23,806 nt of DNA from a virus. This document shows, in pieces, positions 1 to 23,806 of this stretch. How positions within the stretch are numbered: position 1 is the first letter of the stretch; each line of letters opens with the position of its first letter. The notes under the pieces were generated by a model. That model did not search any database, was not told the origin of the DNA, and saw nothing but the letters and a program-made list of their open reading frames with translations. Made by a program: the position numbers and the translations under genes. The stretch covers positions 1-23,806 of the IMG/VR virus record IMGVR_UViG_3300028710_000003; one strand, written 5' to 3'.

Positions 1-2
1 AC

Positions 3-296
3 CCGATCGTCTACCCGATGCGTGGCCTCTGGCCGACCGCCTCAGGGTCGCCGCGGCTGTTCGGCGGGGACTGGTCCCAGTTCGTGGTCGGCGTCCGGCA
101 GGACATCACCATGAAGATCCTCGACCAGGCCGTCATCCAGGACAATACCGGGGCAATCGTGTACAACTTGCCGCAGCAGGACATGACCGCGATCCGGTTG
201 ACGTTCCGGATCGGCTGGCAGGTGGCGAACACGATCAACAACGACCAGCCCACCGAGGCCAGCCGGTACCCGGTCGGCAGCCTCCTCGTCCCGTAA
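3..296 (+). CDS. Major capsid protein, HK97-like fold, C-terminal part only
   Basis: The reading frame is open from the left edge of the window, so the gene begins outside it; 97 residues are visible. The visible part has the pattern of the C-terminal half of actinophage HK97-type capsid proteins: a loop with FGGDWSQFVVG, then the RQDITMKILDQA strand and helix, and near the end DMTAIRLTFRIGWQVANTINND, a typical P-domain and A-domain ending in which the polypeptide returns as a beta strand. This protein forms the icosahedral shell. The next gene begins 47 bases downstream behind a strong Shine-Dalgarno sequence, and the order capsid, small protein, connector, neck is standard for siphophages. 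The assignment rests on motif pattern and gene order. An internal ATG at 18 is not the real start because coding continues upstream of it. Confidence 0.82.
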   Translation, partial: PIVYPMRGLWPTASGSPRLFGGDWSQFVVGVRQDITMKILDQAVIQDNTGAIVYNLPQQDMTAIRLTFRIGWQVANTINNDQPTEASRYPVGSLLVP

Positions 297-343
297 CCGC
301 CAATCGCTCAACGATCGGCTGAACGCCGAGGAGGAACCCCCGC

Positions 344-748
344 ATGACCGCACCATTCGCAAACGCCCACCAGGTCCCGGTGCAGCCGGTATCCACGGTC
401 GGGAACGACCTCAACACGAACGTCTACCAGTGCCCCCGCGCGGGCACCGTGTCGGCGGTGACATACGCGACAGTCACCGCCATCACTGGCGCGAACACCA
501 ACACCCGCAGCGTGTCCCTGGTCAACAAGGGCACCGCCGGTACGGGCACCACGGTGATCGCGACCCTGCAGTTCGACTCCGCCGTGAACACCGTGGCGAA
601 CGTCCCGAAGGCGATCACGCTGGGTGTTGCGGCGAACCTTCAGGTCGCCGCCGGCGAAGTCCTGCAGTGGCAGTCCACGCACATCGGGACCGGCATCGCC
701 GACCCCGGTGGGCTGCTGCAAGTCACCATCGCCGCGAACTACGTCTGA
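344..748 (+). CDS. Small capsid-associated protein, possible head decoration or fibre
   Basis: This 134-residue protein starts at an ATG with AGGAGG about ten bases upstream. The sequence is rich in Thr, Val and Ala and is predicted by eye to be nearly all beta strand: alternating TVSAVTYATVTAITGA, RSVSLVNKG, TTVIATLQF, KAITLGV and LQVTIAANYV. That pattern fits a small beta-sandwich or jelly-roll domain. It has no catalytic motif, signal peptide or membrane segment. It sits directly after the major capsid gene, where actinophages often carry decoration proteins, head fibres or small structural proteins of unknown role. The function is inferred from position and fold type only; a minor virion protein of another kind is equally possible. 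Confidence 0.5.
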   Translation: MTAPFANAHQVPVQPVSTVGNDLNTNVYQCPRAGTVSAVTYATVTAITGANTNTRSVSLVNKGTAGTGTTVIATLQFDSAVNTVANVPKAITLGVAANLQVAAGEVLQWQSTHIGTGIADPGGLLQVTIAANYV

Positions 749-762
749 GCAGGAGGATCGAG

Positions 763-1059
763 ATGGCAGACCGCGCAGGTAAGCCGGCGGCGAAGTCCGC
801 CGAGGACGTCGAGCGTGACCGGCTGTCGGCCCAGGGCCAGACACACGGGGCGGCTGATGCGCCCGGCCCGGGGTCCGATGAGGTGCAGGCCGCGATGGAC
901 GAGGCCACGGCGAAGGGCTTCTTCGGCGTCGAGATCGACAGCACGCCGAATGAGCACTACACCGTGGACGGCGTGACATCCGGGAAGCCAACGCCGGAGA
1001 CGGATGCGGACGCCCACGACGCCGCGTACGTCTCCCGTAACCCGCACCGGACGAAGTAG
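763..1059 (+). CDS. Small acidic and Lys-rich protein between capsid and connector genes, unknown
   Basis: This gene encodes 98 residues from an ATG placed seven bases after AGGAGG, which is why this start is chosen over the longer open frame. The N-terminal 40 residues are charged and low in hydrophobics (MADRAGKPAAKSAEDVERDR) and look disordered. The middle has a short structured patch, KGFFGVEIDSTPNEHYTVDGVT, and the tail is again Asp- and Pro-rich. Phages of this type commonly have one such short protein between the capsid and the head-tail connector genes, but its role is not established. It might be a minor head protein. I see no enzyme motif or DNA-binding motif. Confidence 0.5.
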   Translation: MADRAGKPAAKSAEDVERDRLSAQGQTHGAADAPGPGSDEVQAAMDEATAKGFFGVEIDSTPNEHYTVDGVTSGKPTPETDADAHDAAYVSRNPHRTK

Positions 1060-1074
1060 CGGAGGCGGGGCACC

Positions 1075-1527
1075 GTGGTCGCGTATGCAACTGCCAGCGA
1101 TGTGGCCGCCGGGTGGCGGACGCTGACCGCTGACGAGCAGGCGCGCGCCACGGTGCTCCTCGACCGGGCCGCGGTGCTGATCCGCGCCGCGGTCCCATCG
1201 GTGCCGGCGCGACTGACCGCTGGAACCCTCGACGCCAAGGTGCCATTGACGGTCAGCGTGAACATGGTGCAGCGGGTCCTTCGGAACCCGGAAGGCGTGA
1301 CGCAGCAAACGCTCGGGCCGGCGTCGGTGACCTACGACCGGGACGACTCCGGTGCGCTGTACCTGTCCGAGTCCGACCTCGCCGCGCTGACCGCGGCTGC
1401 GGTGGTTGTGACGGGTGCGGCGAGTGTCGGCGCCGGCTCGGTGGCGTTGGCGGTGTGGGACAAGACGGTGATCCCGTCGTGGGCTCGTCCGGATCGGTTG
1501 CATTCGCCGTTCTGGCCGTCGGCGTGA
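1075..1527 (+). CDS. Head-tail connector, Gp19/Gp15/Gp42-like adaptor
   Basis: The 150-residue protein starts at GTG behind a GGAGGCGGGG stretch. The N-terminal part, YATASDVAAGWRTLTADEQARATVLLDRAAVLIRAAVPSV, is the helical pattern of the phage connector family represented by Pfam Phage_Gp19 (Gp19/Gp15/Gp42): a short strand, an 'A..DVA.RW..LT.dE...a..LL..A...IR' helix pair, and then a helix containing MVQRVLRNPEGV. Family members form the ring bound to the portal that starts the neck. Its position after the capsid genes and before the head-closure and gp10-like genes agrees. The C-terminal tail is Ala- and Val-rich and poorly conserved. The stop codon overlaps the next start as GTGA, suggesting coupled translation. 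Confidence 0.72.
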   Translation: MVAYATASDVAAGWRTLTADEQARATVLLDRAAVLIRAAVPSVPARLTAGTLDAKVPLTVSVNMVQRVLRNPEGVTQQTLGPASVTYDRDDSGALYLSESDLAALTAAAVVVTGAASVGAGSVALAVWDKTVIPSWARPDRLHSPFWPSA

Positions 1528-1853
1528 CGATCCCGTTCGGCAGCACCGTCACGGTCACGGTGGTCCGGCCGGCGGCGGAGAACAGGTTCGGCGACCCGGT
1601 CGGAGATCCAGTCGAGACCGCGCTGCCAGGGTGCGTGGTGTGGGTCAACGAGGGCACCGAGGACACCGACCACGCGGACACCGTGGTCGCCCCGGCGACG
1701 CTCGTAGCACCGGCCGGGGCCGATATCCGCGCCACCGACCGGGTCGTCACCGACGACGGGACGTGGGAGGTAGTCGGCGAGCCGACGCCCCGCCGGTCAC
1801 CGTTCACCTCGGCGGCGCTGGTCGAGGCGCATCTGAGGAAGGTGACGGGCTGA
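1524..1853 (+). CDS. Head closure (stopper) protein
   Basis: The start is the GTG that overlaps the previous stop (GTGA), giving 109 residues; an upstream in-frame GTG at 1455 would overlap the connector gene widely and is less likely. The protein is mostly beta: TIPFGSTVTVTVVRPA, then a ValTrpValAsn strand, then DIRATDRVVTDDGTWEVVGEPTPRRSPFT. The closing element, in which a Trp-Glu-Val strand is followed by Pro-Arg and a short helix, is typical of phage head-tail joining or stopper proteins (SPP1 gp16-like, Gp9-like). Such proteins seal the head and give the tail its docking surface. Gene order places it between connector and gp10-like protein, where stoppers normally lie. The call is by fold pattern and position. 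Confidence 0.62.
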   Translation: MTIPFGSTVTVTVVRPAAENRFGDPVGDPVETALPGCVVWVNEGTEDTDHADTVVAPATLVAPAGADIRATDRVVTDDGTWEVVGEPTPRRSPFTSAALVEAHLRKVTG

Positions 1854-2191
1854 TGGCTTCCGCTCGGGTGGAGTTCGACCGGGCCGGCATGTCCGCTGTC
1901 CTGGTCGGCCCGGATATCCGTGGGGTGCTGGCGACGGTCGCCGAGATCGGAAGGGCGTACGCCGAGGAGATTGCGCCGCGCCGGTCCGGCAACTATGTCC
2001 GCTCGTTTGAGGTGCGAGCGGACACCATCGAGTTCTCCGGCTCACCCCGCGCTGCGGCGACGCTCATCAACACCGCCGGCTACGCGGCAGCGGTCGAGTG
2101 GGGCTACGGCCGAGGCGCCACCGATCCGGCGCCGAAGGCGCATCGGGTGCTCGGCCGGACCCTGGATCACCTGACTGAGCTGCGACCCTGA
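1853..2191 (+). CDS. HK97 gp10-like neck/tail-completion protein
   Basis: The ATG overlaps the previous stop by one base (TGATG) and gives 112 residues. Features of the HK97-gp10-like family are visible: an N-terminal strand and helix (ARVEFDRAGMSAVL), a long helix (VRGVLATVAEIGRAYAEEIAPR by frame), the characteristic turn RRSGNYVRSFEV, and a second half with AGYAAAVEWGYGRG, matching the 'tGaYa..vE.G...' signature. It ends with a helix in which the histidine of KAHRVL and RTLDHL occur. Family members join the tail to the head. The gene lies in the expected place in the neck operon. It has no unusual features. Confidence 0.75.
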   Translation: MASARVEFDRAGMSAVLVGPDIRGVLATVAEIGRAYAEEIAPRRSGNYVRSFEVRADTIEFSGSPRAAATLINTAGYAAAVEWGYGRGATDPAPKAHRVLGRTLDHLTELRP

Positions 2192-2201
2192 GGGAGCGGG
2201 C

Positions 2202-2663
2202 ATGGCCGACGGTGTGATGAACATCGCCAAAGGGAAGATCGCCTACTACGCAGGCCTACCCGCCGCGAACGACGCGCTGATCGTGGTGCTGCTGAAGGCG
2301 ACCGGCCTGGAAGCCGACGACACCCTCAACAACTACGACGACCTCGCCGCGCTGCTCGCCGCCGCGAACGACGAGGCCGACGCCACCAACTACGTCCGCA
2401 AGACCGTCACCGCGAGCATCACGGTGACGGTGGACGACACCGGCAACAAGGTCGACATCGACATGCCGGACCTGACGTGGACCGCACTCGGCGGCGCCAG
2501 CAACAACACCATCGCCAAGATGCTGGTCTGCTACGACCCGGACACCACCGGCGGCACCGACAGCACCGTGATACCGCTGACGTACCACGACTGCACGCTG
2601 ACCACGGATGGCACGGACGTGACGGTGCAGATCGCCGCGGCGGGGTTCGCCCGCGCCGCCTGA
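2202..2663 (+). CDS. Conserved-type phage structural protein of unknown role, beta-rich
   Basis: This 153-residue protein starts at ATG with GGGAGCGGG upstream. The N-terminal half is helical and includes an amphipathic segment (IAKGKIAYYAGLPAANDALIVVLLKATG) and an acidic LNNYDDLAALLAAANDEAD helix. The C-terminal half is beta-rich, with TASITVTVDDTGNKVDIDMP, MLVCYDPDTTGGTDST, and VTVQIAAAGFARAA. Similar small proteins occur between neck genes or near capsid genes in Streptomyces-type phages, where they are annotated as hypothetical or head-associated. Here it separates the gp10-like gene from the tail terminator gene, an unusual place for an insertion in the neck module. It may be a virion decoration. 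The function is unknown. Confidence 0.5.
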   Translation: MADGVMNIAKGKIAYYAGLPAANDALIVVLLKATGLEADDTLNNYDDLAALLAAANDEADATNYVRKTVTASITVTVDDTGNKVDIDMPDLTWTALGGASNNTIAKMLVCYDPDTTGGTDSTVIPLTYHDCTLTTDGTDVTVQIAAAGFARAA

Positions 2664-2698
2664 CCCTGCGAGCAGGCTAGCCGGAGGGCGGGCGGTCG

Positions 2699-3862
2699 GT
2701 GACGCTGTACCAGATCTGGCCGGCGACGTCCGGTCCCGGCTCGGCCACCGTCGACGGCGGCGTGAACCTCGCGGTCGAGTTCTACGTCACCGACCCAGGT
2801 CTCAGCGCGACCGGGCTGCGGTTCTGGAGGGCGGACACGTCGATCCTCGGGCCGGTCACCGCGCAGATCTACTCCGTCACCGACGCCAGCTCTGGCACGC
2901 CGCTAGCCGGCGCCGACATCACGTTCACCCTGTCCGGCACCGGCTGGCAGACAGCCACCTTCACCGCGCCGGTCGCGCTCACCGCCAACCAGCGATACCG
3001 GGCGGTCTGCAACTTCCCGACGAACTACTCAGCCGACGGCCACTACTGGGACTCCGGGGCAGGCGCCGGCGGCATCACGCACGGCCCGCTGGTCGCCCCG
3101 GATTCGGCGGCAGCGACGGGCGGGGACCAGGGCAGCTTCGTCGTCGGCGGATCGCTGGCGTTCCCGACGAACCAGTTCAGCTCCGCAAACTACTGGGTCG
3201 ACGTCAACGTCCAATCAGGACAGACAATCACAGTTGGGCAGGCCGCCGAGACGGACACGGCCGGCCAGATCACGGCCAGAAAGACCCGGCCGCTCGGGCA
3301 GGCGACCGCCACCGAATCCGGCAGTACCGTCACTGTGACGAAAGTCCGCTCGGTGGGGCAGGCACCGTCCACCGAGACAGCGACCGCGCTCACGCGGCGG
3401 AAGGCCCGGACGGTCGGGCAGGCGCTCACCACGAACACCGCGCAGCCGGTCACCATCCCCACGGACACCACGCCGTCCGGATACCCGGACATCGAGCTGG
3501 TCCTGTGCGACTTGCTCGCCGACCTCGGCAACACCGGCACCCGCACCCCGGCGGACCTGCAGGACCAGTTGGAGTTCATCCGGATCCGCCGGGTCGGCGG
3601 TTCCGACGATCAGGTCACCGACCGAGCCCGGGTAGACGTCGAGGTGTTCGCCGCGACCCGTGCCGTGGGGGAGGCGTTGATCGAGGACATCCGGCAACGC
3701 CTGTCGGTCCGCGGACCGTTGACGGTGACCTCCGGCGGCCGGCCGGTGGTGGTGGACAGGACGCAGTTGCTCGCAGGCCCCGTCGAACTCGCCTGGCCGG
3801 ACCCTGAGGTCCGCATGTTCCACGCGACCTATCAGCTCGAATCCCGGCGGCCGTGGCCGTAA
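2699..3862 (+). CDS. Fusion: DUF4082 domain + four 20-residue repeats + tail terminator domain
   Basis: The 387-residue protein starts at GTG with GGAGGG ten bases upstream. Residues 1-175 match the DUF4082 pattern: SATGLRFWRAD, then GTGWQTATFTAPVALTANQRYRAV, and a terminal FPTNQFSSANYWVDVNV that corresponds to the family's 'FPt.sfnstNYwVDV' end. Residues 180-255 are a tandem repeat with GQA at residues 180, 200, 220 and 240, exactly 60 bases apart. Residues about 260-387 look like an actinophage tail terminator: PDIELVLCDLLADLG, DQLEFIRIRRVGGSDDQ, DRARVDVEVFAATRAVGEAL and FHATYQLESRR. Terminators cap the tail tube at the neck and are normally about 130 residues. No separate terminator gene exists here, and the tube gene follows directly, so this fusion probably fills that role. 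DUF4082 is a beta-sandwich domain of unknown role often attached to secreted glycan enzymes, so glycan binding at the neck is possible but inferred. Confidence 0.72.
   Translation: MTLYQIWPATSGPGSATVDGGVNLAVEFYVTDPGLSATGLRFWRADTSILGPVTAQIYSVTDASSGTPLAGADITFTLSGTGWQTATFTAPVALTANQRYRAVCNFPTNYSADGHYWDSGAGAGGITHGPLVAPDSAAATGGDQGSFVVGGSLAFPTNQFSSANYWVDVNVQSGQTITVGQAAETDTAGQITARKTRPLGQATATESGSTVTVTKVRSVGQAPSTETATALTRRKARTVGQALTTNTAQPVTIPTDTTPSGYPDIELVLCDLLADLGNTGTRTPADLQDQLEFIRIRRVGGSDDQVTDRARVDVEVFAATRAVGEALIEDIRQRLSVRGPLTVTSGGRPVVVDRTQLLAGPVELAWPDPEVRMFHATYQLESRRPWP
3236..3475 (+). repeat. In-phase 60-bp (20-residue) tandem repeat, four units
   Basis: Within the DUF4082-tail terminator gene the sequence GGGCAGG(C) recurs at 3236, 3296, 3356 and 3416, exactly 60 bases apart, and each encodes Gly-Gln-Ala. 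The units read roughly GQAxxTxTAxxxTxxKxRxV, with a Lys-x-Arg pair before the next unit; the fourth unit lacks it and leads into a Pro/Thr linker. DNA identity between units is moderate and the protein pattern is better kept, so selection acts on the protein. It probably forms an extended or elastic linker between the two folded domains. Confidence 0.85.
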
Positions 3863-3889
3863 ATCGACAACAGGAAGTGAGATCAGGTC

Positions 3890-4555
3890 ATGGTCGGTGT
3901 TGCCTACTCGGGCGTCGCGGTGCGGCACTCGGAGTTGATCCGCAAGGCCCTGCAGGGCAGCGTCTTCGTCGCGCCGTCAACGGCGACGTCGATCACAGCG
4001 CTGACGGGCACCGATTCGCTGATCGCGGCTCTCCCCGTCGGGTTCACCGACCTCGGGTACGCCACGAAGGACGGCACAAGCTTCGACCGCGCGGTGGACG
4101 CCAGCGAGACGACGTCCTGGGGTGCCACCGACCCGACCCGCCGGGACATCACCTCGGATGTGGTCACCATCCACGTCGTGTGCCAGGAAACCAAGGCCTC
4201 GGTCCTGGGTCTGTACATGGGCTTGGACGCGACGACGGCGGTGCCGACATTGGCGTCGGGGGAGGTGGCGATCGCGAAGCCGCTGCGGCCGCTGAACAGG
4301 TTCTACCGCCTACTGACGCTCGGCGTGGACTCGAACACCAGCGGCGAGATCTACATCGCCCGGTACAACCCGTACGTGTCGGTGACGTCGCTCGGCACGC
4401 AGACCTACCAGGACGGCGAGGAGCTGAAGTACGACATCACCTTCACCGCGTACCCCGATGCGACGCTCGGCTACTCCGAGAAGATGTTCTACGGCGGCCT
4501 CGGCTGGAAGGCGTTGATCACCGCGGGCAACATGGGCTTCGCCGCCCCGGCCTAA
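3890..4555 (+). CDS. Major tail tube protein
   Basis: This 221-residue protein starts at ATG 3890. It shows the pattern of actinophage major tail proteins: an N-terminal arm that leads into PSTATSITALTGTDSL, the strand LPVGFTDLGYATKDGTSFDRAVDASETTSWGATDPTRRDITSDVVTIHVV (read in pieces: a beta strand, then the SWG..DP.R...T loop), a helix ETKASVLGLYMGLD, and a C-terminal sandwich with RLLTLGVDSNT and a final EELKYDITFTAYPD strand. The subunits stack as hexameric rings to form the tube through which DNA leaves. It lies between the terminator-type gene and the tail assembly chaperone genes, which is the canonical order. No Ig-like extension is present at the C-terminus. Confidence 0.88.
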   Translation: MVGVAYSGVAVRHSELIRKALQGSVFVAPSTATSITALTGTDSLIAALPVGFTDLGYATKDGTSFDRAVDASETTSWGATDPTRRDITSDVVTIHVVCQETKASVLGLYMGLDATTAVPTLASGEVAIAKPLRPLNRFYRLLTLGVDSNTSGEIYIARYNPYVSVTSLGTQTYQDGEELKYDITFTAYPDATLGYSEKMFYGGLGWKALITAGNMGFAAPA

Positions 4556-4579
4556 CCGTCCACTCGACCAGGAGATCAG

Positions 4580-4795
4580 ATGGCTACCACTGCGGACGTC
4601 CCGAAGGACGCCGACGGCAACGACGTGCCGGTCCTCGGCCTGTTCGAGCACCCGGAGTCTGGTGCGCAGGTGTGGGCGCATACCCCCGCCGACGAGGTGC
4701 AGTACCAGGCTGAGGGCTGGAAGCCGGTCAAGACCGCGAAGGCGGAGAAGGCCGCCGCGGCGCCGGAGAAGGGGGCCAGCGGTGGCGGCAAGTAG
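4580..4795 (+). CDS. Small basic protein upstream of the tail chaperone, unknown
   Basis: The 71-residue protein starts at ATG with AGGAG seven bases before it. The first 47 residues could fold as a small beta unit (DVPVLGLFEHPESGAQVWAH, EVQYQAEGWKPVK), and the last 24 are an Ala/Lys tail ending in GASGGGK. The gene overlaps the following chaperone gene by 14 bases in another frame, so the two are probably translated in a coupled way. Short proteins of this type follow the tube gene in several actinophages. I do not recognise a family with certainty; a minor tail or assembly protein is the simplest guess. Confidence 0.55.
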   Translation: MATTADVPKDADGNDVPVLGLFEHPESGAQVWAHTPADEVQYQAEGWKPVKTAKAEKAAAAPEKGASGGGK

Positions 4796-5135
4796 CGGCC
4801 GCCGACCGGCCGCCGCGCAGCAGGACAAGCCGGCGCCCGTCTCGCTGAACCTCGACACCCTGGAGCGGGAGGGCGGCACCCCCGAACCGTTCGTCGTCGT
4901 CCTCGCAGGCGAGCGGCTGCTGCTGTCCGACCCGGCCGAGGTGGACTGGCAGAAGCTGATGGCCGCGATCCGGGACCCGCACGTGTTCTTCCGGCTGATC
5001 ATCCCGCCGGACGACCACAAGACGTTCTTCGACGCGACGCTGCCCGGCTGGAAGATGAACAAGCTGATGCAGTCGTACATGGAGCACTACGGTCTGCCGA
5101 GCCCGGGGGAAGCGGTCGCCTCGCCGGCGTCCTGA
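4782..5135 (+). CDS. Tail assembly chaperone, short form (gpG-like)
   Basis: The most plausible start is GTG 4782 with AGAAGGGGG upstream, giving 117 residues and a 14-base overlap with the preceding gene. The core shows the pattern of actinophage tail chaperones: a strand PFVVVLAGERLLLSDPAEVDW, a helix QKLMAAIRDPHVFFRLI, PPDDHKTFFDATLPGWKMNKLMQSYMEHYGLPSPGEA (in pieces), ending just before the tape measure region. G-type chaperones bind the tape measure and recruit tube subunits. A GGGGGAA slippery heptamer sits near the end at 5105-5111, and the -1 frame stays open beyond it, so a fraction of ribosomes should make the longer GT protein. The short form ends at TGA 5133-5135, eight codons after the slip site. 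Confidence 0.82.
   Translation: MAASSGRRPAAAQQDKPAPVSLNLDTLEREGGTPEPFVVVLAGERLLLSDPAEVDWQKLMAAIRDPHVFFRLIIPPDDHKTFFDATLPGWKMNKLMQSYMEHYGLPSPGEAVASPAS
5105..5111 (+). promoter_or_regulatory. Programmed -1 ribosomal frameshift site, GGGGGAA
   Basis: In the zero frame the codons are CCG GGG GAA GCG. The heptamer G-GGG-GAA allows both tRNAs to re-pair after slipping one base back (GGG GGA). The -1 frame has no stop from 5102 to 5605. Tail chaperone pairs of long-tailed phages use exactly this arrangement, with -1 slippage between G and T. I did not verify a downstream stimulatory structure. Confidence 0.82.
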
Positions 5136-5605
5136 CCCGGTACGGCGAGGCGATCGAATACGACTTGGCGGTCCGCGGCGTCGACCTGGCCCGCGAGTGG
5201 CGGTCCCGACGCTGGCGCCGGCTACTCAACCTGATTGACCACCTGCCGGCCCACTCGGCGTACGCCGAGGCGCTGGCGGCCGATGAGGACTTGGCGGTGG
5301 CGGTCCTCGCCCACCCGCAGCCCGACGGGGCAACTGGGCCGCGGGTGAGCGAGTGGACATCGGAGCGGGCAGCGCTCGCCGAGATCAGCGACAAACTGTC
5401 GACTCTGATCGCCGCGACGATCGCGGCGGCCGGGTCCAGACCGCCGAAGCTCATCCCGTCACCGCGGCCACGGGTGGCCGCCGACCAGGTGCGTGAGCGG
5501 CAGCGCGCCGCAGCGCACCTGTCGCTGGTCGAGCGGGTCCTCCCGGACCGGGCGCAGGCCGACGCCGAGTTCACGCGCCTGTCCGAGATCGAGGCGACGA
5601 CGTAG
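5111..5605 (+). CDS. Tail assembly chaperone T part, made as G-T frameshift fusion
   Basis: This segment is read in the -1 frame after slippage at 5105-5111. It adds 164 residues to the first 110 of the short chaperone, giving a 274-residue fusion. No convincing Shine-Dalgarno or ATG/GTG start precedes it, and the first in-frame start candidate (TTG 5165) lies within conserved-looking sequence, which argues against independent translation. The pattern is that of actinophage T domains: RYGEAIEYDLAVRGVDLAREW, then RRWRRLLNLIDHLPAHSAYAEALAADEDLA, matching the typical 'R.W..L..LI..LP..S....Al..DeE' block, then a charged helical tail. The fusion is needed in low amount during tail assembly and is generally not part of the virion. 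The tape measure gene follows after 12 bases. Confidence 0.8.
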   Translation, partial: SGRLAGVLTRYGEAIEYDLAVRGVDLAREWRSRRWRRLLNLIDHLPAHSAYAEALAADEDLAVAVLAHPQPDGATGPRVSEWTSERAALAEISDKLSTLIAATIAAAGSRPPKLIPSPRPRVAADQVRERQRAAAHLSLVERVLPDRAQADAEFTRLSEIEATT

Positions 5606-5617
5606 GTCGGGGGTGTC

Positions 5618-8600
5618 GTGGCCGACTACGACGCCGGGCGCGCGTTCCTGCAGATCGTTCCCTCCTTCCGGGGCGTCCGAGAGTCGATCAAGAAGCAGGC
5701 GAAGACGTGGGCCGACGACGTCGAGGGAGCGGTCGAGAAGGCGCTGCCGGAGGGCTTCACCAAGGGCAGCAAGGCGACTGAGCCGGTCGCGAAGAAGAAG
5801 GGCACGGAGACCGGCGAGGCCTACGGCGGGGCGTTCGCGCGGACGGTGAAGACCCGCGTCGAGGCGGCGCTGAAGGCGCTACCTCCGGTAAAGATCAACG
5901 CCGACTCGTCGCTGGTCGACATCAAGCTGGCGGCGATCCGCGCGGAGCTCGCCGATCTGTCGAAACAGAAGATCGGTGTCGACGTGGACGACGCGACCGC
6001 GCTGGCGCAACTGGAACGACTGAAGGCCGAACTGGACCAGATCGGCGCCGACTCCGCGTCGATCCAGGTCCGCGCCGACACCGCCACAGCGTCGGTCGAA
6101 CTCGACAAGCTCGCGGCGCAGATCCGTCGCATCGCCGACGACTCACCTACAGTCCAGGTCGATGCCGACACGGGGGCGGCGGACGCGAAGCTCGCCGCGA
6201 CGGGCGCCGAAGCGGCACGGCTGGGCGCGTCGTCACCGACGATCAGCCCGGACGTCGACTCCGGGCGGGCGTTGATCGGTATCGCGGTGATCCGGGCGGC
6301 GCTGCTCGCGTTGACCGCGGCACCCATCGTGATCCCGATCGCGGTGGCCGGCGCGTCACTCCTCGGCCCCTTGGCGGCCGCCGGAGCAGGCGCAGCAGGG
6401 TTCGGTGCTGTCGCCGCGTCCGGTCTGTCGCGGATTCACACCGCGATGCAGGCGCAGGACGCCGACACCGGGGGCGGTGGCCGTTCCGCGGCATCGCAGG
6501 TATCCGCGACGAACAGCATCCGCCTCGCGCAACTGGGACTCGCCGACGCGCAGCGGGCCGTCGCGGTCACTGCTCGGCAGAACGCGCAGGCTCAGGCCCA
6601 AGCCGCCGAGCAGGTACGCGCCGCTGAACAGTCGCTGGCCCAGGCGCAGCGGCAGGCCGCCGACGCGCAGAAGGCGCTCAATCAGGCTCGGGTAGATGCC
6701 AAGCGCGGCCTGGAAGACCTCGCGAACAGCCTCGCCGACGCGCAACTCGCGCAACGCCGGGCGCAGGCGAACCTCCGAGACGCGCAAGCCACCCTGACGG
6801 CGGTCCTCGGTGACCCGCGTTCAACCGCGGCGCAGCGAGAAGCCGCGCAGTTGGCCGTGGATGAGGCAACGCAGGCGCTGGCCGAACAGGGCCAAGCCGT
6901 CAAGCGGTTCGCCGAGGACAAGAAGGCCGCCGACAAGGCTGGGGTTAGCGGATCCGATCGGGTGCTGGCCGCTGAACGCAGGCTGGCGGACGCCCGGCGG
7001 GAGGCGGCGGACAGGCAGCGGGCGTTGTCGAAGGCCCGCGCCGAGCAGGCGTCGGTGGAGCTCCAGAACGCCGAGCGGAACATCCAGGCTCAGGAAGGTC
7101 TGGTACGCGCGCAACTCGGGCTGGCCTCCGCGCAGGCTTCGGCGGCCGCGGCGCAGGAGTCGGCGGCCGGCGCAACCAGCAAGCTCGACAAGGCGATGAA
7201 GGACTTGACGCCGACCGAACGCGCCGCCTTGGGCGCGTTCCGGGACTTCGGGCAGGCGTACCGGGACTGGGTCAGCGCGTTGGAGCCGGCGGTGTTCCCA
7301 GCGATCCTCGGCGGCCTCGACCTGATCAAGTCGTTGTTTAAGCCGCTGACACCCATCGTCCAGGCCGCATCCGGCGCGTTCGTGCAGCTGGAAAAGGACG
7401 CGCAGAAGGCGTTGACGTCGCCGTTCTGGAAAGACACCCTGGCGGCTCTCGCGAGGCTCACCGGCCCCGCGATCCTCGCGTTCGGACACGTCGTCGGGAA
7501 CGTCATCACCGGGATCGCCGGGATCGGGCGTGCCCTGTCGCCGACCGGCGGTGGGGTCCTGCGGAGCATCGAGGGCCTGTCCGAAAAGTTCGCGACCTTC
7601 GGGAAGAACGCCAACAAGCCGGGTGGCTTCCAGGACTTCCTGCACTGGGTACGGGAGAACCTCCCCAGGGCGATCGAGTGGCTCAAGGCGGTCGGCGAGG
7701 CGCTGCTACGGATCGGTCGCGCGCTGCTGCCGATCGGTGGCCTTGTCCTCGGCGGGATCAAACTCCTCGCGGACGTGATCAACGCGATGCCTCCGTCGCT
7801 CCTCGGGGCTATCGCTGCTGCCATCATCGCCGTCGCGGCGGCCGTGAAGTTGTGGGCCCTGGCCACCAAGGCCTTGGTGTTCTTTGAGGCGCTGCTGAAC
7901 TTGGAGCTAGGCCCGATCATCATCATCATCTTCGGCCTCGCGGCGGCGTTCCTCTATGCCTGGACGCAGTCCGAGCGATTCCGTGACATCGTCATCGGAG
8001 CACTGCTGTACGTCCGAGACACCGCGTTCGGTGCAGGCAGGCTGACCGCGAAGTACATCATCGACCCGATCCTGGGCCTGATCGCTTTGCTGCGGACCGC
8101 CTGGGCCAACATCAAAACTGTCTTCGCTACCGGCTGGGCCACGGTCAAGACGGTATTCGCCGACGTCTCCGGGTTCTTCCAGAAGTATTTCATCGGCCCG
8201 ATCGAGGCGATCCCCGCTGCGGCGAAACGGATCTGGGACGGCATCAAGAAGGTGTTCTATTCGGGCGTGAACGCCGTGATCGACATCATCAACGGGTTCA
8301 TCGGCGCGTTCAACTTCTTCTTCTCCAAGTTCGCGCCGACGCAGCGGATCCACTTCGATCTGATCCAGCACGTCGGGCAGAAGACCTCGGGCAAGGGCTT
8401 CGGTCTTGCCGGCGGCGGGGTGCTGCCCGGGTACGCGCCTGGTGTGGACTCGATCCCGGCGATGCTGTCACCCGGTGAGGGTGTGCTGGTTCCGGAGGCG
8501 GTCAGGGCGCTCGGCGCCGACTGGATCCTCGGCATCAACGCCGCGTTCAGCCGGCGGCGCCCAGGGACCAATGGGGCGTACGCCGGCGGCGGCGTCGTCG

Positions 8601-9466
8601 GCGACTTCCTCAGCTTGCTGCCGAGTCCGACCAGCGTCCTACCGGGCGTCAGCGGCAAGAGCCTGGTGTCCGGGCCGGCAGAGCGGATGCAGGCCCAACT
8701 GCGTCACGGCGGGGACCTCCCCGGCCGCGTGGGTGGGGCCGTGGCGGGCAGGCTCGCCGACGCGGTGGCCGCAGCGCTGGACAAGTCCATCAATCTGCTG
8801 CCGGCCGTCATGGCTGGCCTGACCGGCGGCGCGGCCCCCGCCGGCGGGGCAGTCTCCCGGTGGTCCGGTGTCGCCGGGCAGGCGCTGACGCAGCTCGGCC
8901 AGTCCACAACGCTGATCAACCCGGTGCTGCAGCTCATCAAGTTCGAGTCCGGCGGCAACCCAACCGCGGTCAACCGCACCGACATCAACTGGCAGCACGG
9001 CACCCCGTCCGTCGGATTGGCGCAGGTGATCGGGCCGACGTTCGCCGGTAACGCCGGCCCGTACCTCGGCACAGGGCCGTTCCTCTACGGGGTGAGCACG
9101 AACCCGCTGGCGAACGTGTTCGCCGGCCTCAACTACGGCATCCGCCGCTACGGGTCCGTCAGCAACATCCCCGGCATCAGATCCGTCCAGCACGGCGGCC
9201 CGTACCTGCCCTACGACCAGGGCGGCTACCTCCCGCCCGGCATGTCGGCAGTGTTCAACGGCACCGGCCGCCCGGAGCCGGTCCTGTCCGGCGCGCAGTG
9301 GGAGACGCTCGCCGGTTCCACCCGTGGCGGCGACGGGCCTATGACGATCTCCGGCACGCTGGACTTGGGGGATGGGCTGGTGGGCAGGGTGGAGGGCATC
9401 ATCGACGCCCGCGAACACCAGCAGGCACGGCAGGTCTCCTACGGTCGGCGAGCGGTGGCGGTGTAG
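5618..9466 (+). CDS. Tape measure protein with C-terminal lytic transglycosylase domain
   Basis: This is the largest gene, 1282 residues from GTG. The start MADYDAGRAFLQIVPSFRGV is a typical tape measure opening. Residues about 90-215 hold three 30-residue repeats plus partial copies. Residues 215-270 are strongly hydrophobic, 300-525 are an Ala/Gln/Arg-rich coiled coil, and residues about 725-785 form a second hydrophobic block including five Ile in a row. Residues about 1100-1190 are an SLT-type domain: KFESGGNPTAVN with probable catalytic Glu1110, SVGLAQVIGPTF, NPLANVFAGLNYGIRRYGS and IPGI. It ends with a GGYLPPG...EPVL segment common in these proteins. It sets tail length (by the usual ~0.15 nm per residue, near 190 nm) and the enzyme domain would open peptidoglycan at injection. 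The next gene starts at the base after its stop. Confidence 0.93.
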   Translation: MADYDAGRAFLQIVPSFRGVRESIKKQAKTWADDVEGAVEKALPEGFTKGSKATEPVAKKKGTETGEAYGGAFARTVKTRVEAALKALPPVKINADSSLVDIKLAAIRAELADLSKQKIGVDVDDATALAQLERLKAELDQIGADSASIQVRADTATASVELDKLAAQIRRIADDSPTVQVDADTGAADAKLAATGAEAARLGASSPTISPDVDSGRALIGIAVIRAALLALTAAPIVIPIAVAGASLLGPLAAAGAGAAGFGAVAASGLSRIHTAMQAQDADTGGGGRSAASQVSATNSIRLAQLGLADAQRAVAVTARQNAQAQAQAAEQVRAAEQSLAQAQRQAADAQKALNQARVDAKRGLEDLANSLADAQLAQRRAQANLRDAQATLTAVLGDPRSTAAQREAAQLAVDEATQALAEQGQAVKRFAEDKKAADKAGVSGSDRVLAAERRLADARREAADRQRALSKARAEQASVELQNAERNIQAQEGLVRAQLGLASAQASAAAAQESAAGATSKLDKAMKDLTPTERAALGAFRDFGQAYRDWVSALEPAVFPAILGGLDLIKSLFKPLTPIVQAASGAFVQLEKDAQKALTSPFWKDTLAALARLTGPAILAFGHVVGNVITGIAGIGRALSPTGGGVLRSIEGLSEKFATFGKNANKPGGFQDFLHWVRENLPRAIEWLKAVGEALLRIGRALLPIGGLVLGGIKLLADVINAMPPSLLGAIAAAIIAVAAAVKLWALATKALVFFEALLNLELGPIIIIIFGLAAAFLYAWTQSERFRDIVIGALLYVRDTAFGAGRLTAKYIIDPILGLIALLRTAWANIKTVFATGWATVKTVFADVSGFFQKYFIGPIEAIPAAAKRIWDGIKKVFYSGVNAVIDIINGFIGAFNFFFSKFAPTQRIHFDLIQHVGQKTSGKGFGLAGGGVLPGYAPGVDSIPAMLSPGEGVLVPEAVRALGADWILGINAAFSRRRPGTNGAYAGGGVVGDFLSLLPSPTSVLPGVSGKSLVSGPAERMQAQLRHGGDLPGRVGGAVAGRLADAVAAALDKSINLLPAVMAGLTGGAAPAGGAVSRWSGVAGQALTQLGQSTTLINPVLQLIKFESGGNPTAVNRTDINWQHGTPSVGLAQVIGPTFAGNAGPYLGTGPFLYGVSTNPLANVFAGLNYGIRRYGSVSNIPGIRSVQHGGPYLPYDQGGYLPPGMSAVFNGTGRPEPVLSGAQWETLAGSTRGGDGPMTISGTLDLGDGLVGRVEGIIDAREHQQARQVSYGRRAVAV
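5888..6250 (+). repeat. 30-residue repeats in the tape measure N-terminal region
   Basis: Residues about 90-215 contain consecutive units beginning KINADSS, IGVDVDD, IQVRADT, VQVDADT and a partial ISPDVDS. The middle three are about 30 residues apart. Each unit has a short beta-like (I/V)xVxxD start and an Ala/Leu-rich helix ending in (I/L)xxxS. The pattern is clear at protein level and weak at DNA level. Confidence 0.7.
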
Positions 9467-10264
9467 GTGGTCGCCGCGATCACCGTGACAGCGGACACCG
9501 CCAACTCGCGGATCAGCCTCGCCGTCACCGGCGCGACCGGTGGCACCGGCTATATCCGGCGCACCAACCCTGACGGCTCCGCGAACACGGTGCGGAACGG
9601 GGAGCCGGCGACGTTCACCGCGGGCGCGTGGTCGGACTACGACTACGAGGCCCCGATGGACCTCGCCGTCACCTACCAAGTCCTGTCCTCCGACCAGACG
9701 ACGGTGCAGGCCACCAGCAGCTCGGTGACGTTGGCCAGCGGCGACAAGACGTGGCTGAAAGACCCGAGCGTCCCCACGCTGAACTTCGTCTTGAAGGTCA
9801 CCGCGATGGGGGACCTGTCCCGCGAGCTCCCGATGGGCGTCTTCTACGTCGCGGGCCGCACGTACCCGGTGGTGACGACGGGCCGCCGGTTCGTGCCCAC
9901 CGGCGAGGTCGTCTGCTACACCGAGACGTTCGCCGAGCGGCAAGCGATGCTCAACATCCTGTCGTCGGGCCGGGTCCTGCAACTGTCCACCCCGGACGGG
10001 TACGGGTGGGGCGCCTACTACGTCACTGTCGGCACGGTGAACGAGCACCGACCTACACCAATCGCTGACAATTCGGTGCGGCACTGGACGCTGCCGCTGA
10101 CCATCACCGACCGGCCCGCGTACGTGTCGTCGGCCGCGTCGGGGAACACCTGGGGCGACGTGGTATCCAACTACGCCACCTGGGCCGACGTTATCCGGCT
10201 CAAGGCCACCTGGAACGACCTCATCGCCGCGGTCGCTCCCGCGACGCAGGCCCCGGGAGTCTGA
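9467..10264 (+). CDS. Distal tail (Dit-like) minor tail protein
   Basis: GTG 9467 immediately follows the tape measure stop, with no gap; 265 residues result. The N-terminal 95 residues are an Ig-like beta region (ITVTADTANSRISLAVTG, YQVLSSDQTTVQATSSSVTL). The remainder matches actinophage minor tail proteins that follow the tape measure: KTWLKDPSVPTLNFVLKV, FYVAGRTYPVVTTGRR, ETFAERQAMLNILSSGRVLQL, WTLPLTITDRP, and a C-terminal TWGDVVSNYATWADVIRLKATWNDLI run. The three-fold TW-D repeat at the end is characteristic of this family. In siphophages this position encodes the distal tail hub that attaches tip proteins. The exact fold is inferred from position and pattern. Confidence 0.78.
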   Translation: MVAAITVTADTANSRISLAVTGATGGTGYIRRTNPDGSANTVRNGEPATFTAGAWSDYDYEAPMDLAVTYQVLSSDQTTVQATSSSVTLASGDKTWLKDPSVPTLNFVLKVTAMGDLSRELPMGVFYVAGRTYPVVTTGRRFVPTGEVVCYTETFAERQAMLNILSSGRVLQLSTPDGYGWGAYYVTVGTVNEHRPTPIADNSVRHWTLPLTITDRPAYVSSAASGNTWGDVVSNYATWADVIRLKATWNDLIAAVAPATQAPGV

Positions 10265-10265
10265 G

Positions 10266-11399
10266 GTGTACGCGGTGTCGCAGAAGTTCCTGGAGACGAT
10301 CCGGCGCTCCCACCGGCCGGTGTTCTACGCCGACGTGTACCGCGGCGGCGTCCGGACGACCCCGGCGGCGTATCAGGCGACGGGACTGCCGCTGGACAAG
10401 GGTTCGTCGGTGACGATCGATTGTGGTTCACAGGTCCGCCGGTCCTGTCAGGTGACGATTGCCGACCCTGCGCTGGACCCGACGACCGCGCAGGCACTAC
10501 TGGCCCCGTACGGCACCGAGCTGGTGCTGTCCCGGGGCGTGGAGTACCCGGGCGGGGTGATCGAGTGGGTGCCGCTGGGCTGGTTCCGCATCGACTCCGC
10601 GCGGACCTCGAAGTCGGGCCAGCACGGGCCAGCCGGTATTCAGGTGGTCGGCCGGGACCGGTCGGCGTACGTCGTGGACGACGAGTTCACCGCGACCGTG
10701 GCCTCGACGCAGTCGACTGTGGTCGCGGAGATCCGGGCGCTGATCCTCGACGCGATGCCGTCCCACGTCACCGGCCTCCACGACCTCACCGGCGACACCA
10801 CTGCGTGCCCAGCGCAGGTGTACGACCAGCGGTCCCGCGCCGACGCCATCGATGTCCTCGCTACCGCGATCGGCGCCGAGTTCTTCATCGCAGGCGACGG
10901 CACCCCGACGTTGAAGCGGATACCGACGGCGGCCACCGCGCCGTCGTGGACGATCGATGCCGGCGTGGCGGGGGTGCTCATCGAGGCGGACACCAGCGTC
11001 GACCGGGGCGTCATCTACAACGGGTGGGTCGTAACGGGGGAGCGCACCGACGGAACCGCCGGGTCCTACGCGTTGGTCACCGACACGAACGTTCTGTCGA
11101 GCACCTACTGGTCAGGGCCGTTCGGGCGGCGTCCGGGCCGATTTTCGAGCCCGATCCTGACCAGTGATGCGATGTGTACCGCAGCTGGTACGTCGCTGCT
11201 CGCCCGGTCCTCGGCTGCCGGCTGGACCATCGACCTGACCAGCGTCCCGAATCCGGCGCTGGAGGGTTCCGAGGTAGTCGTAGTGCTTCTCCCCGACGGC
11301 CGGCAGCAGTTCCACATCACCGACGGGGTGACGATCCCTCTGGACGTGGAGTCACCGATGCCGGTCCGTACCCGCTCGAACAGCCCCACCGGCACGTGA
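10266..11399 (+). CDS. Minor tail protein, DUF5047-like tail hub component
   Basis: The gene starts at GTG two bases after the distal tail stop and encodes 377 residues. The N-terminus, VSQKFLETIRRSHRPVFYADVYRGG, and the block VTIDCGSQVRRSCQVTIADPALDP match the DUF5047 pattern of actinophage tail proteins. A central SADAI-like helix (SRADAIDVLATAIGAEFFIAGDGTPTLKRIP) resembles the hub domain that binds the tail tip in gp27/Tal-like proteins. The C-terminal part is beta-rich and includes WTIDLTSVPNPALEGSEVVVVLLPDG. It likely forms the ring at the tail end that holds the fibre or spike. It overlaps the next start as GTGA. Confidence 0.75.
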   Translation: MYAVSQKFLETIRRSHRPVFYADVYRGGVRTTPAAYQATGLPLDKGSSVTIDCGSQVRRSCQVTIADPALDPTTAQALLAPYGTELVLSRGVEYPGGVIEWVPLGWFRIDSARTSKSGQHGPAGIQVVGRDRSAYVVDDEFTATVASTQSTVVAEIRALILDAMPSHVTGLHDLTGDTTACPAQVYDQRSRADAIDVLATAIGAEFFIAGDGTPTLKRIPTAATAPSWTIDAGVAGVLIEADTSVDRGVIYNGWVVTGERTDGTAGSYALVTDTNVLSSTYWSGPFGRRPGRFSSPILTSDAMCTAAGTSLLARSSAAGWTIDLTSVPNPALEGSEVVVVLLPDGRQQFHITDGVTIPLDVESPMPVRTRSNSPTGT

Positions 11400-11650
11400 G
11401 CGGTCCGGCGCCACTCGCCAGCGCTATCGCCGCGGCGGCGCAGTCGGCGTTGGCCGGCGCGAAGACGTGGGGGATAGGCACCGTCACCGCGGCCGCCGCC
11501 GGCCCGCCCGCCACCGTGACCATCACCTTGCGGGGACAGTCGCTGCCCGGTGTGCATTACCTGACCAGCTACACCCCGACTATCACCGACAAGGTGCTCG
11601 TCCTGACCGGCGGCCAGCAGGTCGTCGTCCTCGGCAAGATCACCGCATAG
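11396..11650 (+). CDS. Small tail-tip protein, possible OB-fold
   Basis: GTG 11396 overlaps the hub stop (GTGA); 84 residues result. After an Ala-rich helix (LASAIAAAAQSALAGAKTW) the rest is five short strands: IGTVTAAAAG, ATVTITLRGQSLPG, VHYLTSY, DKVLVLTGGQQVVVLGKI. The motif in which a strand is followed by 'D.VlVl..g.q.vVlGki' is like the OB-fold found in baseplate or spike proteins and in many small actinophage tail proteins that follow the hub gene. I cannot recognise a named family. The overlap with the hub suggests they act together. Confidence 0.6.
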   Translation: MSGPAPLASAIAAAAQSALAGAKTWGIGTVTAAAAGPPATVTITLRGQSLPGVHYLTSYTPTITDKVLVLTGGQQVVVLGKITA

Positions 11651-11660
11651 GAGGGCCCGG

Positions 11661-12320
11661 GTGGCGAACACCCCGATTGCGACGCTGCCGTACCCGGCGC
11701 TCACCGACTCCCCGAACGGACCGTCACAGGTCCAGTCGCTGGCGACTGCACTGGATTCACAGGTGGTGCCACGATTTGCCACCACTGCCGCCCGGGATGC
11801 CGCCATCACCGCCCCGGCCGCCGGGCAAATGTGCTGGACCACGACACCGGCGACGCACTGGTACTACAGCGGCAGCGGGTGGATCATCCTCGGCGGTGGC
11901 GCGTATGGCCGGTGCCGGCTCCGCCGGGTCGCCAACCAGTCGGTCCTCACCAACGCCGCCACCGCCATCTCGTGGGACACCGAAGACGTCGACAGTGGCG
12001 GCTACATCACCGCTCCATCCACCACCATCACCATCCCCGCCAGCCTGGACGGCATGTATGCCATCACCTTCCGTGCCGCCGGCGCCACCCAGCCCACCAA
12101 CCGCAACTTCGCGGAGATCAACGTAACCAGCGCGCTCACAGGCGTACCGGGCGACTTCCGCATCCCCTCGACCGGCGGCACCGCAGAAAACCGCATGGTC
12201 GCCTACTACAGCGGGCCACTCGCCGCGGGCGACACCTTCGTCTGCAACGTCCTGCACAACGTCGGAAGCGCCCAAAACTACGTCGGATGGCTGTCCGTCG
12301 TCCGCCTCGCGCCGCTCTAG
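11661..12320 (+). CDS. Tail fibre-like/receptor-binding protein, jelly-roll C-terminus
   Basis: The 219-residue protein starts at GTG after AGGAGGG. Residues 1-40 (TPIATLPYPALTDSPNGPSQVQSLATAL) are the usual actinophage fibre start, with Pro-rich adhesion to the tail tip. Residues 45-80 hold the AARDAAITAPAAGQMCW and HWYYSGSGWIILGG segment that resembles a small needle or hinge motif. Residues about 90-219 form a beta sandwich with ISWDTEDVDSGGYITAPSTTITI, MYAITFRAAGA and GDTFVCNVLHNVGS, a pattern of C1q/TNF-like trimeric jelly rolls at fibre ends. Such domains recognise the host surface. The protein is short for a fibre, so it may be a tip protein. Specificity is unknown. Confidence 0.68.
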   Translation: MANTPIATLPYPALTDSPNGPSQVQSLATALDSQVVPRFATTAARDAAITAPAAGQMCWTTTPATHWYYSGSGWIILGGGAYGRCRLRRVANQSVLTNAATAISWDTEDVDSGGYITAPSTTITIPASLDGMYAITFRAAGATQPTNRNFAEINVTSALTGVPGDFRIPSTGGTAENRMVAYYSGPLAAGDTFVCNVLHNVGSAQNYVGWLSVVRLAPL

Positions 12321-12330
12321 GAGCCCCGTC

Positions 12331-12615
12331 TTGCCTCCGTCTCCGCAGGTCGTTGTACAACGCACCACCTCGCTGCAATACGACGGCACCAACGCCACCG
12401 CCATCGTTGACCTGCTGACCGATCAATTCCCCCTCACCCCGAACAGTTACTCGGTCGGCGACGAAACCGATGGTGTGCTCACCGTCATCACCACCGACCG
12501 GGACCTGTGGGCCGACATCGTCGTCAACGAAGGCGATCATGTGGTCGTGAGCTGGAACGGGTTCCAGGTGACCTCCGACGAGGTGTTCACCGGCCGGTTT
12601 GTGCTGCTGCCGTGA
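12331..12615 (+). CDS. Small minor tail protein, unknown
   Basis: The start is a TTG at 12331 with TAGGAG seven bases upstream; 94 residues. No in-frame ATG or GTG gives a better start because the sequence TTSLQYDGTNATAIVDLL is needed for a sensible fold. The protein alternates helices and strands: VVVQRTTSLQYDGTN, AIVDLLTDQFPL, YSVGDETDGVLTVIT, GDHVVVSWNGFQVTSDEVF. The last segment resembles the small beta domain that sits beside fibres in actinophage genomes. It overlaps the following gene by GTGA, which points to coupled synthesis with the putative glycan enzyme. No catalytic motif is visible. Confidence 0.6.
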   Translation: MPPSPQVVVQRTTSLQYDGTNATAIVDLLTDQFPLTPNSYSVGDETDGVLTVITTDRDLWADIVVNEGDHVVVSWNGFQVTSDEVFTGRFVLLP

Positions 12616-13841
12616 CCCTCATCCCGTACGTCGAGATGATCGGGCAGGTCCGCAACAGCCGGTACGTCGACACCCGCATGGCGCGGGTCGCGAACAACTC
12701 CATGCGGTGGGGCCTGTCCACCTACGTGGCGCCGACGACGTTCGGGAACGCGGAGCACCCGATCCGCGGGGCGGCGTCGGTGGCAATGCTGGAGGCGGTC
12801 GGCATCCAGACGCTGCTGTACGACCCGGCCCTCGCCGGCTTTCCGAGCTACCTGTCCGCGGTGAACCGGGCCAACTCGCTGCTGATCGCCGTCGACACCG
12901 CGCACCGGCAGTACACGACCGGCGGGTGGGGCGGGCAGTGGCAGTCGGCGTGGTGGGCGACGCTCCTCGGTACCACTGGCTGGATCCAGTGGCGGTACCT
13001 GTCCGTACCCGACCGGGAGCGGCTGCTGCAGGTGGTGGAGTACGAGGCCGATCAGCGGCTCGCGCAGCCACCCCGATACCTGCGTGATGCCGCTGGAACT
13101 GTTCTGACGCCGGGGGACACCGGTGCTGAGGAGAACGCCTGGAACGCCGGCGGGCTGGCGTGCGCGGCGCTGATGATGCCCGGCCACCCGCGCGCCGGCG
13201 ACTGGATGACCGCGGCCGTGCAGCTGGCGGTGGCCGCGTTCTCTCACCCTGACGATGTGAGTTCCGGGCAGGTCGTGAACGGTCGGCCGCTGTCCGAGTG
13301 GCTGGACGGATCGAACGTTGAGCAGAGCTACGACGTGGTCAACCACGGCAAGGTCAACCCCGACTACTCCCAGTCCATCGGCCTGTTCGGGCATACCGCG
13401 ATCCTGTTCGGGCTGGCTGGGAAGCCGGTGCCGGAGGCGTTCGGGTGGAACGCCGACCGGGTGTACGCGCGGCTGACCAGCTACTACACGCCGGGGGAGC
13501 CGCCGCAGCCCGTCGCCTATCCCGACGGACCGGACTGGGGTGTCCGCCGCTCCGTCTCCTGCTGGTGGCCCGACACCTGCGCCCAAGTCCTCGGCTGGGA
13601 CGCGCTCTGCGACCGCCCGGCCGGCTACTGGGCGGATGTCCACCTGGCCGACGCCGACATTCAGCAGGCCCGGTACACCGACGGGCACCTGTACGCGCCG
13701 CTCAACACCGCCAACCCGGCGCTGTCGGAGGACTCCTACCCGGCCCGGGAACAGGTCGGCTGCTACCAGCTGGCCGCCGGGCATCTGCTGCGCTGGCTCG
13801 CTGACCACGACCGGCTCTGGACCACCGACGCGCCGTACTGA
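12612..13841 (+). CDS. Putative alpha/alpha-toroid glycan-active tail protein
   Basis: GTG 12612 overlaps the previous stop (GTGA) and gives 409 residues without a signal peptide. The sequence is dominated by helices with many Trp and Tyr: GGWGGQWQSAWWATLL, PDRERLLQVVEYEADQRLA, then GDTGAEENAWNAGGLACAALMMPGHPRAGDW (in pieces), GSNVEQSYDVVNHGKVNPDYSQS, and CWWPDTCAQVLGWDALCD. Repeated helix-loop-helix units with Glu-Glu-Asn, Asn-His-Gly and Tyr clusters resemble the (alpha/alpha)6 toroid of polysaccharide lyases and of some hydrolases. I do not recognise a characterised family. Its position among fibre genes makes a depolymerase attached to the tail the best inference. Five Cys occur in the C-terminal half. 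The alternative is a non-enzymatic fold. Confidence 0.62.
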   Translation: MTLIPYVEMIGQVRNSRYVDTRMARVANNSMRWGLSTYVAPTTFGNAEHPIRGAASVAMLEAVGIQTLLYDPALAGFPSYLSAVNRANSLLIAVDTAHRQYTTGGWGGQWQSAWWATLLGTTGWIQWRYLSVPDRERLLQVVEYEADQRLAQPPRYLRDAAGTVLTPGDTGAEENAWNAGGLACAALMMPGHPRAGDWMTAAVQLAVAAFSHPDDVSSGQVVNGRPLSEWLDGSNVEQSYDVVNHGKVNPDYSQSIGLFGHTAILFGLAGKPVPEAFGWNADRVYARLTSYYTPGEPPQPVAYPDGPDWGVRRSVSCWWPDTCAQVLGWDALCDRPAGYWADVHLADADIQQARYTDGHLYAPLNTANPALSEDSYPAREQVGCYQLAAGHLLRWLADHDRLWTTDAPY

Positions 13842-13865
13842 ACCGCGAGGCAAGGGGGGCGGGGC

Positions 13866-14384
13866 GTGAGCGCTTTTCTGATCGCCTTGACGGTGGCGAT
13901 CCCCGCGTTCCTGGGGCCGTGGATCGCGATCCGCGCGAACGGCCGGGAACGGCGCAAGGACCAAGCGGCGACGTGGGCGCGGGACGACGAGGTAGCCGCG
14001 CAAGCAGCCAAGGCCGCCGAACTGCTCCTCGCGGCCCAGCAGGAGACCATCAAGCGTACGAATGAGGTGGCGAGGCACGTCGCCGCCGCCACGGCGAAGA
14101 CCGACGAGAAACTCGATGCGATCCACACCCTTGTGAACAGCGACATGACGGCCGCCCGGCAGTCGGAGCTGGACCAGACCAGGGTGACGTTGGTGATGCT
14201 CCGCAAGGTTGTCGCGCTCGACCACGCTGCTGGTCGCGCTCCATCCGAGCAGGACGTGGCGACGATCGAAACGACCGAGGCCCGCATCACCGAGCTGCAG
14301 GCGATCCTCATGGACCGGTTGGCGCAGCAGCAGGCGGTGGAGGCCGAGACCCGCGCGGCGAGGCTCAGCACCGGGGAGCAGTGA
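13866..14384 (+). CDS. N-terminally anchored coiled-coil protein of the lysis region
   Basis: GTG 13866 follows AAGGGGGGCGGGGC; 172 residues. One hydrophobic segment at residues 3-24 (AFLIALTVAIPAFLGPWIAI) is followed by an Arg-rich stop (RANGRERRKDQ), so the N-terminus is membrane-inserted with the rest probably cytoplasmic or at the membrane surface. Residues 40-170 are a charged coiled coil with KTDEKLDAIHTLVNSDMTAARQ and ITELQAILMDRLAQQQ. The 'HtLVNSdmTaar' block occurs in a set of actinophage proteins between tail fibre and lysin genes. It may be an accessory holin, a lysis regulator or an assembly factor. It overlaps the lysin gene by GTGA. Confidence 0.62.
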   Translation: MSAFLIALTVAIPAFLGPWIAIRANGRERRKDQAATWARDDEVAAQAAKAAELLLAAQQETIKRTNEVARHVAAATAKTDEKLDAIHTLVNSDMTAARQSELDQTRVTLVMLRKVVALDHAAGRAPSEQDVATIETTEARITELQAILMDRLAQQQAVEAETRAARLSTGEQ

Positions 14385-14839
14385 CCTCTCCCGCCGACCT
14401 CGGCTGGGGTGACCCGCACGTCCTCACCGACGCCGACATGACCGGTGCGCAGCTGTGGCCCGGTCATGTCGTGCGAGTCCGCAACGACGACGTAGCTGTA
14501 GTCGCCGTCGCTCTGGTCCGCCGGTTGCGGACCGCCGGGTGGCAGGGCCCGGATCCGCTGCTGGACGAGTGGGGTTACGCGCGCCGGCTGAAGCGGTCCG
14601 CCGAGGCGAAGTACCGAGCCCAGGGACTCACCGAGGCGCAGTGGCTGCAGCGGGCCGCCCTGTCGGAGTGGTCCGACCACGCGTGGGGCACCGCGATCGA
14701 CCTGGACACCGCAGCGAACCCGATGCTGGCCACCCGGCCAGCCGATCCGCAATCCCGCACCACTCGCCCCGTCGCCGCGTGCCCCGGCATCGCCGCATCC
14801 CTCGGATTGGAATGGGGCGGCGCCTGGACGACGCCGTAG
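14381..14839 (+). CDS. Endolysin peptidase domain (M15/VanY-like), cut short by in-frame TAG
   Basis: GTG 14381 overlaps the previous stop; 152 residues are read before TAG 14837-14839. The zinc peptidase pattern is clear: LSEWSDHAWGTAIDLD, the family's SxHxxGxAxD motif with His100 and Asp107 as two zinc ligands, followed by GLEWGGAW, which usually precedes the third ligand. That ligand is missing in the reading frame before the stop. Directly after the TAG the same frame reads DPQHWQVA, which matches the expected D..H(F/W)(E/Q) end, so His157 would be the third ligand. The frame then continues into the DUF1906 lysin at 14912. Without that histidine the short protein should be inactive. Either the codon is a nonsense mutation, a sequencing error, or is read through. 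Confidence 0.78.
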   Translation: MTSPADLGWGDPHVLTDADMTGAQLWPGHVVRVRNDDVAVVAVALVRRLRTAGWQGPDPLLDEWGYARRLKRSAEAKYRAQGLTEAQWLQRAALSEWSDHAWGTAIDLDTAANPMLATRPADPQSRTTRPVAACPGIAASLGLEWGGAWTTP

Positions 14840-14911
14840 GACCCCCAGCACTGGCAGGTTGCCGTGACCCCGCAGCGACTCGCGCAGATAGCGGCACCAC
14901 TCAGGAGATCC

Positions 14912-15877
14912 ATGGAAGTCCTCGACTACTCATCCGGCTACCCGGCGCCCGCCGCAGTGAAGGCGGCCGGGTACGCCGGCGTGGTCCGCTACACCGGCAC
15001 CCCCGGCCGCGGGAAGAACCTGACCCGCGCCGAAGCGCAAGCCATGACCGCCGCTGGTATCCCCGTCGCGCTCGTCTACGAAGACAGCGCCGGGTGGATG
15101 CGCGGGGGAGCGGCGGCGGGGATCGCTGCCGCTCGCGCCGTGCTGGCCGACGCCGCGAACTGCGGGGTCGGTGTCCGGTGCGTGTACTTCGCCTGTGACG
15201 AGGACGTCACCACGCAGATGGCTGTTGTCCTGGCGTGCCTCGACGGCGCCGCAACAGTCCTCGGCAGGAACCGCACCGGCGTGTACGGGGAAGCCGACGT
15301 CATCGACGCCGCGGTCCCCGGGCACGCCGCGTGGGGCTGGCAGACCCGCGCCTGGTCCGGCGGCCGCGTCTCCGCGAAAGCGCACCTGCTGCAGCAGATC
15401 GGCTACGTCACCGTCGGCGGCATCCAATGCGACCGGAACACCACCCTGAACGACGACTACGGCCAATGGCCGACCATACAGCGGGGAGACATCATGCTCG
15501 ACCCAGACGTGAAAGCCTACTTCGACGCCAAATTCCAGGCCGTCGGCGACGGCCTCGGCATCATCATCTGGGGCGACGAACGCGTCGACACCCCCACCCA
15601 CGGCGACGGGCACCCAGACAACATTCAGCGAGTCCGCGCAGAGGAGAAAGCCGACGCCGTCCTCGACGCGACCCGCGACGCGGCGGACGCCGCCCGGGAC
15701 GTGTCGCTCCTCGCGCAGATCGCCGCGGTGAACGCCCGCCTCGACACCCTCCAGACCGGCGGCGGGGGAACCCCCGTCGACCCGGCGGCGGTCGCGGCCG
15801 CGCTCGACTACGACCGGCTCGCCGCCGCGCTGGCCCCGCAGCTCGCGAACGTCCTCGGTAAGCGGCTGGAGTCCTGA
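14912..15877 (+). CDS. Endolysin module with DUF1906 (Rv2525c-like) glycoside hydrolase-like domain
   Basis: ATG 14912 has AGGAG four bases upstream, so this part can be made alone; it is in the same frame as the upstream peptidase. Of 321 residues, 1-195 match DUF1906: EVLDYSSGYPAPAAVKAAGYAGVVRY, a GRGKNLTRAEAQAMTAAGIPVALVYED strand-helix pattern, YFACDED, and the TRAWSGGRV..AHLLQQIGYVTVGGIQCDRN end. This TIM-barrel-like family is found in mycobacterial Rv2525c and in actinophage lysins and is thought to act on cell wall glycan. Residues about 200-321 are helical with a Gly-rich hinge and AAALDYDRLAAALAPQL, possibly for wall binding or oligomerisation. A 499-codon open stretch from 14381 interrupted only by TAG suggests an ancestral two-domain lysin. 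Confidence 0.78.
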   Translation: MEVLDYSSGYPAPAAVKAAGYAGVVRYTGTPGRGKNLTRAEAQAMTAAGIPVALVYEDSAGWMRGGAAAGIAAARAVLADAANCGVGVRCVYFACDEDVTTQMAVVLACLDGAATVLGRNRTGVYGEADVIDAAVPGHAAWGWQTRAWSGGRVSAKAHLLQQIGYVTVGGIQCDRNTTLNDDYGQWPTIQRGDIMLDPDVKAYFDAKFQAVGDGLGIIIWGDERVDTPTHGDGHPDNIQRVRAEEKADAVLDATRDAADAARDVSLLAQIAAVNARLDTLQTGGGGTPVDPAAVAAALDYDRLAAALAPQLANVLGKRLES

Positions 15878-15948
15878 TGGGCCTGCGCCTGTTCGCCCGC
15901 CGCACCGTATCCACCGATCAACCCCGCACCACCACCCGGAAGGCATGA
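15877..15948 (+). CDS. Possible 23-residue coupled small ORF between lysin and holin
   Basis: ATG 15877 overlaps the lysin stop by one base (TGATG), and its stop TGA 15946-15948 overlaps ATG 15945 (ATGA). The product is MGLRLFARRTVSTDQPRTTTRKA, basic and rich in Arg and Thr, with no membrane segment. Overlap at both ends is the evidence; there is no separate Shine-Dalgarno. It may be real, or merely a translational bridge that brings ribosomes to the holin start. Confidence 0.42.
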   Translation: MGLRLFARRTVSTDQPRTTTRKA

Positions 15949-15950
15949 CC

Positions 15951-16202
15951 ATGGCCTCACCAATCAAAACCAAGGCCACCTACATCCGCGACCTGGTCGA
16001 GCGAGTCGCCTCGACGTTCGTGATCACGTTCCTCGGCACGCTGGTCACCGGCGGCTGGTTCGACATCGCCCACATCCGCGACACCTCCGCGTTGCAGGCC
16101 GCCGGGCTCGCCGCCATCGCCGCAGTCCTGTCGCTGATCAAGGGCCTGGTCGCCAAGTTCGTGGCCAACCGGGACTCCGCGAGCCTCGCGCCCGGTGTCT
16201 GA
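15951..16202 (+). CDS. Holin, r1t-type
   Basis: The chosen start is ATG 15951 because GGAAGG lies seven bases upstream; ATG 15945 is six bases earlier, coupled to the small ORF but too close to that Shine-Dalgarno. The 83-residue protein has two hydrophobic segments, FVITFLGTLVTGGWF and AAGLAAIAAVLSLIKGLVAKFVA, separated by a loop with DIAHIRDTSALQ, and an N-terminal charged helix YIRDLVERVASTF. This matches the r1t holin family, which opens the membrane so that endolysins reach the wall. Its position after the lysin and before a permuted NlpC/P60-like gene completes a lysis module. The two ATG codons might make two forms with opposing effects as in some dual-start holins, but this is only a possibility. 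Confidence 0.82.
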   Translation: MASPIKTKATYIRDLVERVASTFVITFLGTLVTGGWFDIAHIRDTSALQAAGLAAIAAVLSLIKGLVAKFVANRDSASLAPGV

Positions 16203-16707
16203 GCCGCTCGCGCATTCCTCCGCGCCCGGGTCGCCGCTACACGGCGACTTCGGGTTGCAGGCCGGCTCCGGACTGGCCATGTTCCTCGTCCGGGTCGGCA
16301 CCCTGAGCCGGTGGGGTCATGCCTGCATCGCAGTCGGGGACGCGGCCGGCGGGCAGATCCAGATCGTGGAGGCCATGCCCGAGGGTGTCCGGACCCGCAC
16401 CAGCACCGTCGGGTCGTGGGTGTGGTCAAACGTGCCGCTCACCGACGCGCAACGCGACCACATCGCCGGCACCGCGTTCACCGAGGTCGGGAAGCCCTAC
16501 GACTGGCCGAGCATCGCCGGGTTCGTCCTACGGCACTTCGGGATGCACCTACGCGGGAAGCGGTCGAAGGATCACCCGGATGACAGCTTGATCTGTTCGG
16601 AGCTGGCCGCCTGGAGTTATCGGGAGGCTGGCGTCGACCTGTTCCCTGACGTAGCTCCTGGCGATGTGGCTCCTGGCGACTTGGCCGAATACCTCGTCGT
16701 GCACTGA
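16195..16707 (+). CDS. Permuted NlpC/P60-like (YiiX-type) Cys/His protein
   Basis: The start GTG 16195 overlaps the holin gene by eight bases; 170 residues. The arrangement is that of the circularly permuted NlpC/P60 families: His42 in SRWGHACIAVGD comes before Cys134 in DDSLICSELAAWSYREAG. Between them are EAMPEGVRTRT, an Asp-rich loop, and GKPYDWPSIAGFVLRHFG, matching the 'g..YD...i..f.l' block of YiiX/DUF830-type proteins. These enzymes are cysteine hydrolases acting on peptides, amides or lipids; the target here is unknown. The end carries a duplicated VAPGD. It is the last gene before the terminator. It could help lysis or modify an envelope component. Confidence 0.74.
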   Translation: MSEPLAHSSAPGSPLHGDFGLQAGSGLAMFLVRVGTLSRWGHACIAVGDAAGGQIQIVEAMPEGVRTRTSTVGSWVWSNVPLTDAQRDHIAGTAFTEVGKPYDWPSIAGFVLRHFGMHLRGKRSKDHPDDSLICSELAAWSYREAGVDLFPDVAPGDVAPGDLAEYLVVH

Positions 16708-16759
16708 CCCTCTGTCCTGCCCGGTCGGTGCCGTCGGGTGGTCCTGGTCGGGCATGGAA

Positions 16760-16805
16760 GCGCCTCCCTCACTGGCCTACGGGCTGGTGGGGGAGGCGCG
16801 TTTCG
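16760..16805 (+). terminator. Hairpin terminator ending the late operon
   Basis: GCGCCTCCC at 16760-16768 pairs perfectly with GGGAGGCGC at 16791-16799, with partial further pairing in the 22-base inner region. A short GTTTC follows on the plus strand. It lies 52 bases after the last late gene and 22 bases before the convergent minus-strand gene, so it may stop transcription from both sides. Confidence 0.75.
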
Positions 16806-16821
16806 TGCGTTCAGGGGAAGG

Positions 16822-17136
16822 TCAAGACTTCGCGTCTGCGCGGTCCAGTAGCAGCAGAGCCTCGCTGGCGCAGCCACCGCATAGCCATACATGGCCGTCA
16901 CCAGCCCGAGGTGCGGCGAGCGTCTTGACGGCCTCGGGAGTAACCGGACGTTGCATGTCCCAACCCATAACGACGTTGAAACCGCACAACGCAGCAACGG
17001 GGATACCGCCGCCGTACTTGAACCCCTCCGGGCCTACCTCGCGGATGTGCTCTTGACCCATCGGCCGGGCGTGAACCGGCTCGCAGAATGCCAGAACGCG
17101 CTCCGTGGCGATGTCCTTACTCGACCGTCTGATCAC
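16822..17136 (-). CDS. Small Cys/His protein, zinc-ribbon-like, last gene of a leftward operon
   Basis: GTG (complement of 17134-17136) overlaps the stop of the helix-turn-helix gene (GTGA), giving 104 residues; the longer open frame upstream overlaps that gene and is rejected. The sequence has FCEPVHARPM near the start and an ALCGF...HVWLCGGCASEALLLL arrangement at the C-terminus, that is Cys-Gly spaced about 35 residues from His and a CxxC pair. This resembles the small zinc-binding proteins found in actinobacterial phages and mobile elements, in which LCG and a C-terminal CxxC bind one metal. The function is unknown. It ends 22 bases from the late terminator. Confidence 0.6.
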   Translation of the reverse strand: MIRRSSKDIATERVLAFCEPVHARPMGQEHIREVGPEGFKYGGGIPVAALCGFNVVMGWDMQRPVTPEAVKTLAAPRAGDGHVWLCGGCASEALLLLDRADAKS

Positions 17137-17348
17137 AGTGACGCATCCTTCCTCGGTCGCCCGGTACGTCCGGGGCGGTTGGCCTGCCATGCGTCGATGG
17201 TCTCCGGCAGCCATGCGGGGGAGCGGCCGAACGTGGCGTCAGGTTCGGGGAAGTCACCCCGACCGCGATAGCGGGTGATGCTGTCGGGGTGGACGCCGAG
17301 CCGGGCAGCAACAGCCGCCCGGTCCAGCAGGGTTTCGGCATCCGTCAT
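17133..17348 (-). CDS. Helix-turn-helix protein, AlpA/excisionase-like
   Basis: The 71-residue protein starts at ATG complementary to 17346-17348 and overlaps the upstream gene by four bases (ATGA). It has the MerR/AlpA-type winged helix-turn-helix pattern: LLDRAAVAARLGVHPDSITRYRGRGDFPEPD, then GRSPAWLPETIDAWQANRPG, where the first helix pair binds DNA, the RGDFPEP turn forms the wing, and the W..IdaW helix closes the fold, followed by a basic RPGRTGRPRKD tail. Proteins like this serve as excisionases or as transcription regulators of prophages. An integrase is encoded 1.2 kb away, so an excisionase role is plausible but not shown. Confidence 0.82.
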   Translation of the reverse strand: MTDAETLLDRAAVAARLGVHPDSITRYRGRGDFPEPDATFGRSPAWLPETIDAWQANRPGRTGRPRKDASL

Positions 17349-17806
17349 GGTGTCGTGCTCGCCAGTTGGTCACGCAGCAGCCCGACCTCGACATCGGTGA
17401 TCCAGCGGTCGCCGGTCGCGGTGTCGTCGGTGACGGACAGGCCTGCGTCGATCAGGCTGTCAATGACAGCAACCACGTCCGCACGGTCATTGCCCTCGCC
17501 AACCAGCAGATTCACGACACTCTCGGCGGGGTGGACGGCAGTGTAGCCGCGCACCGCGTTGCGGAAGTCATTCAGACGAGCGAGGTTGGCCGTGACCAGA
17601 GCCGCGTTGACGTACTCGGCGCTGGGGCGTACCGACTGGGCGTACGAGGTCATGTTGGCGATGGCCGCGAATACCCGGTCGCCTTCGGCAGCGTCGGGCC
17701 TCCAGTTCGGCTGGTCCATCGTGGCGGCGAACTGCCCGTCGATGGTGAGGCGGGCCGTCGTGTTGTCGATGTCGATGGTGATGCCGTCCTGGCTGATCGT
17801 GGTCAC
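17345..17806 (-). CDS. Unknown 153-residue protein, first gene of the operon
   Basis: The start is GTG at complement 17804-17806 behind CCAGGGGG; a promoter lies about 37-65 bases upstream. The protein begins with a beta hairpin-like segment (TTISQDGITIDIDNTTARLTIDGQFAATMD), followed by helices GDRVFAAIANMTSYAQSV, NAALVTANLARLNDFRNAVRGY and a C-terminal domain with DVVAVIDSLIDAGLSVTDDTATGDRWITDVEV that resembles a small winged-helix unit ('lid.Gl......g.rw..t..v'). This could be DNA- or protein-binding. No recognised family. It is cotranscribed with the AlpA-like protein, overlapping it by ATGA, so a regulatory role in lysogeny or excision is possible. Confidence 0.62.
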   Translation of the reverse strand: MTTISQDGITIDIDNTTARLTIDGQFAATMDQPNWRPDAAEGDRVFAAIANMTSYAQSVRPSAEYVNAALVTANLARLNDFRNAVRGYTAVHPAESVVNLLVGEGNDRADVVAVIDSLIDAGLSVTDDTATGDRWITDVEVGLLRDQLASTTP

Positions 17807-17817
17807 TGGAACCCCCT

Positions 17818-17889
17818 GGAAGTTGTCTGTGTCGCACGGATGACTTTACGGGATAGGGCAGGCTGTGTCAACGCACCCGGACAACTTCC
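17818..17889. repeat. 10-bp inverted repeat flanking the promoter, candidate operators
   Basis: GGAAGTTGTC occurs at 17818-17827 and its exact reverse complement GACAACTTCC at 17880-17889. The next bases partly match as well (consensus GGAAGTTGTCyGkGT). The arms lie on either side of the -10 and -35 boxes, with one in the leader and one upstream. Such an arrangement could bind a repressor at both sites. A second imperfect palindrome, TTGCA-N5-TGCAA, lies at 17892-17906. Confidence 0.55.
17843..17871 (-). promoter_or_regulatory. Sigma70-like promoter of the leftward operon
   Basis: On the minus strand TTGACA (complement of 17866-17871) and TAAAGT (complement of 17843-17848) are separated by 17 bases. 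Transcription would start near 17836, about 30 bases before GTG 17806. The -35 box is a perfect consensus and the -10 box is four of six. In GC-rich surroundings this is a strong match. Confidence 0.72.
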
Positions 17890-17891
17890 TA

Positions 17892-17906
17892 TTGCAGATC
17901 GTGCAA
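17892..17906. promoter_or_regulatory. Short palindrome TTGCA-N5-TGCAA, possible operator
   Basis: Two five-base arms separated by five bases lie upstream of the -35 box and just outside the 10-bp inverted repeat. The size fits one helix-turn-helix dimer site. The match is short, and no other copy was seen nearby. Confidence 0.35.
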
Positions 17907-17911
17907 CCCGG

Positions 17912-18214
17912 CTAGGACCGGCCGCGCGGGTGCTTCTCCTGCCACGTCCGGGCCACCGGCCACCCCGCGGCCTCCAACCCATCCACCACGGCGGCCATCT
18001 GCTCGATGCACCACGTCAGGTGGGTGACGACCCTGCCCAGCGCCTCGGCCTGCACAGGCTGCTCGCCGAGGGCATCCCGGTCAGCGGCGAGGGCTTCGGC
18101 GGCCTGGAGGAGTTGCCCGGCCCGGACCCGCAGATCCGCGGTGACGTCCTCGCGGGACGGCGGGATGTCGTCGCGGGCTGGGGTGATCTCCATGCGGCCA
18201 GGGTCGCACGTCAC
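17912..18214 (-). CDS. Small helical protein of unknown function
   Basis: The start chosen is GTG at complement 18212-18214, which overlaps the stop of the upstream membrane protein (GTGA), giving 100 residues; ATG at complement 18191-18193 would give 93. The sequence after a variable start (MEITPARDDIPPSRED) is helical: VTADLRVRAGQLLQAAEALAADRDALG, ALGRVVTHLTWCIEQMAAVVDGLEAAGW, with a basic end. No recognised motif and no membrane segment. The overlap with a small membrane protein suggests a pair acting together, perhaps a cytoplasmic partner. Similar helical proteins are common in actinophage immunity or accessory regions. Confidence 0.55.
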   Translation of the reverse strand: MTCDPGRMEITPARDDIPPSREDVTADLRVRAGQLLQAAEALAADRDALGEQPVQAEALGRVVTHLTWCIEQMAAVVDGLEAAGWPVARTWQEKHPRGRS

Positions 18215-18459
18215 TGCTCCACGCCGTGCCGCTGGCGACGCCACAACCGCAGGTAATCCAGGTACGACATGGCGTACAGCCCGGCCAACGTCAACAGGAC
18301 CATGTCCTGTTTGGTCAGCGCGTACCAGACGAACCCGACCTCCACGAACAGGTTCATCCACCACGCCTCGCGGGGTGGCTGGTGCCGGCGGATCCGGCGC
18401 CGCTGCAGCAGCCACGACACCGCGGCGAGGGCCACCAGCACCGGGCCGCTCACCGGCAT
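18211..18459 (-). CDS. Small membrane protein with two or three transmembrane segments
   Basis: This 82-residue protein starts at ATG complementary to 18457-18459. Hydrophobic segments are residues 5-18 (GPVLVALAAVSWLL), 35-47 (MNLFVEVGFVWYA) and 53-70 (MVLLTLAGLYAMSYLDYL), with a QRRRIRRHQ loop after the first. The last two resemble the short PnuC-like pattern in phage-encoded small membrane proteins ('eva.f.yal...q......la.lY...yl'). It may take part in superinfection immunity or be a transporter fragment, but no function can be assigned. It overlaps the downstream partner by GTGA and lies 121 bases after the integrase stop. Confidence 0.62.
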   Translation of the reverse strand: MPVSGPVLVALAAVSWLLQRRRIRRHQPPREAWWMNLFVEVGFVWYALTKQDMVLLTLAGLYAMSYLDYLRLWRRQRHGVEQ

Positions 18460-18580
18460 AACAGCGGCCGGGCACTGGAAGCGGACAGCGTTGAATAAGC
18501 GTGTGCGGTCAACGGGTGTCAGTCCTTCGTAAGCGTCGTCAGGTACGCCGGTCAGGGCTGGGATACGGCGGAGGTGGAAG
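18460..18580. other. Integrase-adjacent gap, possible attP region
   Basis: The 121 bases between the integrase stop and the next gene hold no clear hairpin, tRNA end or long repeat that I can see. Integrase genes usually lie beside attP, so the site may be here or in the gap to the right of the gene; without a bacterial junction the core cannot be identified. A weak CTGACA/TTATTC pair on the minus strand with 18-base spacing could be a promoter for the gene at 18459. Confidence 0.22.
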
Positions 18581-19741
18581 TCAGTCCTCGAGGTAGTCGG
18601 CCAGCTTGTAGCCGGCGGCGCGCTCGAGCTTGCCGCGCGCCCGGTCGTAGCGGCGGGTGGTCCGCGGGTCCTTGTGTCGGGCCGAGTCCTGCATGTCCCG
18701 CAACGACACCCCGGCGTCCAGGCCGAGAGTCACGAATGCGTGCCGCAGCATGTGCGGGGTCAGCCGCACCGGCAGCCCGGCGCGTTTGCCAACCCGCTCC
18801 ACCGCGAGCTCAGCCTGCCGGTGGTTCAGGGGACGGCCGCCGGGGTTAGCCAGCAGTGGCCCGGTCAGATCCTCGAGGTCGACCCCGGCCGCGGCGGCGC
18901 GCGCCTCGAGCAGCCGGTCGATCGCCGCGATAGTCGGGCGGGGGATCGCCACCTCCTGCGTCTCCCCGCCCTTCCCGGTGATCCGGATGATGCGGTGGCC
19001 GCTCGAGGCGCCCACGTGCTCGACGTCGACCCCGACGGCCTCGAAGGTGCGCAGGCCGCAGTGGACCATCAACGACAGCAGCACCGCCTCGAGCGGGCTA
19101 CCCACGCGGGTGGCCGCATACCAAACCTGCTGCACCTGATCTTTCGTAAGGCCGACTGTGGGGGAGAAGTCCGGATCCACTCGAGGTCGGGTGGCGTGCT
19201 TGACGGGGTTGTGGTCGGCGATGTCTTCGGCCTCGAGGTAGGCGTACAGCGAACTGACCGCAGCCAACCGCCGGGCGACCGTCGTGGGTCGAGCCGGCGC
19301 TACGTCCTCGGTGCCGCGGCGCTGGTGTTCCGACCAGGCATCAACGTGCCGCCGGCGGGCCTCGAGGAGATGGCAGCCCGCGTGCTCGAGCCACGGCAGC
19401 CAACCAACATCGTCAGCGCGTGGCTCGAGCCCCTTGCCGGTGAGGCTGAGTCCGAGGTCGTTGGCGTACGCCTTGCGGGTGTTCGGGGACTGGACGGACA
19501 ACAGCCACGCGAGGATCACGCCGCGCAGGTCGTCGTCGGCGAGCACATCGCGCACGGCCAGTGCTCGAACCGGACCCTCCCCATCCCCAACGTGGATAAC
19601 GTGAATTATGCCCGTGGGTGGGGAGGGGTTCGGGCTCGAGGTGCCCACGGCATGCTCCTGAGAATCCGCATTCCCGGGCCCGATGTAGTGGGGGTCGGAA
19701 GTGGTGCCCGGCCCATCTTGCGGAGTATGTACGTCAGCCAC
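18581..19741 (-). CDS. int: Tyrosine site-specific recombinase (phage integrase)
   Basis: The start is GTG complementary to 19739-19741 with GGAGG four bases before it; 386 residues. The N-terminal 65 residues are a Pro/His/Gly-rich extension that may be an arm-type or disordered segment. Residues about 70-190 are a core-binding domain (RGVILAWLLSVQSPNTRKAYANDL, TTVARRLAAVSSLYAYLE). The catalytic domain shows all expected residues: Arg231 in GLRTFEA, Lys257 in ITGKGGE, His330 and Arg333 in TPHMLRHAF, His356 in SARHKDPRTT, and nucleophile Tyr365 in RRYDRA. It should integrate and excise the phage genome at att sites. Its DNA holds twelve CTCGAG palindromes, none of which I found elsewhere in the window. 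Its start overlaps the zinc-ribbon gene by eight bases. Confidence 0.93.
   Translation of the reverse strand: MADVHTPQDGPGTTSDPHYIGPGNADSQEHAVGTSSPNPSPPTGIIHVIHVGDGEGPVRALAVRDVLADDDLRGVILAWLLSVQSPNTRKAYANDLGLSLTGKGLEPRADDVGWLPWLEHAGCHLLEARRRHVDAWSEHQRRGTEDVAPARPTTVARRLAAVSSLYAYLEAEDIADHNPVKHATRPRVDPDFSPTVGLTKDQVQQVWYAATRVGSPLEAVLLSLMVHCGLRTFEAVGVDVEHVGASSGHRIIRITGKGGETQEVAIPRPTIAAIDRLLEARAAAAGVDLEDLTGPLLANPGGRPLNHRQAELAVERVGKRAGLPVRLTPHMLRHAFVTLGLDAGVSLRDMQDSARHKDPRTTRRYDRARGKLERAAGYKLADYLED
18587..19640. other. Cluster of twelve CTCGAG palindromes within the integrase gene
   Basis: The hexamer begins at 18587, 18623, 18872, 18905, 19002, 19088, 19180, 19232, 19361, 19385, 19424 and 19635. 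Nine copies encode Leu-Glu with the codon pair CTC-GAG; the others encode Ser-Ser, Arg-Pro-Arg or similar in other phases. A manual scan found no copy in the other 22.6 kb. This is a compositional mark, not a known element. Confidence 0.85.
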
Positions 19742-19931
19742 GGTTCCTCCGCTTCGGCAAGCGCATCTCCACGTTGTGGACTCGGCACCACGGCGGTGAC
19801 GCTGTACGGGAAGGCCGCGCAGACCGGACCGCGCAGCGCCGGCGTGGGCAGACGTACCAAACAGACCAAACAGATCCAGACTGGCCGTATGCGCCCTGGA
19901 GCCGGGCGGCTCCCCATCTGCTGTTGACCAT
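19734..19931 (-). CDS. Small zinc-ribbon-like protein between WhiB and integrase
   Basis: ATG complementary to 19929-19931 overlaps the WhiB stop (TGATG), and the stop overlaps the integrase start by eight bases; 65 residues. The central part has VCPRRRC and, 17 residues later, PPWCRVHNVEM, a CxxxxC...CxxH arrangement that fits a small zinc ribbon; the C-terminus is basic (RLPKRRNRG). A 9-bp tandem duplication (ACCAAACAG at 19856-19873, encoding SVW twice) lies before the ribbon. Proteins with a 'PP.C..H...M' end occur next to recombinases in actinobacterial mobile elements. It may bind DNA or the integrase. Its coupling on both sides suggests fixed stoichiometry with WhiB and Int. Confidence 0.68.
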   Translation of the reverse strand: MVNSRWGAARLQGAYGQSGSVWSVWYVCPRRRCAVRSARPSRTASPPWCRVHNVEMRLPKRRNRG

Positions 19932-20227
19932 CACGCCGCCGCCTTCCGGTCGATCTGCCCGGCCTGTGCGGCTTCCTTGCGGGCCTGACTGCGGATCGTC
20001 TCCCACCGCCGTGGGCTTGTACCGGCGCGGATGCCGTACTCGTCCCCGGTGTCAGCGAGAGCGTCCTGCAGGCACTGCGCGGCAACGGGGCACGAGGCGC
20101 AGATCCGGCGGGCCTCCACGGCGAGACCGGCGTCCGGATACCACAGCTCGGGGTCGGTCTGGGCGCACACTGCCATGCGCTGCCAGCCGGGCGCGGGGCG
20201 TTCGAACAACTGGGCAGTGGCGATCAT
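19931..20227 (-). CDS. whiB: WhiB-family iron-sulfur regulator
   Basis: ATG complementary to 20225-20227 overlaps the HIT gene stop (ATGA) and gives 98 residues; the longer open frame starting at 20251 overlaps that gene and is rejected. The four cluster-binding cysteines are Cys21, Cys43, Cys46 and Cys52, arranged C-x21-C-x2-C-x5-C. The turn motif that is usually G(V/I)WGG reads GIRAGTS, so the Trp and one Gly are replaced. The C-terminus is basic (PRRWETIRSQARKEAAQ). WhiB proteins bind a 4Fe-4S cluster and the sigma factor to control transcription; phage WhiB proteins such as that of TM4 can alter host division. The altered turn might change sigma-factor contact. Confidence 0.88.
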   Translation of the reverse strand: MIATAQLFERPAPGWQRMAVCAQTDPELWYPDAGLAVEARRICASCPVAAQCLQDALADTGDEYGIRAGTSPRRWETIRSQARKEAAQAGQIDRKAAA

Positions 20228-20571
20228 GACGCCGCCTTTTGGCCGGTCCACGGCAGCGTCAGTCCGTCATCACGGCGGCGCGGCACGACGTGGACATGCA
20301 GGTGCTTCACGGTCTGCGTGGCCTCCGGGCCGACCGACGTGATGATGTTGCAGGGCATGAGCGCCCGGGCCATCTCCGCGGCGGCGACCATCACGGCGCC
20401 GGTGGTGATCGGGTTCTCGGCGGCATGGTCGACGTGCCGGCGCGGGACGACGAGCACGTGCCCGTCGGTGACGGGGTTCGGCGGCTGGAAGGCGACGGCG
20501 TCGGACCACTGCCGGTCGTAGTCGCCGGCCTTGATGCGGTCGCAGAACGGGCAGGTGGTCGGGGCGGACAT
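20224..20571 (-). CDS. HIT-family nucleotide-binding protein
   Basis: This 115-residue protein starts at ATG complementary to 20569-20571 with AGGGGGAG upstream. It begins with TCPFCDRIKAGDYDRQWSDAVAFQPPNPVTDGHVLVVPRRHV (in pieces), the usual HIT start in which CPFC..I and the strand-Pro-rich turn-HVLVVP.RH can be seen. The signature KHLHVHVVPRRRDD at residues 89-102 carries the His90-x-His92-x-His94 triad; His94 would be the catalytic nucleophile in hydrolase members. HIT proteins hydrolyse or transfer nucleotidyl groups from substrates such as dinucleoside polyphosphates or AMP-lysine. HIT genes are unusual in phages. It is the first gene after a perfect hairpin and is coupled to whiB. Confidence 0.85.
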   Translation of the reverse strand: MSAPTTCPFCDRIKAGDYDRQWSDAVAFQPPNPVTDGHVLVVPRRHVDHAAENPITTGAVMVAAAEMARALMPCNIITSVGPEATQTVKHLHVHVVPRRRDDGLTLPWTGQKAAS

Positions 20572-20599
20572 GCCGCTCCCCCTCTCGATGGGCGGTGGG

Positions 20600-20629
20600 T
20601 GCCGCCGGGTAGTCAGGTACCCGGCGGCA
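20600..20629. terminator. Perfect 12-bp inverted repeat, terminator or attenuator
   Basis: TGCCGCCGGGTA at 20600-20611 and TACCCGGCGGCA at 20618-20629 flank a six-base loop. There is no T-run on either side, so it would be an actinobacterial I-type hairpin terminator or an RNA structure that separates expression of the membrane cassette from HIT-WhiB-Int. The hairpin lies between the stop of the upstream gene and the HIT Shine-Dalgarno. Confidence 0.6.
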
Positions 20630-20637
20630 GGGCAGGG

Positions 20638-21063
20638 CTACTTCAGGCAGGTCGGCGCCGGATCGGTCTGGCTGCTGACGACCTTGCCGCCCGCGGTCAC
20701 GGTGGTCGTCATGGGCTGGCCGGACGGGATCTCGTCGACGACCAGCCAGCCGTACTGGTCCCGGGTGTCGGTGCGCAGTTCGGTGCCGTCGCGGAGGACC
20801 ACGGAGGCGGACACGGGCTGGCCGGTGTAGGACTGGACGTCTGCCTCCACGGCCGCGAAGCCGGGGTGCGCGTCGGAGCAGTACACGCCGATGTACGAGG
20901 ACGCGGGAACGTCCGCGGTCTTGTGCTGGGCCAGGACGTAGCCGACGGTGCCGGTCACGGCGCACATTGCGGCGAAGGTGGCGAGCGCGCGCAGCCGGCT
21001 CTTCGGCTGGCGGCCTTCCGGCTCAGCGGGTGCGGTGGTGGGTCTGTCGAGGATGTTCTTCAC
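20638..21063 (-). CDS. Membrane-anchored exported protein, unknown
   Basis: GTG complementary to 21061-21063 follows GGGGGAGA; 141 residues. Residues 1-22 are cytoplasmic and charged, residues about 25-45 form one membrane anchor (LRALATFAAMCAVTGTVGYVL), and the rest (ASSYIGVYCSDAHPGFAAVEADVQSYTG, DGTELRTDTRDQYGWLVVDEIPSGQ, CLK) lies outside. The exported part is beta-rich, with two cysteines, one near residue 62 and one near the end, that could form a disulfide. No family is recognised. It belongs to a run of envelope-related genes upstream of a hairpin. It could be a superinfection-exclusion or surface protein, but this is speculation. Confidence 0.62.
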   Translation of the reverse strand: MKNILDRPTTAPAEPEGRQPKSRLRALATFAAMCAVTGTVGYVLAQHKTADVPASSYIGVYCSDAHPGFAAVEADVQSYTGQPVSASVVLRDGTELRTDTRDQYGWLVVDEIPSGQPMTTTVTAGGKVVSSQTDPAPTCLK

Positions 21064-21092
21064 GGTGGTCTCCCCCGTAGGTTGGGTTTGGG

Positions 21093-21302
21093 TTATGGAC
21101 GTCTACGTCTGGACGGGCTCGCGGCCCGCAGTTCAGCGGTCGTGCCGCAGGCTTTGCAGAACGTCTCGTGCAGGCCGGCGCCGTGGACGTTGCGGTACTT
21201 GGGTCGCTGGTGCCGGTGGTAGCCGGCTTTCAGGTCGCGGCGGCAGCGGCCCCGGCCGAGGAAGCGGATCCCGGCCAGCCGGACACGCTGGGCCTTCATC
21301 AC
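21093..21302 (-). CDS. Small basic CxxC protein
   Basis: The start may be GTG (complement 21300-21302), overlapping the upstream stop as GTGA, or the ATG three bases later. The 69-residue product is very basic and His-rich: GRGRCRRDLKAGYHRHQRPKYRN, HETFCKACGTTAEL, with a CxxC pair and further Cys and His residues upstream that could bind zinc. The C-terminus is Arg-rich. Small HNH-like or ribbon proteins of phages look similar, but the catalytic pattern of HNH nucleases is absent. Nucleic acid binding is plausible. It is the last gene of a coupled run. Confidence 0.55.
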   Translation of the reverse strand: MMKAQRVRLAGIRFLGRGRCRRDLKAGYHRHQRPKYRNVHGAGLHETFCKACGTTAELRAASPSRRRRP

Positions 21303-21655
21303 CGCGTCCCGGTGTGGCGGCTGTGGATGTAGAGCGCGACGGCGAAGATGAGGAGCGCGGTGAAGTAGACGGCGGCGTACCGGGCGAACCGGCGGTCACG
21401 TCCGCGTTGCTTGGCGAGTTCGGCCTGCTTGGCGACGGAGTCCCGGACGCGTGCTTTGCGGACAAGGTGGTGCATCCGCAGCGAGTAGGCGCACTGGTGG
21501 GTGCATACCACCCACTGGCCGCACAGGTCGCACATGTCGACCTCGCTGCTCCGGTTCCCCAGTCGGACGGTGATGCTCATGTTGTGGTGGAGGTGTTCGG
21601 GGCTGGGGTTCCGGGCGCAACTCCGGTGGCCGACCAGGATCTCCGCGCCGGCCAT
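21299..21655 (-). CDS. Zinc-knuckle protein with C-terminal membrane anchor, copy A
   Basis: ATG complementary to 21653-21655 overlaps the upstream stop (TGATG); 118 residues. Residues about 38-55 have CDLCGQWVVCTHQC, a Cys-rich knuckle. A basic helical stretch (RKARVRDSVAKQAELAKQRGRDRRF) is followed by one transmembrane segment, YAAVYFTALLIFAVALYI, and a short SRHTGTR tail. That layout makes it a tail-anchored cytoplasmic protein. The following upstream gene has the same layout (Cys/His segment, basic helix, C-terminal anchor), so the two may be paralogues or form a complex. No function is known. Confidence 0.62.
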   Translation of the reverse strand: MAGAEILVGHRSCARNPSPEHLHHNMSITVRLGNRSSEVDMCDLCGQWVVCTHQCAYSLRMHHLVRKARVRDSVAKQAELAKQRGRDRRFARYAAVYFTALLIFAVALYIHSRHTGTR

Positions 21656-21960
21656 CACCGGCTCCCGAGGTACAGCAGGACAGCGACCACGGCGAGGATC
21701 GTCACGAACGCGAGGCGGGCCTGCCTCTTCCGGCGCTGCGCGACCAAGGCCGCAGCCAGCCGCGTTGCGGCCGCCCTCGCTTGGCTCTCCCGGGCGCGGC
21801 GGTCGGCGCCGGGCGCCGCCGTCTCCTGTAGCTCGAACACGGCCCCGCAGTGCCGGGCGAGGCACCGGTACCGGTCGCCGCCCACGAGCTTCGAGGTCTG
21901 CTCGATCTTGTGATCGTGGTCCAAGCCGTAGCCGTTGACCTGTACGTACTGGACGGGCAT
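21655..21960 (-). CDS. Zinc-knuckle protein with C-terminal membrane anchor, copy B
   Basis: ATG complementary to 21958-21960 has AAGGAG seven bases upstream; 101 residues. The N-terminus has VNGYGLDHDHKIEQTSKLVGGDRYRCLARHCGAVFEL, with DHDH and RCxxxHC as likely metal ligands. A basic Ala/Arg-rich helix (RRARESQARAAATRLAAALVAQRRKRQ) leads to a C-terminal membrane segment, ARLAFVTILAVVAVLLYL, ending GSR. It shares this order with the following gene, which starts in its stop codon. Cytoplasmic placement with the C-terminus in the membrane is inferred. Function is unknown; a sensor or a membrane-bound defence factor is one option. Confidence 0.65.
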   Translation of the reverse strand: MPVQYVQVNGYGLDHDHKIEQTSKLVGGDRYRCLARHCGAVFELQETAAPGADRRARESQARAAATRLAAALVAQRRKRQARLAFVTILAVVAVLLYLGSR

Positions 21961-21974
21961 GTCGATCTCCTTAC

Positions 21975-22586
21975 TCAGTAGCCGATGTAGTCGTCGCCGG
22001 CCTGGACACGGCGAGCGCCGGGGATGGCCTCGATCGACCCGTACCGGCCGATCGCGTAGTGCGTGCAGGCGGCGATGTTGCAGGGCGGGTCGTAGATCCC
22101 CGCCGGGCCGCGCTTGCGGCATCCGGCCGGTGCGTGCGCTGCGTACGTCGGGGCGATGGCCTGCATCAACCCCATCGACGGGGTGTGCAGGTCGGTGTAG
22201 TTGCGGTCCCAGCAGTTGATGGCGTGGACCTTGCCGCCGGACTCGTGGTTGATCGCGATGTGCACGATGCGGCGTTCGGTCGCGGAGTACGGGCGGTGCA
22301 GCAGCACGCCGGCCGCGGTGATCCACCGGTCGATCTGTGCGTCGCTGGCCGGCGTCTCGTCGTTGGGGTGGCACACCCCCGGTGCGTACTTACCGCCCTT
22401 CGTGCTGCCGCTGGGCAGCGACGGGAGCCGGTCCTGGATGACCTGCGGTACCCGTACGCCGTGGCCGGTGCCCGACTTGCCTAGGTGCCCGGCGAGCTGC
22501 GGCATCGCGGCCGGGCCGCCAATGGCCAACACCGCCGCCAGTGCGATCCACGGCTTACTCGGGATCCACCCGCCACGACGCGCCAT
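21975..22586 (-). CDS. Exported lytic transglycosylase (SLT-type)
   Basis: ATG complementary to 22584-22586 overlaps the upstream stop (TGATG); 203 residues. A signal peptide or anchor is at residues 11-32 (KPWIALAAVLAIGGPAAMPQLA). The catalytic domain has HESGG with Glu115, SMGLMQAIAPTYAAHAP, then IYDPPCNIAACTHYAIGRYGSIEAIPG. The end pattern resembles that of the tape measure's SLT domain (NPLANVFAGLNYGIRRYGS), so both belong to one fold group. It would cleave peptidoglycan glycan strands outside the membrane. It lies in a leftward cassette with membrane proteins, away from the lysis genes, so the role is probably not host lysis. Its length is small for a full transglycosylase but enough for the domain. 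Confidence 0.8.
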   Translation of the reverse strand: MARRGGWIPSKPWIALAAVLAIGGPAAMPQLAGHLGKSGTGHGVRVPQVIQDRLPSLPSGSTKGGKYAPGVCHPNDETPASDAQIDRWITAAGVLLHRPYSATERRIVHIAINHESGGKVHAINCWDRNYTDLHTPSMGLMQAIAPTYAAHAPAGCRKRGPAGIYDPPCNIAACTHYAIGRYGSIEAIPGARRVQAGDDYIGY

Positions 22587-23062
22587 CAGGACCCCTTGGC
22601 CAGCGGGCACGCCCGGCACCAGAACGCGTACACCGCGACCAGCACCATCACAACCAGTGCCAGCGTCGTACCGGCCGAGTCGACCACCACCATCGCGGTC
22701 GGGTTACGGCGAGGCACGAACGCCATCACCGCGGCGATGCCGTGGACGGCGAGGAGCGCGAGGTACATGACCGCCCGCGCACCACGCGACACCGCGCGTC
22801 GCTCCGGCGAGTAGCCGGGCAGCAGCGCCCACAGCGCGACCGTCATCACGAACGCGGCGGCGGCGTACGACGGATTCCCGTCGGGTGCCCCGTTGACGAT
22901 GCCGGTACGGACAGCCCCGTAATCCGCGAGGGCCAGCAGCGCGAGGCCACCCATGATGGTGAGCCGGGGCTGGTCGAACATCCCCGCCTTCTCGGCGACC
23001 GTAGGCACGGGCCGGGCTGGCAGCGGAGCCTTCGCCGCGACCCGCTCGCTGACCGAGGGCAT
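22586..23062 (-). CDS. Membrane protein with four transmembrane segments
   Basis: ATG complementary to 23060-23062 overlaps the stop of the 33-residue gene upstream (TGATG), giving 158 residues; a longer frame to 23170 is rejected because of that gene. After a Pro/Ala-rich N-terminus, hydrophobic segments are LTIMGGLALLALADYGAV, YAAAAFVMTVALWALL, AVMYLALLAVHGIAAVMAFV and TTLALVVMVLVAVYAFW, with CRACPLAKGS at the end. No known family is recognised. It stands directly before the exported transglycosylase, so the two could work together, for example to place the enzyme or to move a substrate. Confidence 0.65.
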   Translation of the reverse strand: MPSVSERVAAKAPLPARPVPTVAEKAGMFDQPRLTIMGGLALLALADYGAVRTGIVNGAPDGNPSYAAAAFVMTVALWALLPGYSPERRAVSRGARAVMYLALLAVHGIAAVMAFVPRRNPTAMVVVDSAGTTLALVVMVLVAVYAFWCRACPLAKGS

Positions 23063-23163
23063 CAGCGCCTCGCCGCGAAGCCGGCCAGCAGGCCGAGCAC
23101 GATCACGGCTACCGCGATCAGCGCGTGCGTCCCGGCGGCGGCTGCCTGGACGGCCGCCGTCAC
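23062..23163 (-). CDS. 33-residue single-span membrane protein
   Basis: GTG complementary to 23161-23163 overlaps the upstream stop (GTGA), and its stop overlaps the next start (TGATG). The product has a single hydrophobic segment, HALIAVAVIVLGLLAGF, followed by AARR. No Shine-Dalgarno is evident, so translation would be coupled. Overlaps at both ends and a clean membrane segment support the call despite the short length. Confidence 0.55.
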   Translation of the reverse strand: MTAAVQAAAAGTHALIAVAVIVLGLLAGFAARR

Positions 23164-23333
23164 CGGACACTCCGCTTCGCGTCGCGCGACACCAGCGCAG
23201 CGAGTACGCCGACGATGATCGCAGCGACCCCCGCGACCGCGAGGCCCTGAGTGCCAGGCTTCTGGTCGAGGCCGTAGCCGACGAGCAACGCCGACCCTCC
23301 GACGATGCCGAGAGCGGCCAGGATTTTGTACAC
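23160..23333 (-). CDS. 57-residue two-span membrane protein
   Basis: GTG complementary to 23331-23333 follows GAAGGGG with six bases between. The product has two hydrophobic segments, YKILAALGIVGGSALLVGY and GLAVAGVAAIIVGVLAALV, separated by a GLDQKPGTQ turn, and ends with the basic SRDAKRSVR. The helical hairpin with a short polar turn resembles holins or small membrane subunits; no family can be named. It opens the coupled membrane cassette. Confidence 0.66.
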   Translation of the reverse strand: MYKILAALGIVGGSALLVGYGLDQKPGTQGLAVAGVAAIIVGVLAALVSRDAKRSVR

Positions 23334-23370
23334 AGCTATCCCCTTCGATCCATTCAGTGGGAGTGGTGGT

Positions 23371-23386
23371 GCCGCTATTCAGCGGC
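23371..23386. terminator. Short hairpin after the right-edge gene
   Basis: GCCGCT at 23371-23376 and AGCGGC at 23381-23386 flank a four-base loop, two bases downstream of the stop codon of the minus-strand gene that ends at 23389. No T-run follows. It may weakly terminate or protect the mRNA end. Confidence 0.35.
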
Positions 23387-23388
23387 GA

Positions 23389-23805
23389 TTAGCCCTGCGC
23401 CCATGCTGGGCAAGGGCGGAATACCAGCGAACTGCCACGTGCGAAATGCCAGAGCGTTCCGTTGGAGTCGAAGTGTGCGATGTACTTGATGTTGTCCGCA
23501 CCAGTGAATGCGACTCCGGACTGTTGCACGTCCTCGTGTTCGCGGTGCTCACCCCACCGGTACTTCTCGTACACCGGGGTCACGGTGAACACGGTGGTGT
23601 CGGTAAAGTCAGCCAAGTCAGGGGGACCTTCGGCGACCAGGAGCCAGGGCACCTCGCACGCCTGCCCGTCTGGCGACTGCTTGAACGGCACATGGCCGCT
23701 GACGTCGACCCAGCCGACCTTGAACCAGTTGTCGAAGTCGCTGATCTCGGCGCACGACTTGCCATGGTCATATCTGGTCGGTGAGCACGATGACGGTGAT
23801 GATGG
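23389..23805 (-). CDS. Probably exported Cys-containing protein, N-terminus outside window
   Basis: The frame is open to the right edge, so the start is missing; 138 residues are visible. It begins with a Ser/Pro-rich stretch (PSSPSSCSPT), as found after lipoprotein or signal sequences, and continues as a beta-rich, Trp- and Phe-rich domain: SCAEISDFDNWFKVGWVDVSG, CEVPWLLVAEGPP, DTTVFTVTPVYEKYRWG, ADNIKYIAHFDSNGTLWHFARG, FRPCPAW. Four cysteines lie in the visible domain and could form disulfides. No family is recognised. An internal GTG at 23691 is not the real start because the conserved-looking sequence continues upstream. Surface location would suit the adjacent membrane cassette. Confidence 0.6.
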   Translation of the reverse strand, partial: PSSPSSCSPTRYDHGKSCAEISDFDNWFKVGWVDVSGHVPFKQSPDGQACEVPWLLVAEGPPDLADFTDTTVFTVTPVYEKYRWGEHREHEDVQQSGVAFTGADNIKYIAHFDSNGTLWHFARGSSLVFRPCPAWAQG

Positions 23806-23806
23806 T

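Follow-up and report, generated by a model that had tools for sequence, protein, structure and literature searches.

A phage tail terminator gene in one reading frame with a DUF4082 domain and 20-residue repeats: a plausible collar of lectin-like arms at the neck

The DNA analysed here, referred to as the window, is a stretch of 23,806 nucleotides from a virus (IMG/VR record IMGVR_UViG_3300028710_000003, positions 1 to 23,806). Its neck genes follow the order Ad1, Hc1, Neck1, phrog_26662, fusion gene and major tail protein (Table 1), so that the fusion gene has neck genes on its 5' side and the major tail protein gene on its 3' side. The same neck order is found in Arthrobacter phage Bridgette, there with a standalone terminator, and at the capsid gene end the window and Bridgette share 82% DNA identity.

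Table 1. Neck genes of the window and parts of the fusion gene, in window coordinates.
Feature	Position	Strand	Evidence
Head-tail adaptor Ad1	1075..1527	+	phrog_137 E 4.9e-26
Head closure Hc1, start codon uncertain	1455..1853	+	phrog_501 E 2.7e-18
Neck1-type protein, start codon uncertain	1844..2191	+	phrog_16886 E 3.7e-13, phrog_5 E 1.8e-6
Small fibre-base-like protein, phrog_26662, first gene of the cassette	2202..2663	+	phrog_26662 E 1e-45 (PHROGs)
Fusion gene, DUF4082 + four 20-aa GQA repeats + tail terminator, 387 aa	2699..3862	+	Pfam, PHROGs, repeat spacing
DUF4082 lectin-like beta-sandwich domain, residues 19-167	2753..3199	+	PF13313 E 1.2e-22 (Pfam); model fold
Four 60-bp / 20-aa GQA units, residues 178-257, predicted without fixed structure	3230..3469	+	spacing, shuffles, pLDDT
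Tail terminator domain, residues 261-386	3479..3856	+	phrog_123, PF23841, solved terminators by profile and fold
Major tail protein, directly 3' of the fusion gene	3890..4555	+	phrog_476 E 4.9e-59, PF25681

The fusion gene is a single uninterrupted frame of 387 codons with a GTG start, for a protein of about 40 kDa. An earlier note on this DNA, made from the letters only, had given its start, end, strand and length correctly, and the claim that one protein combines DUF4082, repeats and a terminator was borne out by Pfam, PHROGs and the spacing of the GQA motifs. The third-position GC content is 0.85-0.92 across all three parts of the gene. Two near-identical records carry the same frame: one of 59 kb, without any difference from the window over 9,859 bp, and one of 13 kb with a single difference over 9,853 bp, located outside the fusion gene. 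The window and these records are probably one genotype and are thus counted as three assemblies, not three lineages. An assembly or sequencing artefact, by which a stop codon between two genes was removed, is hardly credible; the sequences of the three records are almost identical and could stem from a single population, but the open frame is shared by three assemblies, the third-position GC content is high throughout, and similar fusions occur in the other phages described below.

The C-terminal part of the protein matched phrog_123 (E 7.7e-19) and phrog_813 (E 3.5e-10) in PHROGs, and residues 261-385 scored 34.0 bits with the tail terminator family PF23841, for which the curated cut-off is 27. 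A profile of nine terminators compared with the PDB retrieved the terminator of mycobacteriophage Douge, 8zdj (E 2e-6), and that of 9lwa (E 1.1e-5). In the AlphaFold2 model of the fusion protein the mean pLDDT is 61, with values mostly of 73-87 in the terminator part; in the alignment behind this model, roughly eight residues at the beginning of the standalone terminators are out of place, and two mixed alignments that set terminators against DUF4082 were dropped. Residues 259-387 of the model superimposed best, among solved structures, on Douge gp12 (Z 18.1, rmsd 2.3, 129 residues aligned), followed by Mycofy1 gp11 (Z 16.6), the Bxb1 connector (Z 16.0) and then lambda gpU, T5 and others. Foldseek concurred, with E 5.3e-8 for Mycofy1 gp11. 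That the C-terminal part is a complete and real tail terminator is therefore well supported by sequence, fold and gene position, as the earlier note had proposed for residues of about 260-387.

Matches to phrog_123 numbered one in the window and one in each of the two near-identical records. No second terminator gene, which would have spoken against the earlier proposal, was found in the window or in these records, and the terminator in the fusion is apparently the only one of the genome, as far as the window and both records cover it. Standalone terminator genes of 121-143 aa were present in all eight phage relatives opened, and the terminators of Bxb1 (gp18, 148 aa) and Bridgette (gp12, 137 aa) are standalone as well. 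The siphophage terminators, such as Douge gp12, Bxb1 gp18, lambda gpU and other phrog_123 members, thus share with the fusion the same complete domain, encoded before the major tail protein. Those opened are single-domain proteins of 121-148 aa, whereas the fusion has about 255 additional N-terminal residues.

The Douge terminator is a hexamer located between the stopper and the tail tube, according to part of its published description (PMC13033339). Since it is the closest solved relative by fold, a hexameric ring is plausible for the fusion terminator by analogy. A second product could in principle be made: translation starting at codon 213 or 219, each an internal GTG, would give a shorter terminator and rings with fewer than six arms. 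In-frame GTG codons do lie at 3335 and 3353, corresponding to products of 175 and 169 aa, but a purine-rich ribosome-binding stretch just upstream of either was not evident by eye and no in-frame ATG, GTG or TTG occurs between codons 219 and 272. We consider this alternative very unlikely.

The PF13313 match of the N-terminal domain (Table 1) amounts to 80.9 bits, against a curated cut-off of 28.4. A profile search against the PDB returned no solved relative of DUF4082 by sequence. By fold, the model of residues 1-174 resembles the Cwp84 lectin-like domain (Z 11.1), the central fibre of Douge (Z 10.5) and residues 219-407 of the Bxb1 tail spike gp29 (Z 10.1), as well as beta-sandwiches other than lectins, for example PHR domains (Z 10.8). 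The confidence of the model is moderate in this domain, with pLDDT below 50 in some stretches. A lectin-like fold is nevertheless supported by the model, through the similarities to Cwp84 and gp29. The domain might bind glycans, a function suggested by its modelled fold. On the association of DUF4082 with secreted glycan-active proteins, mentioned in the earlier note, one literature entry was encountered, which concerns a secretome.

The repeats are as the earlier note had described them: GQA occurs at residues 180, 200, 220 and 240, a spacing of exactly 20 aa or 60 bp. Pairs of repeats agree at 32-36 of 60 bases and 6-11 of 20 residues, a divergence that points to old copies, and Tandem Repeats Finder did not report them. 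At the protein level the 20-aa periodicity exceeds chance, as the best stretch of 60 residues contains 24 identities at lag 20, compared with a shuffle mean of 12.1 and none of 100 shuffles reaching 24. Residues 174-260 have pLDDT values below 50 and the repeats were modelled without structure by AlphaFold2, although this may reflect a thin alignment instead of flexibility. An arm of 87 residues could by simple arithmetic span up to about 30 nm when fully extended. A triple beta-spiral shaft was considered for the repeats and set aside; six identical arms might associate into two trimers, and the model is that of a monomer.

The gene directly upstream, separated from the fusion gene by 35 bp, belongs to phrog_26662, a family without assigned function. 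Its product was modelled with a pLDDT of 91.9; similar folds are those of a T4 baseplate protein (Z 9.9), the tail wing arm of Bxb1, gp31 (Z 9.0), GP4 fiber I (Z 7.3) and a Bas63 connector chain (Z 6.9). As Foldseek gave no match at E ≤0.001 for this model (GP4 fiber I came first, at E 0.07), the kinship with fibre bases rests on the VIA-align Z scores of 6.9-9.9. Entries for PRMT and antibodies in the same fold list were regarded as background. We use the term cassette for a phrog_26662 gene placed directly upstream of a gene that encodes an N-terminal beta-sandwich followed by repeats of about 20 aa. Both features are present in the window, where phrog_26662 and the DUF4082-repeat part form a two-gene lectin-fibre cassette. 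This cassette had been overlooked in the earlier note: the upstream gene and the repeats belong with DUF4082 to a unit that elsewhere stands alone. The note had likewise missed that fusions of this kind recur on other neck proteins.

Streptomyces phage Hiyaa carries a phrog_26662 gene just before the gene for a protein of 1110 aa with many 20-aa G.A..T.TA repeats (genes 12-13), located between capsid and adaptor, and in cyanophage Pam4 phrog_26662 precedes a gene annotated as polysaccharide lyase. The Hiyaa pair is of the phrog_14065 type and has in common with the window the small base gene upstream, an N-terminal domain and the repeats of 20 aa. The phrog_14065-type fibres opened end in a C-terminus of their own, whereas the repeats of the fusion run into the terminator and the fusion protein gave no phrog_14065 match in PHROGs at E up to 1.

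The distribution of this gene pair was assessed by scans with an alignment of the phrog_26662 family, which provided 16 loci in genome contigs and, in viral contigs, the best 80 of 90. Downstream proteins of at least 150 aa, 70 of them distinct, were retained. Left out were 22 loci (11 duplicates and 11 with a downstream ORF below 150 aa), four loci lacking an ORF downstream, and the window together with two copies of it; some picks in a wrong frame (e.g. L060) and unrelated next genes (e.g. a terminase) were kept among the 70. In this set, with the viral loci being the best 80 of 90, periodic repeats for which none of 200 shuffles reached the observed value were found in 41 of the 70 proteins, the best lag was 20 in 37 of these 41, and 32 of the 70 matched phrog_14065. 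Connector families were rare in the same 70 (viral loci again the best 80 of 90): phrog_783 was matched once (L099), phrog_442 twice and phrog_40 once, and a local adaptor query touched, besides, only L106, which has no repeats.

The nearest relative is L045, from an Actinomycetes metagenome-assembled genome, whose phrog_26662 gene (protein 70% identical) precedes the gene for an unfused DUF4082-GQA protein, 370 aa long. The latter is 41% identical to residues 1-252 of the fusion, the main alignment ending just before the terminator. At the joint the window reads VTIPTDTTPSGYPDIE, compared with MQIPTDITPRPDIE at the start of the Colleen terminator. The stretch IPTDTTPSGYPDIE, near the Colleen N-terminus, is kept, so that little beyond the start of the terminator was lost. 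Together with the end of the L045 alignment, this joint indicates that nearly the whole of a fibre gene adjoins nearly the whole of a terminator gene.

The pairing of phrog_26662 with a repeat gene raises the alternative that the DUF4082-repeat part is a docking arm, which would hold the phrog_26662 base or other fibre subunits at the neck while another protein binds the receptor. The close spacing of the two genes in the window, the likeness of the phrog_26662 model to fibre bases and tail wing arms and the fact that both genes travel paired in many relatives all fit such a function. However, the standalone copy in L045 has its lectin-like domain at the free N-terminal end, and in the model the DUF4082 domain resembles lectin-like and spike domains, which makes the docking function unlikely, if the most serious of the alternatives.

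The exact fusion, DUF4082 with a phrog_123-type terminator, was encountered in one genotype only in the scans performed here. Among 178 loci, a frame with both domains was confined to 15 ORFs, every one of them the same gene from copies of the window. The collection was scanned for terminators with a narrower alignment than the divergent set of nine proteins, and none of the 21 terminator loci fetched with it contained DUF4082; a single-sequence scan with the terminator part matched only the two near-identical records. Searches of the open PMC literature, judged by titles and the starts of abstracts and with subscription journals mostly outside this scope, listed no report of a terminator fused to a lectin, carbohydrate-binding or Ig-like domain or to a neck appendage.

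A scan with DUF4082 sequences yielded 16 viral loci, two of them copies of the window. Fusions of DUF4082-repeat proteins to neck proteins were found in three other phages, to an adaptor in L140 and L099 and to a terminator-like domain in L144. The partner of DUF4082 and repeats in L140 is a head-tail adaptor of phrog_783 (E 8.3e-41). L099, which was found through phrog_26662, has its fusion gene (8460-10148) directly 3' of the phrog_26662 gene, with a DUF4082-like domain (E 2.7e-21 with the profile built in this analysis), about five ETDEAF-type repeats and an adaptor of phrog_783 (E 1.2e-61) in one frame; a twelve-fold ring could here bear the same arm. The gene of L144 (5932-7119), encoded between adaptor and tail tube, joins DUF4082 and repeats to a domain of about 180 aa, which occurs in the sister phage L177 (2492-3034; 71% identical) as a separate gene at the same position, directly after the adaptor and without the cassette. 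Profile comparison did not link this domain to terminators, tblastn in phages was empty and the sole family matches, to phrog_4204, were weak (E 0.025 and 0.029), so that it is called terminator-like by position only; it may be an undescribed type of terminator.

The small base gene 5' of the fusions is phrog_26662 in the window and L099 and phrog_240 in L140, L144 and L151. Unfused DUF4082 genes lie directly before the next structural gene in L142, L004 and L150, this next gene having an adaptor domain in L142 and being adaptor-like by eye in L004 and L150, with weak PHROGs matches to other families in L150. In L004 a lyase-like gene is located between the phrog_240 gene (Pfam Gp80, the GP4 fiber I family) and DUF4082. 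Neck proteins of these phages thus repeatedly bear a lectin-repeat module that elsewhere is standalone. Two tandem DUF4082 domains each were observed in L151 (6001-7965) and L149 (5362-6747). In Arthrobacter phage Wildwest (L016) the annotation gives a capsid protease joined to a VIP2-like ADP-ribosyltransferase (4609-6660), and in the protein of gene 1 DUF4082 is accompanied by PDGHPLAP-type repeats and an additional part at the C-terminus.

These four fusions, in the window, L140, L144 and L099, suggest that the covalent link is useful, and they speak against a cut after translation, in which a protease would free the terminator and the N-terminal half would be lost or become a separate fibre, so that the ring would bear no collar. 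Lacking a predicted fixed structure, the repeats could be cut, and the terminator domain is complete by itself, but no cut site was noticed in the course of the other analyses and such processing seems improbable in view of the recurrence.

The reading preferred here, to which we assign a probability of roughly two in three, is that of a chimeric terminator, in which the fibre gene of a cassette sited between Neck1 and the terminator was joined in frame to the gene of a ring protein. The event would have led from separate genes to the joined one; unfused relatives exist for both halves. The C-terminal domain would form a hexameric ring that ends growth of the tail tube and docks on the head-closure ring. 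Six lectin-like domains per virion, on arms of about 87 residues, would be displayed outward around the neck and might hold glycans of the host surface weakly, making it more likely that the tail tip adsorbs productively. A collar of this kind is plausible, as judged here from genes and models.

In lactococcal phages, carbohydrate-binding domains of neck and tail bind host cells, the one of the neck weakly, and are considered ancillary in adhesion, according to part of the published account (PMC6669499), and by analogy the same role is the best guess for the arms of the fusion. The neck passage structure of the lactococcal 936 and P335 phages likewise places domains of the carbohydrate-binding type at the neck, with binding to host cells shown for one phage, but its carrier is a separate protein that contains a BppU-like ring domain and, in the model of the authors, a coiled-coil arm (PMC6669499, the same part of the account). 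Here the carrier would be the terminator itself and the arm consists of 20-aa repeats; neither a BppU-like domain nor a coiled coil was found in the fusion by one Pfam scan and in one model, which has no helix in residues 1-260. The whiskers of T4, formed by fibritin, are also neck appendages, fibritin being a separate trimeric coiled coil, whereas the first helix in the model of the fusion does not appear before residue 265. The Bxb1 proteins gp29 and gp31, which the DUF4082 and phrog_26662 models resemble, belong to the tail tip according to the title of 9d93, and not to the neck.

Major tail and Dit proteins are known as display platforms for host adhesion, and terminator and adaptor rings are usually regarded as fixed plumbing. 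A more tentative generalisation, to which we would give somewhat less than even odds, is that a mobile cassette joins repeatedly in frame to the adjacent neck-ring gene and gives rise to collars of glycan-binding arms, six on a terminator ring or twelve on an adaptor ring, neck rings then serving as a general platform for the display of adhesion domains. If rings do bear lectin arms, host adhesion would not be confined to the tail tip, and the repeat fibres of phrog_14065, a large family so far without assigned function, would have a role that can be tested, that of fibres at the head or neck. The occurrence of the module both standalone and fused in related phages offers a natural experiment on the benefit of the covalent link.

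Outside the neck region, the window encodes a tyrosine-type phage integrase (18581-19741, reverse strand; PF00589, E 1.1e-20), and the phage is therefore probably temperate. Near the integrase, on the same strand, lie genes for a WhiB-like regulator (19931-20251; E 4.8e-15) and, beside it, a HIT-domain protein (20224-20571; E 7.4e-15). In L045 a HIT-type gene presumably stands beside a Thg1-like gene, both assigned by eye from motifs. Two neighbouring genes of lysis type encode an M15-like peptidase (14381-14839; E 4.4e-11) and an Rv2525c-like glycoside hydrolase domain (14864-15877; E 1.7e-19).

What the first reader, a model, noticed from the sequence alone, without database searches (positions are those of the whole stretch)
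14381..15877. In-frame amber codon cuts the lysin just before its third zinc ligand
The M15-type peptidase frame (14381) shows His100 and Asp107 of SxHxxGxAxD, but stops at TAG 14837-14839. Immediately after the TAG the same frame reads DPQHWQVA, which fits the missing D..H(W/F) motif, and runs on without another stop into the DUF1906 lysin module to 15877. The full stretch is 499 codons. So the peptidase as annotated cannot be an active zinc enzyme, while the DUF1906 part has its own AGGAG and ATG at 14912. Either this is a recent nonsense mutation in a prophage, a sequencing error, or a deliberate low-level read-through that makes a two-domain lysin beside a free DUF1906 protein.
Basis: partly seen in the sequence, partly recalled or inferred. 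Interest (0 to 1): 0.8.

Follow-up and report, generated by a model that had tools for sequence, protein, structure and literature searches.

The report
Phage lysin peptidase cut by amber
A soil actinobacterial phage carries a cell-wall-cutting peptidase gene broken by one in-frame stop codon just before its active site is complete, next to an intact second lysin gene; most likely this is an ordinary recent gene loss, with read-through of the stop possible but unsupported.

Summary
At 14381-14836 an M15_4 (L-Ala-D-Glu type) peptidase ORF carries S98xH100xxG103xxxD107 and stops at TAG 14837-14839. The same frame then reads D154-P-Q-H157-W. D and H are invariant in 28 of 28 aligned sequences, and reading through raises the Pfam score from 43.6 to 55.2 bits. 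AlphaFold puts the post-TAG strand and helix inside the M15 fold (pLDDT 96-98). The truncated product lacks the third zinc ligand and also the catalytic Asp. None of about 70 related M15 ORFs stops there. A second, 59-kb IMG/VR record is identical over all 23,806 bases. TAG is an ordinary stop in this phage (14 of 97 predicted ORFs) and the 59 kb holds no tRNA, so phage recoding is unlikely. No read-through-like RNA structure follows the TAG. The DUF1906 lysin starts on its own at ATG 14912, where its relatives start. The open frame into it is unremarkable: several neighbouring genes here lie in frame behind one stop. No M15-DUF1906 fusion turned up in any record tested. Best reading: a nonsense-inactivated M15 module beside a working DUF1906 lysin. 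Basal read-through or an assembly error remain possible.

The parts
14381..14839 (+). Truncated Peptidase_M15_4 ORF (152 aa, GTG start overlapping the upstream TGA, ends TAG 14837-14839); carries S98, H100, G103, D107 but not D154/H157
14837..14839 (+). In-frame amber codon at a site that is not conserved in relatives (P, K, R, C, Y, A, V there)
14840..14911 (+). Untranslated C-terminal end of the M15 domain: catalytic Asp (D154), third zinc ligand (H157), last strand and C-terminal helix; runs without a stop into the DUF1906 start
14903..14907 (+). AGGAG Shine-Dalgarno-like site for the DUF1906 lysin
   Evidence: sequence; inference from position
14912..15877 (+). DUF1906 / Rv2525c-like glycoside hydrolase-like lysin (321 aa, ATG start), intact
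15945..16202 (+). Holin (Phage_r1t_holin, phrog_443), part of the same lysis cassette
16195..16707 (+). Permuted papain-like (C92 / phrog_1128) putative amidase next to the holin; a possible further lytic enzyme (weak Pfam match, below cut-off)
13866..14384 (+). Upstream gene, no family match; its TGA overlaps the GTG of the M15 ORF

Best explanation
A single in-frame nonsense codon has inactivated the M15 (L-Ala-D-Glu-type) peptidase module of the lysis cassette of an actinobacterial phage or prophage. The ribosome makes a 152-residue fragment without catalytic Asp or third zinc ligand, which is expected to be inactive and probably unstable. The downstream DUF1906 glycoside-hydrolase-like lysin starts independently at ATG 14912 from its AGGAG and, with the holin, carries lysis. 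Shown: the truncation, the missing residues, the intact downstream gene with a homologous start. Inferred: loss of activity, recency of the mutation (the motif after the TAG is still perfect), and sufficiency of the DUF1906 lysin.
For: The post-TAG sequence completes the M15 domain. EndoT5-type M15_C peptidases need H66, D73, H133 for zinc and D130 for catalysis (PMC10487532); H133 and D130 correspond to H157 and D154. 0 of 22 first-pass and 0 of 49 further M15 loci other than this phage stop at this point. TAG ends 14 of 97 predicted ORFs including the tape measure gene. No tRNA in 59 kb. RNA after the TAG is no more structured than shuffles, z = 0.06. DUF1906 relatives have the domain at the N-terminus with a start codon at or just before it in most cases, and none has M15_4 in its record. 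Some Gordonia phages carry M15 and GH lysins as separate genes (PMC9671378), so one enzyme of a pair is a plausible thing to lose.
Against: Nothing else in the gene is decayed, so a functional read-through product cannot be excluded. If the TAG is read as sense, the M15 and DUF1906 modules form one open frame with no stop between them. PMC7918605 argues that many in-frame stops in prokaryotic genes are tolerated by read-through. There is no close relative with which to measure selection.
Confidence: 0.64

Rival explanations
1. Low-level read-through of the TAG makes some M15-DUF1906 two-domain lysin beside a majority of free DUF1906 protein, a stop-codon version of the two-product endolysins made from internal starts.
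For: Frame open on both sides, post-TAG domain end perfectly kept, own SD and ATG for the second product; Ms6 LysA and other endolysins make two products from one gene by internal initiation (PMC3314691; PMC9430671).
Against: No suppressor tRNA or any tRNA in 59 kb; TAG is a normal stop elsewhere; no structured element after the TAG; no M15-DUF1906 fusion found in 32 DUF1906 and 40 M15 viral records; in-frame neighbours are common here.
Confidence: 0.13
2. The TAG is a sequencing or assembly error and the gene is intact.
For: Metagenome contig; single-base change at an unconserved position; rest of the gene intact.
Against: A second IMG/VR record carries the identical 23,806 bases including the TAG. 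Whether the two assemblies are independent is not known.
Confidence: 0.11
3. The truncated M15 protein is a functional, non-catalytic or otherwise active product.
For: Codon usage before the TAG looks coding; no other lesion.
Against: It loses two invariant active-site residues plus the last strand and helix of the fold; no relative has this form.
Confidence: 0.08
4. The host, not the phage, decodes UAG (suppressor strain or recoded host).
For: Host unknown; TAG recoding is established in crAss-like phages (PMC9523058, PMC10607447).
Against: TAG is used as a normal terminator by 14 of 97 predicted genes, and the other in-frame TAGs between coding stretches look like ordinary gene boundaries or fall in shadow frames.
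Confidence: 0.03

Closest known systems
Split lysin A of Gordonia phages (e.g. Cozz gp20 M15 + gp21 glycosyl hydrolase; cluster CT/DR)
   Same: M15_4 peptidase ORF directly upstream of a glycoside-hydrolase-type lysin ORF, each with its own start (PMC9671378)
   Different: In Cozz the M15 gene reaches its D..H motif and ends with a short gene overlap, and the second gene is GH25-type there; here the M15 ends early and the partner is DUF1906
Multidomain mycobacteriophage LysA with N1 (L-Ala-D-Glu peptidase) domain, e.g. Leogania, DarthPhader
   Same: M15 module at the N-terminus of a modular lysin
   Different: Those are continuous single ORFs; here a TAG separates the modules
Two-product endolysins with internal starts (Ms6 LysA, CTP1L, others)
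   Same: A downstream in-frame start with SD would give a shorter product
   Different: In those the long product is made by ordinary translation; here it would need read-through
Ply500 / EndoT5 M15_C endolysins
   Same: Alignment to Ply500 (2vo9) spans the TAG and includes the D..H motif; the model's best PDB matches are M15 enzymes
   Different: Active enzymes; the window ORF stops before the catalytic Asp and last His
TAG-recoded phages (crAss-like, code 15)
   Same: In-frame TAG in a late gene
   Different: No suppressor tRNA found and TAG is a normal stop here

Membership tests
Peptidase_M15_4 / M15_C L-Ala-D-Glu peptidase (active enzyme) | SxHxxGxAxD with first two zinc ligands | tested here: met
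   H100, D107 invariant in 28/28
Peptidase_M15_4 / M15_C L-Ala-D-Glu peptidase (active enzyme) | Catalytic Asp and third zinc His (D..H[FW]) | tested here: not met
   Both lie after the TAG; present only in the read-through reading
DUF1906 / Rv2525c-like lysin | PF08924 domain above cut-off with conserved Asp pair | tested here: met
   71.1 bits vs 27.2; D96, D98 (numbered from Met 14912) invariant in A2
DUF1906 / Rv2525c-like lysin | Peptidoglycan-degrading activity | not testable with these tools
   needs an assay
TAG-recoded phage | Suppressor tRNA in phage | tested here: not met
   No tRNA in 59 kb; the record lacks a terminase match, so it may be incomplete
TAG-recoded phage | TAG avoided as terminator and found inside many genes | tested here: not met
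   TAG ends 14/97 ORFs
Programmed read-through gene | Conserved stop codon across diverged relatives | tested here: not met
   Only an identical record has it; other M15 relatives have sense codons
Programmed read-through gene | Extended product detected | not testable with these tools
   needs mass spectrometry
M15-DUF1906 fusion lysin | Single continuous ORF in some relative | tested here: not met
   0 of 72 records hold both families

The most novel reading that the evidence does not exclude
The amber codon is a maintained, leaky switch: most ribosomes stop and free DUF1906 lysin is made from its own start, while rare read-through yields a bifunctional M15-DUF1906 lysin, setting a low dose of peptidase activity in the lysis programme of an actinobacterial phage without any phage-encoded suppressor.
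Probability: 0.1. Interest if true: 0.6.

Novelty: new variant of a known kind. Interest (0 to 1): 0.3.

Why it matters
If ordinary, it is a clear example of losing one enzyme of a lysin pair while its neighbour stays intact, and a caution that automatic annotation would call the fragment a peptidase. If read-through is real, it would be a stop-codon route to two-product endolysins in a standard-code phage. The M15 plus DUF1906 pairing itself was not seen in any other record tested.

Tried and rejected
Phage-level TAG recoding: rejected. Frameshift explanation: rejected, motif in frame on both sides of the TAG. GTG 14864 as start of the second ORF (the longest mechanical call): rejected in favour of ATG 14912 by homology. 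Natural early end of the M15 family: rejected. Read-through-stimulating RNA structure: none found. Close relatives: no phage or plasmid match to the M15 ORF at the set limits and only distant viral and genomic ones. Cellular genomes of the right phylum could not be scanned. A1 was too diverse to search with. Folding the whole read-through fusion was uninformative for M15: its part modelled poorly with a mixed alignment, while the DUF1906 barrel modelled well. Foldseek TM-scores of the M15 model are low (0.26-0.45), although the seven leading PDB matches are all M15 enzymes. Codon statistics of the 24 codons after the TAG are inconclusive: the first 14 look coding, the last 10 do not.

Full report
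What is there. The frame starting at GTG 14381 (overlapping the TGA of the preceding gene) encodes a Peptidase_M15_4 domain and stops at TAG 14837-14839. The next codons in the same frame read DPQHWQVAVTPQRLAQIAAPLRRS and pass without a stop into MEVLDYSSG..., the DUF1906 (Rv2525c-like) lysin that ends at TGA 15875-15877. Pfam gives 43.6 bits for the stopped protein and 55.2 bits when the TAG is read as a residue, the match growing from profile position 61 to 69 of 70. The same family model applied to the 59-kb sister record reports the match with one TAG inside.

Is it more than chance. Aligned with 27 M15_4 proteins from other viral contigs, D154 and H157 are invariant, as are S98, H100, G103 and D107, while the TAG column holds P, K, R, C, Y, A or V. 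The alignment to the solved Listeria phage endolysin Ply500 spans the TAG and includes the D..H motif. In phage T5 endolysin the equivalent residues are zinc ligands H66, D73, H133 and catalytic D130 (PMC10487532). So the stop removes both the third zinc ligand and the catalytic Asp. AlphaFold of the read-through domain gives mean pLDDT 87.3, pTM 0.84; the strand 157-160 and the helix 164-175 after the TAG have the highest confidence. The seven best PDB matches of the model are all M15 enzymes, though with low TM-scores and none at E <= 0.001.

Is it an error. Another IMG/VR record, IMGVR_UViG_3300042857_000012 (59,211 bases), contains the whole window with 100% identity, TAG included. A pattern scan with the codon left free found only that record. 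The two may come from the same DNA, so this lowers but does not remove the possibility of a shared error.

Is the code different. In the 59-kb record a simple codon-usage gene finder gave 97 ORFs ending with TGA (79), TAG (14) and TAA (4); the tape measure gene ends with TAG directly before the next gene. No tRNA was found. Phage-wide recoding is therefore unlikely. The record lacks a terminase match and may be incomplete, so an unseen tRNA cannot be ruled out.

Is it a natural boundary. Of the first-pass loci and 51 second-pass M15 loci (some overlapping), only this phage's record lacks the D..H motif because of a stop; the others run through it in frame (L128 has DAMHM, shown). Many of them end 5-14 residues later, so the piece between TAG and ATG 14912 is close to the expected length of a domain end.

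Is the fusion natural. The DUF1906 start at ATG 14912 aligns with the annotated first residue of Archimedes gp19 and of the Perlina glycosyl hydrolase lysin. In the viral-contig relatives the DUF1906 domain lies at the N-terminus with a start codon at or just before it in most cases. None of the 32 related DUF1906 records holds an M15_4 domain and none of 40 M15 records holds DUF1906. The two closest DUF1906 relatives, about 48% identical, have a different gene upstream. The open frame across the junction is not strong evidence for fusion: a 24-codon stretch would be stop-free in about two thirds of off-frame cases, and several neighbouring genes of this phage lie in frame behind a single stop. 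If the TAG were sense, however, the encoded product would necessarily be a fusion, because no other stop lies between.

How it most likely works. The ribosome enters the M15 ORF through the overlapping GTG, stops at the TAG, and the fragment is inactive. The DUF1906 lysin is initiated from AGGAG 14903-14907 and, with the holin 15945-16202 and perhaps the C92-like protein 16195-16707, performs lysis. Paired and separable lysins are known in Gordonia phages (PMC9671378; Cozz), and multidomain LysA with an M15 N-terminus in mycobacteriophages (PMC3314691). Loss of one of two enzymes is therefore an ordinary event. Read-through remains the interesting alternative; nothing found here supports it beyond an otherwise undamaged reading frame, and the RNA after the TAG is not unusually structured.

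Limits. The host is not known; that it is actinobacterial is inferred from 69% GC and from matches to Gordonia, Rhodococcus, Mycobacterium and Streptomyces phages. Cellular actinobacterial genomes could not be searched by kinship, no relative is close enough for a selection test, and raw reads were not available.

Noticed in passing
9464-9469: The tape measure ORF (5618-9466) ends with TAG and the next gene starts at the adjoining GTG 9467 in the same frame, a second TAG between in-frame neighbours.
   Followed up: partly
14434-14471: Near-perfect inverted repeat inside the 5' part of the M15 coding sequence (GACATGACCGG ... CCGGTCATGTC); the surrounding 66 nt fold at -33.4 kcal/mol, z = -2.97 against shuffles.
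   Followed up: partly
21975-22619 (-) and 5618-9466: A minus-strand gene matches the same families as the C-terminal lytic-transglycosylase-like part of the tape measure protein.
   Followed up: no
L038:12472-13371, L038:6912-8012, L039:7649-8599: The 59-kb sister record has a second tyrosine integrase, an FtsK/SpoIIIE-like protein and a weak replication-initiator match, suggesting a mosaic or neighbouring mobile element; no terminase match was found.
   Followed up: partly
20224-20571 (-): HIT-domain protein encoded near the integrase.
   Followed up: no

Follow-up and report, generated by a model that had tools for sequence, protein, structure and literature searches.

Avoidance of orthodox Type II restriction sites is described for prokaryotic viruses, and temperate phages are reported to lose a site completely less often than non-temperate ones (BMC Genomics 2018, PMC6286503). 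Iterated palindromes are described from cyanobacteria, where, according to a second study, they reach approximately 0.5-2.5 copies per kb and accompany matching methyltransferases (PMC4390886). Concerning the hexamer CTCGAG, no paper on its avoidance or enrichment in phages was found at the level of titles and abstract openings.

Here, we analyse a window of 23,806 bases, i.e., positions 1-23,806 of the virus record IMGVR_UViG_3300028710_000003. An exact count yields 12 CTCGAG sites, all of which lie within a single gene, a tyrosine integrase (Table 1). The initial annotation had already claimed 12 sites confined to this gene, and the situation is even clearer than stated there. A second IMG/VR record, IMGVR_UViG_3300042857_000012 (59,211 bases, referred to as G001), contains the entire window at 632-24437 with zero mismatches, and the same 12 sites are the only ones across its full length, so that the remaining 58,050 bases contain none. 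The mismatch-free recurrence of these 23,806 bases also rules out an assembly error, as far as an error private to the window is concerned. Dinucleotide shuffles of the window contain 9.75 sites on average, and 28 out of 100 reach at least 12. By itself, the window total is ordinary; the unusual feature is the contrast between the gene, with a density of 10.3 per kb or about 30 times above composition, and its backbone.

Table 1. Features of the window, with the 12 CTCGAG sites in order of position; residue numbers refer to the integrase, and counts out of 22 to the aligned homologues.
Feature	Position	Strand	Remarks
Phage backbone	1..18580		Tail and other structural genes; CTCGAG-free
Tyrosine recombinase (phage integrase)	18581..19741	-	386 aa, GTG start, all 12 CTCGAG; assigned by Pfam, PHROG and catalytic residues
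CTCGAG, frame 0	18587..18592		Leu-Glu 384-385, directly before the stop codon
CTCGAG, frame 0	18623..18628		Leu-Glu 372-373; Leu-Asp there in 16/22 homologues
CTCGAG, frame 0	18872..18877		Leu-Glu 289-290; insertion missing in 20/22 homologues
CTCGAG, frame 0	18905..18910		Leu-Glu 278-279
CTCGAG, out of frame	19002..19007		Ala-Ser-Ser
CTCGAG, frame 0	19088..19093		Leu-Glu 217-218
CTCGAG, out of frame	19180..19185		Pro-Arg-Val, codons CCT CGA GTG
CTCGAG, frame 0	19232..19237		Leu-Glu 169-170
CTCGAG, frame 0	19361..19366		Leu-Glu 126-127; sole Leu-Glu position common to homologues (4/22)
CTCGAG, frame 0	19385..19390		Leu-Glu 118-119
CTCGAG, frame 0	19424..19429		Leu-Glu 105-106; insertion missing in 22/22 homologues
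CTCGAG, out of frame	19635..19640		Thr-Ser-Ser; N-terminal extension
Phage backbone, other flank	19742..23806		CTCGAG-free; includes the WhiB-like gene
WhiB-like gene	19931..20251	-	Beside the integrase

For the backbone, i.e., the 58,050 bases of G001 outside the integrase, 18.0 CTCGAG sites are expected under an order-2 Markov model, 20.3 under the model of maximal order and 23.4 under order 1. This is the strongest depletion among palindromic hexamers, and no other palindromic hexamer behaves alike; CCCGGG and GTCGAC are found at expectation. Single-mismatch neighbours of CTCGAG occur at 6.4 per kb in the backbone vs 5.2 per kb in the integrase gene. At the coding level, synonymous shuffles were carried out gene by gene for the 49 called backbone genes of G001 (36,327 bp), a part of all its ORFs. 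The shuffled genes contain 11.6 sites on average and never fewer than 5, vs 0 in the real ones. The Leu-Glu pairs of these genes are spelled CTGGAG, CTGGAA, TTGGAG and others, but never CTCGAG (0 out of 38, with 10.0 expected). The Markov deficit, the normal counts of related palindromes and the deficit against synonymous shuffles thus demonstrate that the avoidance is real and acts on the CTCGAG hexamer itself. The suspicion of the initial annotation that the rest of the phage avoids this site is thereby confirmed, with the addition that the avoidance is specific to the exact hexamer. As in restriction-site avoidance, the site is under-represented against Markov models, and the effect is one of site specificity, not of composition; it does not extend over the whole genome, given the 12 sites in the integrase.

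The WhiB-like gene beside the integrase, together with another one in G001, points to an actinobacterial host. XhoI cuts CTCGAG, and an avoidance that is exact to the hexamer is plausibly what an XhoI-type Type II specificity would produce. We therefore consider it quite probable that the loss of CTCGAG from the backbone was driven by restriction. The XhoI endonuclease family (PF04555) was detected in 20 out of 296 Actinomycetota genomes. These 20 carriers are not clearly poor in CTCGAG: the ratio of CTCGAG to GAGCTC, calculated by hand, ranges from approximately 0.24 to 17. Two carriers of an XhoI-family gene, G135 and G085, show 958 CTCGAG to 56 GAGCTC and 3174 to 560, respectively. There, the enzyme is possibly tied to an enrichment in the host rather than to avoidance.

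The pressure on CTCGAG differs between phage lineages. Among the capsid relatives, counted in 49 of the 80 capsid loci plus L054, three phages avoid the site in part, namely G006 (4 sites vs 19-21 expected), G013 (4 vs 17-20) and G007 (6 vs 12-13), while G004, whose capsid is 89% identical, does not: its 35 sites in 64 kb are evenly spread and agree with the expected 27-43. Avoidance thus comes and goes. No stuffed gene was found in any of these four phages, the sites being spread out. A more general trend is visible when integrases are compared with their surroundings. The loci used, each with at least 60% GC, number 41 out of 54 (viral), 78 out of 80 (genomic) and 72 out of 79 (capsid). In the 41 viral homologues the integrase exceeds its locus 2.43-fold in CTCGAG density, vs 1.01-1.71 for four control hexamers; the associated z of 6.6 is too high, since several loci are near-duplicates. 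The ratio is 1.34 for the 78 genomic homologues, which resembles the controls, and 0.39 for capsid genes. The direction is as if integrases generally escaped the avoidance of their phages.

The integrase itself matches PF00589 (E=1.1e-20, 74.5 bits at a cut-off of 27.1) as well as PF02899, and a PHROG integrase profile (E=9e-33). An alignment with five phage integrases shows R231, K257, H330, R333, H356 and Y365 to be invariant in all six, and this R-K-H-R-H-Y set we take to be the catalytic residues of tyrosine integrases. Arthrobacter and Gordonia phages encode homologues, as do chromosomes and plasmids of Actinomycetota such as Pseudonocardia and Actinomycetospora. The nearest are about 42% identical, and no closer relative was found in another genome; single-protein scans for close relatives returned the same virus only from viral_contigs and nothing from genome_contigs. 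The 134 homologous integrases inspected carry 0-5 CTCGAG sites each, with at most 5 among the 54 other viral and at most 3 among the 80 genomic ones. Compared with them, our integrase has an N-terminal extension and two insertions, and each of the three carries CTCGAG. An integrase of the same family is present in IMGVR_UViG_2974531207, a record with a 70% identical capsid. CTCGAG apart, the foreign composition or codon usage of a transferred gene was not observed. The GC content is 69.9% vs 69.7% in the phage, by codon distance the gene takes rank 28 among 37 (a raw value, uncorrected for length), and the leucine codon choice outside Leu-Glu resembles the phage's own. No tRNA or tmRNA genes were found near the integrase in the window or the 59-kb record.

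A second tyrosine integrase of the phage (L007:12382-13374(+), G001 32382-33374, catalytic domain 32862-33314(+)) contains 0 CTCGAG sites, which is little informative as only about 0.35 are expected. Weak FtsK/SpoIIIE-like and replication-initiation-like matches in G001 (L007:6912-8405(-) and L008:7649-8602(+)) are possible traits of a phage-plasmid or an integrative element, and a 387-aa ORF of the window, at 2699-3862(+), carries a DUF4082 domain fused ahead of a phage tail terminator domain. The integrase of Arthrobacter phage AbbyDaisy (L009:852-1784(+)) has an N-terminal part unlike its relatives and matches in two pieces, which suggests a frameshift in the gene or in the record.

For the locus as a whole, we give about an even chance to a backbone purged under an XhoI-type enzyme and an integrase that arrived later, out of a CTCGAG-tolerant background. 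An XhoI-type enzyme in actinobacterial hosts would cut unmodified sites, and the backbone would thereby have lost all of its CTCGAG; loss and specificity are observed, while the enzyme is what we infer from them. The integrase would have entered later, its source being a CTCGAG-tolerant phage, plasmid or chromosome with CTC-GAG as the normal spelling of Leu-Glu. The gene would simply happen to be rich in Leu-Glu and would have brought along its 12 sites, which would have no function of their own. The sites may persist owing to a recent arrival, because the host keeps prophage DNA methylated for much of the time, or because encounters of the phage with the enzyme have ceased. A late arrival would agree with a fully purged backbone next to an unpurged integrase, since full elimination is reported to be the less common outcome in temperate phages (PMC6286503). 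Against an arrival stand the native GC content and codon usage as well as the family member in the record with the 70% identical capsid, due to which the integrase slot may be old. The recent arrival proposed by the initial annotation is plausible, and the native GC content, codon usage and leucine choice, together with the fact that no integrase closer than about 42% was found, keep it short of proof.

What a tolerant background can produce was measured in CTCGAG-rich Actinomycetota. In G250, G155, G196 and G247, Leu-Glu is spelled CTC-GAG at a fraction of 0.71-0.87, and windows of 1161 bases peak at 8-11 sites (77-180 kb sampled). The leucine codon context of the integrase is likewise matched by gene sets such as L372 and L369. 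However, a density of 10 sites or of 9 Leu-Glu pairs per 1161 bp is attained by none of the 149 genes of 900-1500 bp in the four genomes, and in five CTCGAG-rich genomes the P values for three out-of-frame sites are 0.004-0.012. An ordinary tolerant donor is therefore possible as a tail event, one that an eye scan for striking things would favour. No donor genome for the integrase was found.

The excess within the integrase consists of three layers. First, the protein has 9 Leu-Glu pairs vs 2.07 expected from residue shuffles (P=0.0001), and at eight of the nine positions Leu-Glu occurs in none of the 22 homologues that were selected from the loci for this alignment. Second, all nine pairs, making up 9 of the 12 sites, are spelled CTC-GAG, just as the initial annotation had noted, though the gene uses CTG (18) and CTC (17) about equally for leucine. 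CTC stands in 9/9 cases before Glu, in 5/10 before other codons starting with G and in 3/21 before the rest. Third, three sites are out of frame vs 0.23 in shuffles (P=0.0012). In 10,000 synonymous shuffles of the integrase the mean is 3.67 and the maximum 9; 12 sites were never reached. The earlier estimate of 0.4 sites for the gene is fair from composition, but given nine Leu-Glu pairs the proper control is about 3.7. Repeats as the origin of the sites were rejected, there being no common flanks beyond the hexamer, and inspection of the gaps by eye revealed no helical phasing.

These layers bear on the question whether chance and codon context suffice. The integrase could be a Leu-Glu-rich resident whose pairs are spelled CTC-GAG and which the restriction pressure had ceased to affect or had always missed, with nothing foreign or functional about it. 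Its native composition is in agreement with this, the codon shuffles, which keep the nine Leu-Glu pairs, already yield 3.7 sites, and since the reader picked the most striking thing in the sequence, tail events are to be expected. A scan of viral_contigs for other stuffed loci (three sites within about 90 bases, at least 120 stretches) moreover provides a second gene of this kind among the matches listed: L297:4267-5460(-) on another viral contig, DnaN-like by eye, has 18 Leu-Glu (3.8 expected), 17 of them spelled CTCGAG, in a CTCGAG-rich background of 1.84 per kb. Yet chance would have to account for three separate excesses, and across the integrase family only a fraction of 0.49 (viral) or 0.39 (genomic) of Leu-Glu is spelled CTCGAG (loci of at least 60% GC; 41/54 viral and 78/80 genomic). 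We regard this explanation as unlikely. Also among the matches listed is a low-complexity repeat ORF with 14 CTCGAG (L282:2027-3388(-)) in the 65.6-kb record G371, which holds 37 CTCGAG and no GAGCTC.

Selection for the hexamer is the next candidate. A methyltransferase, restriction enzyme or silencing protein might act on the integrase, with the backbone kept free of sites so that the gene alone is marked. The absolute contrast of 12 vs 0 speaks for this, as do an excess both in frame and out of frame, including the CCT CGA codons at Pro-Arg-Val, and Leu-Glu at eight positions where homologues lack it. Owing to the hexamer excess in both kinds of frame and to these homologues, a functional role, which the initial annotation had called less likely, gains a little. 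In G001, a D12-class N6-adenine DNA methyltransferase is encoded (PF02086, E=1.2e-18; L008:6295-7224(+), G001 46295-47224, match 46400-47050), with a WhiB-like and a DUF5131 gene next to it; the D12 family occurs in 2 of the 19 records searched. No C5 methylase (PF00145) was found in the phage. The cyanobacterial iterated palindromes with their matching methyltransferases (PMC4390886) would be a precedent for such a pairing. On the other hand, the sites are not common to homologous integrases, and the 12 sites share no flanking conservation beyond the hexamer, which argues against an operator-like site. The D12 enzyme resembles the Dam family, with a match to the Dam-family model below cut-off, and the known site of that family is GATC. 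No mechanism of this kind is known. We consider selection for the hexamer distinctly doubtful.

The initial annotation had favoured a donor genome with CTCGAG as a genuine, highly iterated palindrome. Such a donor could explain all three layers, as the palindrome would bias protein sequence and codon choice alike, and three viral contigs (G372, G373 and G377) do reach 5.7-6.8 CTCGAG per kb. GAGCTC is abundant in them, too (220, 305 and 67 vs 267, 276 and 135 CTCGAG, respectively), which speaks for a raised composition more than for a raised palindrome. Among 296 Actinomycetota genomes no donor with iterated CTCGAG was found; the maximum is about 2.8 per kb, in a genome where GAGCTC is nearly as frequent, and the 24 genomes with homologous integrases (24 genomic loci searched of 25 submitted, from 80) have about 1.5 at most. 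Triple clusters in the 101 genomes of the order of G053 (at least one in 63, at most 15) reveal no CTCGAG-iterating outlier. Even the cyanobacterial densities cited at the outset (PMC4390886) stay below the 10.3 per kb of our gene. As worded, the claim of a highly repeated CTCGAG in the donor is not supported, and we hold this origin to be improbable. Least of all do we expect, as a very improbable case, that the integrase is the only part of the phage visible to a CTCGAG-specific methyltransferase (the host's or the phage D12 enzyme) or restriction enzyme, which would mark or cut the 12 sites there and so make lysogeny depend on the host's restriction-modification state.

Under a purged backbone with a late integrase, the purged genome and its one saturated gene would form a natural marker of when the gene arrived and which hosts were met. 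If integrases generally escape avoidance, as the 2.43-fold ratio in the 41 viral homologues might indicate, site avoidance could serve to date module exchange in temperate phages. If the sites are selected, they would connect restriction-modification with the choice of lysogeny in a new way.

Compared with known systems, the locus resembles restriction-site avoidance in prokaryotic viruses (PMC6286503) in that one six-base palindrome of the orthodox Type II kind is wholly lost from a dsDNA backbone. It differs in that one gene breaks the avoidance, exceeding its composition estimate about 30-fold, in a phage with two integrase genes. With the cyanobacterial HIP1 (PMC4390886) it shares a palindrome far above expectation; unlike HIP1, the palindrome is confined to one gene of one phage and absent elsewhere instead of being iterated genome-wide, and its local density exceeds that of genomes with iterated palindromes. 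In family, catalytic residues and an identity of about 30-42%, the gene agrees with integrases known from Arthrobacter and Gordonia phages as well as from actinobacterial plasmids and chromosomes (Pseudonocardia and others), from which it is set apart by 12 CTCGAG sites instead of 0-5, an N-terminal extension and two insertions.
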